Source of the DNA: an uncultured Flavobacteriaceae bacterium
Lineage (GTDB): Bacteria; Bacteroidota; Bacteroidia; Flavobacteriales; Flavobacteriaceae
NCBI GenBank assembly: GCA_947502495.1
Contig: CANNAC010000001.1
Span: forward strand, 930,906-994,905
DNA length: 64,000 nt
Reading direction: 5' to 3'
Positions 1 through 64,000 of this stretch are shown here, piece after piece; the stretch's first letter is position 1, and every line of letters begins with the position of its first letter. A program made the position numbers and the translations under genes. The notes beneath the pieces were generated by a model. The model was not told the origin of the DNA. It was given only the letters and a program-made list of their open reading frames with translations, and ran no database searches.

Positions 1-1
1 T

Positions 2-1312
2 TTTCTAAAAAACCCTGAAGATTACACTAAACTTGGTGCCAAAATACCCAAAGGAATATTGTTAGTAGGACCACCAGGAACAGGGAAAACGTTATTAGCA
101 AGAGCTATTGCAGGAGAAGCTAGAGTTCCCTTTTTTTCTCTGTCTGGTTCAGAGTTTGTAGAAATGTTTGTTGGTGTTGGTGCATCAAGAGTAAGAGATC
201 TCTTTAAAAAAGCTAAAGAAAAAGCCCCAAGTATTGTATTTATCGACGAAATAGATGCTGTTGGGCGATCTAGAGATAAAGTAAACGCCTTTCGATCAAA
301 TGACGAAAGAGAAAACACGCTAAACCAATTATTAGCAGAATTAGATGGATTTGGTACAAATACAGGGGTTATTGTTTTAGCTGCTACCAATAGAGCTGAT
401 ATTTTAGACAAGGCTTTGCTTAGAGCTGGAAGATTTGACAGACATATATATCTAGAATTACCCACAAAAGAGGAACGGATTGAAATTTTTAATGTGCATC
501 TCAAACCTATTAAAAAAGAAGACAATGTAGATGTTACATTGTTAGCCTCATTAACTCCAGGGTTTTCAGGAGCTGATATTGCAAATATTTGTAATGAAGC
601 CGCTTTAATTGCTGCCAGAAAGAAGAAGAAAAAGGTTAATCAGGAGGATTTTAACCAAGCTAAAGATCGTATTGTCGGTGGTTTAGAACGAAAAAGTAAA
701 ATAATTTCTGCTAAAGAAAAAGAAATTGTAGCACATCATGAAGCCGGCCATGCAGTTGCTAGTTGGTATTTAAAACATGTTGAGGCTTTAGTTAAAGTAT
801 CCATTATTCCTAGGGGGAAATCTTTAGGTGCTGCATGGTATTTACCAGAAGAACGGCAAATTGTAACCAAATCCCAATTTATGGATCAGATGTGCGCAGC
901 ATTAGGCGGACGAGCAGCAGAAGAAATTATTTTTAATGAAATTTCTTCTGGTGCATTAGATGATTTAGAAAAAGTAACTAAGCAGGCCTATAATATGGTG
1001 GCTTATTTTGGACTTGACGAAGAAGTTGGACCTATCAGTTTTTATGATTCTACAGGACTTTACGATAGAATTTTAGGAAAACCCTATAGTGAAAATATGG
1101 GAAAACTAATTGACACTGAAGTACAAAATCTAATAACAACACAGTATAAAAGAGTTAAAGAGATTTTAACTACACACAAGAATGAATTACAAGAATTGGC
1201 GCAACTGTTATTAGTAAAAGAAGTAGCAGACAAAGACGATTTAGAAAAAATATTAGGAAAACGGAAGGAAAACAAAGTGCTATTCAAAACATCAAAACTA
1301 AAAATTACTTAA
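2..1312 (+). CDS. ftsH: ATP-dependent zinc metalloprotease FtsH (5' end missing)
   Basis: Membrane-anchored AAA+ protease that unfolds and degrades membrane and cytosolic proteins. The reading frame is open to the left edge of the window, so the N-terminus and its membrane segments lie outside; about 436 residues are visible against a usual 610-650. Seen in order: Walker A GPPGTGKT, Walker B IVFIDEID, the second region of homology (ATNRADILDKAL...RAGRFDR) and the zinc-protease motif HEAGH. A TTG near position 59 falls within the conserved AAA domain and is not a start. It lies 11 nt before a small helical-protein gene on the same strand, so the two probably share a transcript. Its place at the edge of a stress island suggests an accessory stress copy of FtsH, but whether a second copy exists elsewhere cannot be told from here. 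Confidence 0.95.
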   Translation, partial: FLKNPEDYTKLGAKIPKGILLVGPPGTGKTLLARAIAGEARVPFFSLSGSEFVEMFVGVGASRVRDLFKKAKEKAPSIVFIDEIDAVGRSRDKVNAFRSNDERENTLNQLLAELDGFGTNTGVIVLAATNRADILDKALLRAGRFDRHIYLELPTKEERIEIFNVHLKPIKKEDNVDVTLLASLTPGFSGADIANICNEAALIAARKKKKKVNQEDFNQAKDRIVGGLERKSKIISAKEKEIVAHHEAGHAVASWYLKHVEALVKVSIIPRGKSLGAAWYLPEERQIVTKSQFMDQMCAALGGRAAEEIIFNEISSGALDDLEKVTKQAYNMVAYFGLDEEVGPISFYDSTGLYDRILGKPYSENMGKLIDTEVQNLITTQYKRVKEILTTHKNELQELAQLLLVKEVADKDDLEKILGKRKENKVLFKTSKLKIT

Positions 1313-1323
1313 TCAAACATATC

Positions 1324-1710
1324 ATGGAAACACAAGTTATTTATAATACAGATTTACATTTTGAACATAAGTTATGGCAAAGAGAACTTACTTTTTGGGA
1401 AGACGAACTTAAATCATTTAACAATAGATTAAGTGAATTAGTAACAAGGTGGACAGATAAAAAAATTCTAACGCAATTAGATCATTATCAAAATCAGTTT
1501 ATACTGCATGGCACAGTTATAGAAAAATTGCAAGAAAATATTACCATGCACGAACTTAATATGAGTGCACACTACAAAAAAGGTGAAGACGTACTAAACT
1601 ATTTTTTTGTGAAAAAACACGTTGAATTTAGAAATAAAATGGAAACACAAAGACATATATATGCTGAATTAAAAAAGGAATTTTTCCGATTTACAAGCAA
1701 ATATATGTAA
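1324..1710 (+). CDS. Small helical protein, paralogue of the 11958-12365 product
   Basis: 128-aa protein without signal peptide or membrane segment, predicted to be almost all helical with many charged and aromatic residues. I do not recognise a named family. The pattern LHFE...W....TFW.DE.K.FNN.L near the N-terminus is shared with the 135-aa product at 11958-12365 (LHFE...W....AFW.DE.K.FDN.L), so the window carries two members of one family, both inside the stress island. Starts with ATG 11 nt after ftsH, which argues for co-expression. Function unknown. Confidence 0.75.
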   Translation: METQVIYNTDLHFEHKLWQRELTFWEDELKSFNNRLSELVTRWTDKKILTQLDHYQNQFILHGTVIEKLQENITMHELNMSAHYKKGEDVLNYFFVKKHVEFRNKMETQRHIYAELKKEFFRFTSKYM

Positions 1711-1755
1711 TAAGAAAAATAACTTAAAAATAAATATTTAACAAAACTATCCATT

Positions 1756-2139
1756 ATGAAAAAAATAGCATTTTTATTAGTAACAATAATATTTATATTT
1801 TCGCTTCAATCCTGTAAATGTGATGATGACAATACTACTCTTACCCCACAATCTGAATTTGCAGGAGAGTGGAATGGAACATATTCAGGAGATTTAAACG
1901 GAATTTGGCTTGCAACTATTTCAAATACAGGCTTTGTAAGTGGAACAGTAACAACAAGTTCTGGCGAATCAGGTAGTCTAAGTGGCTCAGTAACAGTAGA
2001 AGGATTGTTTACTGCTACAGCTGGTTATACTGAAGGCGATAGCAATTTTATTGGGAATTTAGATGGTAATACAGCCTCTGGAACTTGGCAAGATAACACA
2101 TCAGAGCTAAACGGAACATGGGAAGGTCAGAGAGATTAG
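1756..2139 (+). CDS. Putative lipoprotein, Gly/Thr/Ser-rich
   Basis: 127-aa protein with a lipoprotein signal peptide (hydrophobic stretch, then lipobox LQSC with Cys at about residue 20). The mature part is rich in Gly, Ser and Thr and repeats short GxW/GT units (AGEWNGTYSG, SGTWQDN, NGTWEG), as expected for a small all-beta outer-membrane or periplasmic lipoprotein. No catalytic motif is visible. It follows the preceding gene by 45 nt and may belong to the same transcript. Function unknown. Confidence 0.7.
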   Translation: MKKIAFLLVTIIFIFSLQSCKCDDDNTTLTPQSEFAGEWNGTYSGDLNGIWLATISNTGFVSGTVTTSSGESGSLSGSVTVEGLFTATAGYTEGDSNFIGNLDGNTASGTWQDNTSELNGTWEGQRD

Positions 2140-2243
2140 ATATTAAACTGATTGCATACTTTTTATGCCTTTAGCTTTTTAAATAAAACGATAGAATAGT
2201 ACATGAATTAAAAAATACAAGTAACGTTTTAAATTTAGAAATT

Positions 2244-2744
2244 ATGAAAAAACAAATAGTATCTATAAGTACAATAATACTAATGACAGTAAGCCTTTTA
2301 ACAAGCTGTGGTGAAAAATCGAAACAAGATGCTACCGAAGTTAAAGAAGATATAATAGAGCTTAATAAAGATCTAACAAGAGGAGCCATTGATACAGCCG
2401 AAGAAATTAAAATAACTGTTCAACAAGAATGGGACAAGTTTAGAACAGCTTCAGAAAAAGCCATAGATAATACCGAAAAAGAGATAAAAAAATTACGTGA
2501 AAAAATAACAAAAACAAATAAAAAAGAACGTATAAAACTCACTAAAAAACTCGATGAATTAGAACAAAAAAATATAGTTTTAAAAGACAAATTAGCGGTA
2601 CGCACAAGAAAATTTAAAGATGATATGATTGAATTCAATGAAAAAGCGAAAGCCAACGAAAAAGAATTTGAACGTGAATTTGACTACGATATGAAAAAGA
2701 TAAATAATGCTTTAAAAGATCTATTTAAAGATAATGTGAATTAA
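2244..2744 (+). CDS. Coiled-coil lipoprotein
   Basis: 166-aa protein with a signal peptide and lipobox (LLTSC, Cys at about residue 22). The mature part is nearly all Lys/Glu-rich helix with heptad-like hydrophobic spacing (about residues 60-120), so it is probably a periplasmic coiled coil anchored to a membrane. It lies 14 nt upstream of a BON-domain gene, a pairing that fits envelope stress. No enzymatic motif. Family not recognised. Confidence 0.7.
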   Translation: MKKQIVSISTIILMTVSLLTSCGEKSKQDATEVKEDIIELNKDLTRGAIDTAEEIKITVQQEWDKFRTASEKAIDNTEKEIKKLREKITKTNKKERIKLTKKLDELEQKNIVLKDKLAVRTRKFKDDMIEFNEKAKANEKEFEREFDYDMKKINNALKDLFKDNVN

Positions 2745-2758
2745 TACTATAGAATTAC

Positions 2759-3241
2759 ATGATGCGGACAGATGCACAAATAAAACAAGATATATTAGAT
2801 GCATTCACATTTCATCCCAATATGGATGAAAACCAAATTGGTGTGCTAGTCAAAAATGGTATTGTAACACTTACGGGATTGTTTTTTTCTAACGCTATAA
2901 AAATTACAGTGGTAAAAATTATAGAAAAAGTAGCAGGAGTAAAAGCCATAGCTGAAGGCATTAAAATTGGTTATATGTCTAATCTTAATACAACCGATAC
3001 AGAAATAGCAAACGCGGCAATAAACGCGATAGAAAGGAATGTTTCTGTGCCCAATGGTAAAGTTATTGTTAAGGTTGATAATGGTTGGATTACGCTTTTA
3101 GGTGAATTAGAATGGGCTTATGAAAAAGATACTATACGACGTATTGCGGAAAATGTATCTGGTGTAAAAGGAATAACAAACAATATCATCCTAAAGAAAG
3201 CCTCCATAAAACCAAAAAATATTAAGAAAAAAACAAGGTAA
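2759..3241 (+). CDS. BON-domain protein (two BON repeats)
   Basis: 160-aa protein with two BON (OsmY/nodulation) repeats, about residues 3-68 and 78-148. Each shows the typical pattern of helix, then a V.NG.VTL.G strand (KNGIVTLTG; DNGWITLLGE) and a closing V.GVK.I.N. BON domains bind lipids or membranes and often appear in osmotic and envelope stress proteins. No signal peptide is seen, so it may be cytoplasmic, like its longer paralogue at 13388-14056 (MKTDAEIKDDVLDE against MRTDAQIKQDILDA). By that alignment the second ATG, at 2762, may be the true start. The C-terminus is very basic (KPKNIKKKTR). Confidence 0.85.
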   Translation: MMRTDAQIKQDILDAFTFHPNMDENQIGVLVKNGIVTLTGLFFSNAIKITVVKIIEKVAGVKAIAEGIKIGYMSNLNTTDTEIANAAINAIERNVSVPNGKVIVKVDNGWITLLGELEWAYEKDTIRRIAENVSGVKGITNNIILKKASIKPKNIKKKTR

Positions 3242-3514
3242 GCTTTTAAAGATTATGCGCTTGTTGATGCATTAAGATTGAAACTACCGACTTAGCAAGA
3301 AAATCAAAAGGCCATGTGTAATCTCCTTCACAGATAAAAGGGAGTAAATAAAATAGCTCTTAATAAAGACGTATTACTTGTTTTTTTGAGGAATAAATCA
3401 TTTGCTAGAAATATAAGACCTGTGGACCTAAGGTTATCATATAAAAAAATCAGACCTCTCCCCTATTGCTTTGCATGTTGCATTGTAAATATCATGCAGA
3501 AATATGCTTTAGTA
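3242..3514. other. Intergenic stretch without recognised gene
   Basis: No credible ORF or RNA gene is visible between the BON gene and the operator at 3515. It holds short imperfect inverted repeats (around 3319-3343, and GCATG...CATGC around 3473-3496) with no T-run that would mark a clear terminator. Confidence 0.5.
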
Positions 3515-3557
3515 TGACCTATATCATTTCATACGAACAAATTCAACACTAATTTTG
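3515..3557 (+). promoter_or_regulatory. Island operator + promoter (site A)
   Basis: Palindrome TGACCTATATCA at 3515-3526 followed after 23 nt by -7 box TAATTTTG at 3550-3557, a perfect TAnnTTTG match. Drives the WG-repeat gene and probably the site-2 protease. Confidence 0.85.
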
Positions 3558-3584
3558 AAATAATAACTATAAAATAAAATCATC

Positions 3585-4199
3585 ATGAAAAAGGCAGTAA
3601 TCTTGTTTCTAACCTTCATTAGTATTCCAATTTTGGCAGTAGCACAGTCTATTAATAATATTGATTTTATTTCTCCAATTCACAACGATGTTGTAGCCAT
3701 TCAAAAAGATGGAAAATGGGCATTTATCAATAAAAAAGGTAATCTAATTATAGATTTTAGATCCGATTTGGTTACAACAAATACGGAAGATGGCGACTAT
3801 CCAATGTTCAATGATGATAGATGTCCAATAGTAGCAGTTAAAGGTGGTATTTCATATTTTGGTTTTATTAATAAATCTGGAAATACAGTTATTGAACCAC
3901 AATTTTTAAATAGTTCTGACTTTAAAAACGGCAACGCAATTGCATTAGAAGTAATTAAAAAAGTCATTGCCAAAAACACAGCTTTAGATAAGGATATGGT
4001 TAATTATAGGTATTTTGAAGTACTTATTGATACTCAAGGAAAAATTACTTATTACCTCAACCAAGATGGTGTTAACATTGTTTTGGATAAGGACTTTTTA
4101 AGAGAAATCCCTCCAATCACTTCCAAACGCATTACAGAAGATCTTTTCGCTATTAAAAACAAGAAAAATGTATGGAACATCATTAACATTAAAGAATAA
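3585..4199 (+). CDS. WG-repeat protein, exported
   Basis: 204-aa protein with an N-terminal signal peptide (MKKAVILFLTFISIPILAVAQS). It contains WG/KWG-type repeats: KDGKWAFINKKGNLIID and YFGFINKSGNTVIEPQF, the beta-hairpin units of the WG_beta_rep family. These proteins are usually periplasmic or surface-exposed and of unknown biochemical role. The start lies about 23 nt downstream of the expected transcription start of site A. The stop is 7 nt before the site-2 protease gene, so they form an operon. Confidence 0.8.
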   Translation: MKKAVILFLTFISIPILAVAQSINNIDFISPIHNDVVAIQKDGKWAFINKKGNLIIDFRSDLVTTNTEDGDYPMFNDDRCPIVAVKGGISYFGFINKSGNTVIEPQFLNSSDFKNGNAIALEVIKKVIAKNTALDKDMVNYRYFEVLIDTQGKITYYLNQDGVNIVLDKDFLREIPPITSKRITEDLFAIKNKKNVWNIINIKE

Positions 4200-4206
4200 A
4201 CCTAAA

Positions 4207-5292
4207 ATGAAAGTCAATTTAAGTTTAGGTCACATTTCAGGAATTAAGATTAAAGTCCATTGGACGTTTTTTCTACTCCTAGCATGGATTGTGTCTGCTG
4301 AACTAAAACAAGGCGGCAATACAGAAAGTGTTTTATTTCATATAACTTTTATATTAGCTGTTTTTTTATGTGTTGTACTGCATGAATTAGGACACGCATT
4401 AATGGCTAAGCATTTTAATATTAAAACGGAAAAGATAACGCTACTTCCCATTGGAGGAATGGCTAGTTTTGAAAAGCTGCCAGAATCACCAAAACAAGAA
4501 CTTCTGATTGCTATAGCTGGCCCAATAGTTAATGTATTCATTGCTGTTTTATTGTATTTTATTGTGCCAGTTCAAGAGTTCATGCTATTAAACTTTACCG
4601 AAACTCTTGATGTTTTAGTACGTTATAACTTACAAAGTTTTTTGTTTTTTTTATTTATAGCTAACCTTGGCTTAGTGGTGTTTAACATTATTCCGGCATT
4701 TCCTATGGATGGAGGGCGAATACTCAGAGCATTATTAGCTATAAAAACAAGCCGTGTTAAAGCCACTAAAATTGCATCTAACATCGGACTTATGATAGCA
4801 ATAATCTTGTTTTTAATTGGCCTGCTTTACAATCCGTTTTTAATATTTATAGCCTTATTTATCTTTTTAGGAGCTTTTGGCGAAAACCTAGTGGTACAGC
4901 ATATAACTTTACTCGATGGTCACACCGTAGAAGAAGCCATGCTCTTCAATATCACAACATTTAAACCTCAAGACTCTATAGATCTTGTTATAAATAAAAT
5001 AATTTCTGGTACCGAAATTAACTTTATTGTTGTTGAAAATCAAACCATTAAAGGTATTTTACATCATAAAACAATTATCGAAAACTCCAATAAAACGGTT
5101 TTGGTTGAAGAAATAATGGATGGGAATTTCAAAACTATAAAAGGTACAGATAGCATTAAAAAGGTTTATCAACTCATTTATAATGATAAACAAGAATTAT
5201 TTCCAGTAATGGAGAACGGTAAACTTATAGGAGCGATTGATGCAATCAATTTAAACGAATACATTTTGTTACAGTCAAAATTAGCCATTTAA
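4207..5292 (+). CDS. Site-2 protease family metalloprotease with C-terminal CBS-like region
   Basis: 361-aa polytopic membrane protease of the M50/S2P class, which cuts substrates within the membrane. Seen: the zinc motif HELGH in a hydrophobic helix (about residue 62), the second catalytic segment PMDGGRILRAL (about residue 167), about six hydrophobic segments, and a C-terminal soluble part (about residues 245-355) with two weak CBS-like halves. Start chosen at 4207 rather than the in-frame ATG at 4168, because MKVNLSLGHISGIKIKVHWTF matches the usual family N-terminus and 4168 overlaps the preceding gene. Likely role: intramembrane proteolysis in a stress response. The substrate is unknown; no anti-sigma factor gene is adjacent. 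Confidence 0.88.
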   Translation: MKVNLSLGHISGIKIKVHWTFFLLLAWIVSAELKQGGNTESVLFHITFILAVFLCVVLHELGHALMAKHFNIKTEKITLLPIGGMASFEKLPESPKQELLIAIAGPIVNVFIAVLLYFIVPVQEFMLLNFTETLDVLVRYNLQSFLFFLFIANLGLVVFNIIPAFPMDGGRILRALLAIKTSRVKATKIASNIGLMIAIILFLIGLLYNPFLIFIALFIFLGAFGENLVVQHITLLDGHTVEEAMLFNITTFKPQDSIDLVINKIISGTEINFIVVENQTIKGILHHKTIIENSNKTVLVEEIMDGNFKTIKGTDSIKKVYQLIYNDKQELFPVMENGKLIGAIDAINLNEYILLQSKLAI

Positions 5293-5407
5293 ACATAAAA
5301 TATTGAAACGCTACTCCTAGAACTAAAATAACAATGCTTAAAAGAGAATTCCTTTATCTAGAAGTTTTCAAAGCTTATTATTACGCTAAGTAACTATTAA
5401 AAAAAAT

Positions 5408-6013
5408 ATGTTAACATTCAAAAATTATAATATTGCTGATTGGTTTTCATTCTATCGCATTTTTGCATCCCCTTTTTTGTTGCTATTAATCGCATTAGAT
5501 TATAAGTCAATTTTTACATGGTTCCTATTCGTTAGTTACTCTACAGATGCTATAGACGGCTTTTTAGCCAGAAAATTAAAAATCTCAAGTGCTAGGGGTT
5601 CGCAACTTGATTCTTTTGGAGACCAAATAACATTAATAGTTGGCTTAATTGGTCTATATGTTTTTGAAACTGATTTTATAAAAACCAATCTTGTTTTAAT
5701 TGTATTTGTTTTTGTGCCATATATTATACAAATGATAATCGCTTTTTTTAAATATGAAAAAGCAACTGCTTTCCATACGTATTTAGCTAAATTATCTGCT
5801 ATTCTGCAGAGTGTATTTATACTTTTTTCATTGTTCTTTTATCCGGAATACATCTTGTTTTATATAATGATTAGTATTGGTATTTTAGAGACTCTTGAAG
5901 AAATTATACTTATTTTTATGTATGATAATTGGACCCCTGATGTGAAAGGGATCTATTGGGCTTTAAGAGACAAAAGAAAATTAAAAAAGAATAGTCAGAA
6001 TGAAAAACAATAA
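5408..6013 (+). CDS. CDP-alcohol phosphatidyltransferase family protein
   Basis: 201-aa integral membrane enzyme of the family that transfers a phosphoalcohol from a CDP-lipid. The signature D-x2-DG-x2-AR-x8-G-x3-D-x3-D is present as DAIDGFLARKLKISSARG followed by SQLDSFGD. Several hydrophobic helices follow. The acceptor alcohol cannot be inferred from the motif. Lies between the protease and the phosphoesterase on the same strand with gaps of about 100 nt; no island operator was seen directly upstream, so it may be transcribed from site A. Confidence 0.82.
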   Translation: MLTFKNYNIADWFSFYRIFASPFLLLLIALDYKSIFTWFLFVSYSTDAIDGFLARKLKISSARGSQLDSFGDQITLIVGLIGLYVFETDFIKTNLVLIVFVFVPYIIQMIIAFFKYEKATAFHTYLAKLSAILQSVFILFSLFFYPEYILFYIMISIGILETLEEIILIFMYDNWTPDVKGIYWALRDKRKLKKNSQNEKQ

Positions 6014-6109
6014 TCAACACATGAAAATGCTATAACGAATTATCAATACTAAAGATAATGATTATATGGAAGTATTTTATAAGCTCAGAAAAACAATAAA
6101 TAAAAACAC

Positions 6110-7330
6110 ATGAGAACAGTTTCTTTTTTCACAATTATTTTATTGTGTTGCGCTATTTTACTGGTAGATATCACTGCTTTTTATTGGCTTAAATCTATAA
6201 CGAATCTTATTAGTTCTGATTTTTTAAGCATAAGTATTCATGTAATGTTTTGGATATTCACAGTTGGCTTAACATTATCAATATTAGCGTTTAAAATTAT
6301 TTTAGATGATATAAATCCAATTAGAAAACAATTATTAATCTCTAGGTTTTATGGCCTTACCATATTATCATTTATACCTAAACTTATCTTCGTAATTATT
6401 ATTTCAATATTATATTTTACAAATTTCATATTTTCAGAAAGTAAATCACTAATTGTAGTGCCAATAGTTGGGCTGTTTTCTGGATTACTGCCTTTTGTCG
6501 TAATTCTTTATGGGATATTAAAAGCTAAATACAGATTTAAAGTTCACCATCATATAATTAAATCTAAGCTATTACCAAAACCTTTTGATGGCTTAAAGAT
6601 TGTTCAGTTGTCTGATTTGCATTTAGGTAGTTTTAATTACAGATATAAAAAACTAGAATCTGCTATTGAAAAAATTAACCATTTAAAACCAGATTATATT
6701 TTCATTACAGGAGATTTAGTAAATAATTTTGCTTGGGAACTGCATGGTTGGGATAAAATTTTTAAAAGATTAGAATCAAAAAAAGGAAAATATGCTATTC
6801 TAGGGAACCACGATTATGGAGATTATAGCCTATGGGAAACTTTAGAAGCAAAACAAGAAAATTTTGAAGCTATTCAGCAATTTTATAAAACTATTGATTT
6901 TAAATTATTATTAAACGAAGCTGAACTTATTTCAAAAAATAATGAAGAAATAGCCATAATAGGGATAGAAAATTGGGGGAAGCCACCATTTAAACAATAT
7001 GGAGATTTAGAAAAAGCTATTGCCAAAGTACAAGATATTACATTTAAAATTCTGTTGTCTCACGACCCAACACATTGGCCAGAAGAAGTGATAGACAATA
7101 CAGATATCACTTTAACACTTGCAGGTCATACACATGGTATGCAAGCAGCCTTTCAATATAAAAATTTGCAATGGAGCCCTATAAAATATAAATTTAAACA
7201 CTGGGCAGGTTTATACAAACACAATGCCCAATATTTGTATGTGAATAGAGGTTTAGGCTGGTTAGGCTTTCCAGCCAGAATTGGTATGCGTCCAGAAATT
7301 ACATTTATAGAACTAAAAACTAAACCTTAA
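6110..7330 (+). CDS. Membrane-anchored metallophosphoesterase
   Basis: 406-aa protein with about four N-terminal membrane helices (residues 1-145) and a C-terminal calcineurin-like phosphoesterase domain. All metal-binding blocks are visible: DLHLG, GDLVNN, GNHDYG, SHDPTHW and GHTHGMQ. The architecture matches YkuE/YaeI-type membrane phosphoesterases, which are proposed to act on lipid or nucleotide phosphates at the membrane. Its neighbour, a CDP-alcohol phosphatidyltransferase, would fit a role in lipid metabolism, but that is inference. Confidence 0.87.
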   Translation: MRTVSFFTIILLCCAILLVDITAFYWLKSITNLISSDFLSISIHVMFWIFTVGLTLSILAFKIILDDINPIRKQLLISRFYGLTILSFIPKLIFVIIISILYFTNFIFSESKSLIVVPIVGLFSGLLPFVVILYGILKAKYRFKVHHHIIKSKLLPKPFDGLKIVQLSDLHLGSFNYRYKKLESAIEKINHLKPDYIFITGDLVNNFAWELHGWDKIFKRLESKKGKYAILGNHDYGDYSLWETLEAKQENFEAIQQFYKTIDFKLLLNEAELISKNNEEIAIIGIENWGKPPFKQYGDLEKAIAKVQDITFKILLSHDPTHWPEEVIDNTDITLTLAGHTHGMQAAFQYKNLQWSPIKYKFKHWAGLYKHNAQYLYVNRGLGWLGFPARIGMRPEITFIELKTKP

Positions 7331-7528
7331 GAGATCATCATCATAATAATACATGTTCTAACCCTATTAAAGTTGAGACATAAGGTTTCTAATAACTAGA
7401 ATTTAAGATTGCTTAATGATACATTTTGAATAGAACCAACTTTCTAGCAAGTACAACAAAATATAAATACATCTTCTATAACCAACCAATTTTAATATTC
7501 TAAAAAAAACGGATTCATTGGGTTCAAC
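7331..7528. other. Intergenic stretch upstream of site B
   Basis: No gene or clear RNA structure seen between the metallophosphoesterase stop and the operator at 7529. Confidence 0.45.
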
Positions 7529-7571
7529 TGACCTGCATCATTCTAACAAAATGCTTTAATAATTAACTTTA
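7529..7571 (+). promoter_or_regulatory. Island operator + promoter (site B)
   Basis: TGACCTGCATCA at 7529-7540, then 23 nt, then TAACTTTA at 7564-7571. The operator sequence is identical to site N read on the minus strand. It points at a 22-codon ORF and, further on, the DUF6920-like gene. Confidence 0.82.
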
Positions 7572-7591
7572 GGCTATAAAAATGTGCTATT

Positions 7592-7660
7592 ATGAAAATC
7601 TATACTAAACTCTATATTGCAGTAATTATACTTATATTTTGTACAATTTTTCTTTTATAA
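7592..7660 (+). CDS. Small hydrophobic peptide (22 aa), putative
   Basis: ATG at 7592 opens a 22-codon frame encoding a nearly uninterrupted hydrophobic helix (MKIYTKLYIAVIILIFCTIF, then LL, stop). This is the typical make-up of a small single-pass membrane protein. It starts about 15 nt after the expected transcription start of site B, the same short leader seen at other island genes. No homologue can be named. It could also be a chance ORF in an RNA leader for the gene at 7864. Confidence 0.4.
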   Translation: MKIYTKLYIAVIILIFCTIFLL

Positions 7661-7863
7661 AATTGAGTTATTGTTCTAATTCTAAAAAAGCACAAAACTA
7701 TCCTTACAAATTAATACTATACAATATTGTAATTATTCAGTATTAAAAAGGTTTCTTTTAAGTTACTAATACTAACAAAATATGTTAGTTATAAAATCTC
7801 TCATGCAAATGATTATCAGTAATCATTAAATATGACAATTGAAACAATAGTAAATCTAAACAA
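7661..7863. other. AT-rich spacer with an inverted repeat
   Basis: No ORF of note. A perfect inverted repeat lies at 7808-7827 (AATGATTA, 4-nt spacer, TAATCATT), 36 nt before the next start codon. Its half-site spacing (TGAT-N8-ATCA) does not match the island operator. Confidence 0.45.
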
Positions 7864-8961
7864 ATGAAATCTACGTTCAATTTTATTTTAACAATCCATG
7901 GTTTTATTCACTTAATAGGCTATGCGACAGCTTTTTTTGAAACAGAAATCAGTAAACAATTAGTAGGTGTTTCAAAACCCATTGGCTCTATATGGTTAGT
8001 CACTTTTATTATGTTTATAGTAGTCTCTTTACAATTTCAAACTGGTAAAAAGTGGTTTTATTTAGGGATTTTTACTGTCCTTGTATCTCAAACTCTTATT
8101 ATTCTAGCTTGGAGCGATGCTAAGTTTGGTACCATTGCCAATATTATTATTTTACTAGTGAGTATTTCGGCTTTTGCTTCGGATAGATTTGATGCACTAG
8201 TTGAAAAAGAATCAAAACAAATACTTCAGAATATAAAAACTAAAAGTCTTCCTATAATTTCGGAAAACGATATTGTGCATTTACCGCAGATTGTTCAGAA
8301 ATGGATTATTAATTCTGGTTCCATCAACAACCCAATAGTACAATCTGTAAGATTAAAACAAATAGGAACCATGCGAACTAAACCAAATAGCAAATGGATA
8401 CCTTTTGAAGCTACACAATATTTTAATGTTGAAGACCCTTCCTTTATATGGCAAACTAAAATATCCACGATGCCATTAATCAACATGCTAGGTAGAGACA
8501 AATTGAAAGACGGTAAAGGTGAAATGCTTATTAAACTTGCAGGATTTGTCCCTGTACTAAATGCATCAGATAATACTAAAATAAATTCTGGAGCAATGCT
8601 TAGATATTTGGCCGAAACATGTTGGTTTCCTTCTGCTGCAATAAACAATTATTTAAGTTGGGAAAGCATAAATTCTAGTACTGCGAAAGCAACTTTTACT
8701 TATAAAAACCAATCAGTTTCTGGTATCTTTTCATTTAATGATAAAGGCGATTTTATAGAATTTGAAACAGAACGTTATTATGGAGGTGGTAGAAATTCTT
8801 CATTAGAAAAATGGCAAATTACCGTAGAAGCATATAAAATATTTAACGATATAAAAATCCCTTATAAATCTAAAGTGACTTGGAAACTGAAAGAAGGTAA
8901 TTATAATTGGTTGAATTTAGAGGTTGTTGCTATAGATTATAATTTACCAATAACATATTAA
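7864..8961 (+). CDS. DUF6920/DUF6544-like membrane protein
   Basis: 365-aa protein with about four membrane helices in residues 1-105 and a soluble C-terminal domain (about 130-365). The soluble part resembles the DUF6920 (earlier DUF6544) family: LPQIVQKWI, MRTKPNSKWIPFEATQYF, and conserved segments rich in W and Y. Function unknown. It ends 10 nt from the convergent dehydrogenase gene. Transcription may come from site B through a 290-nt leader, or from a nearer promoter around the inverted repeat at 7808. Confidence 0.7.
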   Translation: MKSTFNFILTIHGFIHLIGYATAFFETEISKQLVGVSKPIGSIWLVTFIMFIVVSLQFQTGKKWFYLGIFTVLVSQTLIILAWSDAKFGTIANIIILLVSISAFASDRFDALVEKESKQILQNIKTKSLPIISENDIVHLPQIVQKWIINSGSINNPIVQSVRLKQIGTMRTKPNSKWIPFEATQYFNVEDPSFIWQTKISTMPLINMLGRDKLKDGKGEMLIKLAGFVPVLNASDNTKINSGAMLRYLAETCWFPSAAINNYLSWESINSSTAKATFTYKNQSVSGIFSFNDKGDFIEFETERYYGGGRNSSLEKWQITVEAYKIFNDIKIPYKSKVTWKLKEGNYNWLNLEVVAIDYNLPITY

Positions 8962-8971
8962 GAGTCTAATT

Positions 8972-9988
8972 TTATAAAGTTTGTGTTATGTTATCTATTT
9001 TAGTTAATTCATTCTCTGTTTCTTTTCCTACTTCCCAACAGTCAAAATTATAGATTGTAGTTTCTGCTATGCTAGTTAAAGCTTCCATAGTTAAAAAAGC
9101 ATGATGCCCTGTAATTAACACATTAGGTCTAGCATTTAGTGCTAATAATAAATTATCATCTGGAATATTAATAGAATGATCACTAAAAAAAATTCCTTTT
9201 TCGTTTTCATACACATCCATACCTAAAGCACCAATCTTTCCGTTTTTAATGCTTTCAACAACATCTTTTGTATTTATAACTGCTCCTCTAGCAGTATTTA
9301 TAATAATAACCCCTTGTTTCATTTCAGAAATTAAGTCTTCATTTATAAGTTGATGTGTTTCCCTGTTTAAAGGCACATGTATAGAAATAATATCTGCAAG
9401 TGCACATAATTCTTTAAGCGTTGTATAACGCAAATTATAATTAGTAACTAATTCCACATTTTGCTTAATATCATAACCCAAAATATGACAACCAAATCCA
9501 TGCATTATTTTGGTCATTACAGCTCCTATTTTTCCGGTGCCAATAATACCAACTGTTTTACTATTTAAATCAAAACCAACAAGATCGTTGATATCAAAAT
9601 TAAATTGCTTTACTCTTCGATTAGATTCAATAAATTTACGATTAACTGCTAATAATAAACCCACAGCATGTTCTGCGATTGCGTTAGGGGAATATTCAGG
9701 TACGTTTGCCACTCTAATATCTAACCTTGTAGCTGTTCTTATATTTACATTATCATAACCAACAGATCGAAGCGCTATGTATTTCACACCAAAATCTCTA
9801 AGCTTTTCAATAGTGTTAAAACATGCTTCATCTGCAGAGAAAATTGATATGGAGTTATACCCCACAACCTTCATCGCTGTTTGAGATGATAAGCCGTCTT
9901 TAATAAAAGTTAACTCATGCTTTCCCTTATTAGCCGCTTCTAAATATGGAATTTCAAAATCTTTGGCACTAAATACAAGTACTTTCAT
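8972..9988 (-). CDS. D-2-hydroxyacid dehydrogenase (D-lactate dehydrogenase type)
   Basis: 338-aa NAD-dependent oxidoreductase. Seen: dinucleotide-binding GTGKIGAVM (mid protein), the catalytic Arg in NTARGAVI, the Glu in the MDVYENE segment, and the catalytic His in ITGHHAFLT. The pattern NLRY/DVYENEKGIFF..H is typical of fermentative D-lactate dehydrogenase, which reduces pyruvate to D-lactate and regenerates NAD when respiration stops. Start chosen at 9988 (MKVLVFSAKDFE), because the upstream 32 codons precede the conserved N-terminus. I saw no island operator directly upstream of this start, although the function would fit low-oxygen conditions. Confidence 0.88.
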   Translation of the reverse strand: MKVLVFSAKDFEIPYLEAANKGKHELTFIKDGLSSQTAMKVVGYNSISIFSADEACFNTIEKLRDFGVKYIALRSVGYDNVNIRTATRLDIRVANVPEYSPNAIAEHAVGLLLAVNRKFIESNRRVKQFNFDINDLVGFDLNSKTVGIIGTGKIGAVMTKIMHGFGCHILGYDIKQNVELVTNYNLRYTTLKELCALADIISIHVPLNRETHQLINEDLISEMKQGVIIINTARGAVINTKDVVESIKNGKIGALGMDVYENEKGIFFSDHSINIPDDNLLLALNARPNVLITGHHAFLTMEALTSIAETTIYNFDCWEVGKETENELTKIDNITQTL

Positions 9989-10179
9989 ATGTTTATGTGT
10001 ATTGATTTTTATCTCTGCAACTATTGAGTTTAACATATCATTCACTATTAACGACTCCTTCAAACCATAATACTCTACAAACATTTTTTAAAATAAATTG
10101 CGGATTAAAGTTAATAAGAGATATCGTTAAAGCTCTATTTGCTTTAATAATGCTTTCTAATTTAAAAAGTCCATATTAA

Positions 10180-10629
10180 TTATGTCTTTTCATACCGTCC
10201 TGTTTTTTCGTTCAGTTTTATTCTGTAGACAACCCCTTTCATTGCTTCAATCGTTTTTTGATGTGAGTCACGCATTGCATGGCTAATGGTGGTTTCGCCA
10301 GTCATTAATGGCATTACTGTATCCATTAATATTCTCATGCCTACTTTTCGTTCTTCTGGTGTTGTTAATTCTTCAAATTCCCCCCAAGCAATCACGCTTC
10401 TCCAATTACTCATATTTTCTATAACATCCACTTCAAAACAAACCATAGGATTTTTTCGCATCATATCAATCTTTAAACCTTCTTTAGTATGACCATAAAC
10501 ATACGTACCATCATAAGCATAGGTTACAGGAACAACATAAGTTATGCTATCTGTATGACAGCCTATTCTGCCAATAATTAAACTGTGCAATACGTGTTCA
10601 ATTTGTTTGCTATTTAAATTACCTAACAT
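10180..10629 (-). CDS. Pyridoxamine 5'-phosphate oxidase-like flavin protein
   Basis: 149-aa split-barrel protein of the PNPOx-like superfamily: HSLIIGRIGCHTDSITYVVPVTYAYDGTYVYGHT, followed by K..MMRKNPMVCFEVD and WRSVIAWGEFEEL. Members bind FMN, F420 or haem and act in redox or detoxification; the exact cofactor cannot be read here. It is transcribed from the shared operator C (minus-strand -7 box TACTTTGT at 10661-10668), back to back with the LOG gene. Confidence 0.82.
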   Translation of the reverse strand: MLGNLNSKQIEHVLHSLIIGRIGCHTDSITYVVPVTYAYDGTYVYGHTKEGLKIDMMRKNPMVCFEVDVIENMSNWRSVIAWGEFEELTTPEERKVGMRILMDTVMPLMTGETTISHAMRDSHQKTIEAMKGVVYRIKLNEKTGRYEKT

Positions 10630-10660
10630 AATTTTTATTATAAATTAATTACAATGTTTA

Positions 10661-10734
10661 ACAAAGTAATCTTAAAAAACAACATCTGAAATGATATATA
10701 TCAGTTGACAGTTTAGATGTAAATTCTATTTTTG
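10661..10734. promoter_or_regulatory. Bidirectional island operator + two promoters (site C)
   Basis: A perfectly symmetric operator TGATATATATCA at 10692-10703. On the plus strand TATTTTTG (10727-10734) lies 23 nt away and serves the LOG gene. On the minus strand TACTTTGT (10668-10661) lies 23 nt away and serves the PNPOx-like gene. Confidence 0.85.
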
Positions 10735-10782
10735 AAAGACTGTTATTTTATCGTTATTAAACGTAAACACAGTACATTAAAT

Positions 10783-11529
10783 ATGAAACACAATAATCAC
10801 GAAGCAATATTTCTTGGTGGCAGAAGAAGTCGTTTTAAGGAATTAATAAGTTTATTTTCTATAGTATCTGAGTTTATTCATGGCTTTAGAAAACTACATT
10901 TTTTAAACCCGTGCATTACTGTTTTTGGCTCTGCACGGTTCAAAGAAGATAATATATATTACCAAGAAGCAAGAGCACTTGCGCAACTCCTCTCTAAAAA
11001 AGGGTTTACGATTATGACTGGTGGTGGTCCGGGTATTATGGAAGCTGCAAATCGTGGTGCAAAAGACGTTTCTGGTAAATCTATAGGTTGTAATATTGAG
11101 TTACCAAAAGAACAGCAATCCAACCGTTATCTTGATTTTAATATTACCCTGAACCATTTTTATGTTAGAAAAGTATTGCTACTTAAATACTCGTATGCAT
11201 TTGCTGTATTCCCTGGAGGTTTTGGTACTATGGACGAACTTTTTGAAACACTAACGCTACTTCAAAATAAAAAAATATCCAATTTCCCTGTGGTGCTATT
11301 TGGTAAGGATTATTGGTCAAAATTATTAGAACAAATTACAGTAATGCAAACGCTAGGAACGATTTCAAAAAACGATATAGATTTGTTTTTAGTTACAGAT
11401 TCTGTTACAGAAGGTATGGAATATATCCACACAAAATTAGCACATAAATATGGAGTTCCTTTTAAAATTAAGGTATCGAAAAGTAGATGGTGGTATGGCG
11501 AAAAAAAAATCATACCTCCAAGTAATTAA
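10783..11529 (+). CDS. LOG-family protein (Rossmann-fold nucleotide hydrolase type)
   Basis: 248-aa protein of the LOG/TIGR00730 family, which includes cytokinin-activating phosphoribohydrolases and nucleotide 5'-monophosphate nucleosidases. Seen: GGGPGIMEAANRGA and PGGFGTMDELFE, the two signature loops. Start set at ATG 10783; the in-frame TTG at 10732 overlaps the -7 box of site C and would lie before the transcription start. Its 3' end overlaps the convergent gene by 4 nt. The substrate is not determinable from sequence. Confidence 0.87.
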   Translation: MKHNNHEAIFLGGRRSRFKELISLFSIVSEFIHGFRKLHFLNPCITVFGSARFKEDNIYYQEARALAQLLSKKGFTIMTGGGPGIMEAANRGAKDVSGKSIGCNIELPKEQQSNRYLDFNITLNHFYVRKVLLLKYSYAFAVFPGGFGTMDELFETLTLLQNKKISNFPVVLFGKDYWSKLLEQITVMQTLGTISKNDIDLFLVTDSVTEGMEYIHTKLAHKYGVPFKIKVSKSRWWYGEKKIIPPSN

Positions 11530-11942
11530 TTTTTAATTTTTAAATGTTGTTGTAATACTTCAACTTGAAATTCGGCCACTACATCCAAACTGGAATCTGC
11601 ATTCATAAGTACCAAACCATAACCCAAATGAGAGAGTTTACAATCTTCAATAATATTTTGGTGTATTCCGCTAAAAACAGGCATAAAATGAGCATTTGTT
11701 TCTAACCTCGATTTTTTTGCGATTTTTATGGCTGAAACAACTGCTTCAGAAATTTGCTTTGGCGAAAACCCTTTTTCTAGTAAATCACTTGCCAAATACT
11801 TCATGTTTAAACTGTGATAAAAATTTATGAAATTTTGGATAGCATCAGCTTGATTATATTTTCTAGTATAGATTAATAATTCCATAATAAATGAATTTAA
11901 TATTACACTACCAATAAAACTTCTTATACAGTTAAGTTGCAT
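11526..11942 (-). CDS. Hypothetical helical protein
   Basis: 138-aa reading frame with no recognised domain. The product is mostly helical, with a hydrophobic N-terminal stretch if the first ATG is used. An internal ATG at 11885 (MELLIYTRKYNQADAIQNF) gives a 119-aa soluble protein and seems equally likely. Last gene of a three-gene minus-strand operon (sigma-like protein, helical family protein, this protein) with gaps of 15-27 nt, driven by site D. Confidence 0.6.
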   Translation of the reverse strand: MQLNCIRSFIGSVILNSFIMELLIYTRKYNQADAIQNFINFYHSLNMKYLASDLLEKGFSPKQISEAVVSAIKIAKKSRLETNAHFMPVFSGIHQNIIEDCKLSHLGYGLVLMNADSSLDVVAEFQVEVLQQHLKIKN

Positions 11943-11957
11943 TAGTAGTTTTAGATT

Positions 11958-12365
11958 TTACACCTTTTTTAGGTAATCAAAAACAATTTTCTTAAAGGAT
12001 TTAAAATCGATTTCAAAAACAGTAATTCTTTTCTTAATTTGATTGTGTTTTTCTCTGTAAAAGGCATCAGACAATCCCTTTTCAGCACGCACTATTTTAG
12101 ATAATAATTGTTCATGCTTTTGGATACTTTCTTCTAAATCTTCAAACAAATCAACATGGATTTTATCTAAATTTTTTAGCATTTTTTCAAAGTCTGGATT
12201 CTTTATTTCCGAAGATTCCCTTTGCTTTAATAAATTATCAAAAAACTTGACTTCGTCTTTCCAAAAAGCTATAGTGCTTAGCCACTCTCCACTTTCAAAA
12301 TGTAAAATATCTAGTCCTGCTCCTAGTAAAAACTGTTCTTTCGGATTTGAAATTATTGTTTTCAT
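11958..12365 (-). CDS. Small helical protein, paralogue of the 1324-1710 product
   Basis: 135-aa, highly helical, soluble. Shares LHFE...W....AFW.DE.K.FDN.L with the 128-aa product at 1324-1710. Both end in a charged helix with repeated Phe (FEIDFKSFKKIVFDYLKKV here). No named family recognised. Lies 27 nt downstream of the sigma-like gene, suggesting a partner or regulatory role, which is inference. Confidence 0.72.
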   Translation of the reverse strand: MKTIISNPKEQFLLGAGLDILHFESGEWLSTIAFWKDEVKFFDNLLKQRESSEIKNPDFEKMLKNLDKIHVDLFEDLEESIQKHEQLLSKIVRAEKGLSDAFYREKHNQIKKRITVFEIDFKSFKKIVFDYLKKV

Positions 12366-12392
12366 AAGTATATGTTTTTAAATTTATTCCTT

Positions 12393-13163
12393 TTATTTTG
12401 TGCCGTATCTATTAAAAAGACTAACCTGCAATGCTTTTTTGGTATCGTTAAAGAGTTTTTTAGCCTCCTCATACTTTATGTTTTTTATTTGTGAAATCTC
12501 TTCGAGATTAAAATAATGTTTTCTAGCCAATTCAAAAACACTACACATAGATAAAGACAAATTATGTAATACATTATTAATATGTTTATTAATATCGTTT
12601 TTATTTAGTGTTTTATCCAGTTGCTGGGTCAATGCCTTTTCTTCATCTTCAATAAATACATCATCTAGCGTATAATCATTATGATTGTATGAATAGTCAT
12701 CCAACTCTTCAATCATTATTAAATCACCATCACCATCTGTACTAAAATCCTCTTCCATCTCTTCCCATTCTGGCTTAGAATAGATGTCAATATTTTTTAA
12801 GAAAAGATCATTAAACTCTTCTTCAACATGCACATCTTCTATAAGTGCATTCGTTTTTTTAAAGAGCCATAAATAGAAATCTTTCTCTTTTTTGACTTCA
12901 TCTATATGATCATAAATTTCAATAAAAAGCTGATCAACTAAATCATCTGCTTTATACTTGTTTTTAGAAAAATAGCCTTTTCTAATTGCTGTATTTAACC
13001 TTCCATTAATATACTTTTTCACTTCTGGCAATATCTCAAGTAATTGTAGATTAAACGCATCTTTATGCTGCTCTTTCTTAAATTTCAAAAGATTTTGAAA
13101 GGCATGTTCTACACGTAAGCGTATTAAATCTTGCTTTTTGTAAAAGGAAAGATTTGTTTTCAT
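12393..13163 (-). CDS. Putative sigma-70-like factor with acidic middle insert
   Basis: 256-aa protein. Residues about 60-110 resemble sigma region 2 (NKYKADDLVDQLFIEIYD, then KDFYLWLFKKTNALI), and residues about 200-250 a region 4 helix-turn-helix (LSLSMCSVFELARKHYFNLEEISQIKNIKYEEAKKLFN). Between them, about residues 115-190, is a strongly acidic linker (EEFNDLF, EWEEMEEDF, DGDGDL, EELDDYSYNHND, DDVFIEDEEKA). That linker is far longer and more negative than in ordinary ECF sigma factors and could act as a built-in inhibitor. First gene of a minus-strand operon under site D, so the island regulator would control a second-tier regulator. The resemblance is partial; the protein may not bind core polymerase. 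Confidence 0.6.
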   Translation of the reverse strand: MKTNLSFYKKQDLIRLRVEHAFQNLLKFKKEQHKDAFNLQLLEILPEVKKYINGRLNTAIRKGYFSKNKYKADDLVDQLFIEIYDHIDEVKKEKDFYLWLFKKTNALIEDVHVEEEFNDLFLKNIDIYSKPEWEEMEEDFSTDGDGDLIMIEELDDYSYNHNDYTLDDVFIEDEEKALTQQLDKTLNKNDINKHINNVLHNLSLSMCSVFELARKHYFNLEEISQIKNIKYEEAKKLFNDTKKALQVSLFNRYGTK

Positions 13164-13197
13164 TTGCTATTGTTTTAAAATTCTATAATAATAATAA

Positions 13198-13240
13198 TAA
13201 AGATGCAATTCTATAATAAATAACAAAATGATCTAGGTCA
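13198..13240 (-). promoter_or_regulatory. Island operator + promoter (site D)
   Basis: TGATCTAGGTCA at 13229-13240 (reads TGACCTAGATCA on the minus strand) with -7-like box CATCTTTA at 13205-13198, again 23 nt away. Serves the sigma-like operon. The -7 box is a weaker match (first T missing). Confidence 0.72.
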
Positions 13241-13281
13241 TCCAAAAAAGCATTTCAAAAAAACAATAAAATTATTCCGAC

Positions 13282-13324
13282 TGATTAAGGTCATTTCTAA
13301 GCACTTGAAATTCAAATACATTTG
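13282..13324 (+). promoter_or_regulatory. Island operator + promoter (site E)
   Basis: TGATTAAGGTCA at 13282-13293, 23 nt, then TACATTTG at 13317-13324 (perfect TAnnTTTG). Serves the three-BON protein. It sits 41 nt from the divergent site D. Confidence 0.86.
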
Positions 13325-13387
13325 TATCATAATACTTGTTCTATAAAAAAATAGGACTGGTTAATGTTTAATTAAAATCTTAAAAAA

Positions 13388-14056
13388 ATGAAAACAGATG
13401 CGGAAATTAAAGACGATGTATTAGACGAGTTAGCGTGGCAACCTAATATCGATGAAACTCAAATAGGAGTCATTGTAGAAAAAGGAGTAGTAACACTTAG
13501 TGGTGTAGTTAATAATTACTCTAAAAAACTGGCTGCAGAAAAAGCAGCAAAAAGTGTTGAAGGAGTAAAAGCTGTAGCTCTTGATATAGAGGTTAAGTAT
13601 GGTACCGATTTTAAGAAAACCGACAAAGAGATAGCAAAAGCCATTGTAAGTGCTTTTGAGTGGAATTCTTCGGTTCCTGAAGACGATATTACCATAAAAG
13701 TTGAAAATGGCTGGGCCTATTTATCAGGTGAAGTACAATGGTCATACCAAAAGAATGCAGCAAAAGATGCTATTAAAAATTTGTTAGGTGTAAAGGGAGT
13801 GAGTAATTCTATCACATTAAAAAATAATATTAAACCCTCAGAAGTCAAAGATAAAATCAAAAAAGCATTTCAACGAATGGCAACTCTAGATGCAGATGGC
13901 ATCATTCTCGAAACTCATGGTCATACTGTGACTTTACACGGAAAAGTACATTCCATTAAAGAAAAAGAAGATGCGGAAACAGCTGCTTATAATGCACCTG
14001 GTGTTTATGATGTTAAAAATGAACTTAAAGTACAGTACTATACTGAGTATGCATAG
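13388..14056 (+). CDS. BON-domain protein (three BON repeats)
   Basis: 222-aa soluble protein with three BON repeats, about residues 3-70, 78-147 and 150-218. Each has the V.NG.V.LSG strand pair (EKGVVTLSG, ENGWAYLSGE, THGHTVTLHG) and a closing V.GV..V.N segment. No signal peptide. The first two repeats align with the shorter protein at 2759-3241. BON domains are associated with phospholipid binding and stress protection (OsmY type). Own promoter at site E; followed by a strong terminator at 14088. Confidence 0.88.
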   Translation: MKTDAEIKDDVLDELAWQPNIDETQIGVIVEKGVVTLSGVVNNYSKKLAAEKAAKSVEGVKAVALDIEVKYGTDFKKTDKEIAKAIVSAFEWNSSVPEDDITIKVENGWAYLSGEVQWSYQKNAAKDAIKNLLGVKGVSNSITLKNNIKPSEVKDKIKKAFQRMATLDADGIILETHGHTVTLHGKVHSIKEKEDAETAAYNAPGVYDVKNELKVQYYTEYA

Positions 14057-14087
14057 ACACACTATTGTATGAGTTTATTTTATAATA

Positions 14088-14125
14088 ACAACCTTGATTT
14101 TCATGTGGTAGTCAAGGTTGTTTTG
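14088..14125 (+). terminator. Rho-independent terminator after the BON gene
   Basis: Ten-bp inverted repeat ACAACCTTGA (14088-14097) / TCAAGGTTGT (14112-14121) followed by TTTGTT. Confidence 0.8.
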
Positions 14126-14171
14126 TTATAAAGAACAATACAGTCACATAATGAACCTAAAATATAATATG

Positions 14172-15071
14172 ATGAAAATTAACACTCCAGAAATAAAAAT
14201 CACACATAAAGAGAAGGTGTTATTTCCAGAATCCAGAATCACAAAAAATAACTTGATTCTATATTATGATAGAATTGCAAATTATATACTTCCATATATA
14301 AAAGACCGTCCCTTAACCATGCAACGATTCCCTAAAGGTATAGGTGAAGAAGGCTTTTTTCAAAAAAATGCTCCAGATTATTTTCCAAAATGGATTCCAA
14401 TTGTAAAAATCAAAAAAATGGATGGTTGGGTTAATCATGTGGTCTGTAATTCTAAAGAGACTTTGCTTTATCTTATAAATCAAAATGTATTAACCTTTCA
14501 TGTTACTTTAAGTAAAGTTGAAAAAATAAACCATCCAGATAAATTAGTTTTTGATTTAGATCCGCCAAAAGGAAATTTTAAATTAGCTGTTAAAGCTGCA
14601 AAAGCATTACGTTTTCTTTTAGAAGAAAAGTTAGAGCTAAATACTTATGTAATGACTTCAGGTTCTGAAGGATTACATATTGTAACACCAATAAAACCAA
14701 ATCAAAATTTTGATGTAATACATAATTTCACAAAAACCGTAGCAAATTATATTTGTAACAATAACCCAACAGAATTTACGACTGCTATTAGAAAAAACAA
14801 ACGCGAAGGCAGACTATACATTGATTTTCTTAGAAATTCTTATGCACAAACTAGTGTTGTTCCATATTCAATTAGGGCTATAGAAAATGCACCTGTAGCG
14901 ACACCTTTACATTGGAATGAATTAAATGACGCCTCATTAAATGCTCAATATTATACTATGGATACTATTTTTAAACGATTAGAAACAATAGACGATCCTT
15001 GGAAAAATTTTGAGCAAAATGCTAATTCAATTGATAAAGCAATAAATACAATAGAAACACTTATTAATTAA
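14172..15071 (+). CDS. Stand-alone LigD-type DNA polymerase/primase domain protein
   Basis: 299-aa protein matching the polymerase domain of bacterial LigD, the archaeo-eukaryotic primase fold used in non-homologous end joining. Seen: catalytic acidic motif VFDLDPP, SGSEGLHIVTPI, and GRLYIDFLRN...QTSVVPYSIRA. The ligase and phosphoesterase parts of a full LigD are absent, and no Ku gene is in this window. Starts earlier than 14172 (14151, 14118) exist, but the family usually begins close to this Met. It follows a terminator; no island operator is seen directly upstream, so it may be expressed from a separate weak promoter or by read-through. Likely a gap-filling polymerase for break repair in stressed cells. 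Confidence 0.85.
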   Translation: MKINTPEIKITHKEKVLFPESRITKNNLILYYDRIANYILPYIKDRPLTMQRFPKGIGEEGFFQKNAPDYFPKWIPIVKIKKMDGWVNHVVCNSKETLLYLINQNVLTFHVTLSKVEKINHPDKLVFDLDPPKGNFKLAVKAAKALRFLLEEKLELNTYVMTSGSEGLHIVTPIKPNQNFDVIHNFTKTVANYICNNNPTEFTTAIRKNKREGRLYIDFLRNSYAQTSVVPYSIRAIENAPVATPLHWNELNDASLNAQYYTMDTIFKRLETIDDPWKNFEQNANSIDKAINTIETLIN

Positions 15072-15103
15072 TGTTTTTAAACAACATAATAATACAGCGC
15101 TAC

Positions 15104-15146
15104 TGATGTGGGTCATTTTATAAGTTTTGCTATTTTACGACTTTAG
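15104..15146 (+). promoter_or_regulatory. Island operator + promoter (site F)
   Basis: TGATGTGGGTCA at 15104-15115, 23 nt, then GACTTTAG at 15139-15146 (imperfect -7). Serves the baeRF gene and the following lipoprotein. Confidence 0.7.
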
Positions 15147-15189
15147 TAAACAAGTTAATACAAATTTGGTTCATTAAATCCGAAATATC

Positions 15190-16347
15190 ATGACTTTACT
15201 ATCTAAAAAAGAAATAGCCAACTTACATCATATCCATCAAGAAAATTGTATTTCAATTTTTATACCTACACACAGATTAGGAAAAGAAGTACTACAAGAG
15301 GAGGATTCTTTATCCTTAAAAATACAGTTACAACAAGTAAAAAAAAAATTAGCAAAAAAAGGAATTCATAAAACCACTATTGATACTATTACGGCACCAG
15401 TTCAGAAATTAATAGATGACAATTTGTTTTGGAGACAACAATCCGATGGTTTAGCTATTTATATAGCCGAAAATTATTTTCAAAAATATACCCTTCCTAT
15501 TTATTTTGAAGCCTATAATTATATCTCAAATTCATTTTACCTAAAACCTTTGATGCCACTTTTTGTTGATGATGGTCGTTTTTATTTAATGACATTAGAA
15601 TTAGGTAAGGTTAAATTATATGAATGTACTCAGCATAGTATTACCGAAATTATTATCGATGATTTAATACCTAAAAATCAACAAGACATTGTTGGTTATG
15701 ATTACGAAGAAAAAAATCTGCAATTTAGAACACTGCAAGCTGGTATAGGACAAGCAATGTTCTATGGGCAAGAAGCTGCTACAGGAAAAAGAAAAAATGA
15801 AATCAAAACATATTTCAGAGCTATTAATGATGGTCTTAAACCAATCTTAAAAGATGAAAACATCCCCTTAGTTGTAGCATCTCAAGACTATCTTTTTGAT
15901 ATTTACAAAAGCGTAAATACATACTCAAATTTCTCTACCAAAAACATCAATAATCATCTTAAAGCCAAAGATATTTTAGATGTACATGAGATAGCTTGGG
16001 AAGCTATATCCCCTACTTTTGACCAAGAAAGAAAAGATAAAATAACACGTTTCTTAGAAACACAAGGCACAGGGAAAACAGCTATTGAAATAGAAATAAT
16101 ATTACCTAGCGCTTTTGAAGGGAAAGTTGATACATTATTCTGTGAAAATCTAGAAGATATTTTTGGGATATATAAATTAGAAAATGACATCATAACTATT
16201 ACCGAAACTGAAGAAAATGATACAACGACCTCATTGATGAATCTGGCAGCCATAAAAACATTTTTAAATGGCGGTTCTGTTTATTTGATAGACAAAGAAG
16301 AGATGCCTAATCCAAATTCAAAAATCAATGCGCTTTTTAGATATTAA
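15190..16347 (+). CDS. baeRF-family (bacterial/archaeal eRF1-like) protein
   Basis: 385-aa protein of the eRF1-like superfamily found in bacteria (baeRF). Recognisable features are the N-terminal CISIFIPTHRLGKEVLQEED segment, the central LFVDDGRFYLMTLELGKVKLYE beta unit, and the C-terminal Rossmann-like part ending FLNGGSVYLIDKEEMPN. Such proteins are proposed to act on stalled or hibernating ribosomes, but no bacterial member here has a GGQ motif that I can see. Ends 3 nt before the next gene, so the two are an operon under site F. Confidence 0.78.
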   Translation: MTLLSKKEIANLHHIHQENCISIFIPTHRLGKEVLQEEDSLSLKIQLQQVKKKLAKKGIHKTTIDTITAPVQKLIDDNLFWRQQSDGLAIYIAENYFQKYTLPIYFEAYNYISNSFYLKPLMPLFVDDGRFYLMTLELGKVKLYECTQHSITEIIIDDLIPKNQQDIVGYDYEEKNLQFRTLQAGIGQAMFYGQEAATGKRKNEIKTYFRAINDGLKPILKDENIPLVVASQDYLFDIYKSVNTYSNFSTKNINNHLKAKDILDVHEIAWEAISPTFDQERKDKITRFLETQGTGKTAIEIEIILPSAFEGKVDTLFCENLEDIFGIYKLENDIITITETEENDTTTSLMNLAAIKTFLNGGSVYLIDKEEMPNPNSKINALFRY

Positions 16348-16350
16348 AAA

Positions 16351-17028
16351 ATGAAGCAGTATAAATTTATAGCATTTGCCGTATGCTTAACCTTCTTTTG
16401 GTCTTGTGAGCCTTCTGTGGTTTTTTCAGAACCTCAGCCTAATGGTATTGCTCCCTTAACATCAATTCCCAAACATTTTCAAGGCATCTATTGGTGTGAA
16501 AATGACAGTGTAAGTTTGCGTGTTCATAAAAATCTTATTTATAAAAGTAAACTATTTGATGTAACATTTACACAACAAGAAATAGAAGCTACAGAAGATA
16601 TTAAAATAGAGAACGAACAATTAGTCATAAAGGGCTTAAATAAATCCTTCCCTGCCATCGAAAAAAATGGAATTATTTATTCTACAATAAATCTAAAAGA
16701 CACACTTTTTTCAAATCGTATTTCCAAACATGTTTTAAAACAGTTTAAAGGGCATTTAATTCTGAATAATCAAATAAAGGATAATCATTGGGAAGTGAAA
16801 ATTATGAGCTTAAAACCAGAAGGCTCTCTTATCATTTCAAAAGTAAATTATCCAGAAAACCTTGCAGCACTAGAAACCATTACTACTGTAAAAATAATTG
16901 AAAAAAGAGAAAGAGAACAGATTTTGGTTTCGCCAACCAAAACTGAGTTTGCCCATATTTTGGATAAAAAATTAATTTTTATTGACAATTGTCAGGAGTT
17001 TAGGCCCATTATCTCTTTGAAAAAATAG
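16351..17028 (+). CDS. Putative lipoprotein of unknown function
   Basis: 225-aa protein with signal peptide and lipobox (FFWSC, Cys at about residue 19). The mature part is predicted to be mostly beta strand with no catalytic motif that I recognise (FQGIYWCENDSVSLRVHKNL). Only 3 nt after the baeRF gene, so almost certainly co-transcribed from site F. The pairing of a cytosolic translation-related protein with an envelope lipoprotein is unusual. Confidence 0.7.
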   Translation: MKQYKFIAFAVCLTFFWSCEPSVVFSEPQPNGIAPLTSIPKHFQGIYWCENDSVSLRVHKNLIYKSKLFDVTFTQQEIEATEDIKIENEQLVIKGLNKSFPAIEKNGIIYSTINLKDTLFSNRISKHVLKQFKGHLILNNQIKDNHWEVKIMSLKPEGSLIISKVNYPENLAALETITTVKIIEKREREQILVSPTKTEFAHILDKKLIFIDNCQEFRPIISLKK

Positions 17029-17091
17029 GCTTTAAAGACTATTTTTAATATTTTTTCTTGGATATTATATCTAATAAACTAAAATTATAAA

Positions 17092-17152
17092 AGAAGAGAT
17101 TCCCAAAAGCTAAGACCCTCAATCTTTTAGATACTTTTAGGAATCCTCTTCT
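17092..17152. terminator. Long hairpin between convergent genes, probable bidirectional terminator
   Basis: Arms AGAAGAGATTCC (17092-17103) and GGAATCCTCTTCT (17140-17152) pair with one bulge; inner AAAAG/CTTTT extends the stem. Lies between the lipoprotein and dodecin stops. Confidence 0.65.
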
Positions 17153-17167
17153 ACTCTAACCAACAAA

Positions 17168-17377
17168 CTATTTTGTTTCCATTATACCAAAACAAACTTT
17201 AGTTGTTACCCTATACTGAACAACCAAATTGTTTTCAACAGTTACCTGCATATCCTTTACATAAACAGACTTGATATTTTTTACGCTTTTGGAGGCCTCT
17301 TTTACCACATTTTTAACTGCATCTTCAAAACTTACTTTAGAATTTCCTAAGACTTCAATTACTTTTAATACTGACAT
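17168..17377 (-). CDS. Dodecin family flavin-binding protein
   Basis: 69-aa protein matching dodecin over its full length: VLKVIEVLGNS..SFEDAVKNVVKEASK, then VKNIKSVYVKDMQVTVEN and VVQYRVTTKVCFG. Dodecins form hollow dodecamers that store flavins and protect cells from free-flavin photochemistry. Transcribed leftwards from site G. A flavin store next to a LOV-kinase-linked regulon is suggestive. Confidence 0.92.
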   Translation of the reverse strand: MSVLKVIEVLGNSKVSFEDAVKNVVKEASKSVKNIKSVYVKDMQVTVENNLVVQYRVTTKVCFGIMETK

Positions 17378-17410
17378 AGCTTATATTATTTTTTATTGTT
17401 AATACTACCA

Positions 17411-17453
17411 CGAAAATAATTTGAGATGCAGTATCTAGAAATGACCTAGGTCA
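17411..17453 (-). promoter_or_regulatory. Island operator + promoter (site G)
   Basis: Perfect palindrome TGACCTAGGTCA at 17442-17453 with minus-strand -7 box TATTTTCG at 17418-17411, 23 nt away. Serves dodecin. Confidence 0.84.
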
Positions 17454-17481
17454 ATTACATTAATTTTTTTTGATTATATAG

Positions 17482-17524
17482 TGACGAGGGTCATTTCAAA
17501 AAAGAGATACATCCATTAATTTTA
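17482..17524 (+). promoter_or_regulatory. Island operator + promoter (site H)
   Basis: TGACGAGGGTCA at 17482-17493, 23 nt, then TAATTTTA at 17517-17524. Serves PEP synthase; the start codon at 17549 leaves a leader of only about 20 nt. Confidence 0.83.
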
Positions 17525-17548
17525 TAGATATAAATCGATTTGAAAAAG

Positions 17549-19960
17549 ATGAAAGTACATATTAAAAAGTTCAATGAAATTAGTATCAAAGATGTGGATA
17601 CGGTAGGTGGAAAAAATGCATCTTTAGGAGAAATGCACAATCAATTAACCTCAAAAGGTGTTGCTATACCCAATGGTTTTGCAACTACCTCGTATGCATT
17701 TTGGGAGTTTTTAAAAGACAATAAAATTGAAGCTCCTCTAAAACAACTGCTCACAAAACTCAAAAGGAAAGACTATTCCAATTTAGAAACTATTGGAGAA
17801 CAAGCACGAGAACTTATTTTAAAAGGAAGTTTTTCATCTGCATTTAACCAAGATATCATAAAATCGTATACCTGTTTAAATAATAAAGGTCTAAAAGCGG
17901 TTGCAGTAAGAAGTAGTGCAACAGCCGAGGATCTTCCAGATGCTAGTTTTGCAGGGCAACACGAAACCTATTTAAATATAAAAGGAGAAGTGGCATTATT
18001 AGAAGCCGTAAAAAAATGCTTTGCATCCTTATATACCGATCGTGCTATAAAATACCGGGAAGATAAAGGCTTTGAACATCATACTATTGCTTTATCCGTT
18101 GGTGTACAACTTATGGTACGTGCAGACAAAGGCTGTTCTGGTGTAGGTTTCACTATTGATCCAGAATCAGGTTTTGAAAATGTTATTGTATTATCTGGTG
18201 TTTGGGGATTAGGTGAAAACATTGTGCAAGGCACTGTGAATCCAGATGAATATTATGTCTTTAAACCTAGTTTAGCAAAAGGTAAATATCCTATTATTCA
18301 AAAAAAAATGGGCGATAAAAAATTGACGATGATTTATGCCAACAAACAAAAAAATAAAACTATCGTAAACTCAAAAACACCTTCCAATAAACAATTACAA
18401 TTTGTATTGACAGATGAGGAAATTATAAAACTTTCTAATTGGGCAAAACTAATAGAAGACCATTACCAAAAACCTATGGATATAGAATGGGCAAAAGATG
18501 GTATCACAAATCAGTTATTCATCACGCAAGCTAGACCAGAAACAGTACACCAAATAAGAAATAGAAGTATTCATATGGAATACCAACTCTTAGAAAAAGG
18601 AGAAATTATATCCAAAGGAAATGCTGTAGGTTCTAAAATAAAAGTAGGGAAAGCATGCTTTTTAAAATCGCCTAAAGATATTGATTATTTAGCGCCAAAT
18701 ACTATTATTGTTACCGACACTATTACACCAGACTGGGATCCTCTATTAAAGCAAGTTGCTGGTATTGTTACCAATAAAGGAGGTAGAACCAGTCACGCAG
18801 CCATTGTAGCTAGAGAGTTAGGAGTACCTGCAATTGTGGGATGCGGAAATGCGACACATAACATTAAAAATGGTACTATGATTACCATTTCTTGTGCTCA
18901 GGGAAAAACAGGATATATCTATCTAGGTCAATTAGCTTTTAAGAAAGAAGAAATAGATTTTTCTAATATTAAAATGCCAAATACCGAAATAAAAATAATT
19001 CTCGCAGATCCTGAAAATGCCTTTCCCTTATCTTTTTATCCTAACGATGGTGTGGGACTATTAAGAATAGAATTTATCATAACCCACAATGTCAAGATTC
19101 ATCCTATGGCATTAGTGAAATTTGATGAACTAACAGATATTCCACTAAAAAAAGAAATTACAAAAATCACCGAAACTTATAAAGACAAAAAAGAATATTT
19201 TGTAGATAAATTATCACAAGGAATAGCAACCATTGCAGCCGCCTTTTATCCAAAAGAAGTAATTGTTAGACTAAGTGATTTTAAGACTAATGAATATGCC
19301 AATTTAATAGGAGGAAAAGATTTTGAACCTCATGAAGAAAACCCAATGTTAGGCTTTAGAGGGGCATCACGTTATTACAATGTTTTATATAAAGCAGGTT
19401 TTGCGTTAGAATGTCAAGCTATTAAAAAAGTACGAGAACAAATGGGACTCACAAATCTAAAAGTTATGATTCCATTTTGTAGAACCTTAGAGGAAGGCAA
19501 AAAAGTAATAGCTACAATGGTCAAAAATGGGTTGAAGCAAAGTGAAAATGGATTAGAAATTTATACCATGATTGAAATTCCGAGCAACGTTATTTTAGCT
19601 CAAAAATTCGCTGAGATATTTGATGGATTTTCTATTGGATCTAACGACCTAACTCAACTTACATTAGGTATAGATAGAGATTCAGAATTAATGGGCGAAC
19701 TATTTAATGAAAACGATCCCGCTGCAAAACAAATGATTAAAATGGCCATACAATCGGCTAAAAAAACACAGACTAAAATAGGGTTATGCGGACAAGCACC
19801 AAGTGATTTTCCAGAATTTGCCACCTTTTTAGTTAAAGAAGGTATAGGTAGTATTTCGTTTAATCCAGATGCCCTGTTGCAAGGTATTGAGAATATTAAT
19901 AAAGCGGAAGAAAGTTTGAAACCCGCTAACGAAAACAATGACTATATTTTTTATAAATAA
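17549..19960 (+). CDS. ppsA: Phosphoenolpyruvate synthase
   Basis: 803-aa enzyme converting pyruvate and ATP to PEP, AMP and phosphate. Domains: N-terminal ATP-grasp/pyruvate-phosphate-dikinase part (residues about 10-330; VRSSATAEDLPDASFAGQHET), swivelling phosphohistidine domain with GGRTSHAAIVARELGVPAIVG (about 410-430), and C-terminal PEP-binding TIM barrel with LRIEF, RGASRYY and the catalytic Cys in GLCGQAPSD near the end. Start taken at ATG 17549; a TTG three codons upstream is possible but less likely. Controlled by site H. Its presence in the regulon suggests that gluconeogenic flux or an adenylate-pool role matters under the inducing condition. Confidence 0.93.
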   Translation: MKVHIKKFNEISIKDVDTVGGKNASLGEMHNQLTSKGVAIPNGFATTSYAFWEFLKDNKIEAPLKQLLTKLKRKDYSNLETIGEQARELILKGSFSSAFNQDIIKSYTCLNNKGLKAVAVRSSATAEDLPDASFAGQHETYLNIKGEVALLEAVKKCFASLYTDRAIKYREDKGFEHHTIALSVGVQLMVRADKGCSGVGFTIDPESGFENVIVLSGVWGLGENIVQGTVNPDEYYVFKPSLAKGKYPIIQKKMGDKKLTMIYANKQKNKTIVNSKTPSNKQLQFVLTDEEIIKLSNWAKLIEDHYQKPMDIEWAKDGITNQLFITQARPETVHQIRNRSIHMEYQLLEKGEIISKGNAVGSKIKVGKACFLKSPKDIDYLAPNTIIVTDTITPDWDPLLKQVAGIVTNKGGRTSHAAIVARELGVPAIVGCGNATHNIKNGTMITISCAQGKTGYIYLGQLAFKKEEIDFSNIKMPNTEIKIILADPENAFPLSFYPNDGVGLLRIEFIITHNVKIHPMALVKFDELTDIPLKKEITKITETYKDKKEYFVDKLSQGIATIAAAFYPKEVIVRLSDFKTNEYANLIGGKDFEPHEENPMLGFRGASRYYNVLYKAGFALECQAIKKVREQMGLTNLKVMIPFCRTLEEGKKVIATMVKNGLKQSENGLEIYTMIEIPSNVILAQKFAEIFDGFSIGSNDLTQLTLGIDRDSELMGELFNENDPAAKQMIKMAIQSAKKTQTKIGLCGQAPSDFPEFATFLVKEGIGSISFNPDALLQGIENINKAEESLKPANENNDYIFYK

Positions 19961-19972
19961 CGAATAAACTAC

Positions 19973-20015
19973 TGACGTATATCATTTTGAAATTGCAAAG
20001 TTTTTGATTCCTTTA
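19973..20015 (+). promoter_or_regulatory. Island operator + promoter (site I)
   Basis: TGACGTATATCA at 19973-19984, 23 nt, then TTCCTTTA at 20008-20015 (weak -7). Precedes the DUF2267 gene with a leader of about 100 nt. Confidence 0.65.
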
Positions 20016-20120
20016 ATGAGCATTCCAATTTTGCTGTACTATATATCATAATTACCTTATTTATTAAATAATATAGCAGAATATGATTTAAAAATACGTC
20101 AAACTTAAAATCAAGATACT

Positions 20121-20570
20121 ATGTCACTAAATTTTAATCAATATGCAGCAGAAGGAAACACGTTTCTAAAAAAATATGCTAAAGAGTTACAAATCTCTGA
20201 AGATCCAGAAAGAGCAGGTCGTGTACTTAGTTCTATTTTACATGGCTTACGTTCTATAATCTCAGTGGAAGAATCTTTACAGTTTATTTCGCAGCTTCCT
20301 ATGTTTTTAAAAGCAGTTTATGTAAATGGCTGGTCCATTAAAACAAATAAGAAAAAAGTAAAAAACATGGAAGATTTTATAGATTTAATTAGATCCATAG
20401 ATGGCAAAACATCCTTACATGATTTTGAGTCTGATGAGATTGCTGAAGATTATATATACGCAACATTCTTTATTTTAAGAATGTATGTTTCCAGTGGTGA
20501 AATGGAAGATATAAAAGGAGAGTTACCAAAACGATTAAAAGGTCTTATTTTCGATCACATATTTATTTAG
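20121..20570 (+). CDS. DUF2267 family protein
   Basis: 149-aa soluble, helical protein. Matches DUF2267 across most of its length: NTFLKKYAKELQI..DPERAGRVLSSILHGLRSIIS, then FISQLPMFLKAVYVNGW. DUF2267 proteins are often found in stress or anoxia gene clusters and have no assigned biochemical role. Followed directly by the non-coding RNA array. Confidence 0.8.
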   Translation: MSLNFNQYAAEGNTFLKKYAKELQISEDPERAGRVLSSILHGLRSIISVEESLQFISQLPMFLKAVYVNGWSIKTNKKKVKNMEDFIDLIRSIDGKTSLHDFESDEIAEDYIYATFFILRMYVSSGEMEDIKGELPKRLKGLIFDHIFI

Positions 20571-20626
20571 GAACAATGAAATATTTTAAACATTTATTTA
20601 AGATAAATCTAAAAAAACACTCCTAC

Positions 20627-20669
20627 TGATCTAGGTCAGTTTATATAGTAAAAATGGGTTGTAAATTGC
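20627..20669 (+). promoter_or_regulatory. Island operator + promoter of ncRNA unit 1 (site J)
   Basis: TGATCTAGGTCA at 20627-20638, 23 nt, then TAAATTGC at 20662-20669. Confidence 0.83.
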
Positions 20670-20674
20670 AGTAT

Positions 20675-21060
20675 AATTAATAAAATAGTTCTTTGAAAGT
20701 ATAAAATATAGGTTCTTGATGTAGTAATGCATCAATGAGACCTTAGGTGTTAAAATATGCTTGAAAGCTTTATGCTTATTGCTTTTCTTCGTAAAGAAGT
20801 GAACGCAAAATCAGATTAAGACTATAAAGTAATTACTACACCAGTAATCTGGGACATTTAATTGTCCCAGATTATTTTTAAACATTAGTTATACATGCTG
20901 AAAAGTAATTATAACCAGTTTGAAAAGATTCAAATTGTTTTACTAAAGTTAATATTTCTAAAACACCGGAAATGGAAGTTTTAATAGGTTAATTGAACAT
21001 AAAATCAAAAGGAATCATTTCAGAAGGAAACTGGAAGCTTTAACTTCTGGTTTCTATTAA
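20675..21060 (+). ncRNA. Structured ncRNA, unit 1 (about 385 nt)
   Basis: Start inferred about 6 nt after the -7 box; end at the terminal hairpin. Elements: boxA-like TAGTTCTTTGAAA (20686-20698); 5' hairpin 20710-20743 (AGGT..TTGATG / CATCAA..ACCT); internal terminator-like hairpin 20846-20873 (AATCTGGGACA / TGTCCCAGATT, then ATTTTT); GNRA hairpin 20888-20915 (GTTAT..GCT-GAAA-AGT..ATAAC); terminal hairpin 21027-21054 (GAAACTGGAAG / CTTCTGGTTTC, with two G-U pairs). A second CAGATTA at 20812-20818 can pair with TAATCTG at 20845-20851 in competition with the internal hairpin. No matching RNA family is known to me. Confidence 0.75.
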
Positions 21061-21073
21061 AAAAACCGCAATT

Positions 21074-21116
21074 TGACCTAGGTCAGTTGATACTCAAAAA
21101 ACCAGTTGTAAATTGC
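21074..21116 (+). promoter_or_regulatory. Island operator + promoter of ncRNA unit 2 (site K)
   Basis: Perfect palindrome TGACCTAGGTCA at 21074-21085, 23 nt, then TAAATTGC at 21109-21116. Confidence 0.84.
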
Positions 21117-21121
21117 TATAA

Positions 21122-21410
21122 AATTAAAAAAATAGTTCTTTGAAAGAATAAAAAAGATTTTTGATTTACAAATACAGTAAAAACGTAGAAGTTTTTATAA
21201 AATATCGGTTTTTTATATGATAGTATTTTAAATAATAGGGTAGATAAATTACTTGCTATTAATCAAATTTACCCAACTAAAAAGATTGAAATTATTAATT
21301 GAAATAGATTTTTTTGTATTCTTTGGAATATTTTATTAGATCGATTAGAAATAAAGAAATCAACCTTTTTAATGAAACTGGAGGCTTCCGCTTCCAGTTT
21401 CTATTTTAAA
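21122..21410 (+). ncRNA. Structured ncRNA, unit 2 (about 290 nt, divergent)
   Basis: Keeps the operator, the -7 box, boxA-like TAGTTCTTTGAAA (21133-21145) and the terminal hairpin 21374-21401 (GAAACTGGA / TCCAGTTTC). It lacks the GGGACA hairpin and the GNRA hairpin of the other units. A different inverted repeat, GGGT...AAATT / AATTT...ACCC, occupies the middle (21238-21274). It may be a degenerate copy or one with a new specificity. Confidence 0.62.
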
Positions 21411-21423
21411 AAAATACGCAACA

Positions 21424-21466
21424 TGACCCTGGTCAGTTCTGTTTATAAAAAGCAATTGTAAATTGT
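21424..21466 (+). promoter_or_regulatory. Island operator + promoter of ncRNA unit 3 (site L)
   Basis: TGACCCTGGTCA at 21424-21435, 23 nt, then TAAATTGT at 21459-21466. Confidence 0.83.
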
Positions 21467-21471
21467 ATTAT

Positions 21472-21860
21472 AATTAAAAACATAGTTCTTTGAAAATATA
21501 AAAACATAAATTCTTACTGTACATGTGCAGAAGAATTTAAGATTGTAAATCGTACTTAAAGGGTTTAAGGGTATTGTGTTGACTTTGTAATAAAGTATAT
21601 GCAAGACATAATTAATTCTATAAGGAGTGCTTTGCATCATTAATCAGGGATATTTAAGTGTCCCTGATTATATTAAAGTATTGGTTTATAACTGCTGTAA
21701 AGCAAGTGTAACCAATAGGAAGCGATTAAATTTGTTTTACTAAAATGGATGTTTTCTAAAATTCCATAAATGGAAGTTTTGATTGGTTGATTGGACGTAC
21801 AAATAAAAAGAATCGTCTCTAAAGGAAACTGGAAGTTTTGGCTTCCAGTTTCTATTTTAA
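21472..21860 (+). ncRNA. Structured ncRNA, unit 3 (about 390 nt)
   Basis: boxA-like TAGTTCTTTGAAA (21483-21495); 5' hairpin 21508-21538 (AAATTCTT.CTG / CAG.AAGAATTT); internal hairpin 21641-21670 (TAATCAGGGA / TCCCTGATTA); GNRA hairpin 21681-21715 (TTGGTT..TGCT-GTAA-AGCA..AACCAA); terminal hairpin 21825-21852 (GAAACTGGAAG / CTTCCAGTTTC), then TATTTT. Helix sequences differ from unit 1 while pairing is kept, for instance GGGACA/TGTCCC against CAGGGA/TCCCTG. Confidence 0.75.
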
Positions 21861-21876
21861 AAAATATTACTTAGAC

Positions 21877-21919
21877 TGACCTAGGTCAGTTTATATACTA
21901 AAAAGCAATTGTAAATTAG
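21877..21919 (+). promoter_or_regulatory. Island operator + promoter of ncRNA unit 4 (site M)
   Basis: Perfect palindrome TGACCTAGGTCA at 21877-21888, 23 nt, then TAAATTAG at 21912-21919. Confidence 0.84.
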
Positions 21920-21924
21920 CAGTA

Positions 21925-22295
21925 TATTTAATACGTTAGTTCTTTGAAAATATAAAAACAGAGGTTCCTGTTGTAGCAGTACAACATTAGCCTTAAGTGT
22001 CAAGCTATTCTTAAAAGCCTTAAACTTATCATATTGGCTTTGTAATGAAGTTCATGTAATATCAGATTAAGTCTATAAAGAATGTTTAGCACTTGTAATC
22101 TGGGACAGTTAAATGTCCCAGATTATTTTATAATATTGGTTTTCAACTGCTGTAAAGCAAGTGTAACCAAAATGAAGTGATTACTATTGTTTTTACTAGG
22201 TCTGATATATTCTAATGTAAGAAAAAGGATATTTTAGAGTAATTATAAATAGTCCCTTCATTAGAAAACGGGAGGCTTTGGCTTCCCGTTTTTGA
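21925..22295 (+). ncRNA. Structured ncRNA, unit 4 (about 370 nt)
   Basis: boxA-like TAGTTCTTTGAAA (21937-21949); 5' hairpin 21962-21993 (AGG..GTTGT / ACAAC..CCT); internal hairpin 22097-22124 (AATCTGGGACA / TGTCCCAGATT); GNRA hairpin 22136-22170 (TTGGTT..TGCT-GTAA-AGCA..AACCAA); terminal hairpin 22267-22290 (AACGGGA / TCCCGTT) and TTTTT. As in unit 1, an upstream CAGATTA (22063-22069) could compete for TAATCTG (22096-22102). Read-through would enter the protease gene at 22333. Confidence 0.75.
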
Positions 22296-22332
22296 TTTAT
22301 CACAATACGCTAACTGAATTGAACTTAAAATA

Positions 22333-23358
22333 ATGAATAAACGATGTCTTTCCATATTTATCTTATTTACTATTACTGTAAATTCACAAAACCTTTCCAA
22401 AGTTTATGATGAAGTAAAATCATCTGTTGTAGTCATCAATATTATAACTATTGAACCGAGAAAAGTTAATGATGATTTAAATTTATTAGCAAAAGCCACA
22501 CAAGGATCTGGTGTATTAATCTCTGACGATGGTCTTATATGGACTGCTTCTCATGTAGTGCAGTCTGCAGAAATGGTTCAAGTAGAATTTTTAGATGGTG
22601 AGGTTTACGAAGCTAGTGTTTTGTCATCAAACCCGATGGCAGATGTTGCATTGATTAAAATCAAAGGCAAATTTGACCTAAAGAACAAAAAGGTTGTAAA
22701 AATCGGTAATTCCAATATGCAAAACATTGGAGATGATATTTTTGTGATAGGTGCACCTTTTGGTATTAAACAATCTCTATCCAAAGGTATTATTAGCGGT
22801 AAGCACTATCCAGACCCTTTAAAAAATAGTTTGATTAATATTGAATTCATTCAAACCGATGCTGCCATCAATCATGGAAATTCGGGAGGTCCAATGTTTA
22901 ATATGAAAGGGGAAGTTATAGGAATTACTAGCCGAATTCATAGTGGTTCAGGAAGTTTTAACGGCATTGGTTTTGCCATTTCCTCTAATACAGCCAAAAG
23001 GCTATTAATGGATGAGCCTAATATTTGGTCGGGAATGAATTTTATACTAGTAACAGGGGGTATTGCTGAAGCTTTAAATATCCCCCAAGAATCTGGATTA
23101 CTCGTACTCAGTTTATCTTCTAAAGGAGCAGCCAGCAAAATTGGTCTTAGAGGTGGTTTTATTGAAGCAACTATTGATGGTGTAGAACTCTTAATTGGTG
23201 GTGATATTATTTTAGATTTTGTCAATGTAAATTTTAGCCAACCCAACTTCCAACATCTAATAAAGAAAAAATTGGAAACGTACAAAAAAGGAGATAACCT
23301 TTCAATGACTATCTTAAGACAAGGTAAAATAATTAACATTGAATTTATCAAGCAATAA
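22333..23358 (+). CDS. HtrA/DegP-like serine protease with one PDZ domain
   Basis: 341-aa exported trypsin-like protease for envelope quality control. A signal peptide covers residues 1-18. The catalytic triad is visible as His in TASHVV, Asp in MADVALIKI and Ser in GNSGGP. The C-terminal ~110 residues form a PDZ-like domain (SGLLVLSLSSKGAASKIGLRGG, IGGDIILDF). Shorter than DegP, with only one PDZ, closer to DegS/HhoB in size. No operator of its own is seen in the 40 nt after ncRNA unit 4, so expression may depend on read-through of the array. Confidence 0.9.
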   Translation: MNKRCLSIFILFTITVNSQNLSKVYDEVKSSVVVINIITIEPRKVNDDLNLLAKATQGSGVLISDDGLIWTASHVVQSAEMVQVEFLDGEVYEASVLSSNPMADVALIKIKGKFDLKNKKVVKIGNSNMQNIGDDIFVIGAPFGIKQSLSKGIISGKHYPDPLKNSLINIEFIQTDAAINHGNSGGPMFNMKGEVIGITSRIHSGSGSFNGIGFAISSNTAKRLLMDEPNIWSGMNFILVTGGIAEALNIPQESGLLVLSLSSKGAASKIGLRGGFIEATIDGVELLIGGDIILDFVNVNFSQPNFQHLIKKKLETYKKGDNLSMTILRQGKIINIEFIKQ

Positions 23359-23398
23359 CAGGAATTCCTTTCCATTTTAAAATCATTTAAACGTAGTA

Positions 23399-23869
23399 TT
23401 AAAGAAAACCAAATTCATTTTTATCTCCTCTAAAGATTAACAAATAACTACCGCTGTTCAATTGTTTTAAATAAGTTGTTGCTTGTGCATCACTCGCACC
23501 TATTCCTCTAAAAACGCTATAACTTCCAGAAGATAATGTAGCTAAAGGCTTTCCATTAATTCTATGAAGAAATGTAGTTACTAAAGGCCCTACAATAAAA
23601 ATAAATCCACTTTTTGGATTATAAAAAATTCCAAAATTCACGGTCTTACCCAATATGTCTTTCCAATACGACCTTATAACAGTAGTATCCTTAGAAGACA
23701 TCATGTCTTTATCGCTACAAAATTGGTTTACTTTTCCTAGAATAGAAACCTGAAAAAGAGAAGTGCTCTCTTCTTTTAAATGTTTCATTGCTTTTTCTAA
23801 TTTAGAGAGTTCATTATAGGCTTTAAAATAAATTTGTTTTTGCTTTATGTAGTACTTATCTGAAGTCAT
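23399..23869 (-). CDS. Hypothetical soluble protein
   Basis: 156-aa protein. It has a charged N-terminal helix (about residues 10-38, YFKAYNELSKLEKAMKHLKEES) and a C-terminal part with alternating strands and Gly-rich turns (GFIFIVGPLVTTFLHRI, SGSYSVFRGIGASDAQATTYLKQL, GSYLLIFRGDK). The layout recalls general-stress proteins with a ferredoxin-like half-domain, but I cannot assign a family. Own promoter at site N; convergent with the HtrA-like gene. Confidence 0.65.
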   Translation of the reverse strand: MTSDKYYIKQKQIYFKAYNELSKLEKAMKHLKEESTSLFQVSILGKVNQFCSDKDMMSSKDTTVIRSYWKDILGKTVNFGIFYNPKSGFIFIVGPLVTTFLHRINGKPLATLSSGSYSVFRGIGASDAQATTYLKQLNSGSYLLIFRGDKNEFGFL

Positions 23870-23904
23870 TATTAAAAAATATGGTCATAAATCAATTTAT
23901 AGAT

Positions 23905-23947
23905 TTAAGGTAAGCTGTTCTATACAAGTTATGAATGATGCAGGTCA
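23905..23947 (-). promoter_or_regulatory. Island operator + promoter (site N)
   Basis: TGATGCAGGTCA at 23936-23947 (TGACCTGCATCA on the minus strand, same as site B) with minus-strand -7 box TACCTTAA at 23912-23905, 23 nt away. Confidence 0.8.
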
Positions 23948-24078
23948 ATTAGAGTAAAACTTTACCCCTATGAATTGTTAAAGTCATATAAAACGTTATC
24001 AATTAATATGTATCATTTTGTAAAAAAACTCTTTACTTTAATAGTACATAGACAATAACAACTTAAATAATTAATATC

Positions 24079-24201
24079 ATGAATAATAATAATAATAATA
24101 ATAATAATGGAAATCTATGGATATTTTTTATTAATAGAACGGCCATTGGTTATGCTACTAAGGCTTTTAGAAAATGCTATCTGAAATTCAAAAGAATATG
24201 A
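24079..24201 (+). CDS. Small basic peptide with poly-Asn start (40 aa), putative
   Basis: ATG at 24079 opens a 40-codon frame: Met, nine Asn codons (an AAT microsatellite), GNLWIFFINRTAIGYATKAF, then RKCYLKFKRI and stop. It would be a short membrane-associating, cationic peptide. A degenerate operator-like sequence TAATATGTATCA (24004-24015) with TAATAGTA 23 nt downstream (24039-24046) could drive it, but the first half-site lacks the G. May be a chance ORF. Confidence 0.35.
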   Translation: MNNNNNNNNNGNLWIFFINRTAIGYATKAFRKCYLKFKRI

Positions 24202-24376
24202 ATCATTATGCCTTTTTAGTTCAAAAACTTGTTTTTTGGGCTTCATATTTGCCTCATAAAATTAATAAAACACACTAAATTTTGTTGATTAATTTGTAAA
24301 TTAATTTCTTGAAAATTTAAAGTGAAGTAAATTAAAGCTCATATTTTAAAAATATTTGAAACCAATAAAACAAAAA
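24202..24376. other. AT-rich leader of the hybrid kinase gene
   Basis: No gene seen and no TGAY-N4-RTCA operator, so the kinase appears to be outside the regulon. Confidence 0.4.
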
Positions 24377-26677
24377 ATGGAAGATGAGAATATAGATTCT
24401 GACAGCTACAACGTAAATGAAGAATACAAGATAAGCGAGGACCACTTTTACAAAATATTTGAAGGGATAACACTTGGGTTTGCATTATGTGAACTTATTC
24501 TTGATAAACATGGAAATCCAAAAGATTATCGATTTCTTAGAATGAACCCAGCATTTGAAAAACAATCAGGAATGAAAATTACTTCAACTGTAGGCAAAAC
24601 TGTTAAAGACATATATCCTGATATAGAACAATCTTGGATTGATAGATATGGTTCTACTGTAATTAATAACAAACCAATTCATTTTATTGATTATAACCAT
24701 AATACTAATAAAACATACAGCGTTAATGCACATTCTTTTTCAGAGAACAAGTTTGTAATTTTTTTTGAGGACATAACAGAACTAACAAAATCAAAAGAAG
24801 ATTTTATAAAGAGTGAACAGCAATATGAGCAGCTTTTTAATTCTATGATGGAAATGTTCCAGGTCATTAAGCTCATTTATGATAAAGACGGCAATGCTAT
24901 TGATTATATATATCTTAAAGTAAATCGTGCTTTTGAACAATTAGTGAATAAGAAAAAAGAGGAGTTAATTGGTAAGCAAGCGAAAGAAGTATTTAGCATT
25001 GTGGAAGAGCATTGGATAAAAACATATGAAAGAGTAGAAAAAACTGGAGATCCTGAAAAATTCGAAAACTATGGAGCAGAGCTTGACAAGTATTATCAAA
25101 TTTATGCTTGGAAAGTAGACAAAGAGCAAGTCGCGATAGTTTTTACAGATATTACAAAAACCAAAAAAGATCAAGATGCATTATTGAAGAGTGAAAAACA
25201 AAACAAAAAATATATTCAAATGCTTAACGAAGCACAACGCCTCGTTAAAATTGGTAATTGGGAATGGAATTTACTTACCAACGAAATTAAATGGTCAGAC
25301 ACAATGTATGAATTATTGGGCTATAAACCAAAGTCTGTAGAATCTTCGTATGCACTGGCTCTTAAACATGTTCATCCTGACGACAAGGAAGGCTATGAGA
25401 AAAAATTAGAAGAATCTATATCGAATAAAACAGCTTATTATTTTGAAAATAGGATTGTAAAAAAAGACACTACGGTTATTTCAGTAATCTCTAAAGGAAT
25501 TTGTTTTCTAGACAATAATAATAACCTTGTTCGTATGGTTGGTACAGTGCAAGATATTAGTTCTCAAAAACTTATAGAAAAAAAGTTTTTAGAACATCAA
25601 AAACTTACAGCTCTAGGTGAAATGGCGGCTTCCATTGCTCATGATTTTAACAACGCTTTACAGTCCATGATAGGTAATTTGGAAATAGTCAAATTACAAA
25701 ACAATATATCAGATTCCAGCTTAGAGCGATTAAATAATATAGGGTCTACAATAACGGATGTGGCTGGCAGAGTTAATGCATTACAACGTTTTGGTAAAAT
25801 AAATAATAGTAGTGAAACCGAGTGCATTAGCCTTAATTCAATTATAGAAGAAAGTATAAAACAATCACGTCCTTTATGGAAAGATAATATGGAAAAAGAA
25901 GGATTGACGGTTAAGATTATCACAGATTATGGCAACATTCCAAAAATTAATGGTATTCATGGTGAATTAAAAACAGTTATCCATAATTTAATTAAAAATA
26001 GTATAGAAGCCATGCCAGAAGGTGGAGGTATCTATATTAAAACCAGCTTAAAACCCGAAGGCATATTTATGACCTTTACAGATACAGGTATAGGAATGGA
26101 TGAAGAAACCGAACTAAAAATATTTCAACCTTTTTATACTACAAAAGGATTTGAAGCAGGTAGAGGACTAGGAATGAGTGGTGTATATAATGTTATAAAA
26201 AGACATCATGGAGATATCAAAATAAAATCTTCTGAAATTGGTAAAGGAACGACCATCGAAATTATTCTACCACGAAGTAAAGTGAATAATATAAATGATA
26301 TTAAAGAAGATGTGCTAAATAATGAAATATCTTTAAATGTTTTATGGGTAGATGATGAAATAACTATTCGGGAAAACGCAAGTGATTTGATAGAATTAAT
26401 AGGTCACAAATGCGACATAGCAGATGGAGGTGACAATGCATTACAACTTCTAAAAATGAATAAATATGATGTCATATTTACAGATATTGGTATGCCAAAT
26501 ATGAATGGTTGGCAATTAGCCGATGCTATAAGAAAAAAGGTTGGGAATAAAATAAAAATCGTTATTGTAAGCGGTTGGGATATTAATGAAGATACTAAAA
26601 AGAAACAGGATGTTAATTTTGTTTTGCAAAAACCTTTTACACTAAAAGAACTTGAAAGAATAATAATAAATATCTAA
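24377..26677 (+). CDS. PAS hybrid histidine kinase with C-terminal receiver
   Basis: 766-aa cytoplasmic sensor kinase without membrane segments. Domains: three PAS/PAC units (about residues 22-135, 147-262, 275-400), a dimerisation/phosphoacceptor helix with His422 in EMAASIAHDFNNALQ, an ATPase domain (N box NLIKNSIEAM, G1 DTGIGMD, G2 GRGLGMSGVYN), and a receiver with the phosphoacceptor Asp703 in FTDIGMP. The SIAHDFNN H-box is typical of NtrB-like/HWE-adjacent hybrid kinases. Start taken at ATG 24377 rather than the in-frame TTG at 24356. It faces the regulator operon across a 284-bp gap, so it could feed phosphate into the receiver-Crp protein; that is inference. Confidence 0.88.
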   Translation: MEDENIDSDSYNVNEEYKISEDHFYKIFEGITLGFALCELILDKHGNPKDYRFLRMNPAFEKQSGMKITSTVGKTVKDIYPDIEQSWIDRYGSTVINNKPIHFIDYNHNTNKTYSVNAHSFSENKFVIFFEDITELTKSKEDFIKSEQQYEQLFNSMMEMFQVIKLIYDKDGNAIDYIYLKVNRAFEQLVNKKKEELIGKQAKEVFSIVEEHWIKTYERVEKTGDPEKFENYGAELDKYYQIYAWKVDKEQVAIVFTDITKTKKDQDALLKSEKQNKKYIQMLNEAQRLVKIGNWEWNLLTNEIKWSDTMYELLGYKPKSVESSYALALKHVHPDDKEGYEKKLEESISNKTAYYFENRIVKKDTTVISVISKGICFLDNNNNLVRMVGTVQDISSQKLIEKKFLEHQKLTALGEMAASIAHDFNNALQSMIGNLEIVKLQNNISDSSLERLNNIGSTITDVAGRVNALQRFGKINNSSETECISLNSIIEESIKQSRPLWKDNMEKEGLTVKIITDYGNIPKINGIHGELKTVIHNLIKNSIEAMPEGGGIYIKTSLKPEGIFMTFTDTGIGMDEETELKIFQPFYTTKGFEAGRGLGMSGVYNVIKRHHGDIKIKSSEIGKGTTIEIILPRSKVNNINDIKEDVLNNEISLNVLWVDDEITIRENASDLIELIGHKCDIADGGDNALQLLKMNKYDVIFTDIGMPNMNGWQLADAIRKKVGNKIKIVIVSGWDINEDTKKKQDVNFVLQKPFTLKELERIIINI

Positions 26678-26961
26678 AAATAGATTAAAAATACTGCAAG
26701 CCATATTTTGCGAGCATTATGATAAAAATGAAGTTGCAGTATGTGTATCGATTTGGAAACTAATTTCAATACCTATTTTAAATACTAAGTCTTCTATGAA
26801 GTTCTATAAAAACACGAATTACTTTTTTGCTATTACTCCTAAAATTCCTGTTAAGTAAGCAACTATTTAGCCAAACAGTAAACTAGAAGTAAATATAATT
26901 AAAGGTCAAACAACGATTTAGCGAATTATTTTTGGCTCAATTTGTGTCATAATATGTAAAT

Positions 26962-28032
26962 CTAACCAAACAACTCAATATTTTCAAGGGCTTCTTTGTC
27001 TTTTATTACTATTTTTCTAGCACTGCCAATGGTTATTAAACCTTCATTCTTAAATTCGGTGAGCATGCGAATGGCTGTTTCTGTTGCTGTACCAATAAGA
27101 CCTGCAAAATCCTCTCTGGCAATGCTTATACCATTATTTTCGTTATTGAGTAAAATACATTTATTATGTATATCCAATAAGGCTTTTGCTACACGTTGTC
27201 TTACCGTTCCAAAAGCCACATTTATCAATTGTTCTTGTACTTCTATCAAATTATTAGAAATTATACTCACAAACTTATTGGCAACCTCTTTGTTTGAGTG
27301 TAAAAGTGTTGTAAAATCAGATTTCGGAATTTCATAAAGTTCTGCATCTTCAAGTATTGTAGCAGACTCTATATAGCTTCCATGATCTGACAATAAAGAT
27401 AGCTGGCCCACAAAATGATTAGCGCTGCACAAGCTTGTAACAAATTCCTTCCCTTTTTCGGTGGTTTTATAGGTCTTTACAGCACCACTTTGTATAAAAT
27501 ACAAACAATTAGCCTTGTTTCCTTCCCTATAGAGCACGGTTCCTTTATTATATTTTTGGGGTGTATAATCTCTAGATAAATGGTCTAAATCCAAATAGTT
27601 TGAAGCTGCTTTAATAAATTGTCTTACACCTTCAATGGATTGGGAATATTGCTGTTTTAAAAAATCATATTTTTTCAGACGGCATTCTATAGCTTCTAAC
27701 AATTCCTTTTCACTAAAAGGCTTGGTTAAATAATCATCTGCACCCAAATTCATGCCTTTTCGCATGTCTATTTTTTCTGTTTTAGCAGTTAGAAAAATAA
27801 ATGGAATACTAACTGTTTTGATGTTTTTGTTTAAATCTTGCAACACTTCATACCCATCTAGTTCTGGCATCATAATATCACACACAATAACATCTGGAAG
27901 TAGTTTTTTTGCCTTTTGAACACCTACCTTTCCGTTTTCGGCTGTTGCAGTACTATAACCTGCAAGCTCAAGAATGTCTGCTGTATTTTCGCGAACAATC
28001 TCATTGTCTTCTATAATCAGTACTTTTTTCAT
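26962..28032 (-). CDS. Receiver-Crp/Fnr fusion transcription regulator
   Basis: 356-aa regulator. Residues 1-122 are a receiver with phosphoacceptor Asp52 (CDIMMP) and Lys104 (LTKPF). About 140-260 are a cyclic-nucleotide-binding-type barrel, and 265-350 a Crp-type winged helix-turn-helix (SIAREDFAGLIGTATETAIR). In the recognition helix Glu318 and Arg322 stand where CRP has Glu181 and Arg185, the residues that read TGA/TCA. The CRP Arg180 position is Thr317, which argues against a TGTGA target. No Fe-S cysteine cluster is visible, unlike FNR. Second gene of the operon with the LOV kinase (27-nt gap). Best candidate for the protein that binds the island operators. No operator of this type precedes its own operon. 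Confidence 0.9.
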   Translation of the reverse strand: MKKVLIIEDNEIVRENTADILELAGYSTATAENGKVGVQKAKKLLPDVIVCDIMMPELDGYEVLQDLNKNIKTVSIPFIFLTAKTEKIDMRKGMNLGADDYLTKPFSEKELLEAIECRLKKYDFLKQQYSQSIEGVRQFIKAASNYLDLDHLSRDYTPQKYNKGTVLYREGNKANCLYFIQSGAVKTYKTTEKGKEFVTSLCSANHFVGQLSLLSDHGSYIESATILEDAELYEIPKSDFTTLLHSNKEVANKFVSIISNNLIEVQEQLINVAFGTVRQRVAKALLDIHNKCILLNNENNGISIAREDFAGLIGTATETAIRMLTEFKNEGLITIGSARKIVIKDKEALENIELFG

Positions 28033-28059
28033 CGAAAAATATTTTTTATTCCTAAGTTA

Positions 28060-31000
28060 TTATTTATCATCTATCGGTAATTCAACCCAAAACGTTGTGC
28101 CTTTATTTAGCTTACTTACAAAACCAATAGTCCCTCCCATTAGCTTGGTATAGTGCCTGGCTATATTTAATCCTAAACCTGTTCCTTCAATATTTACAGC
28201 ATTATTTGCTCTAAAAAAACGATTAAACAATTGCTTCTGTTCTTCTAGCGAAATACCAATACCACTATCTTTAATTTCTATCAAAACCTTATGGTTGCTT
28301 TGCCCTATTTTTAAATTTATAATCGTATTTTCTGCAGAGTATTTTGATGCATTAGATAAGAGATTGGTAATTATATGACGAAGTAATTTAGCATCTAAAT
28401 ATACAAATAGACGTAACAGACTTGTATCAAAAGTGATTTGCTGTGTTTTTTTTAGACTCCCTTTTATTTCTTTAATCAAAATTTTAGAAAAATGAATAAT
28501 ATCAAAATGTTCCTTTACGGCTTTAGTTTTACCCTCTTCTAATTTACTTAATGAGAGAAAATCGTTTAAAATAGTGACAAGGTGATTTACATTCTGTTCA
28601 ATTTGTAAGACATATTTTTCTCTTTTGGTCTCATTTCCAGATCCATTTAGTCTCCCTATTAAAATCGCAGAGGTTAGTATTGCACTTAGTGGTGTTCTAA
28701 ACTCATGGGATGCCGTAGATACAAAACGCGATTTTAGTTGGTTTAATTCTTGCTCTTTTTTTAGTGCATTTTGTATATTAAATTCAATTTCCTTTTGCTG
28801 TGAAATATTATTAAAAACCATTAAGGCATTTGATATTTGATTATTCTCATCAAATAAAGGTGCTGTATTTACTGAGAAGTATTTATTTTTATATTCAATT
28901 TCAAAAGAGAGATGCGTTCCAGCGATTGTTTTAGAAATGTATTCTTTTATTATTGCTTTTCGTTCTTCCACAAAAATAGAAAGATCATCAAGCATCATAC
29001 CTTCAAAAATAAGCGGTTTTAAACCAAGGTGATCTAAGGCTTCACCTTCGGCTAAAACTAATTGAAAATCTTTATTTATTACAACAATAAAGCCTTTTGG
29101 AAAATTTCTTGCAATTGCCGTAGTAATTGATTTACTAATAATAGTTTCACTTTCTGCTTGTTTGGTAATCTGTATTTGATCTTCAAGATTAAGATTAGTA
29201 ACAACCAACTCTTGTACAGTTGACATAACCTCTTGCGTGCGCTCTTTTATTTTTTCTTCTAATTGCTTAGCGTATATTTCTAACTGATTTTTGTTTTCAT
29301 TTAATACAATAGAATTGTTATGTTTTTCAATAGCAATACTTGCCAGGTGGGTCATGTCTAAAAGCATTTCTTTTTCGTTAGCTAAAGGTTGTCTTGCAAA
29401 TAAGCTGTAAAAACTTAATACGCCCAGTACTTTATTGGTAGATGACATAATAGGAAATGCCCAACACGCTTTAAAACCATTTTTTAATGCTATATGTTTA
29501 TAATCTTCACAAAACACATTAGTTTCTATATTAGAAACAATAACTTCTCTTTTTAAAAACGCCGCCGCACCAAACGTGCCTGCTTTAGGACTAATAACAG
29601 TGCCATCAATAAAATCCCAGAATGTTTTTGGTAAATTTGGTGCCGCTAATATATTTAAGGTCTTATCCACTTTGTTCAATAGCAAAATACTACCATTGCA
29701 ATCTTTAAGATGTATTTCTGCTGTATTAATAATTTTTTTAGTAATGGTCTTTAAAGGCTTGTCTTGAGCTATTAATACCAATATTTTTTGGATTCTATTT
29801 TTAAAATCTTCTGCCTTTATCTTTTTTGTAACATCATTTTGCACACCTATAAAGTGCGTTAATTTATTTTCGTTATTACATACTGGTGTAATGGTAACAT
29901 CGTTCCAAAACAATGTTCCATCTTTTCTGTAATTACGCAATACAACATTACAAGCTTCGCCTTTTGCGATAGCCTTTTTCATTATATTAATCTCTTTTTG
30001 ATCTCTGTCATCGCCTTGTAAAAAATTACAGTTTCTGCCATAAACTTCGTCTTTTTTATAGCCAGTGATTTTTTCAAAAGCAGTATTGCAGTAAATAATT
30101 GGTACATTTGGTTTTTGTACATCGGCAATTGTAATGCTGTTACTTGCAGAAGTCAAAGCATTGTTTTTTATTTTAAGTTGTGCGTCCTTTTCTCTTTCTT
30201 TTGTGACGTCTCTAACAATAGTGATAAGCTTATTATCGTTCATAAGTAAAACACGAGCCTCAAAATGCTTTATTATTTCTTTCATTTTAAGACTGCACTC
30301 TACAACCTGCATAGTACCAGAAGCTTTAGCTTCTTTATGTGATACTATTATTTTTTTATATATAGATGTAGGTAAAATGTCTTTCATGTTTTTACCAATG
30401 ATTTTTTCGGGTGTAGTAATTAAGTTTTCGTGACTTTTGGCATACCAGTCTATATAGTTACCCTCACGATCTTGTACAAACATCATATCTGGCATGGCTT
30501 CTAAAAGTGCTTTTATTTTTGCTTCATTATGAAGTAGTTGTGCTTCTGTTTCTTTTTGAGTTGTGATATCTGTTATAAACCCTTCTAGAGCGATTACCTT
30601 ATTTTGATTGTTATAAACTGCTTCGCCTTTTTCCCATACATATTTTATACTCTCATTTTTATGCTGAATGCGATACTCACAATCATATGGCTTTTTTTGT
30701 TTTATGGCAGTTTGAATATGTTCCCAAACATTATGGCGATCTGCTTCTAAAATGAGCTGACCGTAATTTATAATTTCATTTTTAAAATCAGTAAAAGCGT
30801 ATCCTGTAATCTCTAAACAACCTTCACTAATATAATGCATGGTATAATCTTTATTATTTGTACATCGAAACAAAATACCCTTGATGTTATTAATTAAAGC
30901 ATCAAATATTCGATTATTTTCTATTAGCTTATTATTAGTTTGTTTAATTTTCAAAAGATTTTCATTTCGATTGGTTATATCTCGCAAAAAAATAAAGTTT

Positions 31001-31329
31001 ACATTTTTACCATCAATTATTGTATTACTTAACCTAATTTCTAAACTAAATGTTCTTCCATCTTTTTTGATTCCTATTACTTCAAGATCTTTATTAATCG
31101 TTTTGTTTTTCGAGTTTGTGATGTGTTTTAAAAGTTGTTCTCTATTTTTTTCTGTTAAAAGAATTTCTAAGTTTTTACCTAATAAATTATCAGAATTAAT
31201 ACCAAACAGATTATGACATGCAGGATTTGCAAGTAAAATAGTTGCTTCATTATCTACCACTAAAACACCTTCCTTTGTTAACTGAAACATATTTTGAAAA
31301 AGACCTTCATTTTGCAGACTACCTATCAT
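28060..31329 (-). CDS. Multi-PAS/LOV/GAF sensor histidine kinase
   Basis: 1089-aa cytoplasmic kinase. Domains in order: PAS (about 10-120), PAS/PAC (140-258), PAS (270-378), LOV-type PAS (385-505), GAF (515-672), coiled coil (675-725), PAS (735-848), HisKA with His875 in STASHEFRTP, and HATPase (NLLSNASKY, DSGIGI, GTGLGLNIA). The LOV unit has GRNCNFLQG with Cys434, Asn466 (RNYRKDG), Asn476 (FWN) and Gln497 (IGVQ), the residues that hold and photoreact with flavin. The usual Arg of NCRFLQ is Asn435 here. Directly upstream of the receiver-Crp gene in one operon, so they very likely form a two-component pair. Confidence 0.88.
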   Translation of the reverse strand: MIGSLQNEGLFQNMFQLTKEGVLVVDNEATILLANPACHNLFGINSDNLLGKNLEILLTEKNREQLLKHITNSKNKTINKDLEVIGIKKDGRTFSLEIRLSNTIIDGKNVNFIFLRDITNRNENLLKIKQTNNKLIENNRIFDALINNIKGILFRCTNNKDYTMHYISEGCLEITGYAFTDFKNEIINYGQLILEADRHNVWEHIQTAIKQKKPYDCEYRIQHKNESIKYVWEKGEAVYNNQNKVIALEGFITDITTQKETEAQLLHNEAKIKALLEAMPDMMFVQDREGNYIDWYAKSHENLITTPEKIIGKNMKDILPTSIYKKIIVSHKEAKASGTMQVVECSLKMKEIIKHFEARVLLMNDNKLITIVRDVTKEREKDAQLKIKNNALTSASNSITIADVQKPNVPIIYCNTAFEKITGYKKDEVYGRNCNFLQGDDRDQKEINIMKKAIAKGEACNVVLRNYRKDGTLFWNDVTITPVCNNENKLTHFIGVQNDVTKKIKAEDFKNRIQKILVLIAQDKPLKTITKKIINTAEIHLKDCNGSILLLNKVDKTLNILAAPNLPKTFWDFIDGTVISPKAGTFGAAAFLKREVIVSNIETNVFCEDYKHIALKNGFKACWAFPIMSSTNKVLGVLSFYSLFARQPLANEKEMLLDMTHLASIAIEKHNNSIVLNENKNQLEIYAKQLEEKIKERTQEVMSTVQELVVTNLNLEDQIQITKQAESETIISKSITTAIARNFPKGFIVVINKDFQLVLAEGEALDHLGLKPLIFEGMMLDDLSIFVEERKAIIKEYISKTIAGTHLSFEIEYKNKYFSVNTAPLFDENNQISNALMVFNNISQQKEIEFNIQNALKKEQELNQLKSRFVSTASHEFRTPLSAILTSAILIGRLNGSGNETKREKYVLQIEQNVNHLVTILNDFLSLSKLEEGKTKAVKEHFDIIHFSKILIKEIKGSLKKTQQITFDTSLLRLFVYLDAKLLRHIITNLLSNASKYSAENTIINLKIGQSNHKVLIEIKDSGIGISLEEQKQLFNRFFRANNAVNIEGTGLGLNIARHYTKLMGGTIGFVSKLNKGTTFWVELPIDDK

Positions 31330-31408
31330 CTATTGCTATAATTAGTTGGTTATAATGCGTTTATATTTTATACTTAGCCTATTCGTAATTTTAGAATGAC
31401 TATAGAAA

Positions 31409-31648
31409 TTAATCTTCTATTAGTACTTTAAGTGATTCTCCAATTGGCCAAGAGATATCCCTGACAACATTTGAGTTTATTATATAATTTGTAATTCTTA
31501 ATTTTATCCTATTTGAATCATTAAATGTAATTAATAGCAGAACTCCGTATTTTATCCATAATTCATTTTCATCAACAACAGTTATGATCTTTTTTCTAAA
31601 CTCACTAATGGAAAATGAATAATCTGTATACAAGAAAAACACATCCAT
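31409..31648 (-). CDS. Hypothetical small protein
   Basis: 79-aa soluble protein with no recognised family; alternating strands and helices (YSFSISEFRKKIITVVDEN, LWIKYGVLLLITFNDSNRIK). It has its own strong island promoter (site O, perfect -7 box), which supports it as a real gene. Confidence 0.62.
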   Translation of the reverse strand: MDVFFLYTDYSFSISEFRKKIITVVDENELWIKYGVLLLITFNDSNRIKLRITNYIINSNVVRDISWPIGESLKVLIED

Positions 31649-31675
31649 TAATTGTAATAAAAAAATAATCTATTA

Positions 31676-31718
31676 CAAAATTAACCATTTTAAAATTTAT
31701 TTAATATGATATATATCA
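31676..31718 (-). promoter_or_regulatory. Island operator + promoter (site O)
   Basis: TGATATATATCA at 31707-31718 with minus-strand -7 box TAATTTTG at 31683-31676 (perfect TAnnTTTG), 23 nt away. On the plus strand no -7 box lies at that distance, so it acts in one direction. Confidence 0.84.
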
Positions 31719-31855
31719 ACAGATTACAACCACACAAAGACAGCCGTAAATGTTTTTAAATTAGGTACATTAAACAAAAAAAAACTTCATCCCTTTAGAA
31801 AGAAAGGGTTCTGTCATGAAAATTTGAATTTAGGTTAATCTGATTTTTAACTAAA

Positions 31856-31898
31856 TGACCGTGGTCATTTCAAGAACATTTATTAAGCCATAACTTCA
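31856..31898 (+). promoter_or_regulatory. Island operator + promoter (site P)
   Basis: TGACCGTGGTCA at 31856-31867, 23 nt, then TAACTTCA at 31891-31898. Drives the patatin gene and probably the run of genes up to the phosphoribosyltransferase. Confidence 0.8.
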
Positions 31899-31948
31899 GT
31901 ATAATTATAAATAACCGAAATCTGTTTTTTTTAATATTTTGTATAGTA

Positions 31949-32749
31949 ATGAATAGCGAGACTATAGGTTTAGTACTTTCTGGTGGTGGTATGCGAGGCG
32001 TAGCACATGTTGGTGCTATAAAAGCCTTAGAAGAACATAACATTTACCCAACACATATAGCGGGTACAAGTACTGGTGCCATTGTAGGTAGTTTATATGC
32101 TTATGGTTATACCTGTGATGAAATGATGCAATTTTTTAAAACCGTACAAATTTTGGACTATAAAAAATATGCTCTCAAAAAACCAGGCTTTATAGATACT
32201 GGTAAGTATTACAGTTTTTTCAAGAAAAAATTTCCAGAAGACAGTTTTAGTGTACTCAAAAAGAAATTATTTATTACTGCTACAAATATTACAGATGGGG
32301 TACTTCAAACCTTTAGTGAAGGGGAACTCATAAAACCTATTTTAGCTTCTTCTGCTTTCCCTGGATTGTTTTCTCCTGTTAAAATTAAGGACAAGTTTTA
32401 TATTGATGGTGGTGTGCTTAATAATTTCCCTTTAGAACTAATAAAAAAAGATTGTGACTTTTTAATAGGTGTGTATTTAAACCTTTTTGCACCTGCTAAT
32501 ATCAGTGATTTAAAACACTTTTATAACGTTATTGAACGTGCTATAAACATTAGAATAGCCAAAAGTGATGAAAAAAAATTTATACATTTTGATGTCGTAA
32601 TGGCTCCAAAAAACTTGGCACTTTACGGCTTATTTGATAAAAAAAATATTGATGCTGTTTATAAAATAGGCTATGACAATATGAATAAGACGCTCACAAA
32701 TAATTTATTAAACTTAAAAAAACAAAAACCTTCAATAGTACTACTATGA
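31949..32749 (+). CDS. Patatin-like phospholipase
   Basis: 266-aa lipid acyl hydrolase with the Ser-Asp dyad. Oxyanion-hole GGGMRG (about residue 12), nucleophile motif GTSTG (about 40) and catalytic Asp in DGG (about 151) are all present. No signal peptide; cytosolic, of the RssA/YchK type. First gene of a five-gene plus-strand run; its stop overlaps the next start by 4 nt (ATGA). Confidence 0.9.
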   Translation: MNSETIGLVLSGGGMRGVAHVGAIKALEEHNIYPTHIAGTSTGAIVGSLYAYGYTCDEMMQFFKTVQILDYKKYALKKPGFIDTGKYYSFFKKKFPEDSFSVLKKKLFITATNITDGVLQTFSEGELIKPILASSAFPGLFSPVKIKDKFYIDGGVLNNFPLELIKKDCDFLIGVYLNLFAPANISDLKHFYNVIERAINIRIAKSDEKKFIHFDVVMAPKNLALYGLFDKKNIDAVYKIGYDNMNKTLTNNLLNLKKQKPSIVLL

Positions 32750-32967
32750 GAAAAACAGTACACATACAAAATCTCATTTGTGACTCTTGTGCTAAAACGA
32801 TAACAAGCAGACTTATAGAATTACAACATATTAGTGATGTAAATGTTGACTTAGAAAAGAAAACTGTAAGCTTTAACTTTTTTACAAAACATGATTTTGA
32901 ACGTGCTAAGCACATTCTAGAAATGTTGGGCTATCCTATTCTTGGACATGATAATATTTTAAACTAG
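32746..32967 (+). CDS. Heavy-metal-associated (HMA) domain protein
   Basis: 73-aa protein with the ferredoxin-like HMA fold: metal-binding CxxC in LICDSCAKTI, then ITSRLIELQHISDVNVDLEKKTV. Such small proteins carry Cu(I) or similar metals to P-type ATPases or regulators. Translation is probably coupled to the patatin gene (4-nt overlap). No metal-transport ATPase of the copper type is in this window; the nearby P-ATPase is of the Ca class. Confidence 0.85.
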   Translation: MRKTVHIQNLICDSCAKTITSRLIELQHISDVNVDLEKKTVSFNFFTKHDFERAKHILEMLGYPILGHDNILN

Positions 32968-33058
32968 TACCCATAACAAAAAAAACTGTACAATGATAAA
33001 GTTTATAAAACTGATCTAAAAAGGAATTAAGTGCTTTATCCTTCTAATCGTATTAAAA

Positions 33059-33706
33059 ATGAAATATTTCTCTAAACATCTTATGTATCTGCTTATGGTT
33101 TATGGAATGACTTCTTGTAACAACTCAGATAAAAAACTTCCAATTTTGGGTTCCGACCAAAACCTATTTTTTAAACAACAGCAATATAACATTAATACTT
33201 CCGGGATTTCTATTTTATGGACAGCCTATAAATTCACTAATAAAGAAGCTGTTTCAGGTACTTTTAACCACTATATGTTTGAAAGCAAAAAGGCTTCCGG
33301 TACTATAGAATATCTTTTGAATAAATCAAAACTATCCATATTTACGACATCTGTAAACTCTAATAATCCAATAAGAAATTTTAAATTAGGTACTTATTTT
33401 TTTAAAGTGTTTAACACTTCAGAAATAAGAGGCATTATCACAAAAGCAAAGGAAAATGAAGGCATTATAAATTTAAAAATGAACCATATTTCTAAAAACA
33501 TTCCATTTAATTATACTATAGAAAAAGATACCATAAGGCTTTTTACTAATTTAAATTTAACCTTTTGGAAAGCCAAAGAAGCTCTTAATACTCTTAATAC
33601 AGAATGTTATGAACTTCATAAAGGGACCGATGGTATTTCAAAATTATGGCCAGATGTGGATGTAGTTATTAAAATACCTGTGCATAAAACACTTATAATA
33701 AACTAA
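33059..33706 (+). CDS. YceI-like lipoprotein
   Basis: 215-aa protein with lipobox-like MTSC (Cys at about residue 20) and a beta-rich domain resembling YceI/polyisoprenoid-binding lipocalins: SILWTAYKFTNKEAVSGTFNHY, FTTSVNSNNPIRNFKLGTYFF, IPFNYTIEKDTIRLFTNLNL. Those proteins bind isoprenoid lipids such as quinones in the periplasm. Lies 4 nt before the hydrolase gene. Confidence 0.75.
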   Translation: MKYFSKHLMYLLMVYGMTSCNNSDKKLPILGSDQNLFFKQQQYNINTSGISILWTAYKFTNKEAVSGTFNHYMFESKKASGTIEYLLNKSKLSIFTTSVNSNNPIRNFKLGTYFFKVFNTSEIRGIITKAKENEGIINLKMNHISKNIPFNYTIEKDTIRLFTNLNLTFWKAKEALNTLNTECYELHKGTDGISKLWPDVDVVIKIPVHKTLIIN

Positions 33707-33710
33707 AATC

Positions 33711-34346
33711 ATGAATTATAAAGACGTAAATATCCCAATAAATAACGTAATCTTAAAAGGTCGACTACGCATAGCAGAAAACCAAAAAGGATTGGTTATT
33801 TTTTCTCATGGAAGTGGCAGTAGTAGAATGAGCAGTAGAAACAATTATGTTGCAGATTTACTTTTAAAGGAAGGCTTTTCTTCATTATTGTTTGATTTAT
33901 TGACAGAAGCAGAAGACACTATTTATGAAAACAGGTTTAATATTGATTTACTTGCTGAACGATTGGTAGAAGTCACGCAATGGATAAGTAAGCTAAAGGA
34001 AATGCAACATATACCTATTGGTTTTTTTGGAGCAAGTACTGGTGCCGCTTCTGCCTTAAAGGCAACACCCTTTTTAGAAACAAGCATAAAAGCTATAGTT
34101 TCTAGAGGAGGTAGACCAGATTTAGCAGAACCCATTTTAACTAAAATTAAATGTCCAACACTTTTAATTGTTGGTGGCAATGATGGTGTTGTTATTAATT
34201 TAAACAAAAAAGCCTACGCCAAACTTTCAGACATTAAAAAAATGGAGATTATTGAAGGTGCAACGCATTTATTTTCTGAACCAGGAAAGTTAGAAGCTGT
34301 GGCAAAATTAACCTGTAATTGGTTTGTTAAATATTTAAAAAACTAA
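33711..34346 (+). CDS. Dienelactone-hydrolase-like alpha/beta hydrolase
   Basis: 211-aa cytosolic alpha/beta hydrolase. Oxyanion segment FSHGSGSS, nucleophile Ser in GASTGAA, acid Asp in GGNDGVV and His in EGATHLF make a complete triad. Immediately followed (5 nt) by a phosphoribosyltransferase; in other bacteria these two domains are often fused, which supports a functional pairing. Substrate unknown. Confidence 0.85.
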   Translation: MNYKDVNIPINNVILKGRLRIAENQKGLVIFSHGSGSSRMSSRNNYVADLLLKEGFSSLLFDLLTEAEDTIYENRFNIDLLAERLVEVTQWISKLKEMQHIPIGFFGASTGAASALKATPFLETSIKAIVSRGGRPDLAEPILTKIKCPTLLIVGGNDGVVINLNKKAYAKLSDIKKMEIIEGATHLFSEPGKLEAVAKLTCNWFVKYLKN

Positions 34347-34351
34347 ATATC

Positions 34352-34984
34352 ATGGTATTTAAAGACAGAATGGAAGCTGCTCATTTATTAGCAGAAAAAC
34401 TAGAAAATTACAAGAAAAAGAACGCTATAATCTTAGCTATTCCAAGAGGTGGTGTGCCTATGGGATATATTATTGCAAAACAACTAGATTTACCTTTAGA
34501 AGTGGTTTTATCTAAAAAAATTGGGCATCCATTACATAAGGAATTTGCTATTGGTGCAGTAACTCTAAAAAGTCAAGTTTTAAGTGCGGCAGCTAAAGAA
34601 GTCTCTACAACTTATATTGAGGAAGAAACTAAAAGAATTAGAACTTTGCTTACCAAACGGTATCAGGATTATTACGGAAATAAAAAACCAAAAGAACTAA
34701 AAAATAAAATTTTAATTATTGTAGATGATGGTATTGCTACAGGTAATACTATTATATCTACTATAGAAATGTTGCACGAAGAACAACCAGAAAAAATTGT
34801 GGTTGCTATTCCTGTGTCCTCTCAAAGTGCTTTGCAGAAGCTAAAAAACACACCTTTTGTTGATGAAGTTATTTGTCTATCAACACCTGAAAATTTTAGA
34901 GCTGTAGGTCAGTTTTACAAAAATTTCGATCAAGTTGATGATTATGAAGTAAAAACCTTTTTAAATAAGGACACAATAAATTAA
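34352..34984 (+). CDS. Phosphoribosyltransferase family protein
   Basis: 210-aa protein of the type I PRTase fold, with the PRPP-binding loop IIVDDGIATGNT (about residues 127-138) and the N-terminal IPRGGVPMGYIIA motif. It belongs to the subgroup found next to or fused with dienelactone hydrolases and erythromycin esterases, not to purine or pyrimidine salvage enzymes. Here it lies between the hydrolase and a convergent esterase gene, with a 7-nt gap to the latter. Confidence 0.85.
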   Translation: MVFKDRMEAAHLLAEKLENYKKKNAIILAIPRGGVPMGYIIAKQLDLPLEVVLSKKIGHPLHKEFAIGAVTLKSQVLSAAAKEVSTTYIEEETKRIRTLLTKRYQDYYGNKKPKELKNKILIIVDDGIATGNTIISTIEMLHEEQPEKIVVAIPVSSQSALQKLKNTPFVDEVICLSTPENFRAVGQFYKNFDQVDDYEVKTFLNKDTIN

Positions 34985-34991
34985 AGTTCGT

Positions 34992-36935
34992 CTATTTGTC
35001 TATTAAGCCAAATGGATGCATATCTGTAAGTTTAACTTTTTCTCTTTTTGTTTCCAGTGGTGTAATGGCTTTTGTTTTATTAAACCAAATATACTCATCA
35101 AACTGCGAAGGTAATACAGCCTTAAAATAATGACTAACCAATTCGGTTTCTGGTCTATAAACAACACCAATAGCGCGTTCTAATCGTGGTGTGCTTAATA
35201 ATTCTCTCAAATTTTTTTCTGAATGTTGTTCTCTTAAGGGCAATGTGAAATTAGTAACCTTTGTTTTACAGCAAAGGTGTTCATAGCTTCCTGATAAAGA
35301 ATTATTTATAGGCATTACTTGTATTGCTTCCCCCCAATTATTGGCAGCTGCAACGGTACCTGTATGTGTTCCAAAACCAATATTATATGATTTAGCCCCA
35401 AAATGCTCTTTACACAGATGTCCTATATTTATTTCCCCTTTCGCATACATCTCTGTTGCCAAAGCATTACCAATATGAGAATTATGTGCCCAAACAATGG
35501 CTTTAGAATCTTTTCCATAATACGATAGCAACGATTTTAAGGTGTAAAACATGTGAAAATCTCGTAAGTTCCAAGATTCTGCACTACCATAATACATGGC
35601 TTTGTAATAGCGTTCTGCATCCACCACAACCGTCGCATTTTGATAGGCATAAAAAAATGCTTGGGAATGGTTTAGTTTGTTTTTATTTTTTAACAAATCA
35701 AACAGCATTTTTAACACGTCTTTTTCACAGCTCTCCAATTTCTGAGTTTTTACTAATTTCCCATATACTGTAGGATTTGACATATAAGGCATAATACAAG
35801 AATAGCGCAATTTTGCTAATGTTGCCAATTCAGGATCGATATCTTGTAGATAGTTAATGACTAAATCAATAGAGTTTTCTAATCCGTATAAATCTAGGCC
35901 ATAAAACCCAATAATATTATTATGTTTGATGTTATATTTTTTTAGCCATTCTACAAAATCAAGTACCTCTTTATTTTTCCACATCCATTCTGGGAATCGT
36001 GCAAAAGGCATCCAATCTTGCGTTTGGTATTGGTTTCTCACATAATTATTAATTTGCTCTGCATCCGACCAATCTGCTTCTGCACAAATAATGTTAAATC
36101 CTTTTTTTTCTATAAGTGCTTTTGTGATTTCTTGCCTCATGGCATAAAACTCTGAAGTTCCGTGCGAAGCCTCACCTAACAAAACCACTTTAGCATCACC
36201 AATACGTTCTAACAACCCATCCATTGGGAACTTTTCAATCGTTATAAAAGGAATGGAACTTATTCCTATTTCGTCTATAATTTCATTTTCAGGATGAACC
36301 TTTGTTCCTATTTTAGGAATTAGTTTTGGTTTTGGAATAAAATAATTATCTCTTAGTGCTTTTGTGATATAATCGGTTTCAGAAGTCCGCTCTATAGTTT
36401 CCAACATAACATGTGCCCAATCTGGACCAACTGGTGCCAATAATTTAGCTCCAATTTTTAACTGTTTCTTTATAGTATTAGGGATTTCTTTAAATTCTGA
36501 AGCACTTAAAATAGCATTAAATGGTGCTTTTGTTTTCCAACCGTTTTCAAGCTTCCCAGTTTTTATATACACATTGGTAACGTCTATGTTTTTTAAGACT
36601 TCTAATGCCCAATCGGAGTAGGTTTTTGTGGTTTCAACAGCATAAACCTCTTTATATATTTTAGAAAGCACAGCCAATATATAAACGGAATCCACACCAA
36701 TAATTAGAATACTCTCTTCCTCTCTTACTTCTAATTGCTCTAACATTCTTGCAATTACAATAACTCTAGGCTCTGTTTTTTCTATTGATTTTTCAATTCT
36801 TATATCTTCATAAAAATAGGGATGTAAGTTTTCTGATAAAAAAAAAGCTTCTGGTATATCTTGAAATGCTTCAATAAGCAATACATTTCTTATGCCTTTA
36901 TCTTTTAATTGCTCTTCAATACTAATGTCCTTCAT
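34992..36935 (-). CDS. Fusion of degenerate PCMT-like domain and erythromycin-esterase domain
   Basis: 647-aa two-domain protein. Residues about 1-215 follow the protein-L-isoaspartate O-methyltransferase fold (EEQLKDKGIRNVLLIEAFQ, YAVE, GAKLLAPVG), but the SAM loop normally GTGSGY is GVDSVY. Residues about 225-640 are an erythromycin-esterase (EreA/succinoglycan-biosynthesis) domain with LGEASHGTSEFY, CAEADW, FYGLDLYGL and VWAHNSHIGN, holding the likely catalytic His and Glu. Driven by site Q, divergent from GH130. Macrolide resistance is not implied: this fusion is common in stress clusters. Confidence 0.87.
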   Translation of the reverse strand: MKDISIEEQLKDKGIRNVLLIEAFQDIPEAFFLSENLHPYFYEDIRIEKSIEKTEPRVIVIARMLEQLEVREEESILIIGVDSVYILAVLSKIYKEVYAVETTKTYSDWALEVLKNIDVTNVYIKTGKLENGWKTKAPFNAILSASEFKEIPNTIKKQLKIGAKLLAPVGPDWAHVMLETIERTSETDYITKALRDNYFIPKPKLIPKIGTKVHPENEIIDEIGISSIPFITIEKFPMDGLLERIGDAKVVLLGEASHGTSEFYAMRQEITKALIEKKGFNIICAEADWSDAEQINNYVRNQYQTQDWMPFARFPEWMWKNKEVLDFVEWLKKYNIKHNNIIGFYGLDLYGLENSIDLVINYLQDIDPELATLAKLRYSCIMPYMSNPTVYGKLVKTQKLESCEKDVLKMLFDLLKNKNKLNHSQAFFYAYQNATVVVDAERYYKAMYYGSAESWNLRDFHMFYTLKSLLSYYGKDSKAIVWAHNSHIGNALATEMYAKGEINIGHLCKEHFGAKSYNIGFGTHTGTVAAANNWGEAIQVMPINNSLSGSYEHLCCKTKVTNFTLPLREQHSEKNLRELLSTPRLERAIGVVYRPETELVSHYFKAVLPSQFDEYIWFNKTKAITPLETKREKVKLTDMHPFGLIDK

Positions 36936-36961
36936 CTTTTCTGTATTTAAAAATAGGTAGA

Positions 36962-37004
36962 TAAATATAGTAGCAATTAAACGGATACGAAATGACCTAG
37001 GTCA
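36962..37004 (-). promoter_or_regulatory. Island operator + promoter (site Q)
   Basis: Perfect palindrome TGACCTAGGTCA at 36993-37004 with minus-strand -7 box TATATTTA at 36969-36962, 23 nt away. Serves the esterase fusion. Confidence 0.84.
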
Positions 37005-37060
37005 TGTCACTGGTCAATGACACAGGTCATTTTAATGATTATTAAATAACATTAATTTCA
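37005..37060 (+). promoter_or_regulatory. Island operator + promoter (site R) with extra half-site
   Basis: TGACACAGGTCA at 37018-37029, 23 nt, then TAATTTCA at 37053-37060. Between this and site Q lies TGTCACTGGTCA (37005-37016), which keeps one good half-site (GTCA). Three operator-like 12-mers thus stand almost end to end. Serves the GH130-GT4 pair. Confidence 0.82.
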
Positions 37061-37082
37061 TCAAAACTTCAATGTATTTATA

Positions 37083-38126
37083 ATGACATTAGTAAGCAAA
37101 CATGGTGTGATTCTCGAAAAAACGAATAACAGTTTTGAAAATTTGGGTGTTTTTAATCCTGCAGTAATGCAAGAGGAAAATACCGTGCATTTATTATACC
37201 GTGCGGTTAGAACTGGGAATTTCTCTACAATAGGCTATAGTAAATTAGAAGGCCCTTTAAAAATTGTTGAGCGTTACAAAGAGCCTATTTTTCATCCTGA
37301 AACACCAGAAGAGTTTCAGGGTGTAGAAGATCCTCGAATCACTAAGATAAACGACACTTTTCACCTTTCATATGCTGCCTATGACGGTATTAACGTTTTT
37401 GGTGCTTATGCTACTTCAAAAGATTTAAAAACTTTTGAGAGACGAGGTATTATTACGCCTAAGTTTACCTTTGAAGAATATTCAGAACTAATTAAAAATA
37501 ATTATGAAAAAATAAGTATTTATCATACGCTTTTCTATGATCAATTTTGTAGGTACAAACTAGAGCGTTTAATGAAAGGTAAAATATACGTTTGGGATAA
37601 GAACATTATCTTTTTTCCGAAGAAAATAAATGGAAAATTTGCGGTATTTCACCGACTATTTCCTTCGATTCAAATTCTCTATTTCGACGATCCTTCAGAG
37701 TTAACCGTAGCATTCTGGCAAGCCTATATTTCTAACTTAAGACAACATATTGTATTACAACCAGAATATAATCACGAAAGTAGCCATATTGGTGGAGGCT
37801 GTCCTCCTATTGAGACTGATTTGGGCTGGCTTGTAATATACCATAGTGTTCAAAATCATACAAAACACCTCATTTATCATGCTTGTGCAGCTTTATTAGA
37901 TTTACAAGATCCTAGAAAAATAATCGGCAAACTAAAAAAACCTTTGTTCTCTCCTACTGAAAGTTATGAAAAAGAAGGCTATGTAAATAATGTAGTCTTT
38001 CCAACAGGAACGGCTCTTTTTGATAATGAACTTTACATTTATTATGGTGCAGCAGATAGTTGTGTGGCAGTAGCATCAGTCAATATTAATTCATTATTAA
38101 GTGAACTAATAAATAAAAACACATGA
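37083..38126 (+). CDS. GH130 family glycosidase/phosphorylase
   Basis: 347-aa five-bladed beta-propeller enzyme of family GH130, which phosphorolyses or hydrolyses beta-mannosides. Visible: LGVFNPAV, HLLYRAVR, the catalytic Asp in QGVEDPRI, SYAAYDG, HIGGGCPPIET and YYGAADSCVAVA. No signal peptide, so cytosolic. Stop overlaps the glycosyltransferase start by 4 nt; the pair probably makes or turns over one mannose-containing polymer. Confidence 0.87.
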   Translation: MTLVSKHGVILEKTNNSFENLGVFNPAVMQEENTVHLLYRAVRTGNFSTIGYSKLEGPLKIVERYKEPIFHPETPEEFQGVEDPRITKINDTFHLSYAAYDGINVFGAYATSKDLKTFERRGIITPKFTFEEYSELIKNNYEKISIYHTLFYDQFCRYKLERLMKGKIYVWDKNIIFFPKKINGKFAVFHRLFPSIQILYFDDPSELTVAFWQAYISNLRQHIVLQPEYNHESSHIGGGCPPIETDLGWLVIYHSVQNHTKHLIYHACAALLDLQDPRKIIGKLKKPLFSPTESYEKEGYVNNVVFPTGTALFDNELYIYYGAADSCVAVASVNINSLLSELINKNT

Positions 38127-40402
38127 AAATAAATACATTACATAAAATATTATTTTTATCGACATTTCCACCAACACAATGTGGTATTGCTACTTATACC
38201 CAAGATACTATTTCTGCTATCACCAATGTGTTTGGGGAAAATTTGGTTTGCGAAATCTGTGATATTTCTAAAAATAAAATCGTAAATAATAAGGTTCGCT
38301 TTACCATCAATTCTAAAATAAAAGCAGATTATAGTAAGATAGCCAAAGAAATAAATAATGACAATACTATAAAGTTGATACACATACAACATGAATTTGG
38401 TTTATTTGGTGGAACCTACGGAAACTATCTATTGGATTTTTTGGATGTGCTAAAAAAACCAGTAACCTTTACTTTTCATAGTGTTATACCAAATCCTGAT
38501 AAAAAATTAATGGATTTTGTTAAACTATTAATTTCTTATAGCAATTCTGTTATTGTAATGACACAACGATCTAAAAGGATATTGATAGATAATTATGGTG
38601 TAGATAAAAAAATAATAGAATTTGTACCACACGGGACACATAGTGTTAATTACGAAAGTTCCAAATATGTTAAGCACAAAATTAATTTAGAACATCGTAC
38701 TATTTTGTCAACATTTGGACTTTTAAGTTCTGGTAAAAGTATTGAAACAGCCTTGAAAGCATTACCAGAAATAATTAGACACACACCTAATGTTTTGTAT
38801 CTAATATTAGGTAAAACACATCCCAATACCATAGAAAACAATAAAGATACTTATAGAGATTCTTTAAAAGCTCTTGTTGAAGAACTTAAACTCGAAAATC
38901 ATGTCAATTTTATTAATCACTATTTAGAAATTGACGAGCTTTTGGACTATTTAAAGGCAACAGATATTTACCTATTTACTTCAAAAGATGCTAACCAAGC
39001 TGTAAGTGGCACGTTTGCTTATGCTATGAGTTGCGCTTGCCCTATAGTAGCAACTGCAATTCCACATACTAATGAAGTTCTTTCATCTAATGAAGGTATT
39101 TTAGTCGATATAGAAAACTCAAAACAAATGGCAATTGGAACAATAAAACTACTTTCTGATGATAAATTACGTGAATCCATGGCACTCTCAGCATTTGAAA
39201 AAACGAAAGCATCCTCTTGGAATAATGTTGCTCTAAAACTAATTAATATTTATAAAAAAAGTATCCATGAGCCACTTAAAACATCATATAATTATCCTCC
39301 GATTAAGCTAGATCATTTAAAAAAAATGACTACAGATTTGGGTATCATACAGTTTAGTAAAATTTCTGAACCAGATATTAATTCTGGTTATACCTTAGAC
39401 GATAATGCACGAGCATTAATTGTTATGTGCATGTATTATAAGCAGTATAAAAAATCTTCAGACCTTTTATATATAAATACATATCTAGCTTTTATTGAGC
39501 GTTGCCAAACAGATTCTGGCACTTTTATAAATTATGTTGATAAAAACAATAACACACATATAAAAAATGACTATGTAAATCTGGAAGATTCTAATGCGCG
39601 AGCAATCTGGGCCTTAGGCACCATTGTTTCATTAAAAAAACACCTACCTAAAACTTTTGTAACTAGAGCGAAGTTATGCTTTTTACAAAGCACACTATGG
39701 ATGCAAACTACACTATCCCCAAGAGCTATTGGTTTTGTAATAAAAGGGATATATTTATATAATTCTGCCGAACAAGATAAGTCAATATCTATTATTGAAA
39801 AACTATCAAAAAACCTCATTACAAATTACGATGTTCATGCCATAAAAAACTGGAACTGGTTTGAAAATTACTTGACATACGCAAATAGTGTTCTTCCAGA
39901 AGCTATGCTCTATAGTTATTTAATAACAGGCAATGATTCCTATAAGCGCGTAGCTATAGAATCATTTGATTTTCTACTCTCAAAAATGTTTATAAACGAC
40001 CATTTTAAAGTAATTTCTAATAAAGGCTGGTATAAAAGAGACACCACTCCAAATGAATATGGAGAACAACCTATTGATGTTTCATATACTATACAGACTT
40101 TGAATCTGTTTTATAAAACATTTGGAGATCCTATGTATAAAAAGATGATGCAAATAGCATTTGATTGGTTTTTAGGTAAAAACCATTTGAATCAGTTCAT
40201 GTATGATCATACAACTGGTGGGTGTTATGATGGTTTAGAAAAAAGAAATGTAAATTTAAATCAAGGTGCAGAATCCTCTATTTGTTATTTAATGGGACGT
40301 ATAATTATGGAACAACAAACGGCTATTTCAGCAGAGAAATTAATTCAACTTTATAAACCAAAAGTGAATACGCCTTTATTGTTATCAAATAAAAATATTT
40401 GA
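38123..40402 (+). CDS. GT4-type glycosyltransferase with C-terminal helical domain
   Basis: 759-aa protein. Residues about 5-395 are a GT-B glycosyltransferase (STFPPTQCGIATYTQD, IQHEFGLFGG, FVPHGTH, STFGLLSSGKSIETALKAL). About 400-740 form an all-helical region rich in Trp/Tyr and Asn that resembles an alpha/alpha-toroid (LDDNARALIVMCMYY, LEDSNARAIWALGT, QPIDVSYTIQTL). The usual EX7E region reads DANQAVSGTFAYAMSCACPIVAT, without the first Glu. Cytosolic. Coupled to GH130 by a 4-nt overlap. Confidence 0.83.
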   Translation: MKINTLHKILFLSTFPPTQCGIATYTQDTISAITNVFGENLVCEICDISKNKIVNNKVRFTINSKIKADYSKIAKEINNDNTIKLIHIQHEFGLFGGTYGNYLLDFLDVLKKPVTFTFHSVIPNPDKKLMDFVKLLISYSNSVIVMTQRSKRILIDNYGVDKKIIEFVPHGTHSVNYESSKYVKHKINLEHRTILSTFGLLSSGKSIETALKALPEIIRHTPNVLYLILGKTHPNTIENNKDTYRDSLKALVEELKLENHVNFINHYLEIDELLDYLKATDIYLFTSKDANQAVSGTFAYAMSCACPIVATAIPHTNEVLSSNEGILVDIENSKQMAIGTIKLLSDDKLRESMALSAFEKTKASSWNNVALKLINIYKKSIHEPLKTSYNYPPIKLDHLKKMTTDLGIIQFSKISEPDINSGYTLDDNARALIVMCMYYKQYKKSSDLLYINTYLAFIERCQTDSGTFINYVDKNNNTHIKNDYVNLEDSNARAIWALGTIVSLKKHLPKTFVTRAKLCFLQSTLWMQTTLSPRAIGFVIKGIYLYNSAEQDKSISIIEKLSKNLITNYDVHAIKNWNWFENYLTYANSVLPEAMLYSYLITGNDSYKRVAIESFDFLLSKMFINDHFKVISNKGWYKRDTTPNEYGEQPIDVSYTIQTLNLFYKTFGDPMYKKMMQIAFDWFLGKNHLNQFMYDHTTGGCYDGLEKRNVNLNQGAESSICYLMGRIIMEQQTAISAEKLIQLYKPKVNTPLLLSNKNI

Positions 40403-40478
40403 ATAAAAACAAATTACTATATAATATAATAATATTCTAAGAAATTTCTTAAAAGTATCAATCATAAAATTAGTTTAA

Positions 40479-40521
40479 TGACCCAGATCATTTTGTACTC
40501 ATTAACTAGTAACTAAATTTA
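40479..40521 (+). promoter_or_regulatory. Island operator + promoter (site S)
   Basis: TGACCCAGATCA at 40479-40490, 23 nt, then TAAATTTA at 40514-40521. Serves the PepSY-like exported protein. Confidence 0.82.
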
Positions 40522-40549
40522 AATAATATTAATTTTAAAATTTATCATT

Positions 40550-41050
40550 ATGAAAAATTTATTTCTTTTTTTATTACTTTGTGTACTCACTACACCTCTA
40601 TTCTCTCAAATAATCGAACTAGACGAAGTTATTATCTATCCTGTTAAATACAAATATATTTTTGAAGTGGTAGATGATGACATCGATCAAAGCGTTAAAG
40701 ATTTACAACTAAAACTTGGAAATTTTGATGTTACAAAAGAAGAGTTTTACAACGATGAATATGATAGTTACAATGTGTCTTTTTACATACCAAAAGGCTA
40801 CGCTGTAGCTACCTATGACAAAGACGGTAAATTACTTAGAACTATTGAACGCTATAAAAACGTGAAGTTACCGCTTGCAGTAAGTAAAGCATTAGTAGAA
40901 CGGTTTCCTAATTGGGCAGTAGATAAAGACATCTATAAAGTGAGTTATTCTGAACCAAAATGGGAGTCTAAAAAAACCTATAAATTGAAATTGACTAATG
41001 GAGAGAAAATAATTAAAGTTAAAACAGACCAAGATGGTAATTTTTTATAA
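40550..41050 (+). CDS. Exported PepSY-like (BLIP-like) protein
   Basis: 166-aa protein with a signal peptide (residues 1-19, ending PLFSQ). The C-terminal half has the PepSY-like pattern LAVSKALVERFPNWAVDKDIYKV followed by two strands, YKLKLTNGEKIIKVKTDQDGNFL, as in the beta-lactamase-inhibitor-like PepSY proteins of Bacteroidota. Periplasmic; no enzyme motif. Monocistronic under site S, followed by a hairpin. Confidence 0.72.
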   Translation: MKNLFLFLLLCVLTTPLFSQIIELDEVIIYPVKYKYIFEVVDDDIDQSVKDLQLKLGNFDVTKEEFYNDEYDSYNVSFYIPKGYAVATYDKDGKLLRTIERYKNVKLPLAVSKALVERFPNWAVDKDIYKVSYSEPKWESKKTYKLKLTNGEKIIKVKTDQDGNFL

Positions 41051-41120
41051 AATCACAATAAGTTCTTTATGAACTTACAACGATTAAATACAATATCCAT
41101 TACTGCGCAACAAAATAATA

Positions 41121-41162
41121 AAAGAAGAGCACTGAACATTAATAGGTTCCTTGTTCTTCTTT
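41121..41162. terminator. Probable terminator hairpin
   Basis: AAAGAAGA (41121-41128) pairs with TTCTTCTTT (41154-41162), with inner GAAC/GTTC. A second strong AT-rich hairpin follows at 41168-41208 (TCACCAA..AATTTAAA / TTTAAATT..TTGGTGA), next to the ATPase stop. Between convergent genes. Confidence 0.5.
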
Positions 41163-41231
41163 ATGCTTCACCAATAATTTAAACATAAAATATTTTAAAT
41201 TTTGGTGATTAAAAGATGCACATAAAAACTA

Positions 41232-43877
41232 CTAAAATGTAAATCCTAATCGCTTAAAAATCTGCGATAAAACCAAGGAACTAATTGCAAAAACAATTAC
41301 GCAACCAATTTGTTCTGTAGATAAATTGGTTAAAAGAAGTGCGTTTGACACAGGCGGGATGTAATAAACACCCAAGGTTATGAATAATGATATTACAATA
41401 GCAGACCATATCCAAGGATTTTTTATAATTTCATTATTAAAAAATGACACTTTGTTTTCTGCCATGTTAAATACGTTTAACAATTGTGCAAAAACTAAGG
41501 TATAAAATGCCATATTATTTATGATTTTAGACGATAGTTGAAGTACTAAATGTGCATAGGCAGTAATACCAATAACGGCAGCAGTTATACAAAGCCCGAA
41601 AATAATGGTTGATTTCCATCGTTTTGCAGACATAATAGGTTCGTTTGCTTTTCTAGGAATACGTTTCATAATATCCACCTCTCCTTTCCCCATGCCTAGT
41701 GCTAATGCAGGAAATATATCTGTAACAAGATTTAAAAACAAAATTTGTAAAGGTAACAATGGTACTGGTAAAGCGAGTAAAGCAGCAAAACCTACGGACA
41801 CCACTTCTGCTAAATTACAAGACAACAGATATACCACAAACTGTCTTATATGATCAAAAATGGCACGTCCTTGCTTTATAGCCAATTCCATTGCAGTAAA
41901 TTTATCATTTTTTAGAATAACATCTGCTGCTTCCCTTGCTGCTTGTGTACCTCTAATTCCCATAGCAATCCCAATATCTGCTTTACGCAGAGCAGGAATA
42001 TCGTTAATCCCATCACCAAACATACCTACAACATTACCATTTGCTTGATAAAGGGAAACTAGTTTTAATTTTTGTTCTGGTGTTACCCTAGCAAAAACGG
42101 AAGCATCCAATAATTTTGTTATAAAAGTACGGCTTCGTTTCGTTTCAAATTGTAAGTCTTGTCCATGTATAATACTACTTAAAGCAGAATTTTCAGGTAA
42201 TAAGCCAATTTCTATAGCTATTTTTTTTGCCGTTTTTGGATGATCACCCGTCATCATTACCACTTTAATTCCTGCTTCTTTATATACTTTTATGGTTGCT
42301 TTTACATCTTCTCTAGCTGGATCCAAAAATCCAACAACGCCAATAAAAGTTAACTGTGATAATATCTTATTTTTTTCTGGTTTTTCATTTTGTTTTTTAT
42401 AAGCAAAAGCTAATATTCTTAACCCTTGAGATGCTAAATTATTGGCACGATTAGTCCATTCTTTTTTATTCTTAAATTCTTGTGGTTTGTTATCTTTAAG
42501 AATAGTACTACAAAGATGTATTACACTCTCAAAAGCACCCTTTACGTAAAGCGTAAAACCCTTTTCCGTTGAATTTAATGTTGCCATTAACTTACTAGAA
42601 GTATTAAATGGAATTTCAAATTCTTCCGGATTATTTTCTTTAATTTCTTTTGGATTAGTATGTAGTTTTTTAACAAATTGAATGAGTGCCAATTCCATAC
42701 TATCTCCTCTCATGTCTTCAGCTTTTAAAATAGTATTATTACACAAAACACTAGTCATTATCATGGAATTTAAAGCTTTGGATTTTTCTATATTCTCAAA
42801 GTAAGCACTGTCTTTGTTATGTATTTCGCTTAAAACTTCATCTTCAAAAATCAAAGTATGTACTTGCATTTTATCTTCGGTAAGCGTACCTGTTTTATCT
42901 GTACAAATAATGTTCATAGCTCCTAAAGTTTCAACTGCCTCCATTTTTTTAATAATAACATTTCGCTTAGATAGTTTCATCATGCCTCTTGCTAAAGCAA
43001 TAGTTGCTATAACAGGAAGGCCTTCTGGTATTGCTGCAACAGCTAATGCAACTGCTGTTTCTATGATTAAGAGCATATCTAATTCTCTTAGATAACCAGT
43101 AAAAATAATAAGGATTGCAAAAAATAACGTCAGGTATATAAGCCGTTTGCTTAATGCGCTTATTTTTTTTTCTATTGGTGTTCGTTGTTCTTCAATCGTA
43201 CTTCCCATTTCCTGAATCTTACCAAGTTGCGTGTTTTTTCCAGTGAAAACCACGATTGCTTTTGCAGAACCTTGCTCTACAGTTGTTCCTTTAAAAACCA
43301 TGTTTTTCCTATCGGATAATATTGTGTTTTGGGATAACGAGTTTATGTGCTTATGGATGACGCTACTTTCACCAGTTAATGATGCTTCTTTAATTGCTAA
43401 GTTTTCAACAGTAATGAGTCGAGCATCTGCTGAAACGACATCTCCTGTTTCTATTAAAATAATGTCACCAGGTACTAGTACAGATGATTTTACAGTTTTA
43501 ATTTTTCCGTTACGCAAAACCGTGCTCTCTGTAAATCCCATCTGTCGAAGTGCTTCAAGAGAACGAATTCCCTTCAACTCCATTATAAAACCAATAAGTA
43601 CAGTAATTAGCACAACGGTTATTATAGCCATGGTCTCAAGCAAATCGTCGTTAAAAACGAAAGTAAGACCTGCTGCTACTATAAGAATGAAAATGATTGG
43701 ATTGTTACATTGATCAATAAGGATTATTTGTTTCTTTTTAGGCTCTTTGACAGCTGTCTCATTTTTACCATATTTCTTTATCCGTTGCTTTACTTCACTT
43801 TCAGTTAAACCATAATTTGTATTACTATTTAAGTTTTCTACAACAGATCTTATAGAAAGAAAAAAAGGTTCTGACAT
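41232..43877 (-). CDS. P-type cation ATPase, Ca2+-type (P2)
   Basis: 881-aa ion pump. Seen: actuator loop SLTGESS, M4 motif AAIPEGLPVIA, phosphorylation site ICDTKTGTL written here as CTDKTGTLTEDK (Asp in DKTGT), nucleotide-domain KGAFE, hinge MFGDGINDIPALRKADIG, and M6 NLVTDIFPALALG. PEGLP together with N..TD is the mark of Ca2+-ATPases, although Na+ or mixed transport is possible. Ten membrane helices expected. Lies downstream of Hsp20, separated from it by a terminator; no operator of its own seen, so read-through from site T or a weak promoter is assumed. Confidence 0.9.
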   Translation of the reverse strand: MSEPFFLSIRSVVENLNSNTNYGLTESEVKQRIKKYGKNETAVKEPKKKQIILIDQCNNPIIFILIVAAGLTFVFNDDLLETMAIITVVLITVLIGFIMELKGIRSLEALRQMGFTESTVLRNGKIKTVKSSVLVPGDIILIETGDVVSADARLITVENLAIKEASLTGESSVIHKHINSLSQNTILSDRKNMVFKGTTVEQGSAKAIVVFTGKNTQLGKIQEMGSTIEEQRTPIEKKISALSKRLIYLTLFFAILIIFTGYLRELDMLLIIETAVALAVAAIPEGLPVIATIALARGMMKLSKRNVIIKKMEAVETLGAMNIICTDKTGTLTEDKMQVHTLIFEDEVLSEIHNKDSAYFENIEKSKALNSMIMTSVLCNNTILKAEDMRGDSMELALIQFVKKLHTNPKEIKENNPEEFEIPFNTSSKLMATLNSTEKGFTLYVKGAFESVIHLCSTILKDNKPQEFKNKKEWTNRANNLASQGLRILAFAYKKQNEKPEKNKILSQLTFIGVVGFLDPAREDVKATIKVYKEAGIKVVMMTGDHPKTAKKIAIEIGLLPENSALSSIIHGQDLQFETKRSRTFITKLLDASVFARVTPEQKLKLVSLYQANGNVVGMFGDGINDIPALRKADIGIAMGIRGTQAAREAADVILKNDKFTAMELAIKQGRAIFDHIRQFVVYLLSCNLAEVVSVGFAALLALPVPLLPLQILFLNLVTDIFPALALGMGKGEVDIMKRIPRKANEPIMSAKRWKSTIIFGLCITAAVIGITAYAHLVLQLSSKIINNMAFYTLVFAQLLNVFNMAENKVSFFNNEIIKNPWIWSAIVISLFITLGVYYIPPVSNALLLTNLSTEQIGCVIVFAISSLVLSQIFKRLGFTF

Positions 43878-43932
43878 AATAATTGGTATTTTAAAATATT
43901 ATCAATCACTAATAAAAAGTGAAAGATTTAAA

Positions 43933-43964
43933 AACCCTCTTACCATTTTTTTGGCAAGAGGGTT
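43933..43964 (-). terminator. Rho-independent terminator of the Hsp20 gene
   Basis: On the minus strand AACCCTCTT / AAGAGGGTT form a 9-bp stem with inner GCC/GG pairs, followed by TTTAAAT. Lies 43 nt after the Hsp20 stop. Confidence 0.75.
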
Positions 43965-44007
43965 TTGTGAGATTGAAATCTCTAATAATTTAATTAAAAG
44001 CTACACT

Positions 44008-44460
44008 TTATGCAATCTCAATTTTCTTTGGTTTATGTAGTTTGGCTTGTTCTTTTTTAATAAGACTAAAACGAAGTACACCATCGTTATATTTTGCTTT
44101 AACATCTTCTTCTTTTATAGAGTCTGGCAGTTGTAATCTTTTTTCAAAAGAATTATAGCTAAATTCTTTGCGTGTATAGTTATCTTCTTTTTCTTCTTGA
44201 GAATGCGAATTTTCTGCTGAAATATTTAAGCACCCTTCGTCAATGGTTACTTCAAAATCTTTTTTAGAAAATCCAGGTGCTGCCAATTCCACTTCAAAAG
44301 CTTTGTCGGTTTCTTTAATATTTAGCGCTGGCTCATTTAATTGCGTATTCCAAAGTTCATTATTAAGTAATGGATTGCTAAAAAAATCATCTTTATCAAA
44401 AAAATTTGATGTAACAAGGTTTCCCCATGGTCTTCTGTTTCTAAATTTTACTAGTGACAT
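44008..44460 (-). CDS. Hsp20/alpha-crystallin small heat-shock protein
   Basis: 150-aa ATP-independent chaperone. Alpha-crystallin domain residues about 40-140: ALNIKETDKAFEVELAAPGFSKKDFEVTIDEGCLNISAE, the A.YNDGVL segment, and a C-terminal I/K..KKIEIA tail giving the I-x-I-like anchor. Starts 37 nt after the predicted minus-strand -7 box of site T. Confidence 0.93.
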   Translation of the reverse strand: MSLVKFRNRRPWGNLVTSNFFDKDDFFSNPLLNNELWNTQLNEPALNIKETDKAFEVELAAPGFSKKDFEVTIDEGCLNISAENSHSQEEKEDNYTRKEFSYNSFEKRLQLPDSIKEEDVKAKYNDGVLRFSLIKKEQAKLHKPKKIEIA

Positions 44461-44496
44461 AATTTTATAATTTTAAGTTAAACAATTTATTTACCG

Positions 44497-44539
44497 CTAA
44501 TCTAACTGCAAACCAAATATTTACAAATGACCTAGGTCA
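44497..44539 (-). promoter_or_regulatory. Island operator + promoter (site T)
   Basis: Perfect palindrome TGACCTAGGTCA at 44528-44539 with minus-strand -7 box TAGATTAG at 44504-44497, 23 nt away. Serves Hsp20. Confidence 0.84.
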
Positions 44540-44801
44540 GACGGATACATGTTTTTGATTATTTTAACAAAAGACGGAGTTGTTCTCATAAGTACAGCAC
44601 ACTTCCTTTTTAGTGCTTCAAAAACCGAATTATGTTGTACTAAAATTAATTCTAACTAAATATGAGTAAAGAAACTAAGCTATATGGATAGTATCGAAAA
44701 GCATCGATAGGTTTACATCCTTATAAAATAGTAATTTAGAACGTTTAAGCAAATATCATTTCCTTTTAATTTAATAGGAAACTATTCCTATTTTGATTAG
44801 C
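44540..44801. other. Spacer between two divergent island promoters
   Basis: No ORF longer than about ten codons and no clear hairpin. AT-rich. Confidence 0.4.
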
Positions 44802-44844
44802 TGATATTGATCATTACGTATAAAAGCGTAAACCATTATTTTTA
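44802..44844 (+). promoter_or_regulatory. Island operator + promoter (site U)
   Basis: TGATATTGATCA at 44802-44813, 23 nt, then TATTTTTA at 44837-44844. Last copy of the operator seen in the window; serves the TerB-like gene. Confidence 0.8.
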
Positions 44845-44865
44845 CTTTAAACAATATATGCTATT

Positions 44866-45264
44866 ATGAAAGAGAATAAAGTAATCTCCTATTTTGACAG
44901 CCTAGGTAAATTATTCTATGCAGTAGCTGCTGTAGATAAAAAAATTCCATCAGAAGAAATCCAAACTTTAAATCAACTCATAGAGGAATATTGGACGGAC
45001 TGTGATGCATTAGATGGTATTACAGCCAGAGATCCAGCGTATCAAATAATAGCTACATTTGAAAAGCTTTTTAGGAAAGAAACTTCTAGCATTATAGCAT
45101 ATCGTGAGTTTGAACACTTTTATAAAAATCACAAAGCATTCTTTACAAAAAGTGCAAAATATACAGCTTTACTTACAGCAGAAGCTATAATCAGTGCATT
45201 CGATAAAAAGAATAAATCGGAATTACAAATATTAATAAAACTCAAGCTTCTTTTTAGTAAATAG
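44866..45264 (+). CDS. TerB-like helical protein
   Basis: 132-aa soluble, helical protein. The segment LGKLFYAVAAVDKKIPSEEIQTLNQLI with a later LLTAEAIISAFDKKNKSELQILIKL resembles the TerB/DjlA fold (DG..SEE pattern), linked to tellurite and general stress. The match is weak and the acidic metal ligands are not all obvious. Regulated by site U; last gene of the island. Confidence 0.6.
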   Translation: MKENKVISYFDSLGKLFYAVAAVDKKIPSEEIQTLNQLIEEYWTDCDALDGITARDPAYQIIATFEKLFRKETSSIIAYREFEHFYKNHKAFFTKSAKYTALLTAEAIISAFDKKNKSELQILIKLKLLFSK

Positions 45265-45657
45265 CACAAAATCTCTAAGATACCATATTAATGCATACTA
45301 TATTCTAGAATTGAAATTAGCATTTATTAAATAGAACTATTTGCCATTATTCAAAAAATCTGTGTTTATGGATATCCCTATTGCGAATACCGTCTTTTTT
45401 TAAGATACCATATTCTACCTATTAAAGGACATAACCCTTTTTTATTCATTTTGTTTCTCTGTATTACAAATAATACAAAAATTTTATAATTATCCATATT
45501 TTAGATTTTTTTAATTTATAAATGGGTGCCTAGAAGAAAAATTGGGTGCCTTTAAGTATCCCTAAAAAGGCATACATTTAATATATACTCTATTATTTTG
45601 AAGCATTGTTTTTCCTTTAAAACCTTTGTGAAGTATTACAAAACCTTATAAAACAAA
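45265..45657. other. Gene-free stretch at the right boundary of the island
   Basis: No ORF of note. Contains a 14-bp direct repeat TAAGATACCATATT (45276-45289 and 45401-45414) and a pair of GGGTGCCT (45524-45531 and 45544-45551). Confidence 0.5.
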
Positions 45658-45683
45658 AAAGCCTCACATTTCTGTGAAGCTTT
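45658..45683 (-). terminator. Terminator of the tRNA operon
   Basis: Minus-strand AAAGCTTCACA / TGTGAGGCTTT stem (one mismatch) followed by TTTTT, just after tRNA-Arg. Confidence 0.75.
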
Positions 45684-45686
45684 AAG

Positions 45687-45760
45687 TGAGCCCTTCAGGA
45701 TTCGAACCTGAGACCGCCTCCTTAGAAGGGAGGTGCTCTATCCAGCTGAGCTAAGAGCCC
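45687..45760 (-). tRNA. tRNA-Arg (anticodon TCT)
   Basis: 74 nt. Acceptor GGGCTCT pairs with the 3' arm AGGGCTC (G-U pairs included), D-arm GCTCAGCTGGATAGAGC, anticodon loop CTTCTAA within CCTCC/GGAGG, T-arm GGTTCGAATCC. Confidence 0.95.
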
Positions 45761-45789
45761 GTAGATTTTATGTTTCTACGAAAACAGTG

Positions 45790-45864
45790 TCGGGGTGGCA
45801 GGATTCGAACCTGCGGCCTCCACGTCCCAAACGTGGCGCGATAACCGGGCTACGCTACACCCCG
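45790..45864 (-). tRNA. tRNA-Pro (anticodon TGG)
   Basis: 75 nt. Acceptor CGGGGTG/CACCCCG, anticodon loop TTTGGGA within CCACG/CGTGG, T-arm CAGGTTCGAATCCTG. Confidence 0.95.
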
Positions 45865-45893
45865 AGTGATTATCAAAATAGTAAAATAAATTG

Positions 45894-45982
45894 CGGAGAG
45901 ACAGGGATTCGAACCCTGGGTAAGTGTTGCCACCTACGACGATTTAGCAAACCGTTCCTTTCGGCCACTCAGGCACCTCTCC
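45894..45982 (-). tRNA. tRNA-Ser (anticodon GCT)
   Basis: 89 nt with a long variable arm. Acceptor GGAGAGG/TCTCTCC, anticodon loop TTGCTAA, T-arm CAGGGTTCGAATCCCTG, discriminator G. First in a Ser-Pro-Arg tRNA operon. Confidence 0.95.
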
Positions 45983-46085
45983 GTTAATTTTGTTTAAGAA
46001 CTATTGCGTTTGTATTTCAACGCGGATGCAAATGTAAGATACTATCTTAAACATTACAAGCATTTTTTTTACTTTTTTTAAAAAA

Positions 46086-48134
46086 TTATTCGGGATATTC
46101 TATCCGAAGATGATAAATGTTTGCAAGCTTGTGTTTTAGCACTTTTTTTATCGATTGAATTTCTTTGAAAGTTATATTCGCATTTAAGAATTGTTCGCCT
46201 TCCATTTGCTTATTTATGATATTTTCTACAAATTTATCAATCTTTGTAGACGTAGGTTCTTTCAAACTCTTAGAAGCAGCCTCCACACTATCACACATCA
46301 TTAATATTGCCGTTTCTTTACTAAATGGCTTAGGGCCAGGATACTTAAAATCCTGTATGTCTAAATCTTCGTTTATCGCTTTTTCTTTTTTATAAAAGTA
46401 ATAAACCACACTTGTACCGTGATGCGTCCTTATAAAGTCTATTACACGATCTGGAAGGTTATTTTTTCTTGCAATTTCAATACCGTCTAAAACATGATCT
46501 ATTATAATACTTGCACTCTCATAAGACGATAATTCGTCATGCGGATTGATTCCGGTAGATTGGTTTTCGGTGAAAAATGTTGGGTTCTTCATTTTACCAA
46601 TATCATGATACAATGCTCCTACTCTAATTAACATTGCGTTTGCTCCTATTTCATTGGCTGCAGCTTCCGCTAAATTTGCGACGTTTAAAGAATGATGGAA
46701 TGTTCCTGGTGCTTTGTTAGATAATTCTTTTAATAGTTTCGAATTCGTATCCGATAATTCTAAGAGAGAGACATCAGAAACTAATCCGAATAGTTTTTCA
46801 TAGGCATAGATAAGTGGTTGCACAAATAGTGTTGCCAAACCACATAAAACAAACAATCCAAAAGTTTCCCAATGTATGGCATCTACACTTCCTTCGTGAA
46901 TGACAAAAAAGGCAAAATAAGCAATGATATAGATCAATGTTATTTGTCCGACCGAAATAAACAAATTCGCTCGCTTATAAAGTTCAGAAACAGTTAGAAT
47001 AGTTACAATTCCCGCTATAATTTGCAAGAACATGTATTCATAACTATTCGGAACGATTAGCCCCAACAACACCACTGTTATCACATGGGTAAATAAACCT
47101 AATCTTGCATCAAAAAAAGCTTTCAATACCAAAGGCAAAATACAAATTGGTATTACATAGAGATATTTCGAATTATAACTAATTACCAAAGTGGTTAGCA
47201 ATACCATTAAAATAACATTAAAGAAGATAAAGGTTACTTTAGTATTATTATTAAAAACATCTAATCGGTATTTTCTTAAAAAAAGCAGCAACATCAGCAA
47301 TGCAAGCGCAACTAATAAAGTATAGGCAAAAATCACCCAATTATAGTTAGATGCAGTCCATACTTGCGACTTGTATTCGTTTTTTAGAGACTCTAAAGTT
47401 TGGTACTTCTCTCCTTCTACTACTTCTCCTTTAGAAATAATTAAGGTCTCTTTTTTAATGCTTCCTCTTGTATATGCAATTCTATTTAAATCTTCTAATA
47501 AAGCACCATCTGTTAGGGATTTATTATAGGTAAGGTTTGGTTCTACCACATCAAAAAATAGCGCAAGAAATTGGGTTTTAAAAAAGTCTTGATTATTATC
47601 TAATAATACTTTATTAACTATAGAAGTAACCTCTTTTTGCTGTATTAAATTTGAAAACTGCGTTTGCTTAATGGTTGTTTGTCCATTAAGAAGTACACTT
47701 TTTTTATCTTCGGAAAACGAATAGTTTTCATGTAAAACCCCATTATTATATAGCTTATTTATTACAAGTTCTCCTGTTTTAAATAATCTATTTAGTTTTA
47801 CATCGGAAAGTGAATCTGGAAAGATCTCATAAAATCCATCCTTATAATTTAATCGCACCTCGTCTTCTACCTTATCATCGATATTAAAATACAAGCTCGC
47901 TTGCTTTTCAATAAGCAGTTTTTCTTGATTTATTTCTTCCGAAGTCTTTTTAATAGCAAAGTCAAAAGGAGCATATAGATTCTCCGATTGCCAAGGTTTT
48001 CCTTGTTCAAAATTGTATTTAAACTTTCCTTGTTTCGGAAACAAATACACAATCAATATCGTGGCACTTATAAAAAGTAACACCTTGTATATTAATGTGT
48101 GATTTTTATATAAATTGTTTATAAGGTCTTTCAT
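46086..48134 (-). CDS. 7TM-HD phosphohydrolase (PgpH-like)
   Basis: 682-aa membrane protein. One N-terminal helix (about 15-32), an extracytoplasmic 7TMR-HDED domain (about 33-265), seven helices (about 270-460) and a C-terminal HD domain with H..N.A..A (HHSLNVANLAEAAA) and the metal motif HDIGK, then HDELSSYESA and RTHHGTS. The same layout as PgpH, which hydrolyses cyclic di-AMP. Monocistronic, divergent from thiolase. Confidence 0.9.
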   Translation of the reverse strand: MKDLINNLYKNHTLIYKVLLFISATILIVYLFPKQGKFKYNFEQGKPWQSENLYAPFDFAIKKTSEEINQEKLLIEKQASLYFNIDDKVEDEVRLNYKDGFYEIFPDSLSDVKLNRLFKTGELVINKLYNNGVLHENYSFSEDKKSVLLNGQTTIKQTQFSNLIQQKEVTSIVNKVLLDNNQDFFKTQFLALFFDVVEPNLTYNKSLTDGALLEDLNRIAYTRGSIKKETLIISKGEVVEGEKYQTLESLKNEYKSQVWTASNYNWVIFAYTLLVALALLMLLLFLRKYRLDVFNNNTKVTFIFFNVILMVLLTTLVISYNSKYLYVIPICILPLVLKAFFDARLGLFTHVITVVLLGLIVPNSYEYMFLQIIAGIVTILTVSELYKRANLFISVGQITLIYIIAYFAFFVIHEGSVDAIHWETFGLFVLCGLATLFVQPLIYAYEKLFGLVSDVSLLELSDTNSKLLKELSNKAPGTFHHSLNVANLAEAAANEIGANAMLIRVGALYHDIGKMKNPTFFTENQSTGINPHDELSSYESASIIIDHVLDGIEIARKNNLPDRVIDFIRTHHGTSVVYYFYKKEKAINEDLDIQDFKYPGPKPFSKETAILMMCDSVEAASKSLKEPTSTKIDKFVENIINKQMEGEQFLNANITFKEIQSIKKVLKHKLANIYHLRIEYPE

Positions 48135-48258
48135 AGGGATAATACTATTTTCAAATGTAATAAAATATAGTTTTTAAATACTTATAAAATGTTAATCGTA
48201 TTAATTTATGCCAAAAAATGATTAATTTCGCAGCAATTAAAATTAAAAGCACATAATT

Positions 48259-49437
48259 ATGAGTAAAGAAGTAGTAATAGTATCTGCAGCAAGAACACCA
48301 ATAGGTAGTTTTTTAGGCGCATTATCTACAATTCCTGCACCTAAATTAGGAGCAATTGCAATAAAAGGAGCTTTAGATAAGATAAATTTGAAACCAGAAA
48401 TGGTGGATGAAGTTTTAATGGGAAATGTTGTTCAAGCAGGAACAGGTCAAGCACCAGCAAGACAAGCGGCTATTTATGCTGGTATTCCAGACACTGTACC
48501 TTGTACTACGATTAATAAAGTTTGTGCTTCTGGTATGAAAACGGTAATGCAAGCTGCCCAAGCTATTGCTTTAGGAGATGCTGATATTGTTGTAGCTGGA
48601 GGAATGGAAAATATGAGTTTAATACCGCATTATTTTCATGCAAGAACGGCTACAAAATTTGGCCCTGCTAAAATGGAAGATGGTATGCAACGTGACGGAT
48701 TAGTAGATGCTTACGACCAAAATGCAATGGGAGTTTGTGCCGATGCTTGTGCTACAGAATACGGTTTTTCTAGAGAAGATCAAGATGCGTATGCCATTCA
48801 GTCGTACACACGTTCTGCTGCGGCTTGGGAAGCTGGGAAATTTGATAATGAAGTTGTTCCTGTAGAAGTTCCACAAAGACGTGGAGAACCTGTTATAGTA
48901 AATAAAGATGAAGAATTTACGAATGTAAGAATGGATAAAATTCCTGCTTTACGTCCTGCTTTTTCTAAAGACGGAACCGTAACTGCTGCAAATGCTTCTA
49001 CCATAAATGATGGCGCTGGTGCAATGGTTTTAATGAGTAGAGAAAAAGCAAATGAATTAGGATTAAAACCTTTAGCAACCATTAAAGGTTATGCAGATGC
49101 TGCACACGAGCCTAAATGGTTTACAACTGCTCCTTCTAAAGCATTACCAAAAGCGTTAAATAAAGCTGGAATATCTTTGGATGCAGTAGAATATTTTGAA
49201 TTTAACGAAGCTTTTTCTGTTGTTGGTTTAGCTAACATGAAAATCTTAGGATTGAATGATAGTAATATAAATGTAAATGGTGGCGCTGTTTCTTTAGGTC
49301 ATCCTTTAGGATGTTCTGGAGTTCGAATTATAATTACACTATTAAATGTTCTAGAACAGAATAATGCTAAAATTGGTGCCGCAGCAATTTGCAATGGTGG
49401 TGGTGGTGCTTCTGCTATTGTTATTGAACGTTCTTAA
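48259..49437 (+). CDS. Acetyl-CoA C-acetyltransferase (thiolase)
   Basis: 392-aa thiolase II family enzyme joining or cleaving acetoacetyl-CoA. Nucleophile Cys in [11 protein letters not shown] (about residue 91), His in [14 protein letters not shown] (about 350) and the second Cys in [11 protein letters not shown] (about 380). Upstream a Bacteroidota promoter box TTAATTTCG is visible near 48222-48230. Codon use looks like that of the housekeeping neighbours. Confidence 0.92.
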
Positions 49438-49527
49438 AAAGAATACAATCGCAGTTTTCAGTGCGTACTTCATTGTACTTATGCTACACCAAACTAATTT
49501 AATAATAAATTCAATTATCAATAATTA

Positions 49528-50277
49528 ATGCAATACGGAATTTGTAACTTAAGCATTGTTCCTTTAAGATTTGAGCCATCAGACAAAACCGAACTCGTTT
49601 CGCAAGTCTTGTATGGCGATCATTTTAAGGTTTTGGAACAACGTAAATCTTGGAGCAAAATTCGGTTAGCGTTTGATAAATACGAAGGCTGGATTGATAA
49701 CAAACAATATGTTGAAATAACCGAAGAACAATATTATACGCTAGACCAAGAATTTCCAATTCTTGCTAATGACTTAATTGAGTTTGTTCAAGATAAAGAC
49801 CAACATCTATATCCGGTTACATTAGGTGCTTCTTTAAACGGATTACAGCTTTTAGAGCATACGTTTGATGGTACAACAACTAGTAGCATTAAACCTAAAG
49901 AACATCTAATAAATACCGCTTTTTCATTTTTAAATGCGCCGTATCTTTGGGGAGGAAAAACACCTTTAGGTATCGATTGTTCTGGTTTTACACAAATGGT
50001 GTACAAACTAAATGGCTATAAATTATTACGGGATGCCTCACAACAGGCTTCACAAGGAGAAGCTTTAAGTTTTATTGAAGAAAGCGAACCAGGTGATTTA
50101 GCTTTTTTTGATAATAGCGAAGGTGTAATTATTCATGTTGGTATTATCATGGAAGATAATTATATTATTCATGCCCATGGAAAAGTAAGAATAGATAGAT
50201 TAGATCATTCTGGAATATATAATGTAGACAAACGAATGCACACCCATAAATTACGAGTTATCAAAAAGATTATATAA
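49528..50277 (+). CDS. NlpC/P60 family cell-wall peptidase with SH3-like domain
   Basis: 249-aa protein. N-terminal SH3b-like part (about 1-65; ICNLSIVPLRFEPSDKTELVSQVLYGD) and C-terminal NlpC/P60 domain with catalytic Cys in GIDCSGFTQMV and His in IIHVGIIM, followed by YIIHAHGKV. Cleaves gamma-D-Glu-diaminopimelate links in peptidoglycan. No clear signal peptide, as in many Bacteroidota homologues annotated as cytosolic recycling enzymes. Confidence 0.88.
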   Translation: MQYGICNLSIVPLRFEPSDKTELVSQVLYGDHFKVLEQRKSWSKIRLAFDKYEGWIDNKQYVEITEEQYYTLDQEFPILANDLIEFVQDKDQHLYPVTLGASLNGLQLLEHTFDGTTTSSIKPKEHLINTAFSFLNAPYLWGGKTPLGIDCSGFTQMVYKLNGYKLLRDASQQASQGEALSFIEESEPGDLAFFDNSEGVIIHVGIIMEDNYIIHAHGKVRIDRLDHSGIYNVDKRMHTHKLRVIKKII

Positions 50278-50310
50278 CGAAAATTATCCTTTAAAAATTA
50301 CTATAAAAAA

Positions 50311-50340
50311 AATGCCACTTCAATGAAGTGGCATTTTTTT
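50311..50340. terminator. Bidirectional rho-independent terminator
   Basis: AATGCCACTT (50311-50320) / AAGTGGCATT (50326-50335) with T-run to the right and A-run to the left, between convergent genes. Confidence 0.9.
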
Positions 50341-50361
50341 GTATGTTATAGAAAACAATAT

Positions 50362-51606
50362 TTAGTTCGCTAAAGAATCAATTAAAGTTTTAATTCCTTT
50401 TTCTTTAGTAGTATCACCAATAGCACCGTAAATATTTAATAGCGTTTTAGCTACTTCAATGTTTTTAGGTTGCACTTTTAAAACAGCTTCTAAATAAGGT
50501 ATAGCGCTATTATAAATCCCAGTACGTTGCGCTTTTAATTCGTCATAACGTATGTTATCTTTATTAGAAGTACCTAAACCGTTCATTTCTTCAATTAAAG
50601 CATTTTCTTCACCTAATATTAATGCAGCCATATTTGTTTGCGCATTTACATTGTTAGGATCTAAACTTATCACTTTCGTATAATACTCTTTTGCTTTTAC
50701 AAGATCGCCATTATCTGAAGCAACTACTCCTAAGTTAAATATTAAATCTGTATTGTTTGGATCTAACTGAATAGCTTCTTCAATAAGGTTTTTATACGTT
50801 TCCTTATCTCCATTTTTGTAATGTAAATTAGCTTCAGATAAGATTAAATTAGAATCTGTAGGATCCATTTTTCTTGCAGCTTGAACCGCTGTAAGTGCTT
50901 TTTCTGATTCCCCATTATTTAAGTAAATAAAAGCAAGATTTTTAACTATTTCTCCTCTTTTAGATTCCGAAATTTTTTCTGTTGGCTTCACGTGAGATCC
51001 TGCTTTCACAAATAAATCTCTTTGTGCTTTAGGAAAAGGCTCTACTTCTCCTGTTTCTACATTCGTAGCAACATATTGCTTTTCAATTCCTGTGTATCCT
51101 AATTCTAGTAACGTTTCATAATTTTTAGCTGCAGAATCAAAATCCTTTCCAGTAATTGCACTAGAAGCAGCATAATATAAATACGTAGTATCTGAAGGAA
51201 TCAGTTTATACAACTTTTCAAATCCTTTTACTGCTTCTAAATATTGCGCAGCTTGATATTGATTATTCGAATTTGTTAAAAGTGTATTGATTAAATTTTG
51301 TTTTACATCTCCAATTTCAACTTTATATGCATTCTCTACTTTGTCAAAATTTTCAATTGCCAAATCTAAATCTTCATCACTTCCTGCTCCATTAGCATAA
51401 AGCGCTTTACCTTTAAGGTAATAGTACTTGTCTTTAGATTTATCATCCATATCAGCAAGCATTGATTCTGCTTGATCTAAAATAGAATTTGCTACAGAAA
51501 AATCATTATTTTTGATTGCTTTCTCTGCAGTTTTAAGCTCTTTTTTCTGTCCAAAAGAAAACGCACTAACCGATAGTGCTAAAGCTATAATTACTTGTTT
51601 TTTCAT
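50362..51606 (-). CDS. Exported tetratricopeptide-repeat protein
   Basis: 414-aa protein with a signal peptide (residues 1-19, SAFSFGQ) and at least six TPR units (for example YLEAVKGFEKLYKLIPSDTTYLYYAA, ESEKALTAVQAARKMDPTDSNL, DLVKAKEYYTKVISLDPNN). Periplasmic scaffold protein. Lies 30 nt downstream of gyrA on the same strand, an arrangement common in Flavobacteriaceae. Confidence 0.85.
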   Translation of the reverse strand: MKKQVIIALALSVSAFSFGQKKELKTAEKAIKNNDFSVANSILDQAESMLADMDDKSKDKYYYLKGKALYANGAGSDEDLDLAIENFDKVENAYKVEIGDVKQNLINTLLTNSNNQYQAAQYLEAVKGFEKLYKLIPSDTTYLYYAASSAITGKDFDSAAKNYETLLELGYTGIEKQYVATNVETGEVEPFPKAQRDLFVKAGSHVKPTEKISESKRGEIVKNLAFIYLNNGESEKALTAVQAARKMDPTDSNLILSEANLHYKNGDKETYKNLIEEAIQLDPNNTDLIFNLGVVASDNGDLVKAKEYYTKVISLDPNNVNAQTNMAALILGEENALIEEMNGLGTSNKDNIRYDELKAQRTGIYNSAIPYLEAVLKVQPKNIEVAKTLLNIYGAIGDTTKEKGIKTLIDSLAN

Positions 51607-51636
51607 TTTCTAAGTTTGTTTAATTAATTGTATTAT

Positions 51637-54189
51637 TTATTCTTCTTCTTCACTAATATCAAGAGTTGTGCCATTTTCATCGTCACCAATAGTTTCGGTA
51701 GCTTCCGGAATTATTACATTTCCATCTTCATCTAATTCTACTTCGTCTTCATCTTGCATTACTTTTGCTACTGCTGCAATAGAGTCTTTTCCTTTTAAAT
51801 TAATAAGTTTTACTCCTTGCGTCGCTCTCCCCATTACTCTTAAATCTTTTACTGCCATTCTAATAGCAATACCCGATTTATTAATAATCATTAGATCATC
51901 GGTATCTGTTACATTCTTGATTGCTACTAAGTTACCTGTTTTTTCTGTAATAGAAATAGTTTTCACACCTTTTCCTCCACGATTGGTAATTCTGTAATCC
52001 TCTAAACTAGAACGTTTACCATAACCGTTTTCAGACACTACAAGTATATTGCTTTCCATATCATCTACAGCAATCATACCAATAACTTCATCTGTTTTCT
52101 CGTCTTGTAAACGAATACCACGAACACCAGAAGCATTTCTTCCCATAGGTCTTGTTTTCGCTTCTTCAAAACGAATGGCTTTACCAGATTTTAGTGCTAA
52201 CATCACTTGGCTTTCACCAGTGGTAAGTTTTGCTTCTAATAACTCATCACCTTCCTTAATAGTAATCGCATTAATACCGTTTGTTCTCGGACGAGAATAT
52301 TGCTCTAAAGAAGTCTTTTTAACTTGTCCTTTTTTAGTAGCCATAATCACATAATTACTATTTATGTAATCTTCATCTTTTAAATCTTGCGTACAAATAA
52401 ATGCCATTACCTTATCATCTTGCTCGATGTTTATAAGGTTCTGAATCGCTCTACCTTTAGACGTTTTACTTCCTTCTGGGATTTCGTAAACACGCATCCA
52501 GAAACATTTTCCTTTTTGAGTAAAGAATAACATGTATTGGTGGTTTGTACCCACAAATAAATGTTCTAAGAAATCTTCATTTCTTGTTGTAGAAGCTTTT
52601 TGTCCAACGCCTCCTCTATTTTGTGTTTTGTATTCGCTAAGTGAAGTACGTTTAATATAACCAGCATGCGAAATAGTAATTACTACTTTTGCATCTGGAA
52701 TCATATCTTCAATACTTAAATCCCCTCCTGCATATTCAATTACCGAACGACGGTCATCACCATATTTTTCTTTAACTACAGATAATTCTTCTTTAATAAT
52801 ATCCATACGACGTTCTTTTTTGTCTAGGATATCTTTTAAGTCGATAATCGTTTTCATGATTTCTTCATACTCCGCTCTAAGCTTATCTTGCTCTAGTCCG
52901 GTTAATTGACGAAGACGCATTTCTACAATTGCCTTTGCTTGTATTTCTGAAAGTTCAAAACGCGCTATTAAATTAGCTCTAGCTTCATCACCATTAGAAG
53001 ATGCTCTAATAATTTTGATAACTTCATCAATATTATCTGAAGCGATAATTAAACCTTCTAAAATATGTGCTCTTTCTTCCGCTTTGCGCAACTCATACGT
53101 AGTTCTTCTTACAACCACATCATGTCTATGCTCTACAAAATAATGAATTAACTCCTTTAAGTTTAGCATTTGTGGTCTTCCGTTAACTAGTGCAATATTA
53201 TTTACACTAAACGAAGATTGTAATGCGGTATACTTAAATAATTTATTTAATACGATATTAGGTATTGCATCACGCTTTAAAACGTATACAATTCGCATTC
53301 CGTTTCTATCCGATTCATCGCGAATAGTAGAAATTCCTTCTAGTTTTTTCTCGTTAATTAAATCTGCAGTTTTCTTAATCATATCTGCCTTATTCACTTG
53401 ATAAGGAATCTCAGTTACAATTACACATTCTCTACCTTGAACTTCTTCAATATTCGCTTTAGCACGCATCACAATACGTCCTCTACCGGTATGAAAAGCT
53501 TCTTTAACACCATCATAACCATAAATGGTTCCTCCCGTAGGGAAATCTGGTGCTTTAATGTGTTGCATTAACTCATCAATTTCGATGTCTTTATTGTCAA
53601 TATAAGCCATGATACCATCTACAACTTCAGTTAAGTTGTGTGGCGGCATATTCGTTGCCATACCTACTGCAATACCTGAAGCTCCATTGACTAAAAGTCC
53701 TGGAATACGTGTTGGTAAAACGGTTGGTTCTTCTAAAGTATCATCAAAATTTAATTTATGGTCTACTGTTTCTTTGTCAATATCTGCCAACATGTCCTCA
53801 GATATCTTACGCATACGTGCTTCTGTATAACGCATTGCTGCTGGACTATCTCCATCCACAGAACCAAAGTTACCTTGACCATCTACTAGCATGTAACGTA
53901 AACTCCATTCTTGAGCCATACGCACCATCGCATCGTAAACAGAAGTATCTCCGTGGGGATGATACTTACCTAAAACCTCACCAACTATTCTTGCAGATTT
54001 TTTGTGCGCTCCAGTTGCTCGAACACCTAGTTCATGCATACCGTAAAGTACACGTCTATGTACTGGCTTTAAACCATCTCTTACGTCTGGTAAAGCACGT
54101 GACACAATGACTGACATTGAATAGTCAATGTAAGCCGATTTCATTTCATCTTCAATGTTAATAGGAATGAGTTTTTCTCCTTCTGCCAT
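51637..54189 (-). CDS. gyrA: DNA gyrase subunit A
   Basis: 850-aa subunit that cuts and re-joins DNA in supercoiling. N-terminal breakage-reunion domain with [20 protein letters not shown] and catalytic Tyr in [10 protein letters not shown] (about residue 123). The C-terminal six-bladed beta-pinwheel has the GyrA-box-like QNRGGVGQ and further NRGGKGV units, and ends in an acidic tail ([11 protein letters not shown]...EEEE). The quinolone-determining region reads [11 protein letters not shown]. Confidence 0.95.
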
Positions 54190-54451
54190 ATATATAAAAT
54201 ATTAAATTATTCTGTTATTTTCAAAACACGCTAATATAATACTTTCATTAGCCATAGCAAGACTTTCAATTGTTTTTTTTGAGACTTTTTATTAACAATT
54301 TCACATCCTTTTTTAGTTAATAAGTATGGTGTTAATTATTTTGATTTTATAAACTATTTTTCGTCTATTAGCATATATCCTATTATTTAAGGTATAGTTT
54401 TTGATTTTAGTATTAGGATTTTAGTATTTTTAATGAAGAAAGGAACAATTT

Positions 54452-56998
54452 ATGGATGATAATTTTTCACCAAGAGTAAAAGATGTAATTGCATTTAGTA
54501 AAGAGGAAGCATTGCGCTTAGGTCATGATTTTATTGGTACAGAACACCTAATGCTTGGTTTATTAAGAGATGGAAACGGTAAAGCCATTAACATATTAAA
54601 CGCATTAGATATTGACTTAAATCATTTAAGGCGTAAAGTAGAAATTTTAAGTCCTGCAAACCCAAATGTTGCAGTGGCTTCTAATGAAAAGAAAAACCTA
54701 CATCTTACTAGACAGGCGGAACGTGCTTTAAAAACCACTTTTTTAGAAGCAAAACTTTTTCAAAGTACGTCGATTAACACTGCACATTTATTATTGTGTA
54801 TTTTAAGAAATGAAAACGATCCTACTACCAAGCTTTTAAATAAGCTGAAAGTGGATTACGATAATGTTAAAGAACAATTTAAATTTATGATTACAAACGA
54901 TGATAATTATATAGAACCAAAAGGAGAATTTCCAGACGATGATACTTCTTCTGAAGATGCGTCTTCAAAAGATATTTTCAACGCTCCTACTGGAGGAAAA
55001 TCGAACAAAAAATCTAAAACTCCGGTATTAGATAATTTTGGAAGAGATTTAACTGCAATGGCAGAAGAAGGAAAATTAGACCCCGTTGTTGGTCGTGAAA
55101 AAGAAATAGAAAGAGTTTCTCAAATTTTAAGTAGAAGAAAGAAAAATAATCCGCTTTTAATTGGAGAACCAGGAGTTGGTAAATCGGCAATTGCAGAAGG
55201 ACTAGCAAATAGAATTGTTAGTAAAAAAGTATCTCGTATCCTTTTTAACAAACGTGTAGTTACTCTAGACTTGGCTAGCTTAGTTGCTGGAACCAAATAC
55301 AGAGGACAGTTTGAAGAACGCATGAAAGCAGTGATGAACGAACTAGAAAAGAATGATGATATTATTCTTTTTATAGACGAAATTCATACCATTGTTGGTG
55401 CTGGTGGAGCAACAGGAAGTTTAGATGCTTCTAACATGTTTAAACCTGCTTTAGCAAGAGGAGAAATACAATGTGTTGGTGCAACTACTTTAGATGAATA
55501 TAGACAATACATTGAAAAAGATGGCGCTTTAGAACGTCGTTTTCAAAAAGTAATTGTAGAACCTACAACAGTAGATGAAACAATAGAAATTCTTAATAAT
55601 ATTAAGAGTAAATACGAAGAGCATCACAATGTAGAATACACACCAGAAGCTATTGCTGCTTGTGTGAAGCTTACTAATAGATACATGACAGAACGCTTCT
55701 TACCAGACAAAGCTATTGATGCTTTAGATGAAGCTGGATCTCGTGTGCACATTACAAATATAGAAGTACCTAAACAGATTCTAGAACTAGAAAAACAACT
55801 AGAAGAAGTGAAGAAAACAAAAACTTCTGTAGTTAAAAAGCAAAAATACGAAGAAGCTGCAAAGCTTCGTGATGACGAAAAACGCATCGAGAAAGATTTA
55901 GCAATTGCACAAGAGAAATGGGAAGAAGACACCAAATTACATCGTGAAATTGTTAGTGAAGATAACGTTGCAGATGTAGTTTCTATGATGACAGGAATTC
56001 CTGTGAACAGAATTGCACAAAAAGAAAGCAATAAACTTGCTGAATTACCAGAACTTATAAAAGGAAAAGTAATTGGCCAAGACGAAGCGGTTGCAAAGGT
56101 TGTGAAAGCAATTCAACGTAATCGTGCTGGACTTAAAGATCCGAATAAGCCAATTGGTTCGTTTATATTTTTAGGACAAACAGGTGTTGGTAAAACGCAA
56201 TTAGCTAAAGTTTTGGCTAGAGAGTTATTTGATTCTGAAGATTCATTAATTAGAATTGATATGAGCGAATACATGGAGAAATTTGCAATCTCTAGACTTG
56301 TTGGAGCACCTCCAGGATATGTTGGTTATGAAGAAGGTGGTCAACTTACCGAAAAAGTAAGACGCAAACCGTATTCTGTAATTTTATTAGATGAAATTGA
56401 AAAAGCACATCCAGATGTATTTAATATGATGCTTCAAGTGCTAGACGATGGATATCTTACAGATAGTCTTGGTAGAAAAATAGATTTTAGAAACTCTATT
56501 ATTATCATGACTTCTAATATTGGTTCTAGAAAACTGAAAGACTTTGGAACAGGAGTTGGTTTTGGTACCGCTTCTCAAAAATCTCAAGAAGACAAAAATG
56601 CAAGAAGTGTTATTGAAAATGCGCTTAAAAAAGCCTTTGCTCCAGAATTTTTAAACAGAATTGATGATGTAGTGGTCTTTAATGCTCTAGAGAAAGAAGA
56701 CATTAGTAAAATTATTGATATCGAATTAGAAAAACTGTTGTTAAGAATTAAAGATCTTGGTTATACTTTAAAATTAAGTAAAGCTGCCAAAGATTATATC
56801 GCAGATAAAGGTTTCGACAAACAATATGGAGCTAGACCATTAAAACGCGCTATTCAAAAGTATGTAGAAGATACTTTAGCGGAAGAAATTATTACTTCGC
56901 AATTAGTAGAAGGCGATAAAATAATGATGGATTTAGACACTGAAAATAATGAATTAAAAATTGAAATTGAGAAAGCGGAAAAACCAGCCGAATCTTAA
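54452..56998 (+). CDS. clpC: ATP-dependent Clp protease ATP-binding subunit ClpC
   Basis: 848-aa AAA+ unfoldase. Clp N domain (two repeats, about 1-145), AAA-1 with GEPGVGKSA, a middle coiled region with a UVR-like motif ([21 protein letters not shown]), AAA-2 with [11 protein letters not shown], and the C-terminal D2-small domain. The middle region is short, so ClpC rather than ClpB. Divergent from gyrA across 262 bp that hold no other gene. Confidence 0.94.
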
Positions 56999-57018
56999 TA
57001 TAATTTCACCCCTATAAA

Positions 57019-57050
57019 AAAGACCGTTAATTATTTAACGGTCTTTTTTT
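57019..57050 (+). terminator. Rho-independent terminator after clpC
   Basis: GACCGTTAA / TTAACGGTC stem with four-base loop TTAT and a run of eight T. Confidence 0.92.
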
Positions 57051-57083
57051 TGATTAAACACTTCATTAGTCTAACTTTAGTAC

Positions 57084-57461
57084 ATGACAAAACTAGATTT
57101 CTTCTTTGGCGAAATATTTGTACATGACAATTATATTATTGCTGTTATGAAAGAAGGCATTACAGTCACCCCAGATTTAAATGATATTCTATTCGATATT
57201 GTAACCACTTACTTCCACTCTAAACCTTTTGTATATATAACCAATAGAATAAATTCTTATGCTGTAGATCCTGCTATTTATGTAGAAACAGCAAAAATTT
57301 ATAATCTAATTGGTTTTGCAATTGTTTCTAAAAATAACTTAGCATTTAGCAATACGGATATTGAAAAATTATTCTTTAAAAAACCATTTGTTCACTTTGA
57401 TACCCTAAATGAAGCTATTATATGGTCTGAAAATTTAGTTTTAAATTATAATAAAAACTAA
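57084..57461 (+). CDS. Hypothetical protein, SpoIIAA/STAS-like
   Basis: 125-aa soluble protein with alternating strands and helices: FGEIFVHDNYIIAVMKEGI, then HSKPFVYITNRIN and IYNLIGFAIVSKNNLAFSNTDI. The layout resembles SpoIIAA-like small proteins of Bacteroidota, but I cannot name a family with certainty. Its stop overlaps that of the convergent hutH. Confidence 0.65.
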   Translation: MTKLDFFFGEIFVHDNYIIAVMKEGITVTPDLNDILFDIVTTYFHSKPFVYITNRINSYAVDPAIYVETAKIYNLIGFAIVSKNNLAFSNTDIEKLFFKKPFVHFDTLNEAIIWSENLVLNYNKN

Positions 57462-58984
57462 ACCCCATAATTATTTAAAAACAGCTCTTCTATTTCTACA
57501 TCGACATCACTTAAAAATTGGATGGACGCTTCAATATCATCATGCAATACGCGATCTTTTTTCACAAACGAAACTTCTTTTCTATATAGTTCTAAAAAGG
57601 ATTCTAAAAAAGGAGAAGTTTTTAACGGATTTCTAAATGCAATAGCTTGGCTAGCATTCATCAACTCTATAGCAATTACGCGTTCTACATTTCTAATCAA
57701 TCGGTATGCTTGTGTTGCAGCATTCGCCCCCATACTCACGTGATCCTCTTGTCCGTTACTAGAAACAATACTATCTACACTTGCAGGAGTTGCCAACTGT
57801 TTATTAGCACTAACAATACTTGCTGCTGTGTATTGCGGAATCATAAATCCAGAATTTAAACCTGGATTGTCCACCAAAAATGCGGGTAATCCTCTTAAAC
57901 CAGATACTAATTGAAATACGCGTCTTTCCGAAATATTTCCAATTTCTGCCATTGCTATTTTTAAGTAGTCTAGCGCTAATGCTAATGGTTGTCCGTGAAA
58001 ATTTCCACCAGAAATAATTAAATCTTCTTCTGGAAAAATATTCGGATTATCAGTAACCGAATTAATTTCAGTTAAAATAACACGTTCCACAAAATCTAAA
58101 GTATCTTTTGTTGCACCATGTACTTGTGGAATACAACGAAAAGAATACGGATCTTGTACATGCTGCTTTTCTCTTGTAATAATTTCACTTCCTTTTAAAA
58201 ACTCATTAAAACGTCGTGCCACTTTTAATTGCCCTGGATGGGGACGAACCTGATGTACTAAATCATGAAATGGTTCAATTCTACCATCAAAAGCATCCAA
58301 TGAAATACTAGCAATAACATCTGCTAAATACAATGTTTTGTGTGACATTAATAAAAGATATACTCCATAGGCACTCATAAATTGCGTTCCGTTTAAAAGC
58401 GCTAAACCTTCTTTAGCTTCTAACTTTATAGGTTCCCAACCAAACTTTTTAAGAATGGTACTTGCATTCATTTCTCTTTTCTCATGTACTACTTTTCCTT
58501 TTCCAATTAATGGTAAAGCCAAATGCGCCAAAGGTGCTAAATCACCAGAAGCACCAAGAGATCCTTGTGTAAAAACAAAAGGAAAAACATCGTTATTAAA
58601 AAAGTCAATTAAACGATTTACAGTTTCTAATTGTACACCAGAATGTCCATAACTTAAGGATTGTATTTTTAAAAGCAACATCACTTTTACAACACTTTCA
58701 GGAACACGTTCTCCGGTTCCGCATGCGTGCGACATTACCAAGTTTTCTTGTAATTTGGTTAAATCTTTTTTAGAAATCTCGACATTATATAAAGACCCAA
58801 AACCAGTATTAATTCCGTAAAAAGGTTTTTCAGCTTCGCTTAATTTCTTATCTAAATATTTCTTACAGGTTTTTATTTTTCCTACAGACTCTTCAGATAG
58901 TTTTAATTTTTTATTGTCTTTAAAAATATTGTAAATGGTTACAATGTCTAGTTTTTCGGAAGATATATAATGGTATGTGCTCAT
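57458..58984 (-). CDS. hutH: Histidine ammonia-lyase
   Basis: 508-aa enzyme removing ammonia from L-histidine to give urocanate. The MIO cofactor forms from Ala-Ser-Gly in GSLGASGDLAPLAHL (about residues 143-157). Further family blocks: YGINTGFGSL, LLNGTQFM, QDPYSFRCIPQVHG, SGGNFHGQPLALALD. No other hut genes are in the window. Confidence 0.94.
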   Translation of the reverse strand: MSTYHYISSEKLDIVTIYNIFKDNKKLKLSEESVGKIKTCKKYLDKKLSEAEKPFYGINTGFGSLYNVEISKKDLTKLQENLVMSHACGTGERVPESVVKVMLLLKIQSLSYGHSGVQLETVNRLIDFFNNDVFPFVFTQGSLGASGDLAPLAHLALPLIGKGKVVHEKREMNASTILKKFGWEPIKLEAKEGLALLNGTQFMSAYGVYLLLMSHKTLYLADVIASISLDAFDGRIEPFHDLVHQVRPHPGQLKVARRFNEFLKGSEIITREKQHVQDPYSFRCIPQVHGATKDTLDFVERVILTEINSVTDNPNIFPEEDLIISGGNFHGQPLALALDYLKIAMAEIGNISERRVFQLVSGLRGLPAFLVDNPGLNSGFMIPQYTAASIVSANKQLATPASVDSIVSSNGQEDHVSMGANAATQAYRLIRNVERVIAIELMNASQAIAFRNPLKTSPFLESFLELYRKEVSFVKKDRVLHDDIEASIQFLSDVDVEIEELFLNNYGV

Positions 58985-59106
58985 GTTTTATTTTAAGTAA
59001 CTCAAAAATGATAATTCAAATCAAGGTATGCAACTATTGTTAATAATTAAATAGATTAAATACTAAATTATTATTACTATTTTTGATGAAACCTAAACAT
59101 ATATAA

Positions 59107-60156
59107 ATGAAAAAAATACTAGTTGTATTATGTGCATTAAGCATTGTTGCTTGCAAAGAAGAAGCTAAAGATTACGTTACCTTTTCTGGAACCATTACAG
59201 ATAAAAATAGTGACTCGATTGTTTTAAGAACCCAAACCTATTCGAAAACAATTAAGGTCAATGAAGACGGTACGTTTAGCGATACATTAAAAGTAGCTAC
59301 AGGAATATATAATTTTTATGATGGTGGAGAAAGTTCTAATGTATACCTACAAAATGGATATGATTTAAATATGACATTAGACACAAAGATGTTTGATGAA
59401 ACCATTAGCTACACAGGAACCGGAGATAAAACAAATAACTATTTAGCTAAAAAAGCATTATTTGAAGAAACCCTTTTTCCTCCTAGTCTTTTTGATTTTG
59501 AAGAAGCAGATTTTACAAAGAATATTTCTGAAATAAACCAAAAGCGAGCAGCCTTTTTAGAAGAAAACAAAGATATTGATCCTGCTTTCTATGCAACAGA
59601 AAAAGAAGATGTAGATGGCTTTGAAAAGAAAATGTTAGGTTATTTTGCTGAAGGTAAAGAAAGAGCAAAAGCTAGAGCAGCACAATTTGCGAGTTATATT
59701 GGAGAACCTTCTGCTGTTTTTGAGAATTACGAAAATGAAAAAGGAGGAACTACTTCTTTAACCGATTTAAAAGGAAACTATGTGTATGTAGATATTTGGG
59801 CAACTTGGTGCGGACCATGTTTAGCAGAACTTCCTGCATTAAAAATAGCAGAGAAAAAATATGAAGATAAAAATGTTTCTTTTGTAAGTATTTCTGTAGA
59901 TAACGGAAGAGGTTATAAAGACAAGTCTTTTGAAGCGTCAAAAGAAGGATGGAAAAAAATGATTACGGAAAAAGAAATGGGTGGTATTCAATTGTTTTCC
60001 GATAAAAACTGGAAATCGGATTTCATTACTGCTTATAAAGTAAATAGTATTCCTAGATTTATTTTAATTGATCCTAATGGTGTTGTTGTAGATGCAGATG
60101 CGCCAAGACCTTCTAGTCCTAAATTTGATAAATTATTCGCTTCTTTAAGTTTATAA
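59107..60156 (+). CDS. TlpA-like thiol-disulfide oxidoreductase lipoprotein
   Basis: 349-aa protein with lipobox LSIVAC (Cys at about residue 17), an N-terminal DUF4369-type beta domain (about 25-115; FSGTITDKNSDSIVLRT), a helical middle and a C-terminal thioredoxin fold with WATWCGPC (about residues 233-240) and the cis-Pro in SIPRFILID. The usual Bacteroidota periplasmic thioredoxin arrangement. Confidence 0.9.
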   Translation: MKKILVVLCALSIVACKEEAKDYVTFSGTITDKNSDSIVLRTQTYSKTIKVNEDGTFSDTLKVATGIYNFYDGGESSNVYLQNGYDLNMTLDTKMFDETISYTGTGDKTNNYLAKKALFEETLFPPSLFDFEEADFTKNISEINQKRAAFLEENKDIDPAFYATEKEDVDGFEKKMLGYFAEGKERAKARAAQFASYIGEPSAVFENYENEKGGTTSLTDLKGNYVYVDIWATWCGPCLAELPALKIAEKKYEDKNVSFVSISVDNGRGYKDKSFEASKEGWKKMITEKEMGGIQLFSDKNWKSDFITAYKVNSIPRFILIDPNGVVVDADAPRPSSPKFDKLFASLSL

Positions 60157-60160
60157 TATA

Positions 60161-60216
60161 AAAAAAGCCACACTATAAATAACGTAGTTAAGTCATTCTT
60201 TAGAGTGGCTTTTTTT
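60161..60216. terminator. Bidirectional terminator
   Basis: AAAAAAGCCAC / GTGGCTTTTTT long stem with inner CTaTAAA/TTTAGAG, between convergent genes. Confidence 0.85.
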
Positions 60217-60241
60217 TATTTCTTATTTTACTATTTATCTC

Positions 60242-61801
60242 TTATTTTTCTTGATTTCCTTCTGCTTCCTCTTCCACTTGTGGTGCTTCTGGTTGCTTAA
60301 ACAAATCGATATATGCTTGTCCTAAATTTTCAATAACATGGCTCGCAATTAAACTTTGATACCCCAAAGTTTCAATCGCAATATCTGCAGATCTTCCGTG
60401 TAAATAAATTCCGAAAAGCGTGGCAGAAAGCGGCTCATAACCTTGCGCTATTAAGCCTGTAATAATTCCTGTAAGTACATCTCCAGTTCCTGCTGTTGCT
60501 AGGCCAGGGTTTCCTGTTGTATTTACATATCCTTTATCTTGAAAAACAGTAATACTATTCGCTCCTTTAATAACAATAATAAGATTGTATTTTTTAGATA
60601 AGGCTTTTGTTTTCTTTAATTTATCAAAATCGTCTTTCCATTTTCCCACCAAACGTTCCAACTCTTTAGGATGTGGTGTTAAAACAGTTTGTTCTGGTAA
60701 CAACTTTAATAAGGCCTTCTTTTTAGCAAGAATATTTATACCATCGGCATCAATTACCAATGGTGTTTTATTCGTTTTTAAAAAGTTTTCAAAAGCATTA
60801 ATCGTTTTTGTTGCAGTTCCTACTCCAACTCCAAAAGCAATTACGCTAGGTGTTATATCGAACTTTATATTGGTAAGGATTTCTTCATTGGTATCTGTAA
60901 TTACCATGGCTTCTGGGAAGGAAGATTGCAAAACAGTATAGCCGCATTTTGGTATATACGCAGTAACCAAACCTGCTCCAGAAGATAATGCCGCTCTACT
61001 AGCTAAAGTAACCGAACCCATTTTACCGTAACTTCCTCCTATTACCAAAGCATGCCCATAGGTACCTTTATTAGAATATTTTTTTCGTGGTTTATATATA
61101 GGAAGCATTTCGTTCTTTCCAATTAACTCGTATGCCGTATCTGTGGTATGCAGATATTCTGGATCTATACCAATATCTAAAACTTCCCATTGTACCGTAT
61201 ATTTTTCCGTTTCTGGTAAAAAGAAAATTAGTTTTGGGGTTTGAAAACTCAACGTATAATGCGACCAAACAACATCATCTTCATTTTTTGGGACTTGATC
61301 TGGATACATACCTGAAGGTAAATCTATAGCTAATGTAAATGCTTTAGATGCTTTTAAATGTTGAAACAAAGCTTTCACCCAACCTACAACTGGTCGGTTT
61401 AAACCAATTCCGAAAATAGCATCTACAATAATATCATCTGGATGAATCTCTGGAAATTCTTCGGCATCTGTCATTAACAATGGCCAAACTTTAGTAACAT
61501 TTTTAATTCTATCGTAATTGATTAAAAAATCTTTAGATCGCGTATCGCTATAATTAATCACATACATTTTCACATTATAACCATGCGTAATTAAATGTCT
61601 TGCTATCACTAAACCATCTCCTCCATTATTACCAATACCGCAAAAAACATGAATAGGAACTTGTGCTCCTTGCATTCGCATGTGCATCCAATTAAAAATT
61701 TGAGTAGCAGCACGCTCCATCAAATCTGTAGATGTTATGCCTTGTTTTTCAGCAGTTAGTTTATCGCCTTCGTAAATTTGTTCTTTCGAAAATATCTTCA
61801 T
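60242..61801 (-). CDS. nnrD: Bifunctional NAD(P)H-hydrate epimerase / ADP-dependent dehydratase
   Basis: 519-aa fusion that repairs hydrated NAD(P)H. N-terminal YjeF_N epimerase (about 1-215; FCGIGNNGGDGLVIARHL, VDAIFGIGLNRPV) and C-terminal carbohydrate-kinase-like dehydratase (about 230-500; GGSYGKMGSVTLASRAAL, LTPHPKELERL, NTTGNPGLATAGTGDVLTG). The order matches bacterial NnrE-NnrD fusions. Confidence 0.93.
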   Translation of the reverse strand: MKIFSKEQIYEGDKLTAEKQGITSTDLMERAATQIFNWMHMRMQGAQVPIHVFCGIGNNGGDGLVIARHLITHGYNVKMYVINYSDTRSKDFLINYDRIKNVTKVWPLLMTDAEEFPEIHPDDIIVDAIFGIGLNRPVVGWVKALFQHLKASKAFTLAIDLPSGMYPDQVPKNEDDVVWSHYTLSFQTPKLIFFLPETEKYTVQWEVLDIGIDPEYLHTTDTAYELIGKNEMLPIYKPRKKYSNKGTYGHALVIGGSYGKMGSVTLASRAALSSGAGLVTAYIPKCGYTVLQSSFPEAMVITDTNEEILTNIKFDITPSVIAFGVGVGTATKTINAFENFLKTNKTPLVIDADGINILAKKKALLKLLPEQTVLTPHPKELERLVGKWKDDFDKLKKTKALSKKYNLIIVIKGANSITVFQDKGYVNTTGNPGLATAGTGDVLTGIITGLIAQGYEPLSATLFGIYLHGRSADIAIETLGYQSLIASHVIENLGQAYIDLFKQPEAPQVEEEAEGNQEK

Positions 61802-62014
61802 TTCTTAATGTCTATTGCTCTTTATTTGTTTTTTGTACTATTCAGGTAATCATTATTCAATGCAACAATCATTTTTGCAAGGAATGTTTCATTATAATAA
61901 TTATCTGTAACTTATTTTACTAATTCCTCAAAAATAGCGTTTTAATATTTTTTTAGAAGTAAATGTAATACTTTTGAAACGTATATTAAAACTTATATAA
62001 TTAAGTAAAATCTA

Positions 62015-64000
62015 ATGAAAGTACTAAAATTCGGAGGAACTTCTGTAGGAAGTTCAAAAAACATAAACAAAGTAATTAGCATATTAGAAGACTATTCTAA
62101 AACCGATGCTATAATATGTGTAGTTTCTGCTGTTGGAGGTATTACAGATAGATTGCTAAAAGCTGGTGAATTAGCCAACAATAAAGATCAAGATTATATA
62201 AAGGAATTTGAAGCCATTCAGAAAAAACATTTTAGTATTATTTCGGAATTAATTCCAAGCCAAAATATAGCAATATTAAGTCACGTAGAAAAAATGCTAC
62301 AAGATTTAAAAAGCCTATTAGATGGTGTGTATTTGATTAATGAATTATCGCCAAAAACATCTGACAAACTAGTAAGTTTTGGGGAATTATTGTCTTCTTA
62401 TATTATTGCGGAAACGTTAAAAAGCAGAAGCATTAATGCAGAATTAAAAAATAGTCAGGAATTAGTGATTACCAATTCTAATTTCACAAAAGCGGAAGTA
62501 GAATACAAAATCACCAACCAAAATATTAAAGAGTACTTTAATAAAGCGAATCAAAAAATAACGATGCTACCTGGTTTTGTTTCTAAATCTAAATTAGGAG
62601 AAATTACAACACTTGGTCGTGGTGGTTCCGACTTTACTGCTGCTATAATTGCTGCAGCCTTACAAGTAAAACAATTGGAAATTTGGACAGACGTTAGTGG
62701 TATGTTTACTGCAAATCCGAAACTGGTAAAACAAGCCTATCCAATAGATACCATTTCTTACCAAGAGGCCATGGAATTATCACATTTTGGTGCAAAAGTT
62801 CTATATCCTCCAACGGTGCAACCGGTTTTAAATTTAGAGATTCCTATTCATATTAAAAACACATTAAAACCAGAAGAAGTTGGAACTATTATTTCTAAAG
62901 CGGCTTCTACTGGAAAATCGCCGGTTAAAGGAATAAGCCATATTAGTAATATTGCATTACTGACTTTAGAAGGAAGCGGAATGATTGGTATTCCTGGTTT
63001 TTCTAAGCGTTTATTCGAAACCTTAGCACAAGAAAAAATAAACATTGTTTTAATTACGCAAGCATCCTCAGAGCATTCTATATGTTTAGGTATTGAATCT
63101 AAAGATGCCGAATTCGCTAAAGAAGCAATAGATACTGCTTTTGAAAACGAAATATCGCTTCATAAAATAGAACCATTAATTGTAGAAAAAGATTTATCTA
63201 TAATCGCTCTTGTTGGTGATAATATGAAGAATCATCAAGGTATTAGCGGAAAAATGTTTAGTACACTTGGTAAAAATAATATTAATATTAGAGCTATTGC
63301 GCAAGGTGCTTCAGAGAAAAACATCTCAGCGGTAATTGCAGATAAGGATGTAAAAAAAGCGTTAAACACTTTACACGAACGCTTTTTTGAAGAGAATACC
63401 AAACAGCTTAATATATTTATTACTGGTGTTGGTAATGTTGGCGAAAAGCTAATCGACCAAATACAACAGCAACATGCATATTTAAAAAAGAACCTAAAAA
63501 TAGACGTTAGAATTGTTGGAATGGCAAATTCCAGAAAAATGATTTTTAATGAAAAAGGAATCGATTTAAATAATTGGACCTCCCAGTTTCATCATTCGGA
63601 TGCATCTAGTTTACAAGGCTTTTTAAATAAAGTAATCGCACTAAATTTACGTAACAGTATTTTTGTGGATATTACTGCAAATGAAGCGGTATCTAATCTA
63701 TATGCAGACTATCTTAAAAATAGTATTGCGGTAGTTGCATGTAATAAAATTGCATGTTCGAACACTTACGAGAAATACAAAAACTTACAAGATTTATCTC
63801 TAAAATACAACGCACCGTTTTTATATGAAACCAATGTTGGTGCTGGATTACCTATAATAAACACCTTAAAAAATCTAGTAGCATCTGGAGATAAAGTAAC
63901 CAGCATACAAGCGGTTCTATCTGGAAGTTTAAATTTTGTGTTTAATAATTTTAGCGATAAAAGAAACTTTCATGATACCGTAAAGCAAGCGCAATTTGAA
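62015..64000 (+). CDS. thrA: Bifunctional aspartokinase/homoserine dehydrogenase (3' end missing)
   Basis: ATG at 62015 opens a frame without stop to the window edge (662 codons; full-length ThrA is about 815). Aspartokinase domain with KFGGTSVGSS, TLGRGGSDFTAA and WTDVSGMFTANP; two ACT regulatory domains in the middle (about 310-455); homoserine dehydrogenase Rossmann part with IFITGVGNVGEKL and later VDITANEAVSNLYADYL, VVACNKIACS, ETNVGAGLPIINTL. Catalyses the first and third steps from aspartate to threonine and methionine. The leader 61802-62014 shows no evident attenuator. Confidence 0.93.
   Translation, partial: MKVLKFGGTSVGSSKNINKVISILEDYSKTDAIICVVSAVGGITDRLLKAGELANNKDQDYIKEFEAIQKKHFSIISELIPSQNIAILSHVEKMLQDLKSLLDGVYLINELSPKTSDKLVSFGELLSSYIIAETLKSRSINAELKNSQELVITNSNFTKAEVEYKITNQNIKEYFNKANQKITMLPGFVSKSKLGEITTLGRGGSDFTAAIIAAALQVKQLEIWTDVSGMFTANPKLVKQAYPIDTISYQEAMELSHFGAKVLYPPTVQPVLNLEIPIHIKNTLKPEEVGTIISKAASTGKSPVKGISHISNIALLTLEGSGMIGIPGFSKRLFETLAQEKINIVLITQASSEHSICLGIESKDAEFAKEAIDTAFENEISLHKIEPLIVEKDLSIIALVGDNMKNHQGISGKMFSTLGKNNINIRAIAQGASEKNISAVIADKDVKKALNTLHERFFEENTKQLNIFITGVGNVGEKLIDQIQQQHAYLKKNLKIDVRIVGMANSRKMIFNEKGIDLNNWTSQFHHSDASSLQGFLNKVIALNLRNSIFVDITANEAVSNLYADYLKNSIAVVACNKIACSNTYEKYKNLQDLSLKYNAPFLYETNVGAGLPIINTLKNLVASGDKVTSIQAVLSGSLNFVFNNFSDKRNFHDTVKQAQFE

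Follow-up and report, generated by a model that had tools for sequence, protein, structure and literature searches.

A family of tandem structured noncoding RNAs with a boxA-like element in a predicted stress regulon of Flavobacteriaceae

Our analysis of a 64,000-nucleotide (nt) stretch of DNA from an uncultured Flavobacteriaceae bacterium, here referred to as the window, revealed four head-to-tail units that would encode a stress-induced family of structured noncoding RNAs. The RNA family itself is well supported. Its helices covary, homologues recur in related stress islands of other genera, and no Rfam family matches the units, which agrees with the initial annotation of the locus as apparently a new noncoding RNA family. 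On balance, we consider it probable that these are stress-induced structured RNAs which are transcribed by a boxA-modified polymerase and act through their fold.

Organization of the RNA units

The four units fill positions 20627-22293 of the window, and direct repeats at 20612, 21059, 21409 and 21862 bear out the tandem head-to-tail arrangement proposed at the outset. The stretch of about 1.7 kb sits between the gene of a DUF2267 protein and a gene encoding a trypsin-like protease (22333-23358). On its plus strand, no open reading frame (ORF) of at least 50 amino acids (aa) was found between 20570 and 22333; the minus strand carries a 65-aa ORF (21443-21640) and a 62-aa ORF entering the array from the right (22212-22400). 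Each unit has a palindromic box near TGACC-N2-GGTCA (box starts 20627, 21074, 21424 and 21877), followed by TAAATTG or TAAATTAG and then by AGTTCTTTGAAA. A promoter box and a hairpin at the end, both ascribed to every unit by the initial annotation, are present in all four. Seven homologous RNA modules of about 165-185 nt are distributed over the units, two each in units 1, 3 and 4 and one in the shortened unit 2, which holds a single module of the second kind. No further copy of the unit came up when the organism's own genome was searched at the DNA level. The features of the locus are as follows.

17540-19960, plus strand: PEP-synthase-like protein; relative near the RNA units in 12 of 33 loci
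20121-20570, plus strand: DUF2267 protein; relative close to the RNA units in 8 of 33 loci
20627-20638, plus strand: predicted regulator box of unit 1 (TGATCTAGGTCA); -7 element TAAATTG at 20662-20668, predicted start at about 20674
20687-20698, plus strand: boxA-like element of unit 1 (AGTTCTTTGAAA)
20699-20874, plus strand: RNA module 1A, with P1, rod and terminator-like hairpin P5 (20845-20874)
20878-21055, plus strand: RNA module 1B, end hairpin 21026-21055
21074-21085, plus strand: regulator box of unit 2 (TGACCTAGGTCA)
21134-21145, plus strand: boxA-like element of unit 2
21234-21401, plus strand: RNA module 2B, sole module of the shortened unit 2, end hairpin 21374-21401
21424-21435, plus strand: regulator box of unit 3 (TGACCCTGGTCA)
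21484-21495, plus strand: boxA-like element of unit 3
21495-21670, plus strand: RNA module 3A, end hairpin 21641-21670; missed by model R3 with default filters
21670-21853, plus strand: RNA module 3B, end hairpin 21824-21853
21877-21888, plus strand: regulator box of unit 4 (TGACCTAGGTCA)
21938-21949, plus strand: boxA-like element of unit 4
21950-22125, plus strand: RNA module 4A, end hairpin 22096-22125
22130-22293, plus strand: RNA module 4B, end hairpin 22264-22293
26962-28032, minus strand: response regulator with a CRP-type DNA-binding domain, likely activator of the boxes
28060-31329, minus strand: PAS/GAF histidine kinase adjoining the regulator

Fold, covariation and relatives

Every module is built from a 5′ hairpin (P1), a long rod (P2-P4), which is mostly GNRA capped in the relatives, and a terminator-like hairpin (P5). 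Within the rod, a large internal loop separates the outer stem from the capped inner stem. The 5′ and internal helices quoted in the initial annotation exist and correspond to P1 of the first modules (TTGATG/CATCAA in unit 1, GTTGT/ACAAC in unit 4 and TTCTT.CTG/CAG.AAGAA in unit 3) and to their P5 (CTGGGACA/TGTCCCAG and CAGGGA/TCCCTG). The third hairpin with GTAA or GAAA loops exists as well, but it is really the P1 of the second module that units 1, 3 and 4 each contain, which has the same fold as the first.

When all 26 first modules were aligned together by sequence only, the rod did not become visible, and because of this we used two alignments and iterative models. Alignment A2 comprises 10 first modules of the window's type and is based on sequence only; A3 comprises 16 sequences of the Maribacter type and A4 comprises 11 of these 16, both again blind to structure. 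The fourth alignment, A5, holds 52 modules aligned by the covariance model R2 and, as a fit to this model, is biased in its favour. Unit 2, unit 1 of Algibacter and the stretch L034, all of them shortened, were excluded from the module alignments. In A2, 93.1% of the cells in 45 pairs are paired, and 15 of the 45 pairs change on both sides and remain paired, compared with 6.8 ± 1.6 after shuffling and at most 6 with partners slid; covariation amounts to 0.294, compared with 0.198 ± 0.013 (shuffled) and at most 0.095 (slid). The corresponding values for A3 are 30 pairs, 91.8% of cells paired, two-sided changes in 18/30 pairs and a covariation of 0.449 (shuffled, 0.256 ± 0.017; slid, at most 0.155), and those for A4 are 54 pairs, 88.9%, 32/54 and 0.445 (shuffled, 0.247 ± 0.016; slid, at most 0.155). 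In A5, 51 of 54 pairs show two-sided changes, with 90.2% of cells paired versus 68.5% in shuffled and at most 54.8% in slid controls; A3, A4 and A5 have members in common and their statistics are not independent. The apical loop of the rod is of the GNRA type in 46 of the 52 modules. Collectively, the covariation anticipated by the initial annotation is seen in the structure-blind alignments and in the fitted one, and the family has a consensus fold of P1, rod P2-P4 and P5 that is kept by compensating changes.

Stem sequences are freely exchanged, whereas the layout and the GNRA cap persist, and we infer from this that the RNAs most likely act by their shape and not through a base-pairing seed, which is the weakest step of our argument. 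The mean identity is no higher in unpaired than in paired columns (0.60 versus 0.65), and recognition of structure is favoured for this reason. A length, terminator-like hairpins and stress promoters such as those of the units are usual for small RNAs (sRNAs), and the units could accordingly be read as base-pairing regulatory sRNAs, in which the unpaired segments serve as seeds for mRNAs and the fold provides stability and termination. This reading could also draw on Rfp18, a conserved flavobacterial sRNA that affects protease mRNA levels (PMC9723704). We nevertheless consider it rather unlikely: besides the column identities, the best conserved unpaired bases are those of the GNRA loop and short UAA/AU stretches, and the compensating changes keep the rod.

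Relatives were sought with three home-made covariance models, whose E values are rough: R1 was built from A2, R2 from A4 only and R3 from the 52 modules of A5. R2 recovered first modules held out from its training in Saonia (6.7e-19), Kordia (2e-11), genome G246 (1.5e-9), Croceivirga (9.1e-8) and genome G090 (1.2e-7), and it detected module 4B of the window, likewise outside its training, at 2.4e-7. Its matches to first modules of the window's type were weaker (Winogradskyella, 1.2e-5; module 1A, 9e-5; module 4A, 1e-4), and across types R1 matched Kordia at 5.1e-6 and Croceivirga at 3.1e-4. With default filters, R3 detected six of the seven window modules, and with filters off on 1.9 kb it detected all seven (E values of 4.2e-12 to 1.2e-4), among which 4B is the only one inside its training set. 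Module 2B scored 8.8e-6 under the latter setting and 0.001 with default filters. The weakest R3 match (1.2e-4, with minus-strand noise at 1.6e-4) is 3A, which belongs to A2 and R1. Under default filters, R3 also failed on first modules elsewhere, namely on that of G248 and on two of three in W. thalassocola (L028). At an E value of up to 1, R3 found nothing in 13 control loci (L024, L026, L039, L043, L044, L049-L055 and L107).

Minus-strand matches reached 8.2e-7 for R1, 2.1e-5 for R2 and 1.6e-4 for R3, and those inside arrays were set aside because the P5 hairpins are self-complementary. By score alone, the cross-type matches of R1 to Kordia, of R2 to 1A and 4A and of R3 to 3A are not clear of this noise; the two types are linked by the stronger matches, by intermediates and by their common position behind the box and boxA. 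The outer rod differs between the types, and the R3 alignment of 1A and 4A omits six outer P2 pairs. Units of relatives can hold three or more modules: R2 finds later modules behind the first ones, each with its own end hairpin: a second and a third module in L037 (2.2e-7 and 4.9e-6), two later modules in L022 (2.5e-7 and 5.9e-7) and three in L046, one of them weak.

A search of window positions 18000-25000 against Rfam 15 returned no family above its gathering cut-off; the only match below it, CRISPR-DR36 (20.7 bits, cut-off 38), lies at 19876-19922, outside the units. None of the titles and abstracts that we surveyed gives an account of this RNA, although an earlier description may exist. 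Among 397 genomes of the family, the RNA is present in at least 19 under strict filters, 16 found by R2 and three more by R1, and laxer filters add one regulator-positive genome (G239) to the R2 matches. G293 (R1, 8.6e-4, model positions 47-144 only), with neither box nor boxA alongside, was dropped as doubtful. Four other genomes among the 397 carry the pattern of the box plus GTTCTTTGA. A scan of the GTDB genome collection for the box-GTTCTTTGAAA pattern yielded 28 stretches, 22 of them from Flavobacteriaceae, namely Maribacter, Winogradskyella, Kordia, Saonia, Algibacter, Subsaximicrobium, Gelidibacter, Pricia, Croceivirga, Ulvibacterium and uncultured members. Three of these 22 (L032, L035 and L036) are truncated by the end of the stretch, and L034 gave a weak match (R2, 0.011; R3, 0.0012). 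The other six (L024, L026, L039, L043, L044 and L049) were set aside as chance, being records of other phyla with no such RNA downstream and no R3 match; L049 stops right after the pattern, and the R3 result therefore bears on the other five. No match was found in viral contigs. Across the order, R2 matched 3 of 296 genomes, all three labelled as the same family. A DNA search of 60 genomes produced matches in two besides the window's own, both junk (a terminator in L005 and an A/T-rich stretch in L006).

Promoter box, regulator and boxA-like element

Other genes of the island carry the same TGACC-N2-GGTCA box as the unit promoters, at the same spacing. The window contains 45 box matches on both strands with up to two mismatches, versus 15.6 expected, and a 60-kb stretch of the 4.07-Mb genome contains all six of its perfect boxes. 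For Bacteroidota, the -7 consensus is TAnnTTTG at -12 to -5 (PMC9723704). Counted from the box start, the hexamer TAnnTT is found at a distance of exactly 35 nt in 4/4 window units, in 33/36 homologous units and in 11 of 14 promoters of regulon mRNAs; these 14 were hand-picked from box sites by keeping those that point at a gene. The transcript start predicted from the -7 consensus would lie 41.5 nt away from the centre of the box, with the boxA-like element following about 13 nt later. Promoter-overlapping activators of the CRP type usually sit at about this distance of 41.5 nt. The palindromic box thus stands at a fixed distance from a predicted -7 element, as in a regulon.

The response regulator encoded in the island, next to the kinase, is the likely activator of the boxes. 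At a cut of at least 49% identity, which was chosen after the list had been seen, an orthologue of the regulator is present in 28 of the 397 genomes and the RNA in 19, with both in 15 (Fisher's test, 2.3e-16; related genomes are not independent). The four RNA-positive genomes lacking a close orthologue (G061, G189, G332 and G368; 4/19) still carry TGA-N6-TCA boxes at their units, and 13 of the 28 regulator-positive genomes have no RNA match under strict filters, or 12 of 28 under laxer ones. The shared box, its shared spacing to the -7 element and this co-occurrence suggest that the sensor kinase and the CRP-type response regulator switch on the units jointly with the other genes of the island.

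Further gene groups near the RNA in the 33 loci, some of which are short so that all such neighbour counts are lower bounds, comprise response regulators or kinases (12), universal-stress-protein-like proteins (12), PfkB-like proteins (10), phosphoribosyltransferases (9) and pyridoxamine-oxidase-like proteins (8). The neighbours that we take to be universal stress proteins, PfkB and acetate kinase are named by presumed likeness. Together, the type of regulator and the neighbours point to a putative low-energy programme, and the neighbourhood resembles what may be a dormancy or low-oxygen programme.

The element TAGTTCTTTGAAA resembles the boxA of flavobacterial 16S leaders. Exact copies of AGTTCWTTRA number four in the window, both strands counted, with one in each unit; the 14 promoters of regulon mRNAs contain none, and two of them come within a single mismatch. 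Within one mismatch, AGTTCWTTRA is present in 16 of 21 units that were found by fold and not by pattern, compared with a mean of 1.14 and a maximum of 5 in 200 rounds of shuffling; the remaining five have two mismatches. This count left out L066 (G293), L092 (contig edge) and L094 (second module). A 16S search gave no match in the window's own genome, G001 or G286, and the leaders compared come from six other genomes: the relatives G020 (AGTTCATTAACATATTG), G031 (AGTTCATTGAAAATATTG), G137 (AGTTCTATTGACATATTG), G248 (AGTTCATAAACATATTG) and G404 (AGTTCATTTACATATTG), and G038 of another family (AGTTCGTTTGAAATTATG). Where both could be compared within one genome (G137, G248 and G404), the RNA element and the 16S boxA have AGTTC or GTTC in common and differ further on. 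Variants of the element include AGTTCATTGAAA (G368), GGTTCATTGAAA (G189) and AGTTCATTTGACAT (G061). A putative boxA core is thus present in the window units and their relatives, and we infer that a NusB/S10 complex may assemble on it.

Such a site would also suit a decoy, in which many boxA-bearing RNA copies titrate NusB/S10 and slow ribosomal RNA synthesis in dormancy. The likeness to rRNA boxA, its presence in 4/4 window units and 16/21 pattern-free relatives and the dosage raised by tandem units fit this idea, yet it accounts neither for the conserved body of the RNA nor for the later modules, which lack a boxA of their own, and we regard it as unlikely.

TAGTTCTTTGAAA looks like a promoter element but lies downstream of the predicted start. 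As an element of another sigma factor instead of a boxA, TAGTTCTTTGAAA could be seen as a stretched TAnnTTTG near the promoter, and the partial difference from the 16S boxA of the same genome is compatible with this. However, TAnnTT already stands at the distance used by 11/14 regulon mRNA promoters, and the variants AGTTCATTGAAA and AGTTCATTTGACAT of relatives look like rRNA boxA forms. Because of the leader likeness, the predicted start and the absence of the element from the mRNA promoters (the 0/14 exact and 2/14 one-mismatch copies above), we rank this explanation behind boxA and think it quite improbable.

Proposed mode of action and comparison with known systems

In the reading that we prefer, transcription would begin about 13 nt upstream of the boxA-like element, where NusB/S10 probably loads onto RNA polymerase as it does on ribosomal RNA. 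The loaded complex may protect the untranslated transcript from early termination or aid its folding. The predicted product is one or more copies of the 160- to 200-nt fold, and it may act in low-energy survival by binding to a protein, to the ribosome or to RNA polymerase. A bolder version, which we hold to be doubtful, would see dormancy transcripts made in ribosome style, i.e., a non-rRNA class that needs Nus-modified polymerase, forms GNRA-capped arrays through readthrough of internal terminators and re-routes NusB/S10 or ribosomes from ribosome production at low energy.

The rod with its large internal loop is 6S-like in outline and might in this way bind RNA polymerase. The units resemble 6S-Flavo (RF01685) in being a flavobacterial structured RNA, but the genome has a separate 6S-Flavo gene (C12:43529-43635, above the Rfam cut-off) and no 6S family, 6S-Flavo included, matches the units even at E values of up to 5, which makes a 6S-like role very unlikely. 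That the array is a non-functional mobile repeat or decayed coding sequence, as its tandem repeats and A+T-richness might suggest, is scarcely credible in view of the covariation, the neighbours recurring across genera and the lack of a further copy in the genome.

The family lends itself directly to testing, as it has a probable regulon, neighbours that recur, strong covariation and carriers in named genera. A functional boxA would show transcription of the ribosomal type being applied to a short noncoding RNA in Bacteroidota, and it would offer a way into the shutdown and survival of these bacteria.

Known boxA users include rRNA leaders and also suhB, with an Escherichia coli consensus of GYTCTTTAANA (PMC5725501). 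The window family, with mostly GTTCTTTGAAA, shares the core motif; unlike those of rRNA and suhB, its boxA-like element appears to head structured noncoding RNAs of a flavobacterial stress regulon. Rfp18 of Flavobacterium psychrophilum, compared by description and not by sequence, is likewise a conserved structured flavobacterial sRNA, and its description in the available part of the source includes neither boxA nor tandem units (PMC9723704). GOLLD, ROOL and OLE also have noncoding RNA structures kept by covariation (PMC12286853), but they are large single RNAs, whereas the window RNAs form arrays of modules of about 180 nt. Finally, the abstract on DrrS (MTS1338) of Mycobacterium tuberculosis describes a DosR-activated noncoding RNA with a longer precursor and a structural stability element, and, unlike our account of the window units, mentions neither boxA nor tandem modules (PMC5360333). 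The likeness, drawn by description alone, is that of an activated noncoding RNA, and in this respect the window RNAs may offer a parallel to DrrS in the DosR programme.

Protein genes sharing the box of the RNA units

The palindromic regulator site TGACC-N2-GGTCA (the box), which heads the tandem noncoding RNA units, was also located upstream of seven protein genes of the window, at the following positions:

3515, WG-repeat protein gene
13282, BON-domain protein gene
15104, baeRF-family protein gene
17442 and 17482, PEP-synthase-like protein gene (two boxes)
31856, patatin gene
37018, GH130 phosphorylase gene
44528, HSP20 gene

Together with the RNA units, these genes form an apparent regulon. 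The window also encodes, at 34992-36935, a single protein in which a protein-isoaspartate methyltransferase domain is fused to an erythromycin-esterase domain.

RNA units and the regulator in relatives

In some relatives, several RNA units are scattered within a single genome, each preceded by its own box, as in genome G317 (loci L076, L088, and L093) and in one Maribacter MAG (L027, L030, L036, and L037). Across the family-level genomes, the CRP-type response regulator splits by identity into a close group (at least 49%; 28 of 397 genomes) and a commoner second group, with 41-48% identity among the matches listed.

boxA-like sites outside the RNA units

A boxA-like GGTTCATTAA (15168-15177, one mismatch) falls in the 5′ region of the gene for the baeRF-family protein (15190-16347), 64 nt from where the gene's box starts; this match may be a chance occurrence. 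Some flavobacterial 16S leaders (L050 and L052) carry two boxA-like sites approximately 145 nt apart, the first being AGTTCTTTACAGTGTG or AGTTCATTTAGAGTGTG and the second AGTTCATTAACATATTG or AGTTCATAAACATATTG.
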